Shown here in pieces: positions 1 through 64,000 of a stretch of DNA of 64,000 nucleotides. The DNA is taken from the NCBI RefSeq assembly GCF_963675165.1, contig NC_087380.1:3835803-3899802 (forward strand), in the 5' to 3' direction. Below the pieces are notes generated by a model. That model was given only the letters and a program-made list of their open reading frames with translations. It was not told the origin of the DNA and ran no database searches. The first letter of the stretch is position 1, and each line of letters starts with the position of its first letter. This DNA is from Halichondria panicea. Its lineage: Eukaryota > Porifera > Demospongiae > Suberitida > Halichondriidae. A program made the position numbers and the translations under genes.

Positions 1-70
1 CTCAATCCTCAACAGTGAAAACTGTGCATAGAGGGTAACCCTTGAGTATAGGCCAGCAGTGGCTGTAATA

Positions 71-562
71 GAGAGGCGGCCTGCTAACACAGGTTGAAAC
101 ACATTATTCAGTGCAGGCTTAGGTACACATGCATTAACCTGCTGACTGTATAACTATTAGAACGTGAGAGGCTTCATTGTATCGACAAGTCTAGATGGCC
201 TGCTAACACAGCTAGGTTTAAACACATTATTCAGTGGAGGCTTAGGTACCCATGCATTAACCTGCTGACTGTATAAGTATTAGAACGTGACAGGCTTTAT
301 TGTATCGACAAGTCTAGATGGCCTGCTAACACAGCTAGGTTTGAACACATTATTCAGTGGAGGCTTAGGTACCCATACATTAACCTGCTGACTGTATAAC
401 TATTAGAACGTGACAGGCTTCATTGTATCGACAAGTCTAGATGGCCTGCTAACACAGCTAGGTTTAAACACATTATTCAGTGGAGGCTTAGGTACCCATG
501 CATTAACCTGCTGACTGTATAACTATTAGAACGTGAGAGGCTTCATTGTATCAACAAGTCTA
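71..562. repeat. 123-bp tandem repeat, about 4 copies
   Basis: The phrase GGCCTGCTAACACAG recurs at about 73, 196, 319 and 442, giving a period of 123 bp. Copies are nearly identical (a few substitutions, e.g. cgtgagagg/cgtgacagg). It fills the left end of the window within the SMC2 intron after exon O. Confidence 0.92.
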
Positions 563-621
563 GATATAATCAAGCCATATCATAATTACAGGAAACCTTA
601 ATAGCAGCAAGCTACACGTAC

Positions 622-759
622 CTTCTGTTCCTGCAGTTTAGCCAGTTTCTTCTCGACCTCTCTCGGTTGGTTGGTAGTGAAGTCATAGGCTGTGTTGGGC
701 TGACCAAAGTACTGCTTGTCTCTTGCTATCCAGTCGTACTTGGAGAGTAGGGACTCGAC
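622..759 (-). CDS. SMC2: SMC2 exon O (end of second coiled coil); gene continues off the left edge
   Basis: Acceptor ATGCAG, donor GTACGT, 46 codons. It encodes VESLLSKYDWIARDKQYFGQ and PNTAYDFTTNQPREVEKKLA, close to the SMC2 motif [21 protein letters not shown] that precedes the C-terminal ATPase head. The signature (LSGGQ) and Walker B exons are expected to the left of this window; 1-600 holds only a satellite. Confidence 0.96.
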
Positions 760-998
760 CTGCATAAGGTTAAGTACAGGAAGAGTATTAGAGACACCAG
801 GTTTGACCATGCATAGTATCTAACAACTGCTGTTTTATGTGTGACACTTACAATGCAATGTATACCTAACACTTCGAGTGGCAATACCAAAAGCGTAAAA
901 GAAACCCAAGCTAATAGAACATTACAGTTATATACATAAGTACGCATCATTCCTATTACAGAATGTCCATTGGAAAATTTTGTAATTGGAGCCCTTAC

Positions 999-1193
999 TC
1001 TCTGTGCTGCATCTCGACTGTCCTTGTGGAACTTTGTGATCTTGTGCTCGAGCTCTTTGATTTTGAGAGCACAGCTGACTTTTTCCTTCTCTCTCTCCTT
1101 CCTCTCCTGCTCACACCTTGACAGCTCTTTGTTCCGCTCTCGCAAGGCCACCTTCTGCTCGTCTAACTCCTTTTTGCCTGCCTCCAGTGAGCT
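999..1193 (-). CDS. SMC2: SMC2 exon N (second coiled coil)
   Basis: Acceptor TCCCAG, donor GTAAGG, 65 codons in phase 0. It encodes SSLEAGKKELDEQKVALRER, then CALKIKELEHKITKFHKDSR, matching vertebrate SQLKIKELDHNISKHKRE. Confidence 0.93.
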
Positions 1194-1352
1194 CTGGGAG
1201 TCGGTACAATGCATAGCATTATGAGTAGCTACGTAGAACTATAGCAATGTGTGTGTAACAGCAACAATACTGCTAGTGAAAAATTGGGCAGAATCATATT
1301 GTCAATATAGGTACCAGAAACACATAATTATAGTTATACACATCACTCTCAC

Positions 1353-1430
1353 TTTGGCTTCTTCATTGGCTGTCTTGCGCTCCTCCAAAGTGTCAGTTTT
1401 ACTGGCCATGGTCGCAGCACTGGCATCAAT
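1353..1430 (-). CDS. SMC2: SMC2 exon M (second coiled coil)
   Basis: Acceptor GTTCAG, donor GTGAGA, exactly 26 codons: IDASAATMASKTDTLEERKT and ANEEAK. It corresponds to the IEVMAAEVAKNKESVNKAQEE segment of SMC2. Phase 0 on both sides. Confidence 0.87.
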
Positions 1431-1765
1431 CTGAACGGTGCAACAACGGGGAGCTGCATTCATTCAGTTTTAACTCTCAAAAGACTATACATGCATGCAT
1501 GTTATACAATTAACTCAAGCACATCATAATAATTATACATGTATGACATTTGTAATAGATATAGAAAAGACATTGGCACGGGCGTAAAACACAAGGATTC
1601 GCATGATATGTGTTTTATATCACGATGACCTTTACCATTTGGTACGTGACCACGTAATAAAAATAACATAGCACTGTATGGCGTTTATTAAACGCTGTTA
1701 CCTTGACAACGTGATATCATTTTATGTTACAAGCTGTTTTGTTATAGGCTCTCGGAGCTACTGAC

Positions 1766-2025
1766 CTGTCCCTGCTGCGCCTCCAGTCCTTTCTGCAGCT
1801 CCTCCACCTCCAGAGTGAGTGCCTGCATCTCCTGCTCCCTGCTCTTGGCCTCCTTCACAACACTCTCTGCCTCCTTCTTGGCTCTGGTGATGGATGCTTC
1901 CGCCTCTTTTAGCTCTCTCTCGTGGTGAGACTTGGAGTCCTTCATCTTTTGTTGGATCTCTTTGAGTTTGGCACGGGCACTCTTTTCCATGGCTACAGAT
2001 TGCTTCACAGTCTCCTTCTGCTTGG
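1766..2025 (-). CDS. SMC2: SMC2 exon L (second coiled coil)
   Basis: Acceptor TATATAG, donor GTCAGT, 260 bp. It encodes AKLKEIQQKMKDSKSHHERE, LKEAEASITRAKKEAESVVK and EQEMQALTLEVEELQKGLEA. These match vertebrate NKMKNAEAERERELKDAQKKL and VEAITLELEELKRE. Confidence 0.93.
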
Positions 2026-2184
2026 CTATATAGAGAAGTGTAACACATTCTGTAATTATCAGTGTTTGGCAATTAATGCACTCTTTTCAATTTTCCCACT
2101 TCAGTGCATGATAACATACTTCTGTCCAGTTGAACAACCACAAACGTGAACAATTAATGCCTTGAGTTATAACCATGTACTCAC

Positions 2185-2309
2185 CAATGGTGTCCTTGAG
2201 CTCTTGTAGGTGAGCTAGCTGCTGGTGGTGAGTGCTCTCCTTCATTCTCATCTCCACCATTTCTGCCTCGTGTGACTTGCTGTCTCTCTGCTCTTTGAGA
2301 CCATGGTAC
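2185..2309 (-). CDS. SMC2: SMC2 exon K (second coiled coil)
   Basis: Acceptor CCTCAG, donor GTGAGT. It encodes YHGLKEQRDSKSHEAEMVEM and on to QLAHLQELKDTI. It completes the Lys codon from exon J and leaves one base for exon L. The 3-kb upstream intron (2310-5341) is full of fold-back repeats. Confidence 0.88.
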
Positions 2310-3287
2310 CTGAGGGGAGGGGAGATATGAGAGAGGTATCACAAAGTATAACACCTGACTGGAATAATACTAGCAGCTCAAGCAACCACTTTGCCCACAA
2401 CCCGGGCGGGACATGATCGGTGGGATCATGTCCACACACCTCCCTATTCTCTGTATCCCTATTCTCTGTATAGTTATAGCATAGCAGTAAGAAACAAAAT
2501 CCTTTATAATCCTGTGTGTATATATATATACAATTATGTTGGAGCCTTATGATAAAATAATAGCACAAGTGAAAAATTATGCAGTACCAAAGAAACGTTT
2601 ACAGTTGTCACTATTACACAAGGACTGTGGAGCTGCAAATTCCAATGATTATTTTGCCCCGCCGAAAATTACCCGCTATACGGTACTTCAAAACGCAAAA
2701 AGAATTGGGGTTGTGAGTGAAATTAATTTTGATCATTATTCTATGAAAGACATATCAGTATCCCCCAACTGCAATGTAATTGCTGCAATTAAAGGTACTG
2801 CACGAACCCACACTTTATGGCTTGCATCAAAAGATACAAGAGGTGGAAGTCATCATATGAACCACAATAGATCCTGTTACAGATAATTATGGGCTATTAC
2901 TCACTGGAATGGAAGCAGTGAAAGTGATCATATGAACCACAATAAATCCTGTTACAGATAATTATGCCTCTTGCGCATGCGCAAGCGAGGTATACGGTAG
3001 TGTGTTTGTGTGTGTGTGTGTGTGTGTAGTCAGGCCGCTAGAGCTGCTCAAGGATCAATGAAGTGGCAAGTAAGAGTTTCTATAGGCTTCTAGTCATGTT
3101 CTCTTGGATTTTAATTCGTGGATTTGCAAAATAAAGCTTCGTTCTTGAGTTATGCCTATAGTTTTGCTTACTTGGAATGCCATTGCAGCCTTTTCAGAAG
3201 AGCAAGTAGCCAAACTTGTTTACTGAGTGTTGCTACTCTACTTAGTACTTAGCTCTGCACTAGCCCAGAGTGAGTGAAGACATATGG

Positions 3288-3845
3288 TCATCCGACTAGA
3301 AAAACATTTGCAATGTGAAAAATTGCTAGGATTGGCCAGGGGAACCACAAAAAAGCGTGGGAACAAGAAATCAGACGAGAGCATAACTCCAATCCGTTAC
3401 AACGTCAATCACATGTATACTGGTAGTTTTCCCATGTTTTCCCAGCCAATATGCCACGCAATTTTTACTGGTGGAGTGATGACCAATCCCTATATATATT
3501 TATTATACATCCATTTTAGAATGTGGGGCACATAATCATGATGATTTGTGATGAATTGATGTTCCTAATACATGCAGTGTTGAGCACAGGTGCACACAGT
3601 CCATCCATGCGTAGTAACATGCACGGACCGTACTGGTGACTGCATGGAATGATGTGGTGGATGGAAGCTGATAGGTGGATCTGGAACACAGTCTATTATT
3701 TAATATACTATGTATTGTACATGTTCATGACGTTGTAACGGATTGGAGTTATGCTCTCGTCTGATTTCTTGTTCCCACGCTTTTTTGTGGTTCCCCTGGC
3801 CAATCCTAGCAATTTTTCACATTGCAAATGTTTTTCTAGTCGGAT
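3288..3845. repeat. Fold-back element with ~115-bp inverted arms
   Basis: The arm at about 3288-3405 (ctagaaaaacatttgcaatg ... ccgttacaacgtca) reappears as its reverse complement at about 3728-3845. About 320 bp lie between the arms. The arms look nearly identical, which suggests a young fold-back transposon or a recent inverted duplication. No coding sequence inside. Confidence 0.88.
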
Positions 3846-4910
3846 TCCCTTTCTTTTTCAGTACAGTTTACGTATCATGACATGCATAAGTGGAACGTTA
3901 AGAGGCAGTACAAGAAGAGAAGACAGGACTAATCAGATATCTTCTAGAATATCTCTGGACTAATAATTATAGTATAATGAGTAATAATTTATTGCTTGAT
4001 AATTATGTTGAATTTGCGAATCAGTATTAAATGACAGCCATTTTAAGAGCATGATATCTAGCCAGTGCATATAGCATGCCTTTCAGAGAAAGGGAGCTAG
4101 AGCTGAACAGTGTGAAGAAAAGGAACACCTCAGGCTCTGGAAAAGCACTGCTGCACTGATTTTAGGCGCACGGTTTATTAGCCACGCCTATCTATTATTA
4201 TTGGCCACAACACAATTGCTGAGTCATTAAAGATGGCGGAATTGTCTAGGTAAGAGAAATAGAGACTGAGAGGTCATCTGCCTTGTGGAAGCAATCGCAA
4301 ATCTGAAGAAGCGCTTTGTAATCCAGGTTGTAGTCGTTTGGAAACCCTGTGCAGAATGTCCTGGAGATGGCTGTACTTGGAGTAAATGCTGGGCAAGAAA
4401 CTTACTTACTTACTCACTTACTTACTTAGTCAGTCAGACAAAGAGCGGTGAAACGTCGAAATAGTGCAATTTTTAAAATGAAAATATTCATTCATTAAAA
4501 TGTTTATGGATTATGAAATGAGAGATACAAATAGAGAAAAGGCTAAATAAACTATCTGTTCAGCCAGTTTCTTGATGTGGCCTTTCCCTGCAGAGATAGA
4601 ACAGTTTGAACATGAGTCAAAATAATTGAAATATTGCTAAACACAGGCAAACCCACTGCCAATCCTATGTAAAACCTACTGGTTTTACTAATAATTTCTA
4701 TGAAAAACCACAGACATATTAATCCAACTACATGTAATTCCAAGAAAACCTGAAATTTTAGGAAAGAAATGCATATGGTCATAATTTCTATGAAAAACCA
4801 CAGACATTAATCAACTACATGTAATTCCAAGAAAACCTGAAATTTTAGGAAAGAAATGCATATTCCAGGAACATGGTCACAATAGATCCTGTTATACTTG
4901 ACTTATTATT

Positions 4911-5290
4911 ACAGTTGAGCCTCACTATCCAAACACCTGGTGTCCCTACTTTATCCCAGAAATATTCTGATACCAGAATGACTCTCAATGAGCTACACTC
5001 GTCACTAATTCAAGTAGCCCCTGCATGCAAAATCAGCAAACGGATGTCTAGAGCTCTTACTAGTGGACAGAAGAAGGTAGCAGCTATACTGTTAGGCTAA
5101 TCTAAACGTTCAGCTGCTTCTGCTAATCAGTAACGCAAAAATGCTTTTAACTATGTATAGCTGCTACCTTCTTCTGTCCACTAGTAAGAGCTCTAGACAC
5201 CCGTTTGCTATGAATATCATTAAATGTGACCAAATTTTTCGTCCGGATAATTCAGATGATTGGGGTTCGAATAATCGAGGCTCAACTGTA
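4911..5290. mobile_element. Tigger/pogo-like MITE with internal hairpin
   Basis: Ends read TACAGTTGAGCCTC at the left and GAGGCTCAACTGTA at the right, the typical CAGTTGAGC terminus of pogo/Tigger elements at a TA site. Inside, about 50 bp around 5034-5088 are repeated inverted at 5155-5207 (cttactagtggacagaagaa and its complement). No transposase ORF, so non-autonomous. Confidence 0.75.
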
Positions 5291-5341
5291 TTACAATACA
5301 CTCAAAGACCATAATCATACATAAATACCGCATGTTATTAC

Positions 5342-5436
5342 TTTTCGGCAACTGTTTTCACTTTTTCTAGCTGCGAGGCCACAGCCCTTAGCTCAGCCTC
5401 CTTCTCTTTGAGCTCTCCCTCACAGTCAAGCAGCTC
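5342..5436 (-). CDS. SMC2: SMC2 exon J (second coiled coil)
   Basis: Acceptor ATTTAG, donor GTAATA (weaker than the others), 95 bp. It encodes ELLDCEGELKEKEAELRAVA and continues to VKTVAE plus two bases of Lys. This corresponds to vertebrate ELRIKENELRALEEELAGLKNTAEK. The phase fits exon K. Confidence 0.88.
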
Positions 5437-5734
5437 CTAAATAATAATATAATTATATCAAACAACTTTACAAGGAGCTTTGGATACCGGTGGCTATTTT
5501 TGTGTTTATCTCAAAAAAACACAACAACCCTTTCCTAGTATTTAACCTTCGGACACGCAGAAATTGAGGGAAGTCAAAGGTAGTATAGCCATGCACCATG
5601 TACAATTAGCACTAGTAGATTATAACACTATATTAATGATACATGTATATCCCGGTTACTCGTGGTAAAGCTATAATTAATGGTATCAACACAATTAAAA
5701 GTATGCTCCTCCCAAAGTACAGATCAACCCCCAC

Positions 5735-5857
5735 CTGTAGCTTGGTGAGTATGGAGGAGGTGTGGGCCCGAGAGCCGCCAGTGAGAGTGCCTGAGGGGTC
5801 AAACACATCCCCACTAAGAGAAACAGAGCGTGTCATCACCTGCTTGTCAAATGTCAC
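5735..5857 (-). CDS. SMC2: SMC2 exon I (end of hinge)
   Basis: Acceptor CCCCAG, donor GTGGGG, 41 codons. It encodes [20 protein letters not shown] then [20 protein letters not shown], matching the SMC2 VTLGGDVFDPHGTLSGGAR motif that closes the hinge and separates SMC2 from other SMCs. Confidence 0.97.
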
Positions 5858-6003
5858 CTGGGGAAAACAAAAGTACAACAAGTTTTCTTCTCATTGCTAA
5901 ATCAACTATGACATTTTGATGGAAGCTAAATGGGTTGCGTGGAAAGCTTGAAGAGTACAATCAAGCTACCATAACCCTCTTTACTTCCTGGCGAACACTG
6001 TAC

Positions 6004-6126
6004 CTTCTTAGCACTATCCAGTGTGTCACAAATCAGAGTAGATCCGAATACATAGGCCATGGCCGGTCGTAACTCATCTTCGTAGCCCACTAGGGAAAGG
6101 GCGGGGCGTGCCTTGTCCTTGCCCAC
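6004..6126 (-). CDS. SMC2: SMC2 exon H (hinge)
   Basis: Acceptor TATAG, donor GTACAG, 41 codons in phase 0. It encodes ARPALSLVGYEDELRPAMAY then VFGSTLICDTLDSAKK, matching SMC2 [27 protein letters not shown]. The preceding 8.3-kb intron (6127-14466) holds a methyltransferase copy and a transposon ORF. Confidence 0.97.
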
Positions 6127-6550
6127 CTATAGACAGGGGGAATTCTAATGTAAATGAAGAGGAACAGCATGAATACTAGCATAACGAACTACAGAGAGAT
6201 GTTAACAATACACCCTCCCTCAGAAGCAATTCACTGCATGGTTAAGTGTAATTATAGATGACTAACTAGAATCTGTTGTAATACTGAATCAGAGAGTACA
6301 ACAAATTTTTAACTGGAAAACTATGATAAGGTATTAAGTGTGAAGGTCTAGTACATCACTTTCAGCACATATTTAAGATTCACACGTAACATTATCAATT
6401 ATTTTTATCATGCTAGTATGGTAAAGTCGTACATCACTTTCAGCACACATTTTAAATGCACACGTAACATTATTATCACACGTAACATTATTATCACACT
6501 AGTATAAAACTGTTGTGTCTCTCCTTAAGGGATATAGTTTCAATAAAAGT

Positions 6551-7318
6551 TTAGTGAGCCTTTTCCACAACCATGCAAAATGTATCGAAATTTATCAAAT
6601 CTGACGCAAGCTCTTTCTCGTGGTTTTCTTTAAAGCTTTTTATCTTCTCCTCATCGACATTGCTGACACTAAACACTCCGTGAGACACACCCTACCAAAA
6701 CTCCAAGAGCTCCTCAACAGTATGGTACAGAAACAGCTTGGGGATAACTTGAGAGTGGGCAATGTTAAATCCAGCAGTTGTTGCTAGACTTTGGTATGTC
6801 TCTTTACTTTCAAAAATTGCTTGCCCGCGTAACAAGTTGCTTAGGAAGTCAGGAGAAACCAATACGCTGAGACCTTTCCTAACTATTTGTGGGAATTCTG
6901 GAGTGCCATCATAAGTAAGAAAGCCAAAACTTCCTCCAGGAGCGAGTTTGCTGTAGAGACGGTTGAAAAGAGCTTGTTTGTTCTTGATCCAGTGAATGAC
7001 ATGTGTTGAGACAATCAGATCGTAATGTTCCCCAGGAAATGTTTGGTTATTTGCGATAGAGTATTGGATGTTCGGTCGTGAATTATCTCTCTTTGCTATT
7101 TTGATTCTCTCTGCATCAGGATCGACAGCAACAACTTGTCCCTCAGGTCCCACAAGGTCAGACAAGATGGTAGCAACATGGCCAGTTCCACAGCCAAGGT
7201 CCAGGACCAGTCCACCATAGGGGACACTCAGCATGCTCATTAGTTCATCTGCATGTTCCTTTTGGAGGAGGGAGTTCTCCAAGTAAAGCTGTGCTGCCTT
7301 CGCTTTGATGGTTGACAT
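6551..7318 (-). pseudogene. Class I SAM-dependent methyltransferase copy 1, one in-frame stop
   Basis: ATG at 7318. The reading frame has the SAM-binding motif I VLDLGCGTGHVATIL (about residues 39-53), an acidic VVAVDPDAERI strand 2 loop and a motif IV-like YDLIVSTHVIHW, so it is a class I methyltransferase (Methyltransf_11/25 type); the substrate cannot be told. The frame meets TAG at 6694-6692, in LLEFW(stop)GVSHGVFS, then stays open for 46 more codons to TAA at 6551. The paralog at 56584 reads Ser (TCG) there and has the same total length, 255 codons. It lies in an SMC2 intron, same strand as SMC2. It could be a pseudogene, an allele or a sequencing error. Confidence 0.85.
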
Positions 7319-9446
7319 GGCTGTGGTTGTTTTCTATTGTTTCAGAATCTTTGCTTGCATGTTGTAGAATTGCCCTTTATGTACCTACTCATACATAAGT
7401 GTTCAATAAGCTTTTGTTGCTCAGACGTATGGTATGCTTTGTAGTTCCACACGTCAGATTTTTAAGAGCTTCTTGTTTAGTCAGTATATGTATTCTTTGC
7501 AGCTGCACATAATTATATGGCTTACATGGAAGGCCCAAGTTGCCACAAAAAGGACTCGCTGCTTTCGGTTCCATTGCATTCCATAAATGCCAAATTTAAG
7601 TTCCACATGGCTGCAAGTTAATATTGTCGGTTGCTTTTGGTCCATAAGATACTTCCATGTAATTACAAGGTGGTTGCTTTTTAAGTTCCATGACAAATTT
7701 TTAGCTTCCATGCATAAGATATCAAGTTTAGATAACAATGTGGCATAACCACTGGAAGTGCCATGCACTGAAGTTCAAACAGTTGTGAAATTATAGATAT
7801 TCATAGCTCCCCCAATTACAGCAACATACTCTTATTCAAATATTAAGGGTGCCCGCACATAGTAACAAATTGACATAATTTAACCACAAAAATGCAACGT
7901 TTAGATCCTGAGACTTGCACACGCAATATTTAATTTCAATGCGTGCGCTAATAATTATAGTAGTAACCACAAGTAACAACATAGTGGTTTTGTGAGAATG
8001 TCTTCAATTAAATTAACTACAAGCTGCAAAAGAAAATCAGGTAGCTACACAAACTAATAAATCAATAACAAAATAACACAATCCAATAAATACAGAGCCA
8101 GATTTGTAGCAAAGGAGTGCCTTCAGTAGTAGATGGGAGAAACGTAAGTGTGCCAATAGACCCCAGTCGGTACAATCAGCACGAGTGTCCAAGTTCCTCA
8201 ACTAGCATTAGTCACACAGCAGGTTGGATTGTCTCTTGATGTTAATACACACTGTCTTCATTTGTGTCGAGTGGAGACGTTTCTCTTCAGTGCTTTGGAC
8301 GTTGTACTATCCACGATTCGAGCTGTTCATGGCACTATCCAGTGTTGTCCTTTCTCCTATGGCCACCTGCATGTTGATACGTCCGGTTGAGTGGCTGGTT
8401 GGGTCTTCCACCATGTTCCAGCACACAATGGCATCGCATCCTTCAGAAGCTGGAGATCCTTGCCACCAAGTTAGCAGAATGGTCCTGTGGTCAGGTACGA
8501 AAAAAATATTGTGAACAGGGGTGATGACAAAAATGGGTTGGTTCCTATGGATGGATTCTACCTGACCCGGTGCCACTACATAATTATTCACTGCACATGC
8601 ACATGTATTGTCCAGATGAAGGGGACAGTCACCTTGCTGGCAAAAAACTTGGGATGGAGGACCTATACTTACAAACACACTAGGAACTCGTCTGGAAGGT
8701 TGGCAATCTGTGTTATATTAATTATTTTATGTATCACACTCACAGAAGCTCATTTCCAGATGTCCTGGTGATGGAGGCAGTTACGACACACCATTCACTG
8801 ATCAGCTGCCTCCCCAACCTCCCTATTCGGTCTGCAGATGGAGCTGTGTGGACCTCACAAAAGCAGAGGTTCCACCAATCTGATGCCCGGGGAAGCCAAG
8901 CATTACTGCAGCCCAGACAAAGAGACTGGTCCAACTTGGCCTGGAGCACAGCACTCTGGTGACACTGAGGTCCAAGAGTGGTATTACACAGGCTTTCATG
9001 GAAGCTCTGAAGGGGAAGGGAGTGAAAAGCAAGGCCCTGTGTATCAAGCTAGCAAAGCTAGTTCATAGTTTACCTTCAAAGTCCATCAAAACAGCAGCCA
9101 ACCCTGGCAGAAGTCTATGAGCCAGCCAATTGTCAGCGCTGTCTGTAGCCCCAGCGTTGCCTATCTCTTCTCTTCAGGCTACTAACAAAATTAATGGCTC
9201 TTGATCTTCAACGCTAATTCTGCACTCTACGTACGCAATTGGGGCGTGGTCTACAGGCTTACGTCTTAATTTATACTCTAGCGTACGCGTACGCTAGAGC
9301 CAGATATAAAAAGTGTTTTTTTTTTTTTTTCTCATTAGCAAAAGGTAAAATAATAGCATGTAGGGGAATGGGCTTCTATGTAGACACAATGAAAGGTGGA
9401 GGGTACAGAAAATAAAGAGGATTAAGGGTACATGCAAAGGTTCAGT
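7319..9446. other. Methyltransferase upstream region and unassigned sequence
   Basis: About 7319-7800 resembles 56190-56583 in inverse orientation, so the 5' flank of the methyltransferase was duplicated with it. A frame on the minus strand at about 8307-8500 (DHRTILLTWWQGSP) resembles a fibronectin-III strand, but it has no supporting context. A poly-T run is at 9312-9330. I see no other gene here. Confidence 0.5.
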
Positions 9447-10472
9447 TTATTGGTGGAGGTGGGTCTCCGAGATCACCAGGTCGATGGCCCCAGATCTAAA
9501 GGGGTGTCCACTTGACGATCTGGACCCTCTGATGGCTTGGATCAATGAGCGAAGGAGGGAAAAGGTTAGTCGGCAACGGAGCCAGCATAGTGTGCTGCTG
9601 TATGATTGGTCCCATTTAGACACTAACATCGAAGCGAGTCTCTTGTAGAAGGTGGTTGCTTCACGAGCTAAGCCTCCTGTTGCAGAGAGGACTAATGGGG
9701 AAAAGGATGCCTGTTCGATGTCTAGAATTCTTTGTTCATAGGCCCTTTTCTTTATTTGCTCGTGCTTGCGGTAGACTGTTTGAGGGTCGGTGTGTCTGTT
9801 GGATGCAGCGTGTGGGTTAAATACCCTGACATCAAAATAAGTTCTTTCAAAGGAGCCACCCCATACTCCATTGGCTGCAATGTCTAGGCGTGCACCCGGT
9901 TGTATATTGGCACTTGCTCCTGCTAGGTTCTCCCCTGTAACCGGTAACAGTTCTGGTTCTGTGCACACGTTGTTGCAGACCTCACTAAGAAGATCTGCAG
10001 TCAAGTCTCTGATCTCATTATGCCGAATGGACGGAAAGCCGCCCTTCGCACAAGAGAGAACGTGTTCTACTGTGAAGGAAGAACCACAGGCACATTTCGA
10101 GGGTAGCTTGTTTGGAGTCCAACCATAACGCAGAGATAGGGCGTCTCTAAAGGCTTGTTTGTGGAGGGTGAAACCATGGGTTTTGAGCGGTAGGGTGGTT
10201 AGCCATGACGATGCACCCTTCTCTTTAGACAGATTGACAGATCTTTGCATGTTGGTAGAGAGTAGTGGCGTCAGTGTGTTGATGTCGTTCTTGGTTCTAT
10301 CTCTGTTTTGTTGGCCTACGGTAGATTTGGCCATTAGTGACTCCGAGATGATCTCCTGCCCATAGTGTGTGTCTTGTTTGATGATGTGATTCGAAAAGTG
10401 TTCGATCTGACTATCTACGTACAGGACTTGGTCTATATTTAGCATGCTGCTATAATTAGGTAAGGTGAACAA
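9447..10472 (-). mobile_element. Transposon-derived ORF fragment (zinc motif plus nuclease-like domain)
   Basis: 341-codon ORF. The middle reads KGASSWLTTLPLKTHGFTLH, then CACGSSFTVEHVLSCAKGGF (a Cys/His cluster), then RHNEIRDLTADLLSEVCNNV, and GARLDIAANGVWG followed by FFDVRVFNPHA-like FDVRVFNP. This resembles a C-terminal module carried by retroelements of marine invertebrates (from memory), where Cys/His and D...D.RV residues suggest a restriction-endonuclease-like fold. The reverse transcriptase part is absent, so it is a 5'-truncated copy in an SMC2 intron. The exact element class is not decided. Confidence 0.6.
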
Positions 10473-11235
10473 AGTTACGAGCTGACTTTGTCCATATACG
10501 GTCTAGATTTTTCTCTAGAGGGTGTGTCATGACAAAAAATTCTCATAAATAGAAAACAAAGGGATTTTACAACAAAAGCTCTTCGTAATGTTGAAGAGCT
10601 GTGTGTAGTGCACCTGCAAACAAACGATCAAGTCCATAGCTCTACTGGTTTTCTAGACAGAACTTCTTTTATCTAGATTATGAAAATCAAGTGTAAAATC
10701 TGCTCTCATCATCCTTTCCTCTCCATTTTTGGAGTGCACACTAGTAGAGTGTTGCTTCATAATCCTGTGAAGGATCCATGTCTCCCCTGCAGGTAGTTTC
10801 ATAGTTAGCTTTCCCTAGCAACGTGTGTGTGGGCGTACGTGGGCGTAGGTGTTCCAGCACCCTTAACACCTGCCACATTTGTCGCTCAGCTGCAAGGTAT
10901 TTCTGGAGACAGTGTGCAGCCTCTCTTATACCAAATACGTATATAGTCACACGAGCGCAACATTTTCCTAGAGGAAACTATATTGCACTGATTCCCTCTC
11001 CCTCTAACGTTTACTCGCGAGACTACCAAATACCAACCATGCATGGAAAGCTGCACATGCAGTTATACAACATCAGGCGATAGGGCCAAAACAATTTTCT
11101 AGCTATAGATGTCTATATAACAATGAGCTAAATAAAGACAAAACGAGTACTATGAACATGCATTCTGTTAATGTGCAACTTTACATACAACTCAGCATAC
11201 ACAAAGTGGTCATGCAGTTTCTATCGCTATAACAC

Positions 11236-11336
11236 CGTATGAAGTCACTGTGAGACACACCCAACTAAATCTCTAATAGCTCATCAACATTCACAAAAGG
11301 CAACTCTTCGTTCGTGTTAGGCAACTTGAATCCAAC
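11236..11336 (-). pseudogene. Remnant of a third methyltransferase copy (C-terminal part)
   Basis: The minus-strand translation reads FVNVDELLEI(stop)LGVSHS, which lines up with FVSVDEFLEFWSGVSHGVF of the copy at 56584 and with the C-terminus of the copy at 7318. Only about 100 bp are recognisable. It lies 4 kb upstream of copy 1 in the same SMC2 intron. Confidence 0.65.
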
Positions 11337-11505
11337 AACAATGGAAAGAATCAGGTAGGTTTGTTTAGTTTTTGTGTACCATTTCTTTTCTTCCAATCAA
11401 TTATCTCTTTTGGCGCTTTTTAGGGTGGCCTCAAAAATAATACTCAGCAGGTTCAGGTGGTGGTGCTGTAATTATGTCTGCTACGCTTGAATATATAAGA
11501 ACTAC

Positions 11506-11633
11506 TACCGTATAGCGTGAAATGCCTTCTAAAAGCGTTTTGTGTTGTGTCTTCTGTTAGCTAGGCATGTCGTGGACCTAATTTTCGTGGAGGATTGCCC
11601 ACGAAAACAGCAAAAATTTCGTGCTGTACGGTA
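11506..11633. mobile_element. TACCGTA-family MITE
   Basis: Left end TACCGTATAGCGTGAAA and right end CGTGCTGTACGGTA are imperfect inverted repeats. The inside has the family's characteristic ttttcgtgg / cccacgaaaa pair. 128 bp, no ORF. Confidence 0.75.
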
Positions 11634-12160
11634 TATGCATGCAATATATAATGAAAGCACCGCGAGTGCTGATGCCTCAGTGAAGGTGTCAAAGCAACAT
11701 AACATAATAAAGCTACTATAGCTATTAGCAATAGCTTTTATACACACCTTATATCATGCTGAACATGTTTGCATTAATTACTGCAGGCAGAATCCAGAGT
11801 CACAGGGAAAACTCAAATAGTCGGTAATGATCGACCATGATTGTTGTTAAAAACGATCTATGCCAAAAGTCAAAGTCTAAAAGTATAATATTGGCTGCCT
11901 TGCAGGTCTCTTCTCACTTTGCAGCCACCAATAGCTAGGTTGTAGTGCAGAGCTAACTACTAAGTAAAGTAGCAACACTCCAGGATCAAGATTTGCTACG
12001 CATGCACCTTTCTGAAAAGGCTGCAATGGCATTCCATGCAAGTAAGCATAACTCGAGAACCAAGCACTATTTTACAAATCCACGAATTGAAAACATGACT
12101 AGAAGCCTATAGAACTCTTACTTGCACTTCATTGATCCTTGAGCAGCTGTAGCAGTCTAC

Positions 12161-12195
<35 letters not shown>

Positions 12196-14466
12196 CACAA
12201 CAAACACACACAAACAAATTACTGTAGAGTAGAGTAAACAATGGAACTTCGAACGACATTGATTTTAGAACGATTTATGCACTTGTCAATCTAATGCCCC
12301 ACCCCCCCCATACCGGGGATAGGTGGGGATTAGACCAATCACCTAATCTAATACCCCTACCTTTGGGCATGTTATTTGGTCTAATCTCCTGGTAGCCCCT
12401 AGTACAACATGGGGGTGATGTGGGGATTAGACCTGTATCACACTCTAGCGATAAGATAAACAGATTATTTGAAGTATCAGAATTACTATATAAATATTGA
12501 CAGCTATACTCCTATAGAGCTAGTGAAGTCAAGAAGGCAGAGATTGCTCAGGATCAATAAACTGTAAATTTTGCTCTCACTGTACTCGTACTCAGCATGT
12601 GTTGGAAGGAAGAGTGTGGCAGACATTATGTGATCTTTAAATGACCTTTGACCCAATGCATGCATCAGGTGATCTATCTAATTCCCCTAGGTAGGGGAGC
12701 AACTTCAAGTCTAATCCACAACTAATCCCCGGTAGGGGGGAGGTGGGGCATTACTTTGTAAAGTGCATTAGCACTATAGGTAAGCTAAAATAAACAGTGT
12801 TATGCAGAATCTGACCCTACACAAGCCCACTTACATGCCTTAGGAACAAGCTGGGTTGAATAGCAACGTCGCAGCTCTTGCAATGACGTAAATAAGCCAG
12901 AAAACAAAGTATGCGTTAGTTGGAATTTCGGAAAAAGTAATGTATCTCCGAACTGAGGTACTTGCCGCTAATATCGAGCTTCCCATCAGCTTTAGTATGA
13001 CCTATTTAGTATGGAGTGAATATAAGCAACACTAAAATTACTTCACTGCTGCTCAAAACAAACAAGAAAACTTTCAAACAGTAAGTGCTGAATCAGCACT
13101 TTTAACACCCACGTGGATGTTGTACACAGCACGATTTTATTCCAACCATCCAAGATATGATGTTCAGACAACAATGGAACTGACACATGTGCAATAATAG
13201 ATAAACGAAAAGGGATTGGGAATGTAATTTACAATCTGTGTTTCCCATAGTTTACTCGGGGCTGTCTATTACAACGTGAAAGAGATTGCATGCCGTACTG
13301 TCGGATTTCGTGGGTTAGCAATCCCACATGAAAATTGTTCTTTAATTAGAATTATCTGCTTTAACATGCAAAGATTTAAAGGCGTGGCTTCCGGTAAGCA
13401 GTCATCAGTACAATAATCCTGCTAAATTTGCACTTGAGCCTCGAGGCAAGGTTTGCGCATGCGCAATAGTATATCCAAATGAGTTAGACACCGTTTTGTC
13501 TGTGTAGTACCCTCGCTACGGCTCAGGATACTAAAGCAGTGCCTTTGGGCTTTAAAATCCCATAGACATGCACCTCCAAAACAGCTAGTGCCTAGCTATT
13601 ACATAAAACACCCAGAGCAAAAAGACCTAAGCCACTGCCAAGATTCATAGTTCCTACCGTATATGGAAATTATTTTGATATCATAAGGAAGCTATATGCT
13701 CTATTGTAGATATCCTGTAACCAATATAACGGTTACACAAGTAATAATTAATTGTAAGGGGAAGATGTGAGACATGTTTAGAATCACAAAGAGTAACAGG
13801 TAAGAGAACATTCCGAAAACTAATAATTACACACATAACTAGAGCACTGAATGGCTAACTCTCGGTTGTTTACATAAATACAGTTAGTATGTATGAATCA
13901 TGAAAGCTGGCTAAGTAGCGAGCAATGAAATTCTAGAGAATCTAGACTAAGAGGAATCTGAAACTTTTAAGAATGGAGTTTTAGTATGGATGAGACATGC
14001 ACTGTGGACTAGGATCCTAGAAATAATTATGGCTATGTTCTAGGGCTAGAGCTAGAAGAAGCAACAATCCCTAAACTAGCTTTCTACTTTAGTGACCCTT
14101 TTCCATTGTTCCTGGTACAGGATCACTTCAGCTGCAAATAATTATGTAACTTGTTGTGTGAAGGCTATCCATGCTGTAAACGGAGTGCTATGGCATCCAG
14201 GTAAGCAGACTTACAAATTACAAAAAGACAAACAAACCAAACGACTACTATACCGTGGCCGCCCACGCACATCGGGTAATTATACTGAGAAACATTCCAA
14301 GCACCAAATTGCAGACACATGCATACATGTATCTAACCACCACTCGAATACTCCACATAATTGAACTACAATAGTTATATTAAAATCTCTGTACTGGTCG
14401 ATATGCTCCATGTACATGCATGCACTTCTACATTGACAACACTACACACATTAGGTGCTCGCTCAC
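11634..14466. other. Repeat-rich stretch of the hinge intron
   Basis: It holds an inverted copy of the interspersed repeat seen at 2945-3280 (about 11880-12160), a (CAGA)n run near 12160-12195, an inverted-repeat element (12292-12753), a gcgcatgcgc palindrome near 13455-13465 and a partial copy of the CTAGAGCACT/CTCGGGTAA repeat (about 13860-14280). No gene seen. Confidence 0.6.
12292..12753. mobile_element. Inverted-repeat element with TAATGCCCCACC ends
   Basis: It begins TAATGCCCCACC and ends GGTGGGGCATTA. Subterminal blocks (ggtggggattaga and ctaatcccc) recur in both orientations. About 460 bp, no ORF, so a MITE-like or fold-back element. Confidence 0.65.
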
Positions 14467-14613
14467 CAGAGACTGAGCTTTCTTGACGACGTCAGCGCTG
14501 ATGGTTCGTGCTGATATCTTGTTTAGGGGAATGATGGTGTAACGACGCTTGAGCTTCCCGTTCTGCAACAGCTGCTTACCAGTGTCCTCTGTGTCCACCA
14601 CTATGTTGAACAG
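14467..14613 (-). CDS. SMC2: SMC2 exon G (hinge)
   Basis: Acceptor CTCCAG, donor GTGAGC, 49 codons in phase 0. It encodes LFNIVVDTEDTGKQLLQNGK and KLKRRYTIIPLNKISART, nearly the vertebrate SMC2 hinge (LYNVVVDTEVTGKKLL, LKRRYTIIPLNKISAR). The hinge mediates SMC2-SMC4 dimerisation. Confidence 0.97.
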
Positions 14614-15048
14614 CTGGAGTTAACAAAGGGACAACATTTACAATTCACTGCTATGATGTTCAGAAATTAAGAAACAACGAAAATGACTTTTTGTAATGTA
14701 TGGTACTATAAACAGAATCCTTTAGTCTCATGAAATCTGGCTGCACATAAAATAGAGCTCATGTAAATAACATTCATATTGACTTCAATACATACAATGG
14801 GTAACCAGCAAAAAATACACAAATTAGGGCAAACCTGCTGACTTCATGGCTTAGTGCATGGTCTTTAGGTCACCCTGTTTCTAGTGAGGGTTGGTACAGT
14901 AGACTAAACCTGTTTCTAGTGAGGGTTAGTACAGTAGACTAAGCCTGAGGGTACAGTAGATTAAGCCTGTTTCTGTTAGTACAGTAGACTAAGACTTCGG
15001 TATCAACAGTTATTTTATCTGTCATAAACCAAAACATTTCCCACTCAC

Positions 15049-15187
15049 CCTGCCCCCAGCTGTAATCTCCAGTGCAGTGGCAGTGGAGGAGTCCTTCACT
15101 CTCACCAACTTCACAACCGGGCCTTTCACTCGACTATGGTCAAACCCCGAACTGGGACTCTGATAGTTAAATTGGACCTGGGGGAAC
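15049..15187 (-). CDS. SMC2: SMC2 exon F (start of hinge)
   Basis: Acceptor TTGCAG, donor GTGAGT. It encodes FPQVQFNYQSPSSGFDHSRV and then KGPVVKLVRVKDSSTATALE, matching SMC2 FPNLRFAYKDP...KGLVASLISVKD..TATALE at the entry of the hinge. It completes the Arg codon left open by exon E at 53130, which establishes the 37.9-kb intron. Confidence 0.95.
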
Positions 15188-15630
15188 CTGCAACAGAGGG
15201 AAAAGGGTAATCAATTAAGATCAAAGCTATAGCAAGCGTTGCATATGTAATTTCTATATACAGTAGTCCGCTACTATACATACACAGTGAAATGATATGT
15301 GACAGATTGTTCAATTAGTAACCACACCACAATGACCCGATGCCATAAGAATGGCATTTTCCCTGGGGCTTACCCCCATGACAAGCAATCTCAATGATGC
15401 TGAGCTTGCAGGACTGGGTGCCTACATGACAATGGCACAACCACAAAACATACAGGCTGCATGGCTTTGTGGCTAAGTAATGAATGCCATTAACAATAGC
15501 CAATGAAATGGATATGGGGGTGGAGAGAGCTAATTTCCAATTCAGACACACCTTGTTTTTGTCAAGTTAAGTATACCTGCACACCCAGCTAAAGAAACAG
15601 ACCCTATAGCTTATTGCAGCTAATTCAGTC

Positions 15631-16812
15631 ATGGAGCATCCCAACACTGGAAAGATGATGGCAAAGCTCAGCAAGCTTCCACAATTCAACAGAAGGCAAA
15701 TAGAGGAGCAACAGCAAATAGCCATGGAGTTCACTAGCCCAGATATGCTGCAGATGAAATTCAGTCACTTGTTGGATGCAGGGAACCAGTTTATGGCAGA
15801 CATGTCTCGAGGGGAAGAGAATCCTCTCTTAAACACTCTGGAGCGAAAAGAAAACCACCAAAAAATGAAGCAAAGAATTGTTACGGCCTGTAACTTCCCG
15901 ATACGACTGTCTTTGCAAAAGATACCCGAAGAAAGATTTCCACTAGCGCATACTTTTACTTCAATGCTGAGGTTTGAATACGGCCCCTTCCATGCTGCAC
16001 TCATTATTAGTGACGTGACGATTGAATGGGGGAGAGCTGGTATTGTACGGCCTCGCTTTGAGCCAAGAATGGAGGCTGATTTCCAAGCACTAGTGGGAGA
16101 GAACGGGGAATGGAAATCGAGAGAAGACAATTTTGTGCGTCAGATGAGTATGGCCAACAAACGTGGTAGCAGTGTGGAGAAGCTGGAAGTCCTGTATCAA
16201 TCAATGTCGGAGAAGGTACAAATGATAAGCAGGCTAATTGATGTTATCGTAGATTACAACCGCAACAAAGAATTCAATGTTTTCACATGTAACTGCCAAC
16301 ACTTTGCACGCGATGCCATGGCCGCTCTCGGGATAAAGAAGCCGGTTAGATTCGAGGGACTACTCCAACAGAGATTTGAGCAGCTGAAACGAGGGAAAGT
16401 TCGAGTTCCCTTAGAGCTAAAGACACACGACAATCTCGATGCGCACGTGGCAGCATTCAAACAAGAGCTCGACAGACAGGACATGGAGTATCTTCAGTGC
16501 CTCTATTTCAGTTTCCATCTTCCAGCCATCGAAGAGAGCGAGGATCGAGAAAACTGGAAGTGTGACATAGCCACATGCATGAGTGCAGAGCTTGATTGGT
16601 CGATCACTGAGTTGTCCATCACACTGAAACCATCTCAACTAGCAAGTACCGAACAGGAAGTACCCGCAAAAAATGTTGTGTTCAACCAGACGATAGTGTC
16701 TGAGGGAGTGTTTGGAGCAACCCCTGATTCCAAGGTGGAATGTTCCTTTTCTGAATCGGCCAATTTGGAAGTGATAGGCACTGAGGTTCCTGATGATTTG
16801 TATGCTGTCAAG
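15631..16812 (+). CDS. H/NCQ family, bidomain gene, exon 1 (catalytically complete domain)
   Basis: ATG at 15631. The domain shows YGPFHAALIISDVTIEWG with His121, and CNCQHFARDAMAALGI with Cys222, the pattern of a papain-like thiol enzyme (inferred; NlpC/P60, LRAT or PPPDE-like). The tail has THDNLDAHV, LQCLYFSFH and the CDIATC (CxxxxC) motif, then about 70 extra residues. An unspliced read stops at 16860, but GTAAGC follows codon 394 (VK|GTAAGC) and an acceptor ACATACAG lies at 17231-17238 in the same phase, joining this to the next domain. Plus strand, antiparallel to the host SMC2. Substrate unknown. Confidence 0.75.
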
Positions 16813-17238
16813 GTAAGCATCTACTTATCGTGTATACGAAATGTCAACAGCGTATACTAACTGCAATACAGTGTTTGCTAAATAATAGATAGCATGCAGC
16901 TCGCCCTTGGGCAATAAATACATTCCATACATACATTCCATACACACAACGAGAGGATTAATTCTCGGGCTATAATTATGTGTTTTATATAATGATGACC
17001 CTGTTCCAATTTAAACCAAAAAATACAAGGGTTGCATATATTATACGCTTGTTACCTTGACAACATGATAATTATAAGTACGTTTCACAAGTGATGATAG
17101 TATGATGTTAGTAAAACATGCCGAAAGGTCTCACAAAACATGGAGTTGATCACCACTTCATATAGACAATAGCTCTTGTTATAATTACTCTATACTATTG
17201 CACATACACTCTATGAATACACGTACCCACACATACAG

Positions 17239-18273
17239 TGTCTGGAGATGAGTCTTCCTAAGCAGACAAAACTAGTGGGCAAGTTCAGAGGCTATCGAGA
17301 GCAGGTCCTGTGCAAGTATCGCCAGCACCATCTCTACATTTCAGAGGAAGAATATGAAATGATCGAAGTGCTGACAGAGAGGGAAAGGTTGTTCGAACGC
17401 TACTTCAACTCTTTTGTTGAAAGAAGTGAGCAGTACATTATGGCTATTTCTGAAGACCACAATAGGCTAGAAACACACACTCGATCCTGGGACGATGATG
17501 TTAGCACTCGAATTAGACAACGTTTTGAGAGTCTATGCAAAGTTTCTTGCCAACTCGTATACCGTGTTGATTTCAAGAAGCACACCCTTCGAAAGCAAGT
17601 TTCTGACACGCCCCTCAGCGCTTTTCTCCGAGTGAATAATGTCACCTTAGAATGGCTCACACCTGGGCTCATGGTTCCGGTCCGAGGAGATAAAGAATCA
17701 GCTGACGTTGCGACAGTTGATCATATTCTACTCCATCAAGATCTATCAAATGGTACTGAATTTAGTCGAAAAATTGAAAATTGGAAAGCCCAAACCGAAA
17801 CAGCCATTGCAAATCGAGACGTGAACACAATAATATCATTATTGTATGAGGTGACCACACAAATAGAGAGATGTGTACATTCGTTACTAGAAGTTATAGT
17901 GAGATACAATCGCTATTCAAGCTATCATCACAAAAAATGCAACAATCTACACTTTGCTAACGAACTTCTCCGTACTCTAGGAGTGACTGACCAATCTCCA
18001 CCGAATATGTCCTTAAAGCAATATCTGCTGAGCCAGCCACTATTCGTTACATTCGAAGACAAAGACGTCACGAACCACACAGCTCTCGACAAATATGTCA
18101 TCAAAAATCACACTAGCAAAATACTGGTAAAGGAAAGAGAATTTCTCATCAGTAAGTACTTTGTATTTCATATTGAGAACTGGAAGACAATTGGCAATGG
18201 GAAGAAAGATTGGACTTGCCCTCTAGAAACATGTCAGTTATTGTATTTACTACACACACAACATATAATTTGA
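17239..18273 (+). CDS. H/NCQ family, bidomain gene, exon 2 (degenerate domain)
   Basis: Likely second exon of the gene starting at 15631 (intron 16813-17238, phase 0; first codons CLEMSLPKQ). If independent, its ATG is 17248. The domain keeps the fold landmarks (NNVTLEW, EVIVRYNRYSSYH, FANELLRTLGV, FHIENW, CPLETC) but the His position of the YGxxH motif reads PLSAF (Ser) and the NCQ position reads CNNLHF, with Asn where the nucleophilic Cys should be. It is therefore a predicted pseudoenzyme, possibly regulatory or structural. A TGTCAGT near 18233 might be a further donor; otherwise the frame stops at 18273. Confidence 0.65.
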   Translation, partial: CLEMSLPKQTKLVGKFRGYREQVLCKYRQHHLYISEEEYEMIEVLTERERLFERYFNSFVERSEQYIMAISEDHNRLETHTRSWDDDVSTRIRQRFESLCKVSCQLVYRVDFKKHTLRKQVSDTPLSAFLRVNNVTLEWLTPGLMVPVRGDKESADVATVDHILLHQDLSNGTEFSRKIENWKAQTETAIANRDVNTIISLLYEVTTQIERCVHSLLEVIVRYNRYSSYHHKKCNNLHFANELLRTLGVTDQSPPNMSLKQYLLSQPLFVTFEDKDVTNHTALDKYVIKNHTSKILVKEREFLISKYFVFHIENWKTIGNGKKDWTCPLETCQLLYLLHTQHII

Positions 18274-18400
18274 ACAATGAATTTTGAACAATGCTAATTA
18301 TTATCAAAACTCATAACCTGACACAAAGGATGTGGGCGGGATAGACACTTAAGATTAAAGCAAAGCTTCAGTACAGTTAAACATTTAGGACTAAGTAATA

Positions 18401-19522
18401 ATGTCTAAATCCATTTCTGAGAAACAAAAGAAGAGGAAAAGGTCATCATCATCGTCTGCTACACCAACTACTCCAGAGCCAACTAACCTCTTGGATGTTA
18501 TAAGAAAAATTCAGAACCACCCAGAATTCAAGGATTGGACTGATGATGCAGCAAAACAGAGAGCCAAGGAGTTGACAGACCCTGTCGAATTGAATATAGT
18601 CTTCAGCCATCTCCTTGATGACCGTTTTGCTGATCAAGTTGCTCAAATTGGACTGGAAGCAACTGAGACAGATCATGGCAAAGAATTTGTTTCATCAAAA
18701 GAAGTGTATGCTGCAAAAGGCAGGGCAGCAAAGCAGTTTGAAATTGCAACTAAAATGCCTATAAAGCTTCACCTCACTGAGCTAAGCAGAGAACACCGTC
18801 TACCAAAGCGATTCATGGATCGATTTACAAAAACTCTGTCTATGGCATACGGTCCACTACATGCTGCCCTGGTCATCGGAGATGTCACACTGGAATGGAA
18901 TGATACCAGCCTAGTAATACCGCAACGTGGTTGGACAGAACCAGATTTGCAGATGGACATTACCAAGGAGACGGCTGCAATGAAATCAATCACACGAAAA
19001 GAGGTGGACATGAAAGCTTCAGTTGACACTCTCAACTACAAGAAGCAAATGGAATTGGTCTACCACACCACCGTGAGTCAAGCTAAACTGATTCAAAATC
19101 TCATTGAGGTCATCTCAAAGTACAACCGCCTCTATACATACCATGTATTTCGACGAAATTGTCAGACTTTTGTCGTTGATGCAATGAACGCAATGGGGAT
19201 AAAAGAGATACCGAAAATGACAGGGAAACTTAAAGATTACTTCACTGAGTTGAGAAAAGGAATAAAGCGTGTTCCGGATGAATTTCAAACACACGAGGAG
19301 CTCGATCGATACGTCCGAGACTCACAGAGCACTGGGGAGTTTGCCAACCTAACACAGCATGACAAAGAGTATCTTCTCTGTCTTTACTTCAAGTTTCATC
19401 TCGAAGATCTAAGCAATGAAGACGATGAAAGCGAATTGTGCAGGTTTCCTAACTGTATGAAAAACAAAGTAGATGCAGCTATCGATGGACCAATTAAATT
19501 GGATGAGTATACTGCAGATTAG
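18401..19522 (+). CDS. H/NCQ family member, 373 aa
   Basis: Single-exon gene, ATG at 18401. The N-terminus is basic and Ser-rich (KQKKRKRSSSSSA), which could be a nuclear localisation signal. The family core is intact: FSHLL near residue 67, YGPLHAALVIGDVTLEW with His154, YNRLYTYHVFRRNCQTF with Cys254, DAMNAMGI, HEELDRYV, LCLYFKFH and CRFPNC near the end. Predicted papain-like thiol enzyme; substrate unknown. It ends 285 bp before the A20-finger gene, same strand. Its 3' end and 3' flank are also found fused to a broken A20-finger gene at about 32760-32900. Confidence 0.8.
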   Translation: MSKSISEKQKKRKRSSSSSATPTTPEPTNLLDVIRKIQNHPEFKDWTDDAAKQRAKELTDPVELNIVFSHLLDDRFADQVAQIGLEATETDHGKEFVSSKEVYAAKGRAAKQFEIATKMPIKLHLTELSREHRLPKRFMDRFTKTLSMAYGPLHAALVIGDVTLEWNDTSLVIPQRGWTEPDLQMDITKETAAMKSITRKEVDMKASVDTLNYKKQMELVYHTTVSQAKLIQNLIEVISKYNRLYTYHVFRRNCQTFVVDAMNAMGIKEIPKMTGKLKDYFTELRKGIKRVPDEFQTHEELDRYVRDSQSTGEFANLTQHDKEYLLCLYFKFHLEDLSNEDDESELCRFPNCMKNKVDAAIDGPIKLDEYTAD

Positions 19523-19708
19523 AGAACGTGTATAATTTATATGAAGTACGTTGTTATTATAAACACTATCATGTGGACACAAACACAGTAGATTTCACTT
19601 TATCTGCTATCTAAGCAACAGTGAGTGAGTACGTGCACCACAGGAATAGAAGTCAGCACTCAGCAGTCTTCCGCCCACACAATTTAATTGAACATGTGCA
19701 TACTTAGA

Positions 19709-19719
19709 GGGAAAGTCCC
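19709..19719 (+). promoter_or_regulatory. kappaB-like site upstream of the 19807 gene
   Basis: Reads GGGAAAGTCCC; it contains GGAAAGTCCC, the exact reverse complement of the classical kappaB decamer GGGACTTTCC. It lies 25 bp before a TATAAG box and 88 bp before the ATG. The same arrangement is present in front of the other two A20-finger copies. Confidence 0.55.
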
Positions 19720-19744
19720 AGTTGTTTACCTCACCACACCTACT

Positions 19745-19750
19745 TATAAG
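19745..19750 (+). promoter_or_regulatory. TATA-like box of the 19807 gene
   Basis: TATAAG in the context cctacttataagtgcctaca. The paralogous promoters read TATAAAAG at the same place (33643 and 31868). About 57 bp before the ATG. Confidence 0.5.
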
Positions 19751-19806
19751 TGCCTACAAGCCAGCTAGCTAACTTTAACCTATGTTTAGCTACAATATAA
19801 TACAGC

Positions 19807-21897
19807 ATGGCCACAGGAAAAGCACTAAAGAAACTCAAAAATCACCCTACTCACAAGACAAAGCCAGCACAAGAGCTAGAACAGCTTGCTATTGAGCTAA
19901 TCACACCAGCAAAGATTCGAGAGAGATTTGCCCACTTACTTCAAGCTGAAGGAATTTTGGGAGAACTTTTGGAAGATGACAACGATGGAGAACCGCTACA
20001 CACTCTAGAATTTGAAGCACAGCACCAGAAAATCAAGCACGAAACTTCAAAAGCATGCCACCTCTCAGTCAAGATATCACTGCAAAAGCTGCAGATTACA
20101 CTACCGTTTGTTCACACATTTGCAGAAAAACTCAAGTTTGAATACGGTGCTCTACACACTGCTGTAGTTGTTGGTAATGTTGTCATAGAGTGGGGGAGGG
20201 AGGAGCTTGTTGAGCCTCGTATCGATCCTAACTTTGTGTCAGAGTTCCAAGCGAATATAGGAGACCTTGGGGAGTGGCACGAAATGGGAGGGAGGTTTCA
20301 AGCGGAGATGAGCTTGGCGAACAGGCAAGGAGATACTGTGAAACAGCTGGGAATTGTTTTCGATGCAATTGACGAGAAATCGAAACTGATAGACAAGTTG
20401 GTTGGTGTGATAGTGGAATACAATCGTAATAAAAACTATGGTGTGCTTAACTGCAACTGTCAAGATTTTGCACGAGAAGCACTTGCTGCTTTAGGCATAA
20501 AGAAACCAATTGAATTTACAGGCAAGCTCCAAGAGCGATTCGAGCAGCTAAAGAAAGGAAATAGAAAAGTGCCAACTGAGTTAAAGTCTCACCAAAACCT
20601 TGACGCATACGTGGAAGAACACAAGAACGAATTGGGCTTACAAGACCTCGAATATCTTCAGTGCCTGTATTTTGCAGAGCATTTGCCAAAAATCGAGAAA
20701 TCTGGCAATTATGAAACCTGGGTGTGTGGAATGTCCACTTGCAAAAGTGGTGAGCTAGACAAGCTAATTCGAGAACACAGTCTTGCAAATAGCCAAACCA
20801 CACCCCCCATACACCCACACAATCAAAGACACCCTACAGGCAATCAATTCTTACACAGAGCCGAGCAGAGTGCTGCAAATAGTCAAGCCACATCACCCAT
20901 ACACCCACACAATCGAAGACTCTCTACAGGGACAAGGAAAACACGAACAAGTGAAGCGATTAGAGATTCAACTATAGCTGCATCAGCTGCATCAGCAGCA
21001 ACAAATGAAGGCACTAGGAAACAATGTCCCACCCCTGACTGTGAATTCTATGGAGAAGAAGAAACATTCTTTTACTGTTCGAAATGCTTTGAAGTCAAAA
21101 ATACACCAAAGTGTGATCACTGCGAGAATTTCGGGAATCCTGAATGCAATGGGCTGTGTAATGGTTGTTTTATGGAAAAAACAAAGTCTGAATCATTACG
21201 TAAAACATCTATCCAAACATATGACAGTGCTATACCACACCCACTGTCAACTGAAGCTCCTCCACCAGACACTAAGAAGTGTTCTGAATGCAATTCTTAC
21301 TTCGCTAATGAGGATTATCATGGTCTCTGCCATGGCTGCCTAATGTTCAAAACTAAAACTGAAACTGAAATAGCTATGAGTACCCACACTGTTGTACCAA
21401 ACCAGCCTATACAAAGTTCTCCTGTGTATTCTAAACAGAATCAAGGTCACCGGTCAAGAACACCTTATGCACCTTTACATGAAAAATGTCAAAATCCGGG
21501 CTGTAAGAATATTAAAACGGAAACTGGATATTGTGACATTTGCAACTATTCCAGTCCACTACCACCGACAAAAAGTACTAGTACCAGCTACAATACTGAA
21601 ACAGAAACTATACTACAAAGCAGGTGCTTTTTATGCACTGGGGAAAAGGTAACGGACAGGAATGAAGTGTGCACGTACCACACCTATCAGACACAGAAGT
21701 TGTTAGAGCAAATGAGCATTCATGATCCACCATCCCAAGCCAATACAACAACTGTAGCACCACAAGCACACGCATACTCATCAGAAGTAGGAAGGGAATA
21801 TTCACAAACACAGCAAAACATCTGGATACCACAATCAGAATCTGATAGAGGATACACAAACTATAGAGGTGTACCACAGCCTCGCTCAAACCACTAG
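19807..21897 (+). CDS. H/NCQ thiol-enzyme-like domain fused to five A20-type zinc fingers, 696 aa
   Basis: Single exon, ATG at 19807. Residues 1-320 are the family core: YGALHTAVVVGNVVIEWG (His117), CNCQDFAREALAALGI (Cys218), HQNLDAYV, LQCLYFAEH, CGMSTC. A linker of about 1.6 units of a 30-residue repeat (AEQSAANSQATSPIHPHN) follows, then five Cys clusters: CPTPDC-x11-CSKC, CDHC-x11-CNGC, CSEC-x12-CHGC, CQNPGC-x9-CDIC and CFLC-x11-CTYH. The first two fit the A20 zinc-finger spacing Cx2-4Cx11CxxC. A20 fingers bind ubiquitin or have E3 activity, so a role in ubiquitin or NF-kB-type signalling is inferred. It converges with the minus gene at 22670. The paralog at 33688 has six linker repeats. 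Confidence 0.82.
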   Translation: MATGKALKKLKNHPTHKTKPAQELEQLAIELITPAKIRERFAHLLQAEGILGELLEDDNDGEPLHTLEFEAQHQKIKHETSKACHLSVKISLQKLQITLPFVHTFAEKLKFEYGALHTAVVVGNVVIEWGREELVEPRIDPNFVSEFQANIGDLGEWHEMGGRFQAEMSLANRQGDTVKQLGIVFDAIDEKSKLIDKLVGVIVEYNRNKNYGVLNCNCQDFAREALAALGIKKPIEFTGKLQERFEQLKKGNRKVPTELKSHQNLDAYVEEHKNELGLQDLEYLQCLYFAEHLPKIEKSGNYETWVCGMSTCKSGELDKLIREHSLANSQTTPPIHPHNQRHPTGNQFLHRAEQSAANSQATSPIHPHNRRLSTGTRKTRTSEAIRDSTIAASAASAATNEGTRKQCPTPDCEFYGEEETFFYCSKCFEVKNTPKCDHCENFGNPECNGLCNGCFMEKTKSESLRKTSIQTYDSAIPHPLSTEAPPPDTKKCSECNSYFANEDYHGLCHGCLMFKTKTETEIAMSTHTVVPNQPIQSSPVYSKQNQGHRSRTPYAPLHEKCQNPGCKNIKTETGYCDICNYSSPLPPTKSTSTSYNTETETILQSRCFLCTGEKVTDRNEVCTYHTYQTQKLLEQMSIHDPPSQANTTTVAPQAHAYSSEVGREYSQTQQNIWIPQSESDRGYTNYRGVPQPRSNH
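20785..20931 (+). repeat. Linker minisatellite, 90-bp unit, about 1.6 copies
   Basis: In-frame units of 30 codons (NQFLHRAEQSAANSQA...) with a partial copy at 20785-20841 and a full one at 20842-20931. The same unit is present six times in the paralog at 34666-35205. Confidence 0.85.
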
Positions 21898-22140
21898 TGT
21901 AGTTAAATACTACACACACGGGCCATACATACGACACAATTACAACACAAGAAGCTACAATGGAGTATAGACACCTGTGTCACTCCAGGGTGTTTGTTTA
22001 AAGGTTACCAAGAAAAACATTGTTAGAGAACAATCACTCGGGAGTGAAAGCACCTGACTACTTACCATTTGTGTGAATCATTTTTTACCATTGAAGAGTT
22101 TTGTGTGTAAATACTAAATGGGCTGAAGAATACTCATTAT

Positions 22141-22500
22141 TATGCCTCGGTGCGCATGCATGCGCAAGCGAGGTAATACGGTATGTGTGTGTAGACTACT
22201 ACAGCATCAATGAAGTGCAAATTAGAGGCTTCTAGTTGAATTTTAATTTGTGGATTTGCAAAATAATACTTCATTCTCTGCATTAATCGGTTTTATGGTC
22301 GATCATTACCCACTCTTTGAGTTTCCCCGTGATTCTGGACACGCAGTAAACAAAATGTTCATCATGATAATTAAACTAGTAGCTTATGTTATGTAGCTTT
22401 TGCACCTCCACCGAGGCATCCGCACCAGCGGTGCTTTCATTATGAAAGTAATGGTCACACATTGACATTGGAGTACTAATAGTATTCATTAGTGTAAACA
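22141..22500. repeat. Interspersed repeat with a gcgcatgc palindrome
   Basis: Starts around gcctcggtgcgcatgcatgc followed by gcaagcgaggtaatacggta, then atcaatgaagtgcaa and ttgtggatttgcaaaataa blocks. The same blocks occur at 2945-3280, inverted at about 11880-12160, and at 36479-36800. Confidence 0.6.
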
Positions 22501-22669
22501 GACAAAGGTATTCCCACAAGGACACAAAACTAGCCTAAGACAAAGGTATTATTGTGTGTATTCAGTGTCACAAAAATGAGGTATTAAGCATGACATGTAA
22601 AAAGCAAACAAAAATAATAGTCTAAAGTATTATAATTAAGTGTTCTCTTTACATATCAACAGCTGTAAT

Positions 22670-23746
22670 TTAAACACCAGGATGAGCGACCATATTCAAA
22701 CGACAGCCGGTAACATGGCAACCTGTATTATCACCATGGAACTGCGAGTAGACCAACTGTAGATACTCCAAGCTTTCGGGGTCCAGCTTGTCCAACCATT
22801 CCTGACTCTTTTCCCCAATGAAAATATCGAGATCTTCATGTTTAGAAAAAATGTCTGGAATCTCACCCGATTTTCTGACTCTAAGTTGCTGCATGCGTTC
22901 ACTTTCTTCGACCTTAATGGACACTTTATTGGAAATGCCTAAAGCCTTGAGTGCATCAATAACAAAGGTCTGGCAGTTGCGGGAGAAAACATCATAGTAA
23001 TATGTCCTGTTGTATTGTGAAATCACTTCGGCTAGTCTTTGAAACACTTTACGCTTCTCGCCGGTTCGATAGAACAAGTGCTTCATCTCATCTTCAATTG
23101 GTAGCAACCGTGGCTCCAATTCAAGTGCAGCTGTTGCTTCAGCATTGTGAGGAGAAAGAGCAGTGATGTCACGTTCATCAGAGTTAAGAGATGATTCATT
23201 TTGTTCGGACTCCCAATACGGAACCACCAAGTTCTCTATGCCCCATTCCAGCACGACGTTACCAACAGTCAGGGAGACATGCTTTGCACCGTAGATAAAC
23301 TCCTTATGTTTGAAAATGTCGGTAACAGTTTCAAGCAGGCGTTGAGCTTTTCGATTTGATCTCAGGTCACGAACGGTTATCTTCAGAGGGATGAGAGCAA
23401 CGTCAATAGATCTGCGCTTTTGCCGAGATTTCGCTTTTACTACTTCGGTAGGATTCACAAACTCACCATCCGGGTTTTCATCCAGCTCTGCCAACTCTTC
23501 GAGAAGTGTTTCTTCCACAAGATGGCTGAAACTTGTATTGAGTATTGTATCAACATTTGTTAAACTCTTGACTTCGTCCTTCAACTCTGGTCCCCCTAGG
23601 TGTCGGTATCGTTCAAGATTTCTCAATTTTTCCTCAACATCAAGTTCTAGTTTTGCAGAAGCTTTCTTAGCACTAGCTTGGGATGAGCCACTTAGTTTGC
23701 TAACTGCACTGGAAGACTTCACAAATGTTTTGCTAAAAGAACTCAT
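22670..23746 (-). CDS. H/NCQ family member, 358 aa
   Basis: Single exon, ATG at 23746 (MSSFSKTFVKSSS). The Ser/Lys/Ala-rich N-terminus is shared with the other minus-strand members. Core: EKLRNLERYRHLGGPEL, FSHLVEETL, VALIPLKITVRDL, YGAKHVSLTVGNVVLEWG (His156), YNRTYYYDVFSRNCQTF (Cys258), DALKALGI, HEDLDIFI, LQLVYSQFH and CHVTGC. Predicted thiol enzyme with both catalytic residues kept. It is the counterpart of 37014-38087 in the second duplication unit; the two are nearly identical. Confidence 0.8.
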   Translation of the reverse strand: MSSFSKTFVKSSSAVSKLSGSSQASAKKASAKLELDVEEKLRNLERYRHLGGPELKDEVKSLTNVDTILNTSFSHLVEETLLEELAELDENPDGEFVNPTEVVKAKSRQKRRSIDVALIPLKITVRDLRSNRKAQRLLETVTDIFKHKEFIYGAKHVSLTVGNVVLEWGIENLVVPYWESEQNESSLNSDERDITALSPHNAEATAALELEPRLLPIEDEMKHLFYRTGEKRKVFQRLAEVISQYNRTYYYDVFSRNCQTFVIDALKALGISNKVSIKVEESERMQQLRVRKSGEIPDIFSKHEDLDIFIGEKSQEWLDKLDPESLEYLQLVYSQFHGDNTGCHVTGCRLNMVAHPGV

Positions 23747-24059
23747 GTCTATAGAGAGCTATACCTTGCAAACAAACACTTGTTAAAAGGTTGCTTACTA
23801 AAATGCTGACACATGATCATGAATACTCGATCCTACCAACCACACGTGACTGAACTGTCTGTCACATACCAACGAATGTAATTATACGAGGATGCACAAA
23901 CAAAGGACAAAATAAGAAGTGATAAGTTTCAAAAATCACAAATGATGGTCTTATGACAAAATCAATCGTTTCTGAGACAGCTAGTTCAGACAGTACAACC
24001 AAGCGACAGTTTGATACAGGGTGTACAGTATTTTCACCATGATGTGATCAATACGGATA

Positions 24060-24800
24060 CTATTTAAGGATATCTGAATGCAAATGTGATGGCTGTTTTA
24101 TGGGGGAGGAGCCTAAATCGCAGCAAGCAGTAACTCTTACAAATTTACTGCACAAGTAATTGTCGCACGTGATCATCAATTAGTGACCTTTTGACCCTGT
24201 GCAATTCCTACTTTGCTAACAAGGATTATCATCAAAATTGAAATTGAAACTGAAACCAAAATAGCTACTCAGTACCCACACTGTTGTACCAAACCAGCCT
24301 ACACATAGTTCTCCTGTGTATTCTAAACAGAATTAAGGTCACCCGTTAAGAACACCCTATACACCTTTACATGAAAAAATTAATGCCAAAATCTGGGCTG
24401 TACGAATTTTAAAACTGAATATTATGACATTTGCAACTATTTCAGTCCACCACACCTGACACAAAGTACTAGTACCAGTTACAGTATTGAAACAGAAACC
24501 ATACTATAAAGCAGGTGCTTTTTATGCACTGGGGAAAGGTAACGGACAGGAATGAAGTGTGCACCTATCACACGCATAAATTACTAACACAGATAGAGCA
24601 AATGAGCATCCACCATCCCAAGCCAACTGTAGCACCATCAGTACACTCAAGATACACATACTCATCAGAAGTATATAGGGAGAGGAAATTCACAAACACA
24701 ACCAAAGCCACCATGGAGACATCTGCATACCACAATCAGAATCTGATAGAGAATACACAAACTATAGAGGTGTACCACAGCCTCCCTCAAGCCACTAGTG
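24060..24800 (+). pseudogene. Decayed 3' remnant of an A20-finger gene
   Basis: Plus-strand sequence resembles the 3' part of the 19807 gene: ctactttgctaacaaggatta (finger 3), gcaggtgctttttatgcactg (finger 5), GKVTDRNEVCTYHTH and a tail like YSSEV. It has many frame breaks and no domain core. The same remnant recurs at about 38400-39110, so it decayed before the segmental duplication. Confidence 0.75.
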
Positions 24801-25261
24801 TAAGTTGGGCACACATGCACAACATTCACCAAAACAAACGTAACACTAAGTTCACACACACTAGGCATTGTGCCTATTTTTAAAAGCCCACACATTACAA
24901 GAAAAAAATACCTAAGGAATGAAAAGTACCTGACTATGCATATAATTATACCATTGCTGACTAATCGTTATGAATATTTGTTATGAAAGTAGTTATCACA
25001 ATAACATTGGAATAATTATAGCACCTGGGCAAGACAAAGGTGTTCCCCAACTAGGGCATGAACACAGGGATTAACTGTATTCAGTCAAATATCACCACAA
25101 AGTTCAGGCATTGAGCAAATACACAGACCAGTAATTATAATAGTCAAACATGAACAACAACAACAACAATAATTATGTTAATAAATCCACTCAGTGTCCC
25201 TCTAAAAATTAACTGTGATATTTTGTTCCAAAGACAAAATTAGTCAATTTACTATGGAACA

Positions 25262-26320
25262 TCAAGGAGTGATCATAGCCAAGCGACAGTCGATGACATG
25301 ACAACCTGCATTGTCACCACCATGGAACTGGGAATAGACCAGTTTTAGATACTCCAAGCTTTCAGGATCCAGCTTGTCCAACCATTTTTGACTCCTTTCC
25401 CAGATGAAAATATCGAGATCTTCGTGTGTAGCAAAACTGTCAGGAATATCACCAGATTTTCTGAGTCTAAGATGTTGCATACGTTCAGTTTCTTCGACCT
25501 TAACGGGCACCTTATCAGAAATGCCTACAGCCTTGAGTGCATCGATCACAAAGGTCTGGCAATTGCGGGAGCGAACATCATAGTGATACGTCCTGTTGTA
25601 TTGTGAAACAACTTCAGCCAGTATTTGAAACATTTCACGCTTATCGCTGGTACGATAGAACAAGTGCTCCACTTCTTCATCAATTGGCAGCAACCGTGGC
25701 TCCACTTCAAGTGTTGCTGTTGCTTCAGCATTGTGAGGACTAAGAACAGTGATGTCACGTGCATCAGAGTTGAGAGATGATTCATTTCGTTCGAACTCCC
25801 AATACGGAACCACCAAGCTCTCTTTACCCCATTCCAGCACTACGTCACCAACAGTCAGAGAGACATGCTTGGCACCATAGTTAAGCTTGAAAATGTCGGC
25901 TAAGGATTCAAGCACACGTTGAGCTTTTCGATTTGATTTTATGTCACGTACGACTATTTTCAGAGGAATACAAGCAACGTTAATTAACCTTTTTCTTTGC
26001 CGGCTCTTTGCTTCTCCTACTTCAATAGAATTCACCAATTCACCATCCTGGTTTTTATTCAGTGTTTCCACCTGCTGGATAAGCACCTCTTCCACAAGAT
26101 GGCTGAATTTCTCAAGTATTTTGTCCACATTCGTTAATTTTACAACTTCCACTCGTAATTCTTCTCCTCCTAGGTCTCGATACAGTTTATGCTTTCTCAA
26201 CTTTTTCTCAACTTCAAATTCTGATGATTTTTCAGAATCTTGCTTCTTAGCAGCACTAGCTTTAGATAAGCCACTAACTGCACTGACAGACTTGGCAAAT
26301 GCTTTGCTAAAGGAGCTCAT
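25262..26320 (-). CDS. H/NCQ family member, ~352 aa
   Basis: Start chosen at 26320 (MSSFSKAFAKSVS), which matches the paralogs; an in-frame ATG at 26332 adds four residues. Core: EKKLRKHKLYRDLGGEEL, FSHLVEEVL, YGAKHVSLTVGDVVLEWG (His152), YNRTYHYDVRSRNCQTF (Cys254), DALKAVGI, HEDLDIFI, LKLVYSQFH and CHVIDC. Both catalytic residues are kept. In the second duplication unit its counterpart is cut down to a 3' piece at about 39650-39972. Confidence 0.8.
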   Translation of the reverse strand: MSSFSKAFAKSVSAVSGLSKASAAKKQDSEKSSEFEVEKKLRKHKLYRDLGGEELRVEVVKLTNVDKILEKFSHLVEEVLIQQVETLNKNQDGELVNSIEVGEAKSRQRKRLINVACIPLKIVVRDIKSNRKAQRVLESLADIFKLNYGAKHVSLTVGDVVLEWGKESLVVPYWEFERNESSLNSDARDITVLSPHNAEATATLEVEPRLLPIDEEVEHLFYRTSDKREMFQILAEVVSQYNRTYHYDVRSRNCQTFVIDALKAVGISDKVPVKVEETERMQHLRLRKSGDIPDSFATHEDLDIFIWERSQKWLDKLDPESLEYLKLVYSQFHGGDNAGCHVIDCRLAMITP

Positions 26321-26473
26321 AATTATAAGCAAACAGGTTTCAATTACTTTACACTACTCCCAAATTGCTGATACAATGCATATATGAATATGAATACTTT
26401 AGGGTATCCACCAACCACGGCCACATGCACTTACTGAATGGTCACATTCTACCAATGAATATAATGATAATTA

Positions 26474-26628
26474 TACTGTATAACGTGAAACTTTCGAGGC
26501 ACTTATTTCCGTGGAATAGCCTCTAAAAACGTCAGACGTTGTGCTTCGTGGACCTAATTTTCGTGGGATTGCTAACCCACGAAAACAGCGCAACATTAAT
26601 CCCCTCGAAAATTCCGCGCTATATGGTA
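26474..26628. mobile_element. TACCGTA-family MITE
   Basis: Left end TACTGTATAACGTGAAACTT, right end CGCGCTATATGGTA, with the internal ttttcgtgggatt / acccacgaaaa pair. 155 bp. It lies upstream of the gene ending at 26320. Confidence 0.7.
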
Positions 26629-26784
26629 AGACACAAGTGCACTTTGACAGTTGAACAAACAATTTAGAACGACTGCCCTTATTGCACAACACCATAAATA
26701 TTATTCTTACACAGGAAGTAAACAAAACCACAGCTAAACAATAACAATTATTAGCACATTATCAGTTTCTGATCAAATGATACA

Positions 26785-28270
26785 CTAACCTGAGGCCGTG
26801 CCGCGGCCAGCGGGTTAATAGTAGTCCTAGTTCATTGGTTTGTTTGTGATCTCTGAGTCTACTCACCTGGATGCCATATAGCACTGCGTTTATAGCATAG
26901 ATAGCCTCCACACAAGTTATTAGTTATTAGTTGTCGAATAAAACGAGCAAAATCCAACTTGCACGTTGGCTGCATGGTTAGCTAGCTACACGCGGCCTTT
27001 CATCGAGGTACGTATTTATAGCTGAAGTGATCCCGTACCAGGAACAATAGCACAGGGTCATTAAAGTAGAAAGCTATAATTATATAGAATTCGTTTGTTG
27101 CTTTGCTATATCTTGTCAACAGCCAAGGGTTATAGCACTTCAGTGCTCTAGTTATATATAACTAGAGCACTGAAGTGCTATAACCCTCGGCTGTTATAAC
27201 TAGAGCACTGAAGTGCTATAACCCTCGGCTGTTATATACAAAAATCAAACAAGCAAAACACACACACACAACAGATTATACTCGTTTTTTGATGACAGTG
27301 CAACAAAACAAACTTAACATTATGTTCACACTACTCACACGGTCCATACGTACGACAATTATAGCAATAGATTATGAGGTAATCAATAGACACGTGCACC
27401 ATGCACACGTTTAAAGGCTATCAAGAATCGGATCACATTGTTATGAGAACAATTTAATACTGGAATGAGAGTACCTGACTACTTACCATTAGTGTGAATA
27501 CTATGTACCAAGTATGTACGTAAACTTAATGGACCGACTAATAACCCGAGGCGCATGGGTGGCCACGGGTCATAGTAGTCGTCTGGTCTGTGTGTGGGTG
27601 TGTAATTCTGAGTTTGCTCACCTGGATGCTATGGTGTTTCGTTTGAAGCCTTCACACAACAAGTTATCAGTTTAGTAAATTGATGTTAAAGATTCGTTGT
27701 CAAATAAAAGCGAGATAAGAACTTTACCTTGCACGCTGGCTATATAGAGCTAGCTAGCTAAACACGGCTATACTTACAAAGGTATTAAGGGCACAGAACT
27801 AAATGAAGCAAACTGTATGCACTTAGTCAAGTATCAGCACACATTGATCGTAATATACACAGAGCTATACAAAGCAAACTGTGTGCACTCAGTCAAGTAT
27901 CAGCACACATTGATCGTAATATACAAAGAGCTATACAAAGCAAACTGTATGGTGTGCACTTAGTCAAGTATCAGCACACATTGATCGTAATATACACAGA
28001 GCTATACAAAGCAAACTGTGTGCACTCAGTCAAGTATCAGCACACATTGATCGTAATAATTATACACAGAACTATATAAAGCAAACTGTGTTCACTCAGT
28101 CAAATATCAGCACACATTATCATAATATACACAGAATTAAAACATCATCATGTAATAAAAAGCAAACATAATTATGTAGACAACAACAAGTTAATAAATC
28201 CACTGAGTCTCAGTGTTCTTCTAAACTTAAAAAGTACATAGTAGATCTGTTCTTATTCCAAGGACACTAT
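26785..28270. repeat. Repeat block between two minus-strand family genes
   Basis: It contains inverted partial copies of the CTAGAGCACT/CTCGGGTAA repeat (about 26790-27235 and 27545-27780). Short inverted and direct copies of actagagcactgaagtgcta lie at 27140-27235. A 66-70-bp tandem array (aaagcaaactgtgtgcactc ... acacattgatcgtaat) spans about 27790-28137 with about 5 copies. No gene. Confidence 0.75.
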
Positions 28271-29347
28271 TCATACTGAAGGAGTGATCATAAACAAACG
28301 GCAGTCAGTAACATGGCAACCTGTATTATTATCACCGTGGAACTGCGAGTAGACTAACTGTAAATACTCCAAGCTTTCAGGGTCCAGCTCGTCCAACCAT
28401 CTTTGACTCTTTTCAGAGATGAAAAAATCGAGATCTTCATGTGTAGCAAAACTGTCTGGAATCTCACTCAATTTTTTGACTCTAAGTTGCTGCATACGTT
28501 CACTTTCTTCGACCTTAATGGGTACCTTATCGGAAATGCCTACAGCCTTGAGTGCATCAATAACAAATGCCTGGCAGTTGCGTTTGAGAACATCGTAGTG
28601 ATGCATTGTGTTGTATTGTGAGATAACTTCGGCCAGTCTTTGAAACACTTCCAGCTTCTCGCTGGTACGATAAAACAAGTGCTCCACCTCATCTTCAATC
28701 GGTAGCAACCATGGCTCCACTTCAGGCGCAGCTGTTGCTTCAGCATTGTGAGTACTAAGAGAAGTGATGTCACGAGCATCAGACTTGACAGATCTTTCTT
28801 TTTGTTCGAGCTCCCAATACGGAACCACCAAGCTCTCTTTACCCCATTCCAGCACTACGTCACCAACAGTCAGAGAGACATGCTTGGCACCGTATTCTCC
28901 AATTTTGAAAATGTCAGCAAAGGTTTCAAGCAGACGTTGAGCTTTTCGATTTGATCTCAGGTCACGAACGGTTATCTTCAGAGGAATGCGAGCAACATTA
29001 ACAGATCTACATCTCTGTTGGGTCTGTGCTTCTCCTACTTCGGTAGAATTCAACCACTCAACATCTGAATTTTCATCCAGCTCTTTCACCTGTTCAATAA
29101 GTACCTCTTGCACAAGATGGCTGAAATTCTCAAGTATATTGTCAACTTTAGTTAATCTTTCAACTTCCTCTTGTAATTCTTTTCCTCCTAGGTTTCGGTA
29201 CTTTTTATGCCTTCTCAACTTTTTCTCGACTTGAAGTGCCCAACATTTCTCTGTAGTGGGCTTCTTAGCAGCACTAGCTTTGGATGAGCCACTGCCACTA
29301 GCTGCACTGGCAGACTTGCCAAATACTTCGCAAATAGACTTCATCAA
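28271..29347 (-). CDS. H/NCQ family member, 358 aa
   Basis: ATG at 29347 (MMKSICEVFGKSASAASG). Core: EKKLRRHKKYRNLGGKEL, FSHLVQEVL, YGAKHVSLTVGDVVLEWG (His156), YNTMHHYDVLKRNCQAF (Cys258), DALKAVGI, HEDLDFFI, LQLVYSQFH and CHVTDC. Both catalytic residues are present. It pairs with 40317-41375 in the second unit. Confidence 0.8.
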   Translation of the reverse strand: MMKSICEVFGKSASAASGSGSSKASAAKKPTTEKCWALQVEKKLRRHKKYRNLGGKELQEEVERLTKVDNILENFSHLVQEVLIEQVKELDENSDVEWLNSTEVGEAQTQQRCRSVNVARIPLKITVRDLRSNRKAQRLLETFADIFKIGEYGAKHVSLTVGDVVLEWGKESLVVPYWELEQKERSVKSDARDITSLSTHNAEATAAPEVEPWLLPIEDEVEHLFYRTSEKLEVFQRLAEVISQYNTMHHYDVLKRNCQAFVIDALKAVGISDKVPIKVEESERMQQLRVKKLSEIPDSFATHEDLDFFISEKSQRWLDELDPESLEYLQLVYSQFHGDNNTGCHVTDCRLFMITPSV

Positions 29348-29575
29348 ATCTTGTAAGCAAACAGGTTTCTACAATAAACAATTACAAATAGCTATTACCC
29401 AAAATGCTGATAATGCAAATACTATAGGGTATCCACCCAACCACACACTCTACCAGACGATAAATTATACATTGTGTACATGTAGGTTAAGACACAAGCA
29501 AAGTCAAAAATGATTAAGAAAGAGCTAAATTTATTATCAAACAAGCAAAACACTCGCACACAAAATATTTATGAT

Positions 29576-30645
29576 AACATCGATCGTTGCTGCAATAATT
29601 CGGACAGTACAGTCTGCCCTAAGACCCCAAATGTTGTAAGACAGGAAGTGCTACAAGTTGCCTCATGAATATATTAATGAGAACAGTTTTTCTTTGTTTC
29701 TGATAAAAATAAAGGTTTTTAGAGCTATCTAAGTTGAAATATGTAACATGAAGACAGTTTAACATACGATAAACACTTTAAATTATGAATTTGGGTCAAA
29801 TTAGCATGAAGTTGTGTAAAACGATTGCAGAATGTTTGAATTTTTGAGCAAGCTGTTCACCATCGACGTAGCAAGCTAAAAATTGAATTTTTGCGCAAGC
29901 TGTTCACACTATCTCAATCTAGTCCAAACTTGCTGAGTCAATACATTCCATATTGAACTAATTTATCTCTTAGTAACAGGTTCTAGTTCAGTAAATGGTC
30001 TGTGTTATGAGCTTTGGAAATTCAGAAAAAATCACCCTTCACTACTGGCAGAGTTGTTGGGTGTCTTCATTATGAATATCATTAAAACAATGTTTTTGTG
30101 ATGTCATCCTTATGAATACCATTAAAAAACTTGTGGTATGTATTTCCTGTCTTGTCTTGCAAATACTGAAAAGTTGGGGGTCTTTGGGCAGACTGGTACA
30201 AACAAGCGACAGTTTGGTACAGGGCATACAGTCTCACCATGAAACTGCTTGTACACAAGTTGCAGATACTCAAAGCTGTCGGTTTGAAGGTGGGCATTTT
30301 GCTTTTACTATTAATACGTAAACATCCACGTCCTCGTGTCGAGTGAAACTGTCGGGAACGTTGTCAGATTTCTTCTCTTTCAACTGCAGCATACGGTCAC
30401 TTATAGGAGGTGAAGAGCAAGTCTTTGCCGAAATCCCCAGAGCTTCTAACACATCACACACAAACTTCTGAGAGTTGCGTTTAGGTGAGCTGTAGTAATA
30501 AGCTTTGTTGTATTTTGAGATCACCTTGGCTACCCCTCCGAATATTGGACTGTCTTCTGAGACACTGTGCAGTAAAAGAAATACTCAATCGTTTCAACAA
30601 TAGAAGTATTAAACCCATCCAGTGCTTCATATTCGTCTAGTGACT
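29576..30645 (-). pseudogene. Broken H/NCQ family copy (counterpart of 41622-42581)
   Basis: The 3' end is at about 29576-29609 and the rest at 30196-30645; a MITE (29610-30195) separates them. The recognisable middle reads ISKYNKAYYYSSPKRNSQKF, DVLEALGISAKTC and DNVPDSFTRHEDVDVYV. Frame breaks are present and the N-terminal half is missing. Like its counterpart it has Ser instead of Cys in the NCQ motif (NSQKF), so the substitution is older than the duplication. Confidence 0.82.
29610..30195. mobile_element. MITE inserted in a family copy, with a clear 3-bp target duplication
   Basis: Ends CAGTCTGCCC and GGGCAGACTG are inverted repeats, extended by aagaccccaa / ttgggggtctt. Flanks read ...cggacaGTA | element | GTAcaaacaagc; the uninterrupted paralog at about 41660 reads cggacagtacaaacaagc. 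This shows a GTA target-site duplication. 586 bp, no transposase ORF. Confidence 0.88.
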
Positions 30646-31740
30646 AGTTTTGTTGTGATGGCTTCTACTTCTCTTCTGCTCTTGCTCAAGCTCTCTCCAG
30701 TGTTGGTTTTGTCTTCTTTTGTACTGTGGTAGAGTGGTGGGTGTTTTTCTGTCAGTACCGATAGGCTCTGGCAAGTCTATACTTGCTTCCAGACGCTTGT
30801 TTGATGCCATCTCGATAAGATCAGTGTTCCTCGTTAGCCTCCTTTGCAGCCTCTCCTTTTTCTGTTCTTTGTCACAGAAGAGAAAATTGGAGGAACAAAG
30901 AAAGAAAGAAAGAAGCGACAAAGAAAAAGAAGAGCCTGCCTTGCTAAGTCGCGTGATCCCCATACTGACGTAGACAAATTTTAACGAGCGTGGGCGAGAG
31001 AAAACCTCAATAACTGTCCTCCCACACAGTACTGGAGCGCATTTACCAGGAACATAATCTGTTATGAACAGTACAGTACAGTAGAGTCAGCCTTCGTGAG
31101 ACCTTTAGTCACTAGAGGAAGTATGAAAGACTAGAGTAGAGTAGACTATACTGCTGTAATAATTATATCTACTAGTCAAGTGGGTCTGTTCTGAACTCAG
31201 GAAAAAAAACTGAGCTAAATTTAGATATAAATCTAGATCTTTAGTCTTTACTATAGGTAAGCCCTCGTCTATGATGTCTCCACGCTTGATTCTGGCTTAC
31301 AATGTACGATGCTAACAGCTTTTATGTTAGAGTTTGCAATGCGTAGGCATGCTGTAGCTATTTGCTCTGTCAGGCTCCGCCCAGCTAGTGATTGCCCACG
31401 TTCATTTTCACTCGTCTACCACTCGTTTACCGTCACGCGACTTAAAGGCAGGCTCTCCTTTTTCTTTGTCTCTTCCTTCTTTCTTTCTTTGTTCCTCCAA
31501 TTAGTCCCGTATTTTAACTATTGACAAAGAACAGAAAAAGGAGAGGCTGCGAAGGAGGCTAGCTCCTTGTATGAGCCTAGAGTTGTGATGGCGATTTCTC
31601 TCTCTTGACACTTGTTTAATCAACCACGTGGGTGACCACAGTACAAAAGGTTAATTGATCACTAAGAGTGTTACTAACAAATTTACTATTGAATCCACCC
31701 ACGCGCAAACAGTGGTTACCAGGCCCTCTAGTGAGAGGGG
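30646..31740. other. Inter-unit spacer with an inverted repeat
   Basis: A minus-strand open frame (about 30637-30963, Lys/Arg-rich, TDRKTPTTLPQYKRRQNQHW) has no homology I recognise. Part of it (agcctctcctttttctgttc) recurs inverted at about 31520-31550, with a matching ctttctttctttgttcctcc block at 31475-31498, so it is probably repeat DNA. No supported gene. Confidence 0.5.
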
Positions 31741-31823
31741 CTGGGATCGAGGCTACACAGGAATAGAAGTCAGCACACAGCAGTCTTCCGCCCACACAAT
31801 TTTATTGACCAGCAATACTTAAA

Positions 31824-31834
31824 GGGAAAGTCCC
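31824..31834 (+). promoter_or_regulatory. kappaB-like site upstream of the broken 31928 copy
   Basis: GGGAAAGTCCC, same as at 19709 and 33608. It lies 33 bp before a TATAAAAG box (31868-31875) and 93 bp before the ATG of a broken copy. Confidence 0.5.
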
Positions 31835-31927
31835 AGGTTGTTTACCTCACCACACCTACTTATTACTTATAAAAGTGCTTACAAGCCAGCTAACTTTAAT
31901 CTATGTTTAGCTACAATATAATACAGC

Positions 31928-32870
31928 ATGGCAGCTACAAGAAAGGTACTGAAGAAACTCAAAAATCACCCTACCCACAAGACAAAGCCAGTACAAGAGC
32001 TAAAACAGCTTGCTATTGAGCTAATCATACCATGTACCAGCGAAGATTCGAGAGAGATTTGCCCACTTATTTCAAGCTAAAGGAATTTTGGGAGAACTTT
32101 TGGAAGACGACCACGACGGAGAAGCCCTACACACACTAGAATTTGAAGCACATCACCAGAAAATCAAGCACGAAACTTCAAAAGCATGCCACCTCGCAGT
32201 CAAGATATCACTGCAAAAGCTGCAGATTACACTACCGTTTGTTCACACATTTGCAGAAAAACTCAAGTTTGAATACGGTGGTCTACACACTGCTGTAGTT
32301 GTTGGTGATGTTGTCATAGAGTAGGGTGTGGAGGAGCTTGTTGAGCCTCGTAGCGTTCCTAACTTTGTGTCGAAATGGTAGGGAGGTTTCAAGCGAAGAT
32401 GAGCTTGGCAAACAGGCAAGGAGATACTGTGCAAAAGAAATCGAAGCTGATCTTTAAGAAACCAATTGAATTCACAGGCAAGCTCCAAGAGCGATTCGAG
32501 CAGCTAAAGAAAAGAAATAGAAAAGTGCCAACTGAGTTAAAGTCTCACCAAAACCTTGACGCAGAACGAATTAGGCTAACAAGACCTCGAATATCTTCAG
32601 TGCCTGTATTTTGTAGAGCATTTACCAAAAATCGTGAAATCTGGCAATCATGAAACCTGGGTATGTAGAATGCCCACTTGCAAAAGTGGTGAGCTAGACA
32701 AGCTAATTCGAGAACACAGCCTTCTGTTCAAACAGTTCCTACCCGGAGCCGAGCAGAGTGCTGAAGGCGATGAAAGCGAAGTGTGCAGGTTTCATAAAGA
32801 CAAAGTAGATGCTATCGATGGACCAATTAAGAGTATACTGCCGATTAGACAATGTATAATTTATATGAAA
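31928..32870 (+). pseudogene. Chimeric broken copy: A20-finger gene 5' part joined to the 3' end of an 18401-type gene
   Basis: The first part matches the 19807 and 33688 genes from promoter and ATG onward. It has a short insertion near 32031 that shifts frame, a stop where the paralogs read VVIEWG (TAG near 32322) and an internal deletion removing the NCQ region around 32440-32455. After KQFLPGAEQSAE the sequence switches to GDESEVCRF and AIDGPIK, the C-terminus of the 18401 gene, and its 3' flank (gtataatttatatgaa) follows. All zinc fingers are absent. The join indicates unequal crossing-over or gene conversion. Confidence 0.85.
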
Positions 32871-32899
32871 TACGTTGTTATTATAAACACTATCATGTG

Positions 32900-33480
32900 T
32901 TTGCTTAGCCTCGTTGTCTCTAGCTAGGCCGCCAACTATAGACCTGGTGTTGGTGTGTATCTGGGCGTGGTTAGGAACCAAAAAACAAGAAGCAGAGAGA
33001 TTTGCAAGAACAACACACCTGTCGACAAGGGCCGGCAGTGTTGGTCCTACCTATACTAGTTTGTAGTCCACCTACTAGTTTGTAGTCCATCACAAAGGGC
33101 AGTGAGTGAAAGCAAAAGACTTGTCATACCATGTTAAAAACCATGGCAAAGACGTTTCTTCCTTCTGACAAGGGCTGGGCCTGTTCTGCAATGAGAGTGG
33201 GGCCTTCTTGTGAAGCAGACACTGTATATGTTAATCTGAACTTGCCATAGCTAGCTAGCTAGCTAGATAATCTATGGGCTAGATTTTAGTTACTTCAGAG
33301 CACACATGGAGCTAAATTACGGTTATACGGGGAATATGACAAGAAACAAAGTGTGAAGAATCTCTGCTTTGGTTTCCGGTTCTTGCCACGCCCAGATACA
33401 ATCAATACCAGGCTATATTTTTCAACTTCGTTCTCAAAAAAAATCAGCCTGGGACCGAGGCTAGTGTTTGCTGTAATCAA
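32900..33480. other. Insertion between the chimeric copy and the second A20-finger gene
   Basis: This stretch interrupts sequence that is continuous at about 19575-19600, between the 18401 gene's 3' flank and the A20-finger promoter. Its ends (tagcctcgttg / gaccgaggcta) hint at an inverted-repeat element. No coding sequence recognised. Confidence 0.5.
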
Positions 33481-33607
33481 ACACAAACATAGTAGATTTT
33501 ACATTATGATTATCTGCTATCTAAGCAACAGTGAGTACGTGCACCACAGGAATAGAAGTCAGCAGCAGCAGTCTTCCGCCCACACAATTTAATTGCAAAT
33601 ACTTAAA

Positions 33608-33618
33608 GGGAAAGTCCC
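33608..33618 (+). promoter_or_regulatory. kappaB-like site upstream of the 33688 gene
   Basis: GGGAAAGTCCC, 24 bp before TATAAAAG and 70 bp before the ATG. Contains the reverse complement of GGGACTTTCC. Confidence 0.55.
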
Positions 33619-33642
33619 AGGTTGTTTATCACCACACCTACT

Positions 33643-33650
33643 TATAAAAG
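33643..33650 (+). promoter_or_regulatory. TATA box of the 33688 gene
   Basis: TATAAAAG, 38 bp before the ATG, in the context cctacttataaaagtgccta, which is conserved at 19745 and 31868. Confidence 0.6.
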
Positions 33651-33687
33651 TGCCTACAACTATAACCTTGTTTAGCTACAATACAGC

Positions 33688-36177
33688 ATGGCAGCAACAG
33701 GAAAAGCACTGAGGAAACTCAAAAATCACCCTACTCACAAGACAAAGCCAGCACAAGAGCTAGAACAGCTTGCTATTGAGCTAATCACACCAGCGAAGAT
33801 TCGAGAGAGATTTGCCCACTTACTTCGAGCTGAAGGAATTTTAGTAGAACTTCTTGAAGACGACAACGACCTAAACACTCGAGAACTTAAAGCACAGCAC
33901 CAGAATATTAAGCACGAAACTTCAAAAGCATGCCACCTCTCAGTCAAGATATCACTGCAAAAGCTGCAGCTTACACTACCGTTTGTTCACACATTTGCAG
34001 AAAAACTCAAGTTTGAATACGGTGCTCTACACACTGCTGTAGTTGTTGGTGATGTTGTCATAGAGTGGGGTGTGGAGGAGCTCGTCGAGCCTCGTAGCGT
34101 TCCTAACTTTGTGTCAGATTTCCAAGCGAATGTAGGAGATCAAGGGGAGTGGCACGAAATGGAAGGGAGGTTTCAAGCGGAGATGAGCTTGGCGAACAGG
34201 CAAGAAAATACTGTGCAAAAGCTGGAAATTGTTTTCGAAGCTATTGAAGAGAAATCGAAGCTGATAGACAAGCTGGTTGATGTGATAGTGGAATACAATC
34301 GTAATAAAAACTACGGTGTGCTTAACTGCAACTGTCAAGATTTTGCACGAGAAGCACTTGCTGCTTTAGGCATAAAGAAACCAATTGAATTCACAGGCAA
34401 GCTCCAAGAGCGATTCGAGCAGTTAAAGAAAGGAAATAGAAAAGTGCCAACTGAGTTAAAGTCTCACCAAAACCTTGACGCATACGTGGAAGAACACAAG
34501 AACGAATTGGGCTTACAAGACCTCGAATATCTTCAGTGCCTGTATTTTGCAGAGCATTTGCCAAAAATCGAGAAATCTGGCAATTATGAAACCTGGGTGT
34601 GTGGAATGCCAACTTGCAAAAGTGGTGAGCTAGACAAGCTAATTCGTGAACACAGTCTTCCGTTCAATCAGTTCCTACCCGGAGCCGAGCAAAGTGCTGC
34701 AAATAGTCAAGCTACATCCCCCATACACCCACACAATCGAAGACACCCTACAGTCAATCAGTTCCTACCCGGAGCCGAGCAGAGTGCTACAAATAGCCAA
34801 GCCACATCCCCCATACACCCACACAATCAAAGACACCCTACAGGCAATCAGTTCTTACACAGAGCCGAGCAAAGTGCTGCAAATAGCCAAGCCACATCCT
34901 CCATACACCCACACAATCAAAGACACCCTACAGGCAATCAGTTCTTACACAGAGCCGAGCAAAGTGCTGCAAATAGTCAAGCCACATCCCCCATACACCC
35001 ACACAATCAAAGACACCCTACAGGCAATCAGTTCTTACACAGAGCCGAGCAGAGTGCTGCAAATAGTCAAGCCACATCACCCATACACCCACACAATCGA
35101 AGACTCCCTACAAGTAATCAGTTCTTACACAGAGCCGAGCAGAGTGCTGCAAATAGTCAAGCCACATCACCCATACACCCACACAATCGAAGACACCCTA
35201 CAGGGACAAGGAAAACAGTAACACCACGAACAAGTGAAGCGATTAGAGATTCAACTATAGCTGCATCAGCTGCATCAGCAGCAACAAATGAAGGCACTAG
35301 GAAACAATGTCCCACCCCTGACTGTGAATTCTATGGAGAAAAAGAAACATACTTTTACTGTTCGAAATGCTTTGAAGTCAAAAATACACCAAAGTGTGAT
35401 CACTGCGAGAATTTCGGGAATCCTGAATGCAATGGGCTGTGTAATGGTTGTTTTATGGGGAAAAAAGAGTTTGAATCATTACTTAAAACATCTATGGCTA
35501 TCCAACCACATGACAGTGCTATACCAAACCCACTGTCAACTGAAGCTCCTCCACCAGACACTAAGAAGTGCTCTGAATGCAATACTTACTTTGCTAACGA
35601 GGATTATCATGGTCTCTGCCATGGCTGCCTAATGTTCAAAACTGAAACTGAAACTGAAATAGATACGAGTACTCACACTGTTGTACCAAACCAGCCTATA
35701 CAAAGTTCTCCTGTGTATTCTAAACAGAATCAAGGTCACTGGTCAAGAACACCCTATGCACCTTTACATGAAAAATGCCAAAATCCGGGCTGTAAGAATA
35801 TTAAAACTGAAACTGGATATTGTGACATTTGCAACTATTCCAGTCCACTACCACCCACAAAAAGTACTAGTACCAGCTACAGTACTGAAACAGAAACCAT
35901 ACTACAAAGCAGGTGCTTTTTATGCACTGGGGAAAAGGTAACGGACAGGAATGAAGTGTGCACCTATCACATCTATCACACACAGAAGTTGTTAGAGCAA
36001 ATGAGCATTCATGATCCACCATTCCAAGCCAATACAACAACTGTAGCACCACAAGCACACGCATACTCATCAGAAGTAGGAAGGGAAAATTCACAAACAC
36101 AGCAAAGCCACCAATCAAAATGTGATAGAGGATACACAAACTATAGAGGTATACCACAGCCTCCCTCAAACCACTAG
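33688..36177 (+). CDS. H/NCQ thiol-enzyme-like domain fused to 30-aa repeats and five A20-type zinc fingers, 829 aa
   Basis: Single exon, ATG at 33688. Core at residues 1-320 has His115 (YGALHTAVVVGDVVIEWG) and Cys216 (CNCQDFAREALAALGI). Residues 327-506 are six 30-residue repeats (NQFLHRAEQSAANSQATSPI...). Five zinc clusters start at about residues 541 (CPTPDC-x11-CSKC), 570 (CDHC-x11-CNGC), 628 (CSEC-x12-CHGC), 697 (CQNPGC-x9-CDIC) and 743 (CFLC-x11-CTYH). Fingers 1, 2 and 5 have exact 11-residue A20 spacing; the last ligand of finger 5 is His. A20 fingers are known from TNFAIP3, ZNF216 and Rabex-5 as ubiquitin readers, so a ubiquitin-linked role is inferred. Near-identical to 19807-21897 apart from repeat number. 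Confidence 0.85.
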   Translation: MAATGKALRKLKNHPTHKTKPAQELEQLAIELITPAKIRERFAHLLRAEGILVELLEDDNDLNTRELKAQHQNIKHETSKACHLSVKISLQKLQLTLPFVHTFAEKLKFEYGALHTAVVVGDVVIEWGVEELVEPRSVPNFVSDFQANVGDQGEWHEMEGRFQAEMSLANRQENTVQKLEIVFEAIEEKSKLIDKLVDVIVEYNRNKNYGVLNCNCQDFAREALAALGIKKPIEFTGKLQERFEQLKKGNRKVPTELKSHQNLDAYVEEHKNELGLQDLEYLQCLYFAEHLPKIEKSGNYETWVCGMPTCKSGELDKLIREHSLPFNQFLPGAEQSAANSQATSPIHPHNRRHPTVNQFLPGAEQSATNSQATSPIHPHNQRHPTGNQFLHRAEQSAANSQATSSIHPHNQRHPTGNQFLHRAEQSAANSQATSPIHPHNQRHPTGNQFLHRAEQSAANSQATSPIHPHNRRLPTSNQFLHRAEQSAANSQATSPIHPHNRRHPTGTRKTVTPRTSEAIRDSTIAASAASAATNEGTRKQCPTPDCEFYGEKETYFYCSKCFEVKNTPKCDHCENFGNPECNGLCNGCFMGKKEFESLLKTSMAIQPHDSAIPNPLSTEAPPPDTKKCSECNTYFANEDYHGLCHGCLMFKTETETEIDTSTHTVVPNQPIQSSPVYSKQNQGHWSRTPYAPLHEKCQNPGCKNIKTETGYCDICNYSSPLPPTKSTSTSYSTETETILQSRCFLCTGEKVTDRNEVCTYHIYHTQKLLEQMSIHDPPFQANTTTVAPQAHAYSSEVGRENSQTQQSHQSKCDRGYTNYRGIPQPPSNH
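34666..35205 (+). repeat. In-frame 90-bp minisatellite, 6 copies
   Basis: Six consecutive 90-bp units inside the 33688 gene, each encoding 30 residues. Units 3-6 start NQFLHRAEQ and units 1-2 start NQFLPGAEQ. Because 90 is divisible by three, another plus frame also stays open across the array; that second frame is a shadow. Confidence 0.95.
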
Positions 36178-36478
36178 TGTAGTTATGGAACATTTGCACA
36201 ACACTGGTCAAAACAAACTACAAACTTAACATTATGTTCGCATACCATACACACGGTCCATACATACGACACAATTACAACACAAGAAGCTACAATACAT
36301 TGTGAAGTGATCAGTAGAGACACCTGTCACCCAGGGTGTTTGTTTAAAGGCTACCAAGAAAACATTTTCAATCACTCAGGAGTGAAAGCACCTGACTACT
36401 TAACATTATTTTGTGTGAATCACTTTTACCAAGAGTTTTGTGTGTAAATTTTAAATGGGCTGAAGAATACTCATTATT

Positions 36479-36800
36479 ATGGCTCGGTGCGCATGCGCAA
36501 GCGAGGTAATACGGTAGTGTGCCTGTGTGTCACTGCTACAGCATCAATGAATTAAGTGCAAATTAGAGGCTTCTAGCCATGTTTTCTAATTTGTGGATTT
36601 GCAAAATAATGCTTCATTCTCTGCATCGATCATTTTCATGGTCGATTATTACCCACCCACTCTCAAGTTTCCCCGTGATTCTGGACACGCAGTAAATTAA
36701 TTAATGCAAAATGTTCATCATGATAATAATTAGTAGCTTTATGTTATGTAGCTTTTGCACCTCCACTGAGGCGGTGCTTTCATTATGAAAGTAATTGTCA
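36479..36800. repeat. Interspersed repeat (copy of 22141-22500)
   Basis: Starts ggctcggtgcgcatgcgcaa and repeats the blocks seen 3' of the first A20-finger gene. It is part of the duplicated unit. Confidence 0.6.
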
Positions 36801-37013
36801 CACATTGACATTGGAGTACTAATAGTATACATTAGTGTAAACAGACAAAGGGTATTCCCACAAGGACACAAAACTAGCCTAAGACAAAGGTATTATTATG
36901 TGTATTCAGTGTCACAAAAATTAGGTATTAAGCATGACATGTAAAAAGCAAACAAAAATAATAGTCTAAAGTATTATAATTAAGTGTTCTCTTTACATAT
37001 CAACAGCTGTAAT

Positions 37014-38087
37014 TTAAACACCAGGATGAGCGACCATATTCAAACGACAGCCGGTAACATGGCAACCTGTATTATCACCATGGAACTGCGAGTAGACCAA
37101 CTGTAGATACTCCAAGCTTTCGGGGTCCAGCTTGTCCAACCATTCCTGACTCTTTTCCCCAATGAAAATATCGAGATCTTCATGTTTAGAAAAAATGTCT
37201 GGAATCTCACCCGATTTTCTGACTCTAAGTTGCTGCATGCGTTTACTTTCTTCGACCTTAATGGACACTTCATCGAAAATGTTTAAAGCCTTGAGTGCAT
37301 CAATAACAAAGGTCTGGCAGTTGCGGACGAGAACATCATAGTAATATGTCCTGTTGTATTGTGAAATCACTTCGGCTAGTCTTTGAAACACTTTACGCTT
37401 CTCGCCGGTTCGATAGAACAAGTGCTCCATCTCATCTTCAATTGGTAGCAACCGTGGCTCCAATTCAAGTGCAGCAACAGCTTCAGCATTGTGAGGACTA
37501 AGAACAGTGATGTCATGTTCATCAGAGTTAAGAGATGATTCATTTTGTTCGGACTCCCTATACGGAACCACCAAGTGCTCTATGCCCCATTCCAGCACGA
37601 CGTCACCAACAGTCAGGGAAACATGCTTTGCACCGTAGGTAAAAAACTCCTTATGTTTGAAAATGTCGGTAACAGTTTCAAGCAGACGTTGAGTTGTTTG
37701 ATTTGACTTTAGATCACGAATGGTTATCTTCAGAGGGATGAGAGCAACGTCAATAGATCTGCGCTTTTGCCGAGATTTCGCTTTTACTACTTCGGTAGGA
37801 TTCACAAACTCACCATCCGGGTTTTCATCCAGCTCTGCCAACTCTTCGAGAAGTGTTTCTTCCACAAGATGGCTGAAACTTGTATTGACTATTTTATCAA
37901 CATTCGTTAAACTCTTGACTTTGTCCTTCAACTCTGGTCCCCCTAGGTGTCGGTACCGTTCAAGATTTCTCAATTTTTGCTCAACATCAAGTTCTAGTTT
38001 TACAGAAGCTTTCTTAGCACTAGATTGGGATAAACCACTTAGTTTGCTAACTGCACTGGAAGACTTGACAAAGCTAAAAGAACTCAT
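37014..38087 (-). CDS. H/NCQ family member, 357 aa
   Basis: ATG at 38087 (MSSFSFVKSSSAVSK). Near copy of 22670-23746. His155 in YGAKHVSLTVGDVVLEWG, Cys257 in RNCQTFVIDALKAL; the usual LGI becomes LNI. HEDLDIFI, LQLVYSQFH and CHVTGC are kept. It converges with the A20-finger gene upstream, repeating the arrangement of unit 1. Confidence 0.8.
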   Translation of the reverse strand: MSSFSFVKSSSAVSKLSGLSQSSAKKASVKLELDVEQKLRNLERYRHLGGPELKDKVKSLTNVDKIVNTSFSHLVEETLLEELAELDENPDGEFVNPTEVVKAKSRQKRRSIDVALIPLKITIRDLKSNQTTQRLLETVTDIFKHKEFFTYGAKHVSLTVGDVVLEWGIEHLVVPYRESEQNESSLNSDEHDITVLSPHNAEAVAALELEPRLLPIEDEMEHLFYRTGEKRKVFQRLAEVISQYNRTYYYDVLVRNCQTFVIDALKALNIFDEVSIKVEESKRMQQLRVRKSGEIPDIFSKHEDLDIFIGEKSQEWLDKLDPESLEYLQLVYSQFHGDNTGCHVTGCRLNMVAHPGV

Positions 38088-38399
38088 GTCTATAGAGAGC
38101 TATACCTTGCAAACACACGCTCGTTAAAAGGTTACTTCTACTAAATGCTGACACATGACCATGAATACTCAATCCTACCAACCACACGTGACTGAACTGT
38201 CACATACCAACGAATGTAATTATACGAGGATGCACAAACAAAGGACAAAATAAGTGATAAGTTTTAAAAATCACAAAGAATAAAAATGATGGTCTTATGA
38301 CAAACTCAATCGTTTCTGAGACAGCTAGTTCAGACAGTACAACCAAGCGACAGTTTGATACAGGGTGTACAGTATTTTCACCATGATGTGATCAATGCG

Positions 38400-39110
38400 G
38401 ATACTATTTAAGGATATCTGAATGCAAATGTGATGGCTGTTTTATGGGGGGGGAGCCTAAATCGCAGCAAGCAGTAACTCTTACAAATTTACTGCACAAG
38501 TAATTGTCGCACGTGATCATCAATTAGTGACCTTTTGACCCTGTGCAATTCCTACTTTGCTAACAAGGATTATCATCAAAACTGAAATTGAAACTGAAAC
38601 CAAAATAGCTACTAGTACCCACACTGTTGTACCAAACCAGCCTACACGTAGTTCCTCCATGTATTCAAAACAGAATTAAGGTCACCCGTTAAGAACACCC
38701 TATACACCTTTACATGAAAAAATTAATGCCAAAATCTGGGCTGTACGAATCTTAAAACTGAATATTGTGACATTTGCAACTATTTCAGTCCACCACACCT
38801 GACACAAAGTACTAGTACCAGCTACAGTATTGAAACAGAAACCATACTACAAAGCAGGTGCTTTTTATGCACTGGGTAACGGACAGGAATGAAATGTGTA
38901 CATATCACACGCATAAATTGCTAACACAGATAGAGCAAATGAGCATTCATGACCAATCATCCCAAGCACACTCAAGCTACACACACTCATCAAAAGTAGG
39001 GAGAGGAAATTCACAAACAAAGCCAAAGCCACCATGGAGACACCTGGGTACCACAATCAGAATCTGATAGAGGATACACAAACTATAGAGGTGTACCACA
39101 GCCTCCCTCA
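38400..39110 (+). pseudogene. Decayed 3' remnant of an A20-finger gene (copy of 24060-24800)
   Basis: Same decayed sequence as at 24060-24800, including VTDRNEMCTYHTHKLLTQIE and the ttctactttgctaac-type finger 3 remnant. Frame breaks are scattered throughout. Confidence 0.72.
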
Positions 39111-39649
39111 AACCACTTAGTGTAGTTAGGGAACATCTGCACAACACTGGCCAAAACAAATGAAACACTAAGTTCACATACTATACACTAGATCTAATAC
39201 TTACGACACATACAGTAGCCCAGTAACACAGTAAGTAAAATGAAGTTATCAGTATAGTAGACACCTCTGTGTGTCACTCCAGGGTGTTCGCTAAAAACAA
39301 ACAATAATATTATACTTATTATTCACACATTACAAGAAAAAATACCTTACATGTAGGAATAACTGACTATGCATATAATTATACCATTGCTGACTAATCG
39401 TTATGAATATTTGTTATGAAAGTAGTTATCACAATGACATTGGAGTAATACTAATAATTATAGCACCTGGGGGACAAACTAGGGACGGAACACAGGTATT
39501 TAGTCAAATATCACCACAAAGTTCAGGCATTGAGACCAGAAATCATAATTATAGCCAGTCAACAACAACAAGATGTTAATAAACCCACTCAGTGTCCCTC
39601 TAAAAAATTAAAAAGTACATATACTGTACAATTATGATATTTTGTTCCC

Positions 39650-39972
39650 AACATAAATTATGTATTCACCTGAATTGTCACCACCATGGAACTGGGAATA
39701 GACCAGTTTTAGATACTCCAAGCTTTCAGGATCCAGCTTGTCCAACCATTTTTGACTCCTTTCCCAAATGAAAATATCGAGATCTTCATGTGTAGCAAAA
39801 CTGTCAGGAATATCACCAGATTTTCTGAGTCCAAGATGTTGCATATATACGACGTTCAGTTTCTTCGACCTTAACAGGCACCTTATCGGAAATGCCTACA
39901 GCCTTGAGTGCATCGATCACAAAGGTCTGGCAATTGCGGGAGCGAATATCATAGTGATACGTCCGGTTCCGT
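39650..39972 (-). pseudogene. Truncated H/NCQ copy (3' part only)
   Basis: The minus strand reads TYHYDIRSRNCQTFVIDALK and AVGISDKVPVKVEETER, a short break, then LRKSGDIPDSFATHEDLDIF and LKLVYSQFHGG. It matches the C-terminal half of the 25262 gene. The N-terminal half is gone. At about 39963-39998 a short segment equivalent to the paralogs' gaactcccaatacggaac appears in the opposite orientation, and then sequence equivalent to about 27650 follows, so the truncation coincides with a deletion plus inversion. Confidence 0.82.
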
Positions 39973-40316
39973 ATTGGGAGTCTCAACAAAATGAAAACTC
40001 TTAATTTCGTTTGCAGCCTCCACACAACAAGTTAATCAGTTCAGATGTTTACCTTGCATGTTGGCAATATAGAGCTACGTAGCTAGCTAAACACGGCTAT
40101 ACTTACAAAGGTATTCCCAATAAGCTTATCGGGCACAAAGCAAATTGTGTGCACTCAGTCAAGTATCATCACACATTGATCGTAATATACACAGAACATT
40201 AATTTAAACATCATCATGCAAACATAATTATAGACAACAACAGATGTTAATAAATCCACTTGGTGTTCTTCTAAACTTAAAAAGTACATAGTAGATCTGT
40301 TCGTATTCAAAGAACA

Positions 40317-41375
40317 CTATAAAACCTCGGGAGTGATCATATACAAATGACAGTCAGTAAAATGACAACCACTATTATTATCACCATGGAACTGCGAGTA
40401 GACCAACTGTAGATACTCCAAGCTTTCAGGATCCAGCTCATCCAACCATGTTTGACTCTTTTCCCAGATGAAAATATCGAGCTCTTCATGTGTAGCAAAA
40501 CTGTCTGGAATCTCACCTGATTTTTTGAGTCCAAGATATTGCATACGTTCAGTTTCTTTGACCTTAATGGGTACCTTATCGGAAATGCCTACAGCCTTGA
40601 GTGCATCAATAACAAATGCCTGGCAGTTGCGTTTGAGAACGTCGTAGTGATACTTTGTGTTGTATTGTGAGATAACTTTGGCCAGTCTTTGAAACACTTC
40701 ACGCTTATCGCTGGTACGATAGAACAAGTGCTCCACCTCTTTTTCAATTGGCAGTAAATGTGAATCCACATCAAGTGTTGTTGCTTCAGCATTGTGAGGA
40801 CTAAGAGCAGTGATGTCACGTGCATCGGACTTGACTGATCTTTCTTTTTGTTGAGACGCCCAATATGGAACCACCAAGCTCTCTTTGCCCCATTCTAGCA
40901 CTATGTCACCAACAGTCAGAGAAACATGCTTCGCACCGTAGTCGAGCTTGAAAATGTCCGCAAAGGATTCAAGCACACGTTGAGCTTTTTGATTCGATTT
41001 TATATCACGAAATATTATCTTCAGAGGAATGCAAGAAGTGGTGATTAATCGTTTTTCTTGCAGTGTCTTTGCCTCTCTTAATTCAATAGAATTCACCAAT
41101 TCACCATCCTGATCATTTAGCGTTTCCACCTGCTGGATCAGCTCCTCTTCCACAAGATGGCTGAAATGTTCAAAGATTTTGTCCACATACGTTAATTTCT
41201 CAGCTTCCTCTCGTAATTCTTGTCCCCCTAGGTCTCGGTACAGTTTATGCTTTCTCAACTTTTTCTCAACTTGAGCTAAACACATCTCTGAAGCTTGCTT
41301 CTTAGCAGCACTAGCTTTGGAAGAGCCACTAACTGCACTGGCAGACTTGGCAAATGCTTTGCTAAAGGAGCTCAT
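40317..41375 (-). CDS. H/NCQ family member, ~352 aa
   Basis: Start chosen at 41375 (MSSFSKAFAKSASAVS) to match the paralogs; the frame is open upstream to an ATG at 41429. Core: EKKLRKHKLYRDLGGQEL, FSHLVEEEL, YGAKHVSLTVGDIVLEWG (His150), YNTKYHYDVLKRNCQAF (Cys251), DALKAVGI, HEELDIFI, LQLVYSQFH and CHFTDC. Both catalytic residues are kept. Its 5' half resembles 25262 and its 3' half resembles 28271, so it may itself be a recombinant. Confidence 0.8.
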   Translation of the reverse strand: MSSFSKAFAKSASAVSGSSKASAAKKQASEMCLAQVEKKLRKHKLYRDLGGQELREEAEKLTYVDKIFEHFSHLVEEELIQQVETLNDQDGELVNSIELREAKTLQEKRLITTSCIPLKIIFRDIKSNQKAQRVLESFADIFKLDYGAKHVSLTVGDIVLEWGKESLVVPYWASQQKERSVKSDARDITALSPHNAEATTLDVDSHLLPIEKEVEHLFYRTSDKREVFQRLAKVISQYNTKYHYDVLKRNCQAFVIDALKAVGISDKVPIKVKETERMQYLGLKKSGEIPDSFATHEELDIFIWEKSQTWLDELDPESLEYLQLVYSQFHGDNNSGCHFTDCHLYMITPEVL

Positions 41376-41621
41376 AATCATATGCAAATCTAGTATAGTA
41401 TAAGGAGCAACAGGCTCAGTTCTAGACAATAAATAATTACAAACTTACAAAAATTCTGATACATGCATGAGCATTAATATGAATACTTAGGGTATCCACC
41501 AACCACGGCCACATTGAATATAATTATAGGACACACACAAGCTATAAGGTCAAATAACTGATATATATATATAACACGTTTTTAGTATAAGCATACAAAA
41601 ATAACAAGCTATATACTGGTC

Positions 41622-42581
41622 TTATGATGATAACACTGATTGTTGCTGTAACAATTCGGACAGTACAAACAAGCGACAGTTTGGTACAGGGCATACAGTC
41701 TTTTCACCATGGAACTGCTTGTACACAAGTTGCAGATACTCTAAGCTGTCAGTTTGAAGGTGGGCAAGCCAGCTTTTGCTTTTACTATTTATGAAAACAT
41801 CCACGTCCTCGTGACGAGCGAAACTGTCGGGAATATTGTCAGATTTCTTCTCTTTCAACTGCAGCATACGGTCACTTATTGGAGGTGAAGAGCAAGTCTT
41901 TGCCGAAATCCCCAGAGCTTCCAACACATCACACACAAACTTCTGAGAGTTGCGTTTAGGTGAGCAGTAGTAATAACCTTTGTTGTATTTTGAGATCACT
42001 TTGGCTACCCCTCCGAATATTGGATTGTCTTCCGAGACACTGGTGCAGTAAAAGAAATACTCAATCGTTTCAACAACAGGAAGTAAGCCAAGAAGTGCTT
42101 CATACTCGTCTACTCGCAGTGGAATCACCAAGTCCTCTTCTCCCCACACAAGCACGACATCGTTAAGCTTCAGAACAACGTGCTTCTTGTTATAGTTTGT
42201 CCCCATGAACTCAGCCATAGAACGAGTGACAGCTACTTGAGTCCCAAGGCTAGCAATAGAATCACGGACCATGATTTGAATATGAATATTAGCAATCTGA
42301 AAGGCTGTGCCTGCTTGAGAGGCACCATCTCTGTAAATAATCGTACGATCGACCATATGGCTAAACTCATTTAGCAGTTCCTCAGTGGTGGAAATGTCTT
42401 CAACTTTATGCTGCAGCTCGCTTCCAGTCAAGGTTTTGTATCTCTCAAGTTTTCTCAGCTTCTTTTCGACTTGAGGTTTAGCAGGATCTTGAAAAGCCAA
42501 TCTCCCAACAGCAGCTGCTGATGAAGCACCACTATTGCTAATGGCACTAGTAGACTTTGCAAAAAACTTACTGACACTCAT
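41622..42581 (-). CDS. H/NCQ family member with Cys to Ser substitution, 319 aa
   Basis: ATG at 42581 (MSVSKFFAKSTSAIS). Core: EKKLRKLERYKTLTGSEL, FSHMVDRTI, YNKKHVVLKLNDVVLVWG with His134, and SPKRNSQKFVCDVLEALGI, where the nucleophile is Ser212 (TCT) instead of Cys. HEDVDVFI, LQLVYKQFH and CPVPNC are kept. About 40 residues shorter than its neighbours in the middle. Predicted inactive as a thiol enzyme, or possibly a serine nucleophile variant. The broken copy at 29576-30645 shares the Ser. Confidence 0.78.
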   Translation of the reverse strand: MSVSKFFAKSTSAISNSGASSAAAVGRLAFQDPAKPQVEKKLRKLERYKTLTGSELQHKVEDISTTEELLNEFSHMVDRTIIYRDGASQAGTAFQIANIHIQIMVRDSIASLGTQVAVTRSMAEFMGTNYNKKHVVLKLNDVVLVWGEEDLVIPLRVDEYEALLGLLPVVETIEYFFYCTSVSEDNPIFGGVAKVISKYNKGYYYCSPKRNSQKFVCDVLEALGISAKTCSSPPISDRMLQLKEKKSDNIPDSFARHEDVDVFINSKSKSWLAHLQTDSLEYLQLVYKQFHGEKTVCPVPNCRLFVLSELLQQQSVLSS

Positions 42582-42843
42582 TGCCTCTATGTGCCTTTTT
42601 TCAATGAGCAGCTACAAGGTAAACCAGTACAAGACACTGTAGTGTATAATTAAGCAGTTGATGATATTCATTGAGACAGGGAGTTTTCAAGCATATGACA
42701 TAATTGTTACAAAAAAGGCAATGATTAATTATACATGTAGAAGCGACATAATTATTATAGGCACATACAAATTATGGCTACACACAGAATACAAAATAAA
42801 GATCTACAGCAAATTAATGTTATAAAAGTATGGACCTATAAGT

Positions 42844-44290
42844 TTAAGTGGCGCCCAACACATCAGCTAGAAGAGGAGCTTGGCAGGTTGGTCTGTGGCA
42901 CACATCATCACCATGAAAATGAAAATAAGAAAGTTGTAGGGACTCAAAGCTGTCTGCGTCCAATTTTTTAAAATTATCTTGCTTTTGTTCAACTAGATAA
43001 TCATCAAGATCTTCATGCCTGGCGAAACTTGATGGCACACCCTTGCTTTTCTTAGACAGAAGCTGTGGATTTGGTTCGGGAGTTGGTGGTTTATTAGCAA
43101 CTCTATCATCCAAAATACGAGCTTTGCAGGTCGGCCTGTCGCAGGCAGTATCACCATGGAAAAGCGAATAGGAACGTTTTAAGAACTCGAAGCTTCCTGC
43201 GTCCAATTTCTCAAACCAGTCTAGCGTTTGATTCATGAGATAAGCATCAAGATCTTCATGCCTGGGGAAACCTGATGGCATACTCTTACTCTTCTTAGAC
43301 TGAAGCTCTTGAAGCTGTGGATTTGGCTGAGGAGTTTCTGGTTTGTTATCAATTCCAAGGGCCTTCAGAGCATCGCGAACAAATCCTTGGCAGTTACGGG
43401 ATGTTGGATGGTAGTGAAACCTGGTATTGTACCTTGAAATCACCTTAGCTAGCTCTTTAAAAATGGTTTTCTTGTCCTCTATAAACTGACGAAGATAAGC
43501 ATCTTCTTCTGTTGCTGTTTTCAATTGTAAACTATCGTGAGGTGCCTTTTTATCAGCTGCGATGTTATGTGGACAATCTTTGGTAACGTCACGGACTTCA
43601 CCATCTGGGTAAACTTTTTCACCATTTGGGTAAACTTTTTCACCATTTTCACCATCTTTAAGAATAACCGGTTTAACCAGACCTTCATGACCCCATTCAA
43701 GGAAAACATCACCAACCATGAGACCAACGTGTTTTGTGCCGTAATCAGTGCACAAGAAATCGCTGATTGGGCGGAGAAGGGGCGTAACAGGCTCCAATAG
43801 ATCACTAATACTTATCTTCAAAGGAATAATGGCAATTTGCACACGCCTGCTTTCCTCACGCTCTTTTGCGGCACAAAATTCTTGCACATTGTCTGGGTGA
43901 ATTGGATATTCTTTCTCCTCAAGTACTTTTGCAAATATCGCCTCCACAAGCTCTCCCTTGACCATAATAATGGTCAAATTTGGACAGAATAGTCTCTACG
44001 TGGATATACTCATTAGCTTCCTCGAGCAGCTTATCATCTTCATATTTCTTGTAAGCGGCATCGTATTTTATCATCTTACGTTTGACTTGGATGAAGGCTG
44101 GATCTTCAGAAGTGAACAAACTTGTGGAACAACATGATACCGCCGATGAGCCTTCTTGATAAACGTTGCTAGCTTTACTAGAGCCATGTGCAGTAGACCT
44201 AGTAGCTTCACTAGTTACTGTTTTACTTGCATGTACAGTAGACCTAGCAGCTTCACTAGTTACTGTTTTACTTGCACGTATGTAGCTCAT
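42844..44290 (-). pseudogene. H/NCQ family member with a frameshift and a duplicated C-terminal module
   Basis: ATG at 44290 (MSYIRASKTVTSEAARST). The frame runs to ILSKFDHYYGQG and is then out of register by one base; the rest is open from about 43965 to 42844. The shift lies near 43960-43985, where paralogs read FSHLVE. Downstream core: YGTKHVGLMVGDVFLEWG, YNTRFHYHPTSRNCQGF, DALKALGI. The C-terminal HEDLD...FHGD..CxxxxC module occurs twice, ending CDRPTC and CHRPTC. Short internal repeats are also present (ASKTVTSEA twice; EKVYPNG/EKVYPDG). It may be a recent pseudogene or an assembly indel. Confidence 0.75.
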
Positions 44291-45661
44291 GACACACAAT
44301 AGGTACTACTATCAGACTATTGTATAGGTACATAAACAATAAGCTGTGGTAGCAGATTCAAGTAGGAGGGTCATAGTGCAAATTCCATGCTTATATAAGG
44401 TATGCAAAATACACCAATGGCTGGAGTGCCAGTCTACCACACGGTGATTTCTAAAAACCACAAAGAGCTAGCTAAATAAACAAACAGTTTGACATCATAC
44501 AACTGGCACCAGGAGTACATGTACTCCGGCCTGCTGGCACTAGGCCCTGATAAATTATACCTTTTTTCACCCGTTATTCTATTCTTTAATTCTTGAAAAA
44601 TGTGCCTATTATTCTCATAAAAATCTGTATTCCCCTAAAAATGTAACACAATAATTATAGGACGTATAGACATAAACACAGCAGACAACTGACACACGCA
44701 CACGACATAACTAATATAACTAGAGCACTAAAGTGCAAACCCTCGGCTGGTGACATGATAATAAAGAAACCAGAAGAGTGATAATGCAGTGCATGTAGCA
44801 TGTATAACTAGCAAGAGCAACTCAAAAGCAATAAAACTAAACCAGACTGGAGGCATGCTGAAACTTTGAGTGCTAGTGGTATACATGTCACATTAGACAT
44901 GCACTGTGGACTGGGATCACAGCAAAGAAGCCTGGAGCGTTAGACTTAGAGAGGTATGGCTCCTGCCAGGCTGGAGTATAGGATCCAGAGTCAGCCAACA
45001 ACCAGTCACAATTTTAGCTTTCTATAATTATATCAATTGTTCCTGGTACGGATCACTTCAGCTGCAACTACGTAATCAAGGCCTCGTGTAGCTAGCTGTA
45101 GCTGCTTCAAGCTTCTTAGCTTTTGCTCGACAATAAAGCTTTAACATCAAAATCTGCCACTATTTAAACCAAGATATTGTTGTGTGAAGGCTATCTATGC
45201 TGTAAACGCAGCGCTGTGGCATCCAGGTGAGTAGATATACCTGTGACAAACAAACAAACAAACAAACAGACCAACAGAATACTATACCCGTGGCCGCCCA
45301 CGCGCCTCGGGTAATCATGATTCTCTCAATGTTACCTTGCTGGCTTGAACTGAGCCATAATATTCACCTTGCATGAAAACATCGTTATGCAAAACTTAAT
45401 GTAATGATCTTTACCAAAAATGGACGCCTATCATTCCTTTAGACACGTGACCTATTAGGCTAACATTATTCCGAGCATAATCTATCAGGGCCTAGCTGGC
45501 ACTCATACAACGTAATTATTATACATTGATGCTAGCTCGTATCAACAAGTAAAGGCAATGAACAGTCAATCACAATTAACACAGTCATGTGACACAAATC
45601 CGGGTACCATTATATACATGTGCTGAGCTACTAAAACAATTTTGTTTTAGCAATACAATTA
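44291..45661. other. Intergenic stretch with a repeat copy
   Basis: It holds a copy of the CTAGAGCACT/CTCGGGTAA repeat (about 44717-45316) with an (AAAC)n run near 45246-45268. No gene recognised. Confidence 0.65.
44717..45316 (+). repeat. CTAGAGCACT...CTCGGGTAA interspersed repeat, uninterrupted copy
   Basis: Begins taactagagcactaaagtgc and ends cccacgcgcctcgggtaa. Inside are ccctcggctggtgacatgat, gttcctggtacggatcactt and gtgagtagatatacctgtga. Other copies: 51582-52928 and 59881-60662 (both with nested MITEs), partial ones near 13.9-14.3, 26.8-27.2 and 27.5-27.8 kb. About 600 bp, no ORF. Confidence 0.8.
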
Positions 45662-45745
45662 TTTCAAACGTTGCGTGAGAGCATCAGAACAGAAGCTTGG
45701 TAGGTCAGGTCGTAGGTGGCAAGTGATATCACAATGGAAATGCAT
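45662..45745 (-). pseudogene. C-terminal remnant of an H/NCQ family gene
   Basis: The minus strand reads HFHCDITCHLRPDLPSF and then SDALTQRLK, matching the C-terminus of the 48778 gene (NFHGDIACHVPGCQAPILDDALKQRLK). Nothing further upstream is recognisable. Confidence 0.65.
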
Positions 45746-46467
45746 GAAGGTATAGTGTACATGGCACGACTAAGCAGATATGCGAGTTGAATACTACACC
45801 AGGGGCGGATATAGAGGGTAGCAGAGGGTGCTTAGCACCCCCTGACCTCAGGAAATTTTTAATTACCCCGTGCATGCGCAGCAGGGGTAGAGTGATTGGT
45901 GTGTGTGTTGACACAAAAGCGAGCTGTTTGAGCGATCTAGACACATTCATAGACGGCTTTAACTGCTAATGAGACAGTGGTTGAACAATAATAGGCTACT
46001 TATAATTGGTGATCTTCGAAGGCGATTGTTTTTTAATCGATGCTTTATAGATTACCGATCGTTTCCTATAATGTTAAGGACATTACGATGAAAAGTTATT
46101 GCTTGTCCGTTATGTCAATGCACGGGGTGAATGCTCTACTGAGCATCTTGTTATTTCACTCACTGGTGGCTGATTGCAGTCATTCCTAGACTTGCATGGT
46201 ACGTAGCTGTAAACCTATCTAATATATGTGCCTTTGTTCAATGAGCAGCTACAAGGTAAACAAGTACAAGACACTGTAGTGTATAATTAAGCAGTTGACT
46301 ATAATTATTCATTGCATGAGACAGGCAAGCATAAAATTATAATTATGACATAATTGTTACAAATAAGGCAACGATAAAATTATTATAGGAAATTATGGCT
46401 ATGCTATATACACGGAACACAAAATGCACAAAATATAAGATCTACAGCAAAAATTAAAAGTAGGGAC

Positions 46468-47583
46468 CTATAAGTTCAAGTGACGCTCAAACACACCAGC
46501 TAGAAGATGAGCTTGGCAGGTTGGTCTGTGGCAGGCAATATCACCATGGAAATGCAAATAGGAAAGTTGTAGGAACTCGAAGCTGTCTGCGTCCAATTTC
46601 TCAAGCCAGTCTTGCTTTTGTTTCATCATATAAGCATCAAGATCTTCATGCTTGGCGAAACCTGATGGCATACCCTTACTCTTCTTAGACTGAAGCTCTT
46701 GAAGCTGTGGATTTGGCTGAGGAGTTGCTGGTTTATTATCAACTCCAAGGGCCTTCAGAGCATCGCGAACAAATCCTTGGCAGTTACGAGATACTGCATG
46801 GTAGTGAAACTTGGTATTGTACTTTGAAATCACCTTAGCTAGCTCTTCAAAAATGGGTTTCTTGTCCAGCGTACGCTGAAAAAGATGATCCGTTTCTTCT
46901 GCCGTTGTTTTTAATTGCAAACTATCGTGAGGTGCCTTTTGATCAGCTGCGATATTATGTGGACAATCCTTGGTGATGTCTAGAACTTCACCACCTGGGA
47001 AAGCTTCTTTACCATCTTCTACTTTTGTAGGAATAACCAGACCTTCACGACCCCATTCAAGAAAAACATCACCAACTGTGAGACCAACGTGTTTTGTGCC
47101 GTAATCAGTGCACAAGAAATTGCCGATTGGGCAGAGAAGGGGCATAACAGGTTCCGGAATATCAAGATCCCAAATACCTATCTTCAAAGGTATATTGGCA
47201 ATTTGCACATGTCTGCTTTTCTCACGATCTTTTGCCTCACGAACTTCTTGAACATTGTCTGGGTCAACTTGATCTTCTTTGTCATCGACTACATTTTCAA
47301 GCTCTTTCACAAGCTTATCCTCAACCAGATGGCTAAAGTTGAGCAAAATATTCTCCACTTGGATCAAATCGTTCACTTTCTTCAGCAGCTCATCACCTTC
47401 TAAGTTCTTGTAAGCTTCGAGCCTTCTTAGCTTGCGTTCGACTTGGACAAAGGTTGTATCTTTAGAACTGATCCATCCTTTGACAGCACATGATGCCGAG
47501 GATGAGCCTTCATGAGAGAAGTTGCTAGCTCTACTAGAGCCATGTGCAGTAGACCTACTGGCTGCACTACTCATGTAACTCAT
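46468..47583 (-). CDS. H/NCQ family member, 371 aa
   Basis: ATG at 47583 (MSYMSSAASRSTAHGSS). Core: ERKLRRLEAYKNLEGDEL, FSHLVEDKL, IANIPLKIGIWDL, YGTKHVGLTVGDVFLEWG (His165), CPHNIAADQKAPHDS, YNTKFHYHAVSRNCQGF (Cys268), DALKALGV, HEDLDAYM, LQLSYLHFHGD and CHRPTC. Both catalytic residues are present. Closest relative is the frameshifted copy at 42844-44290. Confidence 0.8.
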   Translation of the reverse strand: MSYMSSAASRSTAHGSSRASNFSHEGSSSASCAVKGWISSKDTTFVQVERKLRRLEAYKNLEGDELLKKVNDLIQVENILLNFSHLVEDKLVKELENVVDDKEDQVDPDNVQEVREAKDREKSRHVQIANIPLKIGIWDLDIPEPVMPLLCPIGNFLCTDYGTKHVGLTVGDVFLEWGREGLVIPTKVEDGKEAFPGGEVLDITKDCPHNIAADQKAPHDSLQLKTTAEETDHLFQRTLDKKPIFEELAKVISKYNTKFHYHAVSRNCQGFVRDALKALGVDNKPATPQPNPQLQELQSKKSKGMPSGFAKHEDLDAYMMKQKQDWLEKLDADSFEFLQLSYLHFHGDIACHRPTCQAHLLAGVFERHLNL

Positions 47584-48777
47584 GACAATAAGTAAATCTT
47601 AACAAAAAGCTACACAATGCATCTGGGGGCGTGTACATGTAAGCAGATTCATGAATAACATATGCCTGAGGGTCAGAGTGCAAATTCCATGCCAACTACA
47701 GCCACTAGAGCTTGCTCAATCCACTTCACTGTATCTGTCTCCTGATTTGTTGCACACTTTAGTAAATAACACATCTATATCATAAAGCGTGAGCCCGATA
47801 CAGTGAATGGATTTTCATGTACATTAAAAATCAGTTTTTACACATGGTGTTTTGATGCAAACGGCACCCCCATAGCATATACTGCATGAATTGATGATTA
47901 CTAAAACCATAAACAGATAATAATTAAGTCACTACACTACACTACACTACACTACACTACACTACACTACACTACACTACACTACAGAATATGTATTACC
48001 CAGTAAGACACGTATTATGATCTGAATTTAACCTTAACAACTTCCACTCATACAACCATAGCGCGATCTCTACTCTGATGCCCTTACGCGATCGTGGAAG
48101 AAAGAGCACAAATAATTAACGACGTTTTTACAAATCCGAATTACCATACACCGTATATGCTTGATCAGAGGCTGCTCTCTCAAATAGCCTCAGTGGGTTA
48201 GGGTTAGGGTTAGGGTTAGGAACTTTGACTCTATCTGAGGCTAACATCTGCACGTGGCAGCCATATTAATACTGCAGTATTAGTACAACCACTGTAGGTT
48301 GTACATAGGATTGACAGTGCTATCGTGTGTGTTTTTAATTATTGCACACGTTTTGATAGCTATAGCTATACGTATAGGTAGCAGCTTGTTAATGCTTCAC
48401 AAAGACTTTCTCATGGCAGAGTTCGAGTTTATGTACGTAAAAATCACTTTTGATGGCAAACTAAAGGTTGTTAAATTAGCTGGGGATAATAAACGCCGCT
48501 CTTGGAACAATGGCCTCTCTCAAATTGTAGCCTCTTCTGCCAGCAAAATGAAACATTTAGTAGCCGCGGTCTCTGATGAAGCATATACGTTATGGGCGCT
48601 AGCAACAATTTGATAAATAATTTTGCTAAAACAGCATATAATTATGTTAACAATGGCCATGAAAATATAGACTAGCTACATGTATTTCCACATACTACGA
48701 GTCAAAAACAACTATCACTGACAGCTCCTACAGAGCTACTAGATTGTATTAGAATAGCGAGTTACTGTATACAGTTT
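47584..48777. other. Intergenic stretch with simple repeats
   Basis: A pentanucleotide array (CACTA)n lies at about 47934-47984 and a short (TTAGGG)4 run at about 48197-48220. A plus-strand 104-codon open frame at 48299-48613 starts with a hydrophobic stretch (IGLTVLSCVFLIIAHVLIAI) but has no recognisable homology; I do not call it a gene. Confidence 0.6.
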
Positions 48778-49905
48778 TCAAGCCACCTTCAAGCGTTGTT
48801 TTAGAGCATCATCTAGAATAGGAGCTTGGCAGCCCGGCACGTGGCAAGCGATATCACCATGGAAATTCATGTAACAATGTTGAAGGTACTCAAAACTGTC
48901 GGCATCGAGTTGATCGAACCACTTAGGTGGCTGCTTTTGTATAAAGAAGTCTAGATCTTCGTGTACAAAAAAGCTTGACGGAATGGTCGAATTTTTTTTG
49001 GACTTCAATTCTTGCATTCGGGCACCTACTTTGGGAGAAGGTGGTTTCTTCTCAAACCCAAGTGCTTTCAGAGCATCACAGACAAATTTTTGACAATTAC
49101 GAGCTACTGAATTGTAGTAATACCTGGTGTTGTACTTTAAAATAACTTTGGCAAGTTCTTCAAAAATCGGTTTCTTGTCTGCCGTACGTTGAAACCACAG
49201 TTCGTTTTCGCCTGCCGCATTACATAAACTGGCGTCTTCATGAGGTGCCTTCCGATCAGCTGCAACATTGTGAGGACAATACTTGGTGATGTCTTGAATG
49301 TCCCCTTCAGGAGTACCTATCTTAGGAATAACCAGACTGCTTTCATCCCATTCAAGCAAAACATCACCAACAGTAAGAGCAACATGTTTTGCTCCGTAAT
49401 CAGTGCACAAGAAATTGCCTATAGGACAAATTAAAAGCGCGGATAGTCCGGATAGTCCAGTGATTTCAAGATCACGTACATACAACTTTAATGGAATGTT
49501 GGCAACGTCAATGTATCGACTTTTTTGAGAAGCTTTTTCCTGGTGCAGTTCTTCAGTATGTTCAGCAGCAAACTCATCAGGGTTGTCGTTTAACTTGTCA
49601 ACTTTTTCAAGCAACTTCTGCTCAACTAGATGGCTAAATGTGCATAGAATAGTTTCCTCGTCCATTAGGTCAGTTACTTTTTTAACCAAATCAGCACCAC
49701 TTAGGTTTTCATACTTTTTATGCTTTCTCACCTTTCTCTGTACTTGAATAAAGGTGGTGGTATCTTTTAGATCCTTCGAGGCACGAGCCCTAACAGATGC
49801 TGACAAATTGCTTGAGCCCTCATAAGAAAGATGGCTAGTGGAGCTTGCCCCATAAACAACACCTCTACTAGTAGAGGCAACACTTCTATTTACTGAACTC
49901 ATCAC
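48778..49905 (-). CDS. H/NCQ family member, 375 aa
   Basis: ATG at 49905 (MMSSVNRSVASTSRG). Core: QRKVRKHKKYENLSGADL, FSHLVEQKL, VANIPLKLYVRDL, YGAKHVALTVGDVLLEWD (His174), CPHNVAADRKAPHED, YNTRYYYNSVARNCQKF (Cys271), DALKALGF, HEDLDFFI, LQHCYMNFHGD and CHVPGC. Both catalytic residues are kept. It is the intact member closest to exon E of the host. Confidence 0.8.
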   Translation of the reverse strand: MMSSVNRSVASTSRGVVYGASSTSHLSYEGSSNLSASVRARASKDLKDTTTFIQVQRKVRKHKKYENLSGADLVKKVTDLMDEETILCTFSHLVEQKLLEKVDKLNDNPDEFAAEHTEELHQEKASQKSRYIDVANIPLKLYVRDLEITGLSGLSALLICPIGNFLCTDYGAKHVALTVGDVLLEWDESSLVIPKIGTPEGDIQDITKYCPHNVAADRKAPHEDASLCNAAGENELWFQRTADKKPIFEELAKVILKYNTRYYYNSVARNCQKFVCDALKALGFEKKPPSPKVGARMQELKSKKNSTIPSSFFVHEDLDFFIQKQPPKWFDQLDADSFEYLQHCYMNFHGDIACHVPGCQAPILDDALKQRLKVA

Positions 49906-49941
49906 TACAATCTGCTGCAGCTAGCATATAACAATGTTAAT

Positions 49942-50264
49942 CAATGTCTTGTTTCTGGTTACCTCCCTCCTCAAATTTCACTGCCTCATCAAAAAACTCA
50001 TTATTATGACATCACTCCATTATTTTCATTAGCCACACCTACTTGTGGGTGTGTCACATGATAAATAGCATAGATTGCAGCATAGATTAGGTAAGATTTT
50101 CCTTTTTCATATTTGTGGTTTTATTGTATATCCAGTGTGGTTATTTTAATTAACAGGAAATGGGGTTTTACAGGAAGTGATGTCACAATAATGAATAATG
50201 AATAATGATAACCTCCCTCCCTCACTAGTGGTAAGGTGATTTCCAAACCAGAAACAAGACATTG
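49942..50264. mobile_element. Inverted-repeat element, CAATGTCTTGTTTCTGG ends
   Basis: The left end CAATGTCTTGTTTCTGG is the exact reverse complement of the right end CCAGAAACAAGACATTG. cctccctc blocks near the ends also recur. About 320 bp, no ORF. Confidence 0.75.
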
Positions 50265-50637
50265 ACGAACACTGGCCTTAGACCTTGTATAAGAGGTGGG
50301 TGTGGCATGTCACTAATTAGTAAAAAAAACCAGGGTGGCATGCAATAGCAATATTTCACTCAAGTTCTAACTGTTCTATATATCCGCAGGGAAAGGCCAC
50401 ATCTGGAAACTGGCTGAACAACATTTTTCTAATGAATACTGTCATTTTAAAATTGCCAACTATTTCGACATTTCTGGCTCACTAAATACAAGTAAATACA
50501 CTAAGTAATTTTCGAACAGCACTTTCTCTGAGTACACTATCTCCAGAACATCCTGCAAAGGGATTCCAAACGACTACAATGGTTTTATTCAGATTTGCGA
50601 TTGCTTTCACAAGCTCGACTTCTCTGGAATCTGTAAG

Positions 50638-50815
50638 TTGAAGTGACGCTCAAGCACACCAGTTAGAAGTAAGCTTGGCAGGTTGGCCAGTGGCACGCAT
50701 TATCACCATGGAAATAAATAAGGACAGTTGTAGGAATTCAAAGCTGTCTTGTGCTCAATTTTTCAAAATAGTTGAAGCCTGGCGAAATCTGATGGCACAT
50801 CTTTGCTCTTCTTAA
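50638..50815 (-). pseudogene. C-terminal remnant of an H/NCQ family gene
   Basis: The minus strand reads KKSKDVPSDFA, then ALNSYNCPYLFPW and LTGVLERHFNL, interrupted by stops. It resembles the end of the 46468 gene (KKSKGMPSGFAKHEDLD, LLAGVFERHLNL). Confidence 0.7.
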
Positions 50816-51581
50816 GGTTACTTTTCTTTCATAATACCATTCACTAAGTACTACAGAACACGTATTAAACAGCAAGACAACACGTATTATGATTTGAAAT
50901 TTGACTCTGGTCACCCTTGAGACAGTGCAGTTGGCTGTAATTCAGAAAGTAGCCGCGGCTAATTTACATCTTGCCTTGAATCCAATGGCTACTTAGCGGT
51001 TCTGTCTCGAGGACAATGACTCATTGCTCTCTATTTGCCAAACCACACCCAAAACTTTATATCTGATCGTAGTATGCGTAAAGTATTTGGGTTGGGGCAG
51101 CCAGCACCAGTACACTAAATAGCAAGGTGGCCGCATTTCAGAGCGAGTTTTGCGCAGTTAGCTAGCAATCTGCGCCAAATAATGTATATTATATTAAAGT
51201 GACTATGCATAATTCAGAGAGCGTCTACTGCATGTAGCTATTTCTACTAATGATGCCCTTACGGTTATGGGAAACATAATATTATTGTATCGCAGTAAGA
51301 CAAAGAAAGTTATGAGTCACAATACATGTACAATAAAAGTATGGACAATACTGCAGCTTAAATGCTGCGCATCTTACTGGTCTTTTTCCCTTCTATTTAC
51401 ACCCCCCATGCTTCAAGTGTTGTGTGTCACAGAACACTTAGCTAGTCTCTCTCTAACTTGCTGCAATACTAGATCTATACTCTTAGCTTGAATGCTGTAC
51501 ATGTAGATCTATCGTGTAACTAATACACAAGAGCTACATACAATTATAAGTCATAGAGTATTCCATCCTTGCTACAAGATA

Positions 51582-52928
51582 ACTAGAGCACTGCATGAGG
51601 TGCTAACCCTCGGCTGGTGACATGATAATAAAGAAACCAGAGGAGTGATATAATTATAATGCAGTGCATGTAGCATGTATATGACTAGCACAGCAACTCA
51701 AGAGCAATAAAACTATAAACTAACAACGTACATGCATGAGACATGCACTGTGGAGACTGGGATCACAGCAAAGAAGCCTGGAGTCTTAGACTTAGAGAAC
51801 TATGGCTCCTGCCAGGCTGGAGAATAGGGAGAATCCAGAGTCAGTCAACAACCAACCCAGTCACCATTCTACTTTGACCCTATTCAATTGTTCCTGGTAC
51901 GGATCACTTCAGCTGCAACTACGTAATCAAGGCCACATGTAGCTAGCTAGCTGCCAACATGCAAGTTCAAGCTTCTTACTTTTGCTCGACAAAGAAGCTT
52001 TAACATCAAAATCTGCCACTATTTAAACCAAGATATTGTTGTGTGAAGGCTATACATGCTGTAAATGCAGTGCTGTGGTATCCAGGTGAGTAGATATACC
52101 GTACCCTCGCGAAAATACGCCCACCCTTTTCTGCAAGAAGTCTAGGCTTATTAGGGGACTGGGCGTTTAATCGCGAACGGCGAGTTTTCATTCGAATATA
52201 CGCCCACCCGCGGCCTCAAATCGAGGTTTATACTTTGCTCTTTGCCAATTCTTTATTAATTTTATTTATTGTATTTTCATTTTAATACATATAGTATGAA
52301 CATTTTATTGACAACAACTATGTTATAAACTAATGCATGAGTATGATTAAAGCATGACAAGAGAATGAACATGAAGAAGTGGACTCTGACTCTATTGACT
52401 ATTCGTTGCCTGTTGATGTTAGATGTAGCAGAAACTTCTCAAAGGATGGTAGGTCATACTCCTACAGAGCAGCTATCAGGTAATTTGTTTCAGAAAACCA
52501 AGGCAAGGTAACCTGCAAAATTAGCCTGTGTGACAACTTCCTTGGACTTTGTGTTTTCCTTTCTCTGCATATAGGACTGCTTGTTCCCTGCATATATATC
52601 TTCAGGGGCAAACAGATCCATACAGAGAAAGTTATAATGTCTGATCTTGGTCCAGCAAGGAGTATAGTCTTACTAGCTACTACCTAAAACTTCCTTTCTT
52701 CACTAAAATTAAAGTGAACATGTGGCATTCAGCTACTGCGCATGCTCAACTTCTTATTCTGGGTGGGCTTATAATCGAGTGAAAATACCCTCGTGCAAGA
52801 ACTTAGAAGCAAAAGAGGGGATGGGCGTTTATTCAAGATGGGCTTATTTTCGCGAGGGTACGGTACCTGCATGTGACAAACAAACGGACTACTATACCCG
52901 TGGCCGCCCACGCGCGCCTCGGGTAACG
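51582..52928 (+). repeat. CTAGAGCACT...CTCGGGTAA repeat split by a MITE
   Basis: The repeat runs from taactagagcactgcatgag to about 52096 (gtgagtagata), is broken by the MITE at 52097-52865 and resumes with cctgcatgtgacaaacaaac to cgcgcctcgggtaa. Confidence 0.8.
52097..52865. mobile_element. MITE with TACCGTACCCTCGCGAAAAT ends
   Basis: The left end TACCGTACCCTCGCGAAAAT is mirrored at the right as ATTTTCGCGAGGGTACGGTA. The next bases also pair (gcccacc / gggtgggc further in). 769 bp, no transposase. It is inserted in a repeat whose intact copy (about 45235) reads gatatacctgtgac. Confidence 0.9.
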
Positions 52929-53129
52929 ACTACTATAACCCGCTGGCCGCGTGTTAGTAACAATAAAAAAAACTTCTACTACTGAACTGTGGAAAAAATA
53001 TTATGGCGATGGTTAAAGTTAGGGTTAGCACGCGCGTTAATTCGGAAGTACAAAACGCATACATGGCAAGACTGAACATGTTTAATTGAGAATACGGCTT
53101 GTACACTACGTACGGGTGTAGGTGCTCAC

Positions 53130-53189
53130 CTCGATTCAAGTGCTTGCACCCTTTCTTTGAGTTTTGCCACTTCATACATCAAATCGTCC
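53130..53189 (-). CDS. SMC2: SMC2 exon E (last exon before the giant intron)
   Basis: 60-bp exon with a CTGTAG acceptor and a GTGAGC donor. It encodes DDLMYEVAKLKERVQALES and ends two bases into an Arg codon. The next SMC2 codons are at 15187, so the intron 15188-53129 is 37,942 bp and contains the whole nested gene cluster. Phase (2) agrees with the exon at 15187. Confidence 0.88.
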
Positions 53190-53442
53190 CTACAGAAAAG
53201 AAACATGGTTAACGGTAAATTTGGCAAACAATGAAACATGGTTAACGGTAAATTTGGCAAACAATGGCAACTTTTTAATTTCATGATCATGGGCTGCATC
53301 TGAAGCTAAACCATTAAGTTTTCACTTTGATTCGCCAAATCACCCGAAATTAATTTTTTGCCCAGATTTATATGCTATAATTATGCTATAATTATATGGT
53401 ATAACTACTAGTTTACATACATGTACAGTGTAGCATGCATAC

Positions 53443-53501
53443 CTTTTCTTGAGTAGCTCTTCTTGCAGTCCATCTTTATATCCAATCTTCTGCATCGCAG
53501 T
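53443..53501 (-). CDS. SMC2: SMC2 exon D (coiled coil)
   Basis: Short 59-bp exon with a CCACAG acceptor and a GTATGC donor. It encodes TAMQKIGYKDGLQEELLKK and two bases of the next Arg codon. Position and charge match vertebrate SMC2 around KLNYEENKEESLLEKR. Confidence 0.85.
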
Positions 53502-53788
53502 CTGTGGCAAGAACACGGCAGACGTTATAGTACACATAAATGTAACTGCCGGCCCTTGATTTCTGTTCACACGAAATATATGCATGTATAAAAATTGGGA
53601 ACACTAGATACCCAAAAAGGGAACAACCTTCTCTCAAAATTGTCATAATTGCAATATATAACCATAGGGGACCTACATACAAGTAGACATAATTATAGAT
53701 TGCATGCAAAGACTCAGAGTAATTAATTGTGCAGCATTTGTTTCAATGGGAAAGATGGTAAATGCACAGTTCACATACATGTACGTAC

Positions 53789-53964
53789 CTCAATCTTAGC
53801 AATCTCTTTGCCGAGGGCATCGAACTTAGCCTTGTCCTGTGTGTACGAGTGTCCACTGTCCTTACAGAGACCCTCTTTCTCCTTGAGCTCTGACTGAGCA
53901 CTGGCCAGTCTCATCTGGGCAGCCTTAGTCTCGGTGACGGCAGCACTGATCTCACTCTCACACG
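53789..53964 (-). CDS. SMC2: SMC2 exon C (coiled coil)
   Basis: Acceptor ATGCAG, donor GTACGT. The peptide ACESEISAAVTETKAAQMRL and the following residues match SMC2 (ISKAQTEAKQAQMKLKHAQ in vertebrates). The 58 codons end in phase 0. The intron upstream (53965-59209) is 5.2 kb and contains a methyltransferase copy on the opposite strand. Confidence 0.92.
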
Positions 53965-54639
53965 CTGCATGGGAGGGAAGGAGGGGGGTGATTCAGTACT
54001 TTGAAACACGCATGCAGCATTATAGACACATTTTTGAGCACCCTTCTATTCAGCGAAACTGCTGATGGCCATGCACCATTGTTACTTATTCGTGCAGCCG
54101 TGTGAATATAATTTTTTCCTTCAACATGTACCAACAGGATCTTAGGATTTACCAACTCAGAGGGTTATTTTCGAGACACTAAATTGTTGCGGTTTACTCT
54201 AATAACTAAATACTTTGCAGATTTTATTTTTGAGGATAGAGGTTCAAATGATCACACCCCTATAGTAGAGAGGTCTTTCAACCGGAAGAATTTTTGAGGC
54301 ACTAAATTTTCAAGGTTTGAGGAAAGCCTCGAAACTTATACCGAAAATAACCCGCTATACGGTATTACAATAGTAGCCTGTAGGATGTGTGATTGTAACA
54401 TACCACACACATCTAATCTTAGCTTCCTACAAGCATTTCATCACCCTACGGTACATTGTACAGGTCTACAAGCACAACCATCCTTGGCAGTGTAAAAATA
54501 GCTGAGAATCCCAAATATAACTTAGCAACACAGTCTTTGGGGGTGCATGAATGTTATAATACCAGAACTAATGTTTGTTTCGAGTGGTTTGATCAATCCA
54601 CGAAAATAACTCGACGTGCCTCTCTCTCTCTCGTGCGGC

Positions 54640-54885
54640 ATGGTTTGAAGTGTGTCTCTCTCCCTCTCTCCCTCTCCCCCTCTCTCTCCCCCTCCCCCTC
54701 CCTCTCTCTCCCCCTCCCCCCTCTCTCTCCCTCTCCCCCCCCTCTCCCTCTCCCCCTCCCCCTCTCTCCCTCTCCCTATCTCCCTATCTCTCTATCTCTC
54801 TCCCCCTCCCCCCCTCTCCCCCCCTCTCTCTCTCCCCCTCTCTCCCTCCCTCTCCCTCTCCCTCTCTCTCTCTCTCCCCCTCCCT
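54640..54885 (+). repeat. Polypyrimidine tract (CT/CCCTCT)n
   Basis: About 245 bp of almost pure C and T on the plus strand, in ctctcccc and ccctct units. It gives long Pro/Leu/Ser open frames in all three plus frames that are not genes. Confidence 0.95.
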
Positions 54886-54895
54886 TTTGAGTATG

Positions 54896-55045
54896 CCAGG
54901 GGTAGCAGTAATGCTAGTGCGAGGACAACAATGCCATGGGGTAGCAGTAATGCTAGTGCGAGGACAACAATGCCCTAGGGTAGCAGAAATGCTTGTACGA
55001 GGATAACAATGTCTTGGGGTAGCAGTAATGCTAGTGCGGGGACCC
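54896..55045 (+). repeat. 39-bp minisatellite, about 4 copies
   Basis: Units of ggggtagcagtaatgctagt followed by gcgaggacaacaatgcc, starting near 54896, 54933, 54972 and 55011. The first two are nearly identical. Confidence 0.9.
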
Positions 55046-56583
55046 TTGGGGTATACCGTATTACTAGAATATTTGGCGGGTGAAAAACCTTTGCGAATGA
55101 GCCAAGTCAGCAGAAAATTTGACCCTTTGCGATCTAACTATTGCGTTCTGGCAAGGATCGTGTGTATTTACTAGTAATTGGGGCGAGCGAAGCGAGTCCC
55201 TTCCTAGTGATGAACGTTGCAATTTTGTCTGTGTGTCTGTCTGTGTGTGTGTGTGTGTGTCATGGACCGGCACGATATTTGTTTTTTGTACTCGTGACCC
55301 TTTACCAAATTTTACGTGAAAGCTGCGCATGGGCAAGAGCTAGCTACACTCAGGAACGAAGGGTCAGACAAGACACAGAGACTCTTGAGGCTGCAAGCAC
55401 GCCTACATCAGGTCAGAGCAGCTCAGATGGGGACCTTCTGAGCCTAAGATCACACAGGCATGCCTGCAGGAGGTCACAGCAGCTTACTTGCCATGTTTCA
55501 CTTCCAAGTCTTGTGTTTTTGTGATAATAAACCTGCTAGCTCAACAGGACAAAACAGAGATCGAGGCCAGTCACTAGGACAGGTCAGAGCAGCTCAGATG
55601 GAGACTTTTGAAGTTGCACAGGCACCTTTAGACAATACAGCACCACGGCAGGTCAGACCAGCTCAGATGGAAACTTCTGAGGCCACACAGGCACGCTTAC
55701 AACAGGTCAGAGTAGCTTTAAGGATTGTTTACACTGACAGTATACTATAGCCTTGTAATTTGGGTACAGTAAAAAGTGATAATATCTCCTTGCTTAGTTT
55801 GTACAGCCAGCTCTTTCGTGTTGAACTTTCACTCATAGATATAATTATGTTTCACTCTTAGTAAGTCAACTTCATGTTACACCATGCACAGTCAAAGACA
55901 ACAATCCTACACCACTCTGACAGAATAATTGTCACGGGTATACAGCTGGCACAGGAAAGTCGTATCTACATGGACTACTCGGTTATTCACAATCACTGTT
56001 CATTTCATTCGATTCATATAAACAATATACTTAAAATTACCACATTGTACCAAATGTCTGTACAACAAATACAAAATTGCTCGCTCGCCCCAAACATGCT
56101 CTGCATGCTCCTAGTAATTTAGGTTTTGCAGATTTTATTGTTGCGAATTGATCGACCATCGCAAAGCTGATTTGTGTAAAACTGTATGTTGCTAGTAATT
56201 GGGGAGAGCTATGAATATCATTTATAATTAATGAGAGTAGACTTTTAGTGCATGGCACTTCCGACTGAACGGTTAGCAATTTGAGGCCTGCCTCGGTTTT
56301 TCTAACCAAGATACCACATAGTTATCTCGGTATCTTATGGAAGCCAAAATGACTATCGCCATGGAACTTAAAAAAGCAACCACGTAATATATGAAAGTAT
56401 CTTATGGAACCCAAAAGCTACCTGCAATATTAACTTCCATGCCATGGAACTTAAATTTGGTATTTATGGAATGCCATGGAACCAAATTCAGCGAGTACTT
56501 TTTGTGGCAACTTGGGCCTTCCATGCAAGCTATAGGTAGGTAATGACAACATGCAAGCAAAGATTCAGAAAACAACCACAGCC

Positions 56584-57351
56584 ATGTCAACCATCAAAGC
56601 TACCGCAGCACAGCTTTACTTGGAGAACTCCCTCCTCCAAAAGAATCATGCAGATGAACTAATGAGCATGCTGAGTGTCCCCTATAGTGGACTGGTCCTG
56701 GACCTTGGCTGTGGAACTGGCCATGTTGCTACCATCTTGTCTGACCTTGTGGGACCTGAGGGACAAGTTGTTGCTGTCGATCCTGATGCAGAGAGAATCA
56801 AAGTAGCAAAGAGAGATAATTTGCGACCCAACATCCAATACTCCGTTGCAAATGACCAAACATTTCCTGGGGAACATTACGATCTGATTGTCTCAACACA
56901 TGTTATTCACTGAATCAAGAACAAACAAGCTCTCTTCAACCGTCTCTACAGCAAGCTCGCTCCTGGGGGAAGTTTCGGCTTTGTTACTTATGACGGACCT
57001 CCCAATCATCCACAGATAGTTAGCCAGGCCCTCGGTGTGCTAGTTACACAATCCTTTGAGGAGACAATGTTTAACACACTAAAGTTTGAGAAGAAGGAGG
57101 TTTATGAGGGTTTAGCAAAACCAGTTGGTTTCGAAGTTGCCTGCATTAAGGTTGATCACAAAGAGAAGTCATTTGTAAGTGTTGATGAGTTCTTAGAGTT
57201 TTGGTCGGGTGTGTCTCACGGAGTGTTTAGTGTCAGCGATGTTGATGAGAAGAAACTCGATAAGTATAAAGAAGATCACGAGAAAGAACTTTTGTCACAC
57301 CCAATTCCATATGATATGCTCTGCATGACAGTCAAGAAAGCAACTTACTAA
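56584..57351 (+). pseudogene. Class I SAM-dependent methyltransferase copy 2, one in-frame stop
   Basis: ATG at 56584 (MSTIKATAAQL), matching copy 1; an upstream in-frame ATG is at 56551. Motif I VLDLGCGTGHVATIL, VVAVDPDAERI and YDLIVSTHVIH are intact. TGA at 56911-56913 replaces the Trp codon of copy 1 (HVIHW). The frame is then open to TAA at 57349, total 255 codons as in copy 1, through YSKLAPGGSFGFVTYDG, FEKKEVYEGL, SVDEFLEFWSG and MLCMTVKKATY. It lies in an SMC2 intron, opposite in strand to SMC2. Function beyond SAM-dependent methyl transfer cannot be told. Nonsense allele, pseudogene or sequence error are all possible. Confidence 0.85.
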
Positions 57352-57393
57352 GTATAGGAAGTTGTACATGTACATAGGAATGTGTTAAACATA

Positions 57394-57590
57394 TACCGTA
57401 TAGCGGGTATAAACTTTCGTGGATTGATCGTTAGAAAGGTTTTTGCAGATTTAATTTTTGTGGAATAGCAGCTTTTCTGCAGCATGCATGCATGCATGTG
57501 ATATTATTTTCGTGGGTATAAATGTTCGCGGTGCATGCTTGATCAGCGAAAACCGCAAACATTATTTTAAAATATACACGCTATACGGTA
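57394..57590. mobile_element. TACCGTA-family MITE, full copy
   Basis: Left end TACCGTATAGCGGGTATAAA, right end TATACACGCTATACGGTA; internal ttttcgtggg/ttcgtgg blocks. 197 bp, just 3' of methyltransferase copy 2. Confidence 0.82.
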
Positions 57591-57957
57591 ATCGTATGAT
57601 GTGTTATTATAATTAGTGACTGGAGTTTGCACAGCTATTAATCCCGTACACATAGGTATAGCAAAAAGGCCATGTACATGTACAATAAGTTTGTCAATCC
57701 GTTTCAACATCATGAACATGTATGTACAGCTACAATGTATAGTGATACATTGCTCACTATAATTATTATAACCAATTCGATAATCGACATAATTTGGTTG
57801 CATGTGAATGTGTACTTTGTGTGTGTCAGCTAGTAGAACACTTGTATCATACATGTATATATGCATAGCTTTCACTGTTGGGGTCAATCGATCTTCATAA
57901 TTCAATACCGCATAACGGGTGAGGATAAAAGTACACTCTTACCATTTCATTCCCTAA

Positions 57958-58175
57958 GTACATGGGGAGCAAAGAGTGTAGGGGTACACTATTTGGTTCC
58001 TATATGATATGGGGAACAAAGAGTGTAGGGTCGCTCTTTGTCTCCCATATATATGGGGAACAAATAGTGTAGGGCCGCTCTTTGTCTCCCATGTATATGG
58101 GAACAAATAGTGTAGGGCCGCTCTTTGTCTCCCATATATATGGAGAACAAATAGTGTAAGGGTACACTATATGGA
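57958..58175. repeat. ~44-bp tandem repeat, about 4.5 copies
   Basis: Units atatggggaacaaatagtgt followed by agggccgctctttgtctccc recur at about 58007, 58051, 58095 and 58137, with a diverged copy before. Confidence 0.88.
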
Positions 58176-58196
58176 GATATTATTTTGGTCCCCATA

Positions 58197-58412
58197 TACC
58201 GTAGTACTAGAATATTTTGCGAGCATCAAACATTTGCGAATTTTGATCAATTTGCAACAATAAAATCCGCAAAACCTAAATTATTAATAGTAAATACACA
58301 CGATCCTTGCCAGAACGCAATAGTTGCATGTAGATCGCAAAAGGTCAACATTTATCCTGATTTGGCTCATCACAAAGGTTTTTCACCAGCAAAGTATTCT
58401 AGTAATACGGTA
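58197..58412. mobile_element. MITE with TACCGTAGTACTAGAATA ends
   Basis: Left end TACCGTAGTACTAGAATATT, right end AATATACGG-type reading agtattctagtaatacggta; imperfect inverted repeat. The interior (acacgatccttgccagaacg) also appears inverted at about 55145-55170, next to another TACCGTATTACTAGAATAT end at 55054. 216 bp. Confidence 0.75.
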
Positions 58413-59209
58413 TACGGAAAGAGTGTAGGGCCGCTGTTTATTTCCAGCAGGCAGCAGGTACGGCCGGAGAGGGTTGGGGTGCAAGCTTCTACACTGTTTG
58501 ACTACGGGCCGGAGCATACATTTTTCTGGTCCTAAGGCATTCCCAGGATAGCAGGAAACATAGGATTCAGAGGATTAAGGGGAATAGTGTTGGCGTCACT
58601 GGACATGGTTGGTCAACTTCCAGCCCTTCTACAGATATATGTACCAGTGATGCATATTACCGAAAACTCTAATGGGAAAGTCATGTCACAATAATATGCT
58701 TGTGCTCCAGACTACATTATTATGTCAAAGTTGGTCAAGTTTACCAAAAGTTCTGTAACAAAGGAAATAATTTGGGGGGTGGGTGGAATACAATTATACG
58801 CAAAAGAAGTATTGACACTCATTAACAATAATTATGCGATCCTTGTGTTGCATGAGGTGCAATTTAAGTTAAATTGTACTGCTCTGAAAAAAATGTTTCC
58901 CTACGTATATACGTTTGTAGATCTCATTATGAAAGGACTTACATGTAGGTACAGAACTGGGGTGCTAAATACAATGTACCTCGGGCATTTGGTCACCCAA
59001 TAGAGAAGAATGCGTATGCGTAACGATAATAATTGATTGTGCTGTGGTGACCAATTTTTGTTGTGGAAAAAAGTTACACCAAATCAGCAGAAAATGTTGA
59101 CACTGTGTGGTCATCATTATTTTTGCGAAGCTATTAGCACTCCGAAGTTCGCATATGTTTGATGCTTGCAAAACATTGCAGAAATACGATAATAAGAAGT
59201 TCGTCTCAC
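58413..59209. other. SMC2 intron, no feature recognised
   Basis: I see no gene, RNA or clear repeat structure between the MITE and exon B. Confidence 0.5.
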
Positions 59210-59368
59210 CAATTTTCTGAGCCGCGAGAGTCTCCTCCTGCCCGTCAGCGTTGCTAGAGAGACCAGCTGTGACAGCCTGAAAGTGTTGCTGGGCTGTTTG
59301 TATAGCCCTCTCTGCTCCTTTACTCCTCTCCTGGAGCTCCTGGTAGGCTTCTTGTCTCGCATCAACAT
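59210..59368 (-). CDS. SMC2: SMC2 exon B (coiled coil)
   Basis: Exon with AG acceptor and GTGAGA donor. It encodes the segment TAQQHFQAVTAGLSSNADGQ, which matches the animal SMC2 stretch AAQQHFNAVSAGLSSNEDG (from family memory). Entry phase follows exon A (G|AT gives Asp) and it exits after one base. This is one of the most diagnostic SMC2 exons in the window. Confidence 0.92.
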
Positions 59369-59660
59369 CTGCATTTAAAACCAAGCACCAAGCAATTAAG
59401 ACTTTAATAACCTTCTCTATCGATGGGTGAATCAAATTACTCTAGCTAAGTGAGTTCGTACACAAGATGTGATGTACATTGGGATCACAGTTATGAGCAT
59501 CTACAGCATTATGATCTGTCCGTCTGTCCGATCAGTCCTTCATAACAAAAAACTATCAGAGCTGGCCAACACACAACAGTGAAGCTTAATATCACCAGAC
59601 TCACACTAACAGACACAAAAAAAATGGTCTGACGAAACTCTATAGTAATAAACTACTTAC

Positions 59661-59841
59661 CTTTCTTCTTGGCTTCAAGCAGGGACTTGTCTTCCTCAAA
59701 TGACTTGGTAAGGGATTTGTGGTTCTTTTTCTCGGCAGCCAGCTCATCTTTGGTTGTCTTGAGGGTTGCCTCAGTGACAGCCTGGGCCATGGCCAAGTCT
59801 TTCACTCTCTTCTCTGACTCAAGAATGGGACCCTGGGCCTC
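59661..59841 (-). CDS. SMC2: SMC2 exon A (first coiled coil)
   Basis: Most 5' SMC2 exon recognised here. It is flanked by an AG acceptor (TGTGTAG) and a GTAAGT donor and encodes 60 codons plus one base. The peptide (EAQGPILESEKRVKDLAMAQ...) is charged coiled coil and leads in phase into the strongly SMC2-like next exon. SMC2 is the condensin ATPase that compacts mitotic chromosomes with SMC4. By comparison with animal SMC2 this is about residues 280-340. I did not find the N-terminal Walker A exons in 59842-64000. Confidence 0.8.
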
Positions 59842-59880
59842 CTACACAGTGGAAAGAATAATTAGCAAATTGCATCAGTA

Positions 59881-60662
59881 AACTAGAGCACTAAAGTGCA
59901 AACCCTCGGCTGGTGACATGATTATAAAGAAACCAGAAGAGTGATATAATGCAGTGCATGTAGTGATGTACGACTGAGCTGCATGTCTAGCAACTCAGGA
60001 GCAACCCAGGAGCAACCAGACTGGAGGCGGCATACTGAAACATTCAAGAACAGAGTTTTAGTGGTACATACATATATGCACTGTGCCACAGTCTGTGGAG
60101 TAGGATCACAGCAAAGACGCCTGGAGTCTCAGAGAAGTGTGGCAGAAGTGTGGCTCCTGGAGTTACTGAGTATGACCCCAGAGCTAACAGAGACAACAAA
60201 CCTTTCTATTGTAGTGGCCCCGTTGTTCCTAGTACGGAATCACTTCAGCTGTAAATACGTAGGGTACCTCGAATAAAAGCCACGTGTAGTTAACTAGCTG
60301 CCAACGTGCAAGTTTAGCTTTTGCTCGTTTTTATTCGACAATGAGGCTTTATCGAAATCTGCCACGATTAAAAACTAATAACTTGTTGTGTGAAGGGCTG
60401 AAGGCTATCCATGGTGTAAACGCAGTGCTATGGCATGTGGGGCAAAATATTCGTGATTTTTGTGGTTGAAGGTCTGACCACGAATATTTTACCCACGAAT
60501 GAAGCTACCTTGCCTGTAGTGCAAACTTTAACCACAAAAATATTACCCACGAAATGTCTCAAGATTGCTGAACCACAAATATTTTGTCCCCCGAAAATTA
60601 CCCGCTATACGGTATTCAAACAGACTACTAATACACGTGGCGCTCACGCGCCTCGGGTAATA
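59881..60662 (+). repeat. CTAGAGCACT...CTCGGGTAA repeat with a nested TACCGTA element
   Basis: Starts aactagagcactaaagtgca directly beyond exon A and ends ctcacgcgcctcgggtaa. From about 60437 to 60614 it is interrupted by a 5'-truncated TACCGTA element (right end cccgctatacggta), at nearly the same place where the 51582 copy carries its MITE. Confidence 0.75.
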
Positions 60663-61230
60663 ATTGTAAACAACTACAATCATAATTATTTGTACATGTA
60701 CAATGTACACGTACTGTACAGGTGTATATGTACATGTACAATGTATACATGTACAATGTATACCTGTACAGGTGAACATGTACATATATGTAGCTACTGC
60801 ATGCAAGTTATCATTACAGTCTTAAATGATAAATACTCTAAATACGTACATGCATGTACGTAATTTTTTCGTTGCACTAAAATGGGACAATACCGTGGCT
60901 AACATGTTGTAGTTAATGAGGTGCACTACTACTAGGCATACGCACTGTACACTGGAGGTATCAGATTGGTAATCTTAAGATAAGACCAGATGACCAACAA
61001 ATATGTGGTGCGTGTACACCCGAGGGTTATTAATATCAGGTGGGCATTTTTATGGGTAGAAAACAAGCAACCATAAACAAGCATGACACCACACTGTACA
61101 AGCATCCGGGAGGGGGAGGAAACATTACAAATGACCAAATATAGAAGCCAAGGCAGCAATTATTTAATCACTGTGTCCATTGACAATTTAGTTACAGTTA
61201 CTATAGCTGTGAGTACTTAGACTATACACA
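60663..61230. other. Spacer before the metallo-beta-lactamase exon
   Basis: About 60690-60790 is a set of overlapping acatgtacaatgta palindromes. The rest shows nothing recognisable. Confidence 0.5.
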
Positions 61231-61363
61231 ATGGCTAAAAAAGAAGATACAGAAGGACTTAAATATATTACAGATGGAGTAAAACACCTAGATGTACAAG
61301 CATCAGATGTACTTATACATGTTATCAATGTCGGGCAGGGTGACTCAATATTGGTGGAAGTAG
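61231..61363 (+). CDS. First exon of a metallo-beta-lactamase-fold (ComEC-like) gene
   Basis: ATG at 61231 opens 44 codons plus one base, followed by a good donor (AG|GTAAGT at 61364). The end reads VLIHVINVGQGDSILVEVG, the first beta strands and loop of ComEC/Rec2-type metallo-beta-lactamase proteins (HxINVGQGDSxLVE). The HxHxDH metal-binding exon was not found in the remaining 2.6 kb, so the gene must continue beyond the window or the exon is a solitary remnant. It is on the plus strand, possibly also within the SMC2 gene. Confidence 0.6.
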
Positions 61364-61459
61364 GTAAGTACATGTAAGTAGGTACTAGCTTCCTTAGCCA
61401 ACAACAATTTTCAATACCACTACAGTGCCAAGTAGGTTGCTAAAATGAGTCACAACAAG

Positions 61460-61506
61460 CCACTAAACCACAAAGCTGCTGGAGTTCTAGCTTTGTGGTT
61501 TAGTGG
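61460..61506. repeat. Perfect 18-bp-arm hairpin
   Basis: Arm ccactaaaccacaaagct (61460-61477) and arm agctttgtggtttagtgg (61489-61506) are exact reverse complements with an 11-bp loop. Could form a stable stem; function unknown. Confidence 0.85.
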
Positions 61507-61528
61507 TGTGAGTATAGCTACATGTAAC

Positions 61529-61776
61529 CAGGAGCCCATAAATAAGAGAAGGAGCAGCTAACTTCAACGTGTGCTCGGGGATCACGTTTCGTAATTGCCA
61601 GTGAAACCGCACTTCCTTGTATGGAAGCGACTAAGTGCTTGCAAACCGCAGCCCTGTATTGCGTATAACACGTGTAGGGATTCAACCACTTAAGTGACTC
61701 TGCATATGGGGTCATAACCACTTACAAAACGTGATCCCCGTAGTCAGCCGCTCCTTCTCTTATTTATGGGCTCCTG
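61529..61776. mobile_element. hAT-like MITE, copy 1
   Basis: 27-bp perfect inverted ends beginning CAGGAGCCCATAAATAAG. Flanked by a 7-bp direct repeat ATGTAAC. 248 bp. The inside contains cacgtttcgtaa / caaaacgtgatc subterminal pairs. Confidence 0.88.
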
Positions 61777-61910
61777 ATGTAACATAGTACTCATTTTTCA
61801 ACATTCAACTTTGAACAATATCAAGAGTTCACTAATGAAGTCTATTCAAACCTATTTGAAAAGCACTGTTGTACAGATTGGTTTGATAAGCGTTGGTGAG
61901 CTAGTACAAG

Positions 61911-62162
61911 CAGGAGCCTATAAATAAGAGAAGGAGCGCCTAACTACGAAGATCACGTTTTGTAAGTGGCTATGACCGCACTTCCATATACGCAGAGTCG
62001 CTAAGTGGCTGAATCACTACATGTGTTATACGCAATACAGCGCTGCGATTTGCAAGCACTTAGCTGTTTCCAAAAGAATTGCGGTTTCACTGGCATTTAC
62101 GAAACGTGAATCTTGAGTATATGTTGAAGTTAGACGCTCCTTATCATATTTATGAGCTCCTG
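61911..62162. mobile_element. hAT-like MITE, copy 2
   Basis: Same family as 61529-61776 with ends CAGGAGCC...GAGCTCCTG, slightly diverged arms and flanking 7-bp direct repeat GTACAAG. 252 bp. Confidence 0.85.
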
Positions 62163-63018
62163 GTACAAGCTACATGTACACAGGAATTGATGCGTGGATG
62201 GGACATTCCTAGTATCAACTCAACACAAAAAAATGGAGCACCCCTTCAGATTTCAACGAAACTTGGCATATACATGTAGATACCTTAATTACCATAAGTT
62301 ATATAACAACACCCAATAGCCCCATATGTCATATGGTTCTTAGTTACGAGCCCTGATAATTTAACAAAAGTTACAAATTTTGGTGACCCACCTAAGCTTC
62401 AGGGCATAACTTCTGCCATGATTAATTATGACAGCTAGATAAAAATGTAAATGGTTTCCCGTTTGTCCGTGTTTTGCATAGAGTTAGTCAGTTGGGCTTG
62501 TCCGCTGTCTGGAATCAAGAAGGTTCACTCTTGGGAGGGTACTTATAAATCCGTGCCAGAGAGGTTGTCATCGAGTGGGAGGTTCCGTTATGGGAGGTTC
62601 CACTGTATACATGTAGATGAGGAACAGTGAATAACTGGGTAGTTTGATGAACTGGATTTCCCTGTGCCAGCTATCCCGTGTCAATTGTCCTGAGTAGTGT
62701 AGCGTTGTTGTTCTGGTAGTGGTCTTTGACTGTGGTGTACACCTCGATCAGAGTGAAACATGTATCTGAGTGAAAGTTCAGCATGTTATCAATTATATAT
62801 GGCCCAACATTTACACAGCATGAGGAAAGAGCTTGCTGCACAAACTAACAGGAGGAGCAAGGAGATATTATCACAAACAGTGCTGTAGCCAAATTTATAA
62901 AGCTAACAACAAGCAATTACATTGTGAACAATTCTTAGTAAGTATAAGCTGCTCTGGTTGTAAGAGTGCCTGTGTGACCTCAGAAGTCTCTATCTAAGCT
63001 GGTCTGACTTTCCATATA

Positions 63019-63261
63019 TACCGTATAGCAGGAAATTTTTGCGGGTGCAAATTTTCTCTATTTGGCTCCCAGAGCCCTCAGCAGAAATTTTCGCGGTTTT
63101 AATTTTCGTGTCAATGCCAATAAACCACACCCACCAATAGGTTTTGCACCTGCGTATACCGGTGCGTGGGAGTTTATCCCAGTTTTAATTTTCGCGTTGA
63201 CTACTCTGCCCTCGAAAAACGCGAAAATTTGCACCCCATGAAAATTTCCCGCTATACGGTA
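63019..63261. mobile_element. TACCGTA-family MITE, full copy
   Basis: Left end TACCGTATAGCAGGAAATTT, right end AAATTTCCCGCTATACGGTA. Interior gcgggtgcaaatttt / aaaatttgcacccc pair. 243 bp. Confidence 0.85.
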
Positions 63262-63380
63262 GTATCTGGTCTCTGTGTTGTCTGTTATCAAGACCATTCT
63301 GAGCAAGTAGAACTTCCCGTTTTTTTTACCAAACCAGTCTTTAGGTACTATTTCCCGCTTTGTATAAGTTTTGTGGTTGA

Positions 63381-63848
63381 GGTATGGCCACCCCAGAGGA
63401 GGTTGGACGCGCGTCATCCACCGGCAGGTTTTATCACGTGCGCTCATAAAAATCTAATTAAATTGACCGATTAGGCACCATTAGGCACCTCGATGCTCCA
63501 CTGTTTTGTAGGCTGTACAGAGACACTGCAAGTACCCAGAAGTGGTCTAGGAGCATCCCCACCGCCCTCTCACCTTCTCTACACTGCTGAAAAGATTCCA
63601 AGATGGATCTAGACATAGCATTTAGATTTTTTTTGACACTTTTCCAACTTTTACCTAACAGGATTATGATCTATATGAGCAAAGGAGGTCAGAGCACCAT
63701 TAATCTGTTTCTCTTTAGTGCTAGTGTTCTCTAGCTCTTACTTGCACTTTTACATTCTCACCTTTGACCTCAAAGGAATTCTATAAAGATCTACATGACT
63801 GAACGCGTCATGATGATGCATGTCCAACCTCCTCTGGGCCACCCCAGG
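63381..63848. repeat. Inverted-repeat element with cccagaggaggttggac arms
   Basis: GCCACCCCAGAGGAGGTTGG near 63388-63408 is mirrored as ccaacctcctctgggccacc at about 63825-63844. No ORF inside. Confidence 0.6.
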
Positions 63849-64000
63849 GTAGCATTAAGGGGCGTGGCACCCTGCTTCAATTATTGGGCCCCCTCTTCTA
63901 TTTGACCACATGTAACAACTAAAAGATTTTCAGTACATGTATAGCTTCTTTGTTCCAAGTCAACATAAGTCTAGTATAGTAAAACTGCTACTGAAGATAC

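What the first reader, a model, noticed from the sequence alone, without database searches (positions are those of the whole stretch)
19807..36177. Possible new protein class: papain-like H/NCQ domain fused to five A20-type zinc fingers
Two intact genes (19807-21897 and 33688-36177) join a domain with ordered His (YGALH) and Cys (NCQ) residues to a row of Cx2-4Cx11CxxC fingers. In known A20 proteins (TNFAIP3) the fingers accompany an OTU cysteine protease. Here a different thiol-enzyme-like fold appears in the same arrangement, which suggests an independently assembled ubiquitin-editing or ubiquitin-reading enzyme. Motifs are seen directly; enzymatic and ubiquitin roles are inferred.
Basis: partly seen in the sequence, partly recalled or inferred. 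Interest (0 to 1): 0.88.

Follow-up and report, generated by a model that had tools for sequence, protein, structure and literature searches.

The report
A20 zinc fingers on another enzyme
In an unnamed animal-like genome, the row of zinc fingers that belongs to the ubiquitin-editing protein A20 sits on a different cysteine-enzyme-like domain instead of A20's usual one, which suggests that the cutting part was exchanged while the presumed ubiquitin-reading part was kept.

Summary
In detail: two intact genes (19807-21897; 33688-36177) join a core with ordered His, Tyr and Cys to five A20-type fingers. The core of these two genes passes no Pfam cut-off; one neighbouring paralogue just passes Lnb_N. 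Over the family the commonest match is PPPDE (Peptidase_C97), then RTE1 and Lnb_N, centred on the NCQ motif. The core profile aligns His-to-His and Cys-to-Cys with 11 LRAT proteins of the same genome, above all 100 column shuffles. It is most likely a new permuted papain-like (NlpC/P60-clan) thiol-enzyme family; the fold was not modelled (tool switched off). 'Independently assembled' is wrong for the fingers: the genome also has a true OTU-A20 protein with ten fingers, and the fused proteins' fingers follow its order, so a ready-made A20 array was coupled to another papain-like enzyme. Fused cores form one clade, in five sequence lineages; the two copies show dN/dS 0.36-0.38. All 15 genome matches to one core member lie in this window. 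Likeliest role: ubiquitin-chain reader carrying a Cys isopeptidase; binding and catalysis are inferred. Ten paper searches listed no description of the fusion.

The parts
19807..21897 (+). Fusion gene 1 (P0001, 696 aa): papain-like core, linker, five A20-type fingers
   Evidence: Intact ORF; fingers
20155..20157 (+). Putative catalytic His of gene 1 (residue 117, EYGALH)
   Evidence: family conservation
20458..20460 (+). Putative catalytic Cys of gene 1 (residue 218, NCQ; Tyr 211 seven residues before)
21025..21087 (+). Gene 1 finger 1; zf-A20 22.5 bits
   Evidence: OTU-A20 finger 5 assignment made on the gene 2 copy
21112..21168 (+). Gene 1 finger 2 (FGNPECNGLCNGCF, ZF7-like)
   Evidence: PDB match made with the gene 2 copy
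21280..21339 (+). Gene 1 finger 3 (OTU-A20 finger 6 type)
   Evidence: assignment made on the gene 2 copy
21487..21543 (+). Gene 1 finger 4 (OTU-A20 finger 8 type)
   Evidence: assignment made on the gene 2 copy
21625..21681 (+). Gene 1 finger 5 (CCCH; OTU-A20 finger 9 type)
   Evidence: assignment made on the gene 2 copy
33688..36177 (+). Fusion gene 2 (P0002, 829 aa): same architecture
   Evidence: Intact ORF
34030..34032 (+). Putative catalytic His115 of gene 2
   Evidence: 28 of 32 rows His
34312..34314 (+). Putative active-site Tyr209 of gene 2 (Cys minus 7, as Tyr101/Cys108 in PPPDE1)
   Evidence: 31 of 32 rows Tyr; PMC3142127 passages
34333..34335 (+). Putative catalytic Cys216 of gene 2
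   Evidence: 27 of 32 rows Cys
34665..35204 (+). 90-bp repeat, 6.0 copies, coding the low-complexity linker of gene 2
35308..35370 (+). Gene 2 finger 1; zf-A20 22.7 bits; OTU-A20 finger 5 type
35395..35451 (+). Gene 2 finger 2; best PDB match TNFAIP3 ZF7 (3vuw, E 8.4e-5)
35569..35628 (+). Gene 2 finger 3; OTU-A20 finger 6 type
   Evidence: no A20 finger matched in the PDB by sequence
35776..35832 (+). Gene 2 finger 4; OTU-A20 finger 8 type
35914..35970 (+). Gene 2 finger 5 (CCCH); OTU-A20 finger 9 type
15631..16860 (+). Core-family paralogue without fingers (409 aa)
17248..18273 (+). Core-like paralogue that lacks both His and Cys (pseudo-enzyme); possibly a second exon of the preceding gene
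   Evidence: splice-like ends; joined form P0009
18401..19522 (+). Core-family paralogue (373 aa) with the strongest PPPDE score among the window ORFs scanned whole
   Evidence: PF05903 E 3.2e-5, 24.3 bits, cut-off 29.2
22670..23746 (-). Core-family paralogue (358 aa); Lnb_N 22.5 bits, just over its cut-off of 22.2
25262..26332 (-). Core-family paralogue
28271..29347 (-). Core-family paralogue
37014..38087 (-). Core-family paralogue, near-copy of 22670-23746 (tandem duplication, spacing about 14 kb)
40317..41429 (-). Core-family paralogue
41622..42581 (-). Core-family paralogue with Ser in place of the Cys
42844..43977 (-). Core-family paralogue
46468..47583 (-). Core-family paralogue
48778..49905 (-). 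Core-family paralogue
32025..32927 (+). Broken third copy of the fusion core; the Cys-bearing stretch is missing and the 3' end resembles the 18401-19522 gene
24491..24883 (+). Remnant of a fusion-gene 3' end (finger 5 region)

Best explanation
These are fused proteins in which the finger array of an OTU-A20 protein was joined, probably once, to a circularly permuted papain-like (NlpC/P60-clan, PPPDE-like) thiol-enzyme domain from a separate family that is expanded in this cluster. Shown by sequence: the architecture, finger-by-finger collinearity with OTU-A20, one clade of fused cores, a His/Tyr/Cys trio in every fused protein examined, and a low dN/dS between the two copies. Inferred: the fingers bind polyubiquitin, finger 2 possibly like the Met1-chain reader ZF7 of TNFAIP3; and the core uses Cys216, with His115 as base and Tyr209 beside it, to cleave ubiquitin or a ubiquitin-like protein from proteins that the fingers hold. 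It would thus work like A20 with another catalytic engine. The confidence below is for the whole chain down to ubiquitin or ubiquitin-like isopeptidase action. For the parts, on my own judgement: architecture 0.95, permuted papain-like fold 0.85, active enzyme 0.65.
For: Fingers: P0002 532-771 vs own OTU-A20 at E 4e-25. Seven of P0005's twelve fingers were tested (the rest are near-copies) and match OTU-A20 fingers 1, 5, 6, 6, 8, 9, 10 in order; P0002's five match 5, 6 (by score; finger 1 by z), 6, 8, 9. Own OTU-A20's OTU domain matches OTUD7B and TNFAIP3 at E 6e-53 and 1.5e-51. Finger 2 matches TNFAIP3 ZF7 at E 8.4e-5. Core: PF05903 is hit by 18 of 32 members at E <= 0.1, best 2.1e-5, the commonest of 24 families. 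RTE1/TMEM222, DUF4105 and LRAT are papain-like in PMC10318531 (passages); that Lnb_N is the former DUF4105 is recalled. hhalign to a profile of 11 own LRAT proteins: 28.9 against at most 23.5 in 100 column shuffles, His on His and Cys on Cys. Tyr at Cys-7 in 31 of 32, as PPPDE1 Tyr101/Cys108 (PMC3142127 passages). Trio present in 9 of 9 proteins of the fused type, one of them a truncated record without fingers. One clade of 8 rows, 95/94, 94% of 200 bootstrap trees. dN/dS 0.38 core, 0.36 fingers.
Against: No member reaches the PPPDE cut-off in my scans (best 24.8 of 29.2), while one paralogue does just pass Lnb_N, an acyltransferase family by its NCBIfam name (22.5 of 22.2). PDB searches with core profiles are not significant (best E 0.36 and 0.17, both a PPPDE-domain protein). 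hhalign probability to LRAT is only 31%, and the -glob setting and an untrimmed alignment gave no match. No fold was modelled. The strictest residues are not the catalytic ones: W127, P135, N204, F219, H260, E280 and C305 are 32 of 32 against 28 and 27 for His and Cys, so some members look inactive and the domain has another role too. Similarity to all these families is centred on the Cys stretch.
Confidence: 0.42

Rival explanations
1. The core is an active thiol enzyme but not a peptidase: an LRAT/PLAAT- or Lnb-like acyltransferase or lipase that the A20 fingers bring to ubiquitinated membranes or complexes.
For: One paralogue (22670-23746) passes the Lnb_N cut-off (22.5 of 22.2 bits), four of 32 members match Lnb_N and one LRAT at E <= 0.1; NCBIfam Lnb at E 0.022; PLAAT4 is in the PDB list at a non-significant E 1.6; hhalign to own LRAT profile aligns the catalytic residues. 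LRAT is expanded in this genome (24 matches).
Against: PPPDE, whose members are described as deubiquitinases or desumolyases (PMC10318531 passages), is matched by more members (18 of 32). Ubiquitin-reading fingers fit a protein substrate better (inference).
Confidence: 0.22
2. The fused protein is a decoy or scaffold for which catalysis does not matter: the fingers compete with OTU-A20 for ubiquitin chains and the core is a binding module.
For: The strictest conserved residues are not His/Cys, and one branch (17248-18273, P0017, P0020, P0021) lacks both; A20 itself is thought to act partly by ZnF7 binding of Met1 chains (PMC5135002 passages).
Against: All nine proteins of the fused type keep His, Tyr and Cys, while that other branch has lost them.
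Confidence: 0.22
3. The Pfam matches around NCQ are short-motif coincidences and the core has an unrelated fold.
For: Nearly all matches are below the cut-off and centre on the Cys stretch; PDB searches not significant; hhalign probability 31%.
Against: E-values of 9.7e-6 to 5.3e-5, each for a whole-library scan, in separate members and for families of one clan; His/Tyr/Cys order and spacing; hhalign beats 100 of 100 column shuffles and the reversed profile.
Confidence: 0.11
4. The fusion is an annotation or assembly artefact (two adjacent genes read as one, or a non-coding ORF).
For: No transcript evidence is available here; only ORFs were read.
Against: Uninterrupted 696- and 829-codon frames; the same join in proteins from other contigs, 46-63% identical to P0004; dN/dS below 0.4 on both sides of the linker.
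Confidence: 0.03

Closest known systems
TNFAIP3 / A20 (OTU domain plus seven A20 fingers)
   Same: N-terminal papain-superfamily-type domain followed by a row of A20-type fingers; finger block homologous to and collinear with the same genome's OTU-A20 protein
   Different: No OTU domain; His comes before Cys; five fingers instead of seven (human, PMC5135002 passages) or ten (own OTU-A20)
PPPDE / DeSI proteins (Pfam PF05903, MEROPS C97)
   Same: His before Cys, NC[QN]xF stretch, Tyr at Cys-7; commonest Pfam match of the family
   Different: Below the curated cut-off; about 330-residue core with a conserved C-terminal His/Cys set; fused to A20 fingers, whereas PPPDE-matching exons on C9 and C15 of the same genome are elsewhere
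LRAT / PLAAT family (PF04970)
   Same: Permuted NlpC/P60 clan; catalytic His and Cys align
   Different: One of 32 members matches the LRAT model, below cut-off; own LRAT genes form a separate expansion
Lnb_N / DUF4105 (PF13387, lipoprotein N-acyltransferase Lnb in NCBIfam)
   Same: Match over the Cys stretch; paralogue 22670-23746 just passes the cut-off
   Different: Four of 32 members match at E <= 0.1; the two fusion genes do not
Rabex-5 and ZFAND5/6 (A20 finger joined to VPS9 or AN1)
   Same: A20 finger on a non-OTU partner; own OTU-A20 finger 1 region matches Rabex-5 and ZFAND5 in the PDB
   Different: A single A20 finger and no thiol-enzyme partner (domain make-up recalled)

Membership tests
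TNFAIP3/A20 OTU deubiquitinases | OTU cysteine protease domain (PF02338) | tested here: not met
   No OTU match in P0001 or P0002; present in P0011 and own L033, L034 proteins
TNFAIP3/A20 OTU deubiquitinases | C-terminal row of A20-type fingers, collinear with an OTU-A20 protein | tested here: met
   compared with own OTU-A20 and P0011, not with the human sequence
zf-A20 (PF01754) | Score over the curated cut-off of 21.6 bits | tested here: inconclusive
   16.8 and 16.4 bits by hmmscan; 22.5 and 22.7 for finger 1 in the genome search; four of eight non-OTU relatives scanned are over it (P0004, P0005, P0006, P0008), two are under (P0003, P0007), two have no match (P0009, P0010, which have no fingers)
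zf-A20 (PF01754) | Cx2-4Cx9-13CxxC zinc ligands | tested here: met
   Four of five fingers; the fifth ends in His, as OTU-A20 finger 9 does
zf-A20 (PF01754) | Ubiquitin binding | not testable with these tools
   Only sequence likeness of finger 2 to TNFAIP3 ZF7
PPPDE / Peptidase_C97 (PF05903) | Score over the curated cut-off of 29.2 bits | tested here: not met
   Best 24.8 bits (P0016); the protein database's precomputed table does give P0016 PF05903
PPPDE / Peptidase_C97 (PF05903) | Permuted order His ... Cys with Tyr at Cys-7 | tested here: met
   reference residues from PMC3142127 passages
PPPDE / Peptidase_C97 (PF05903) | Permuted papain-like fold with adjacent His and Cys | not tested
LRAT (PF04970) | Score over the curated cut-off of 24.3 bits | tested here: not met
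   One of 32 members at E <= 0.1, 13.8 bits
Lnb_N (PF13387) | Score over the curated cut-off of 22.2 bits | tested here: inconclusive
   Not matched by P0001 or P0002; one paralogue, 22670-23746, at 22.5 bits, another, 25262-26332, at 18.0
NlpC/P60 permuted clan (superfamily level) | Profile likeness with catalytic residues aligned | tested here: met
   hhalign 28.9 vs at most 23.5 in 100 column shuffles, reversed 12.9; weak, 31% probability, and no match with two other settings

The most novel reading that the evidence does not exclude
A second class of ubiquitin-editing enzyme: the A20 finger array kept as a reader of (possibly Met1-linked) ubiquitin chains, while the OTU protease was replaced by a new permuted papain-like isopeptidase family, giving an A20 paralogue with different chain or modifier specificity that runs beside the true OTU-A20 in the same animal.
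Probability: 0.35. Interest if true: 0.85.

Novelty: new variant of a known kind. Interest (0 to 1): 0.62.

Why it matters
A20 is a central brake on NF-kB signalling, and how far its fingers work without its protease is an open question. A natural A20 with another enzyme in place of OTU is a ready experiment: it would show that the finger array is a module that can be moved, and which part of A20 function follows the fingers. The core is also a PPPDE-like family that the curated models used here do not clearly name.

Tried and rejected
hhalign against an untrimmed alignment of 12 own LRAT proteins gave no match; with 11 trimmed to the domain it gave 31%, and the -glob setting gave nothing; a shuffle control was then added. 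Of 14 LRAT loci taken from 24 matches, two had no NC motif in their longest frame and one divergent one was left out. A PPPDE profile for profile-profile comparison was not built, because own DeSI genes are split into exons. An HMM of the core, run on 1197 ORFs of loci L036-L050, gives outside the family a 141-aa frame on C14 with an NCQHF motif (E 0.0089, over 32 residues), the DeSI exon on C9 (E 0.13) and the first LRAT frame at E 1.8. A search for an OTU-A20-type last finger downstream of the two genes found none intact. The NCBIfam scan gave low-scoring hits far below their cut-offs, among them Lnb at E 0.022 and a FabI model at E 0.0065 that I take for chance. The organism could not be named from the tools; 'sponge' is my guess from memory, not tested. 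Tail-region dN/dS (53 codons) came out at 5.3 with dS 0.014, too few changes to use; other paralogue pairs with a usable dS gave 0.22 to 0.75. Rejected: pure motif chance for the fingers and the separate-genes artefact.
Full report
What was checked. The His (YGALH) and Cys (NCNCQ) lie in that order about 100 residues apart, and five zinc-ligand clusters follow in the C-terminal half. Shuffling each protein 2000 times never gave five clusters (mean 0.03). The window is one stretch of a 131.5-Mb genome in 39 contigs. Its content (OTU-A20, a TRAF-like protein, an LRAT expansion, split DeSI exons) is animal-like; I did not identify it further.

The fingers. hmmscan gives zf-A20 on two stretches per protein but below the curated cut-off (16.8 and 16.4 against 21.6 bits). 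Of eight non-OTU relatives scanned, P0004, P0005, P0006 and P0008 exceed it, P0003 and P0007 score under it, and P0009 and P0010, which have no fingers, do not match. In the genome search, which scores single fingers, finger 1 of each gene is just over the cut-off and finger 2 just under. Finger 2 matches TNFAIP3 ZF7 in the PDB (E 0.0025 with the whole protein; 8.4e-5 with a 67-residue piece). A review says that ZnF7 binds Met1 chains and that its distal-ubiquitin contacts are conserved among ZnF7 orthologues (PMC5135002 passages). I could not check contact residues: the primary paper is not held. A piece with finger 3 alone matched no A20 finger in the PDB.

Where the fingers come from. A search of the genome with P0011 (an OTU plus zf-A20 protein) finds a 1388-aa single-frame OTU-A20 gene on C16 (L033) and a 648-aa OTU protein with two fingers on C7 (L034). 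The C16 OTU domain matches OTUD7B and TNFAIP3 structures at E 6e-53 and 1.5e-51, and the protein carries ten finger-like clusters. P0002 532-771 aligns to its residues 895-1189 at E 4e-25 for the single comparison, linkers included. Finger against finger, with Cys fixed in the shuffles, P0002 fingers 1, 3, 4 and 5 pick OTU-A20 fingers 5, 6, 8 and 9 by both score and z. Finger 2 picks 6 by score and 1 by z, and in P0011 it picks 4, the equivalent of 6. P0005 has twelve fingers, several of them near-copies of a repeated unit; the seven tested pick 1, 5, 6, 6, 8, 9 and 10. So the array is one inherited block. On four concatenated fingers the seven fused proteins separate from the two OTU proteins at 99/98, in a tree of nine rows with some long branches.

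The core. P0002's core gives only E 0.034 to Peptidase_C97. Over 32 family members C97/PPPDE is the commonest match (18 of 32 at E <= 0.1, best 2.1e-5); leaving zf-A20 aside, RTE1 follows (9) and Lnb_N (4); LRAT one. With 20 members, half of them trimmed to the core, at E <= 0.01 the counts are 7, 4 and 3. No member passes the C97 cut-off of 29.2 in my scans; one paralogue, 22670-23746, just passes that of Lnb_N (22.5 of 22.2). C97, RTE1/TMEM222, DUF4105 and LRAT are placed among papain-like proteins in PMC10318531 (passages; that Lnb_N is the former DUF4105 is recalled). PDB searches with core profiles list a PPPDE-domain protein first, at a non-significant E of 0.36 and 0.17. An HMM of the core finds, outside the family, an NCQHF protein on C14 (E 0.0089), own DeSI exon (E 0.13) and the first LRAT frame at 1.8, among 1197 ORFs; the first two of these matches cover only the Cys stretch. 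hhalign of the core against 11 own LRAT proteins, trimmed, scores 28.9 with the catalytic residues on each other; 100 column shuffles reach at most 23.5 and the reversed profile 12.9, but the probability is 31% and two other set-ups gave nothing. That LRAT uses the first His of its HxGIY motif is recalled. In PPPDE1 the active residues are His38, Glu47, Tyr101 and Cys108 (PMC3142127 passages). Here a Tyr stands at the same seven residues before the Cys in 31 of 32 rows, His in 28 and Cys in 27.

An unexpected point. W127, P135, N204, F219, H260, E280 and C305 are invariant in 32 of 32 rows, and H290 and C310 stand in 31 of 32, more strictly than the catalytic pair, including a branch without His and Cys. 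H260, H290, C305 and C310 could form a structural zinc site (inference).

Family and cluster. All 15 matches (E <= 0.001) of the 18401-19522 protein in the genome lie on C4 inside this window, on both strands; the tool scores only the best candidates, 21 here. P0022, a distant relative from another source, also matches only this cluster (11 of 11 matches at E <= 1, the best 8e-5), and hhalign joins it to the family over 271 columns. The fused cores form one clade (8 rows, 95/94, 94% of 200 bootstrap trees); one of the eight, P0012, is a truncated record counted as fused because it is 99% identical to P0002, and P0006 was not in that tree. The next rows, P0013 and P0014, lack finger clusters (0 and 2 Cys after residue 330), if their records are complete. 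Fused proteins fall into five sequence lineages: the window's own with P0003 and P0012; P0004; P0007; P0005 with P0006; P0008. Some of these could be paralogues of one species, and P0003 may be an allele. The two window copies belong to a tandem duplication of about 14 kb spacing, differ in linker repeat number, and have dN/dS 0.38 in the core (324 codons) and 0.36 in the finger region (241 codons); the short tail is uninformative.

How it most likely works. The fingers read ubiquitin chains and the core cleaves ubiquitin or a ubiquitin-like protein; PPPDE members are described as deubiquitinases or desumolyases (PMC10318531 passages). Acyl transfer and a non-catalytic decoy are live rivals, the first because Lnb and LRAT are of the same clan, the second because the catalytic pair is lost in one branch.

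Novelty. Among the papers listed, which for the broad searches are only the first 15 to 20 of many, no title or abstract opening names a PPPDE-A20 fusion. I read passages of PMC10318531, PMC3142127, PMC5135002 and PMC1832185 only, and the library lacks most subscription journals. The parts are known kinds; the combination and the core family are, as far as I could see, not described.

Noticed in passing
L014:388-1641 (+), genome C16 near 2800379: A TRAF-like zinc-finger protein (zf-TRAF) ends in a near-copy of the last finger of the same genome's OTU-A20 protein, so an A20 finger sits on another signalling protein as well.
   Followed up: partly
window 15631-18273 (+): Two neighbouring core ORFs are separated by a stretch with splice-like ends (AAG|GTAAGC ... 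CAG|TGT); the relative P0009 has both as one 723-aa protein with an intact and a decayed core.
   Followed up: partly
window 32025-32927 (+): Broken chimeric copy: fusion-gene core lacking the Cys stretch, with a 3' end like the 18401-19522 gene; a sign of unequal recombination in the cluster.
   Followed up: partly
window 24491-24883 and about 38387 (+): Remnants of fusion-gene 3' ends with decayed fingers.
   Followed up: no
family alignment A3, residues H260, H290, C305, C310 of P0002: A C-terminal His/Cys set of the core is more conserved than the catalytic pair; possible structural zinc site.
   Followed up: no
genome C3 1.28-1.92 Mb, also C1, C13, C14: LRAT-type genes are expanded: 24 matches at E <= 1, most on C3.
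   Followed up: no
L042:1342-2166 (-) and L042:2653-3078 (-), genome C14 near 5034200: Two neighbouring NCQHF frames, the first with weak PPPDE likeness (21.4 bits); perhaps another papain-like group outside the cluster.
   Followed up: partly
window 6692-7333 (-) and 56536-57351 (+): Methyltransferase-like frames with similar sequence on either side of the cluster, the second interrupted by an in-frame stop.
   Followed up: no
window 34665-35204 (+): 90-bp coding repeat in the linker; by motif 5 units in P0002, 2 in P0001, 1 in P0003.
   Followed up: partly
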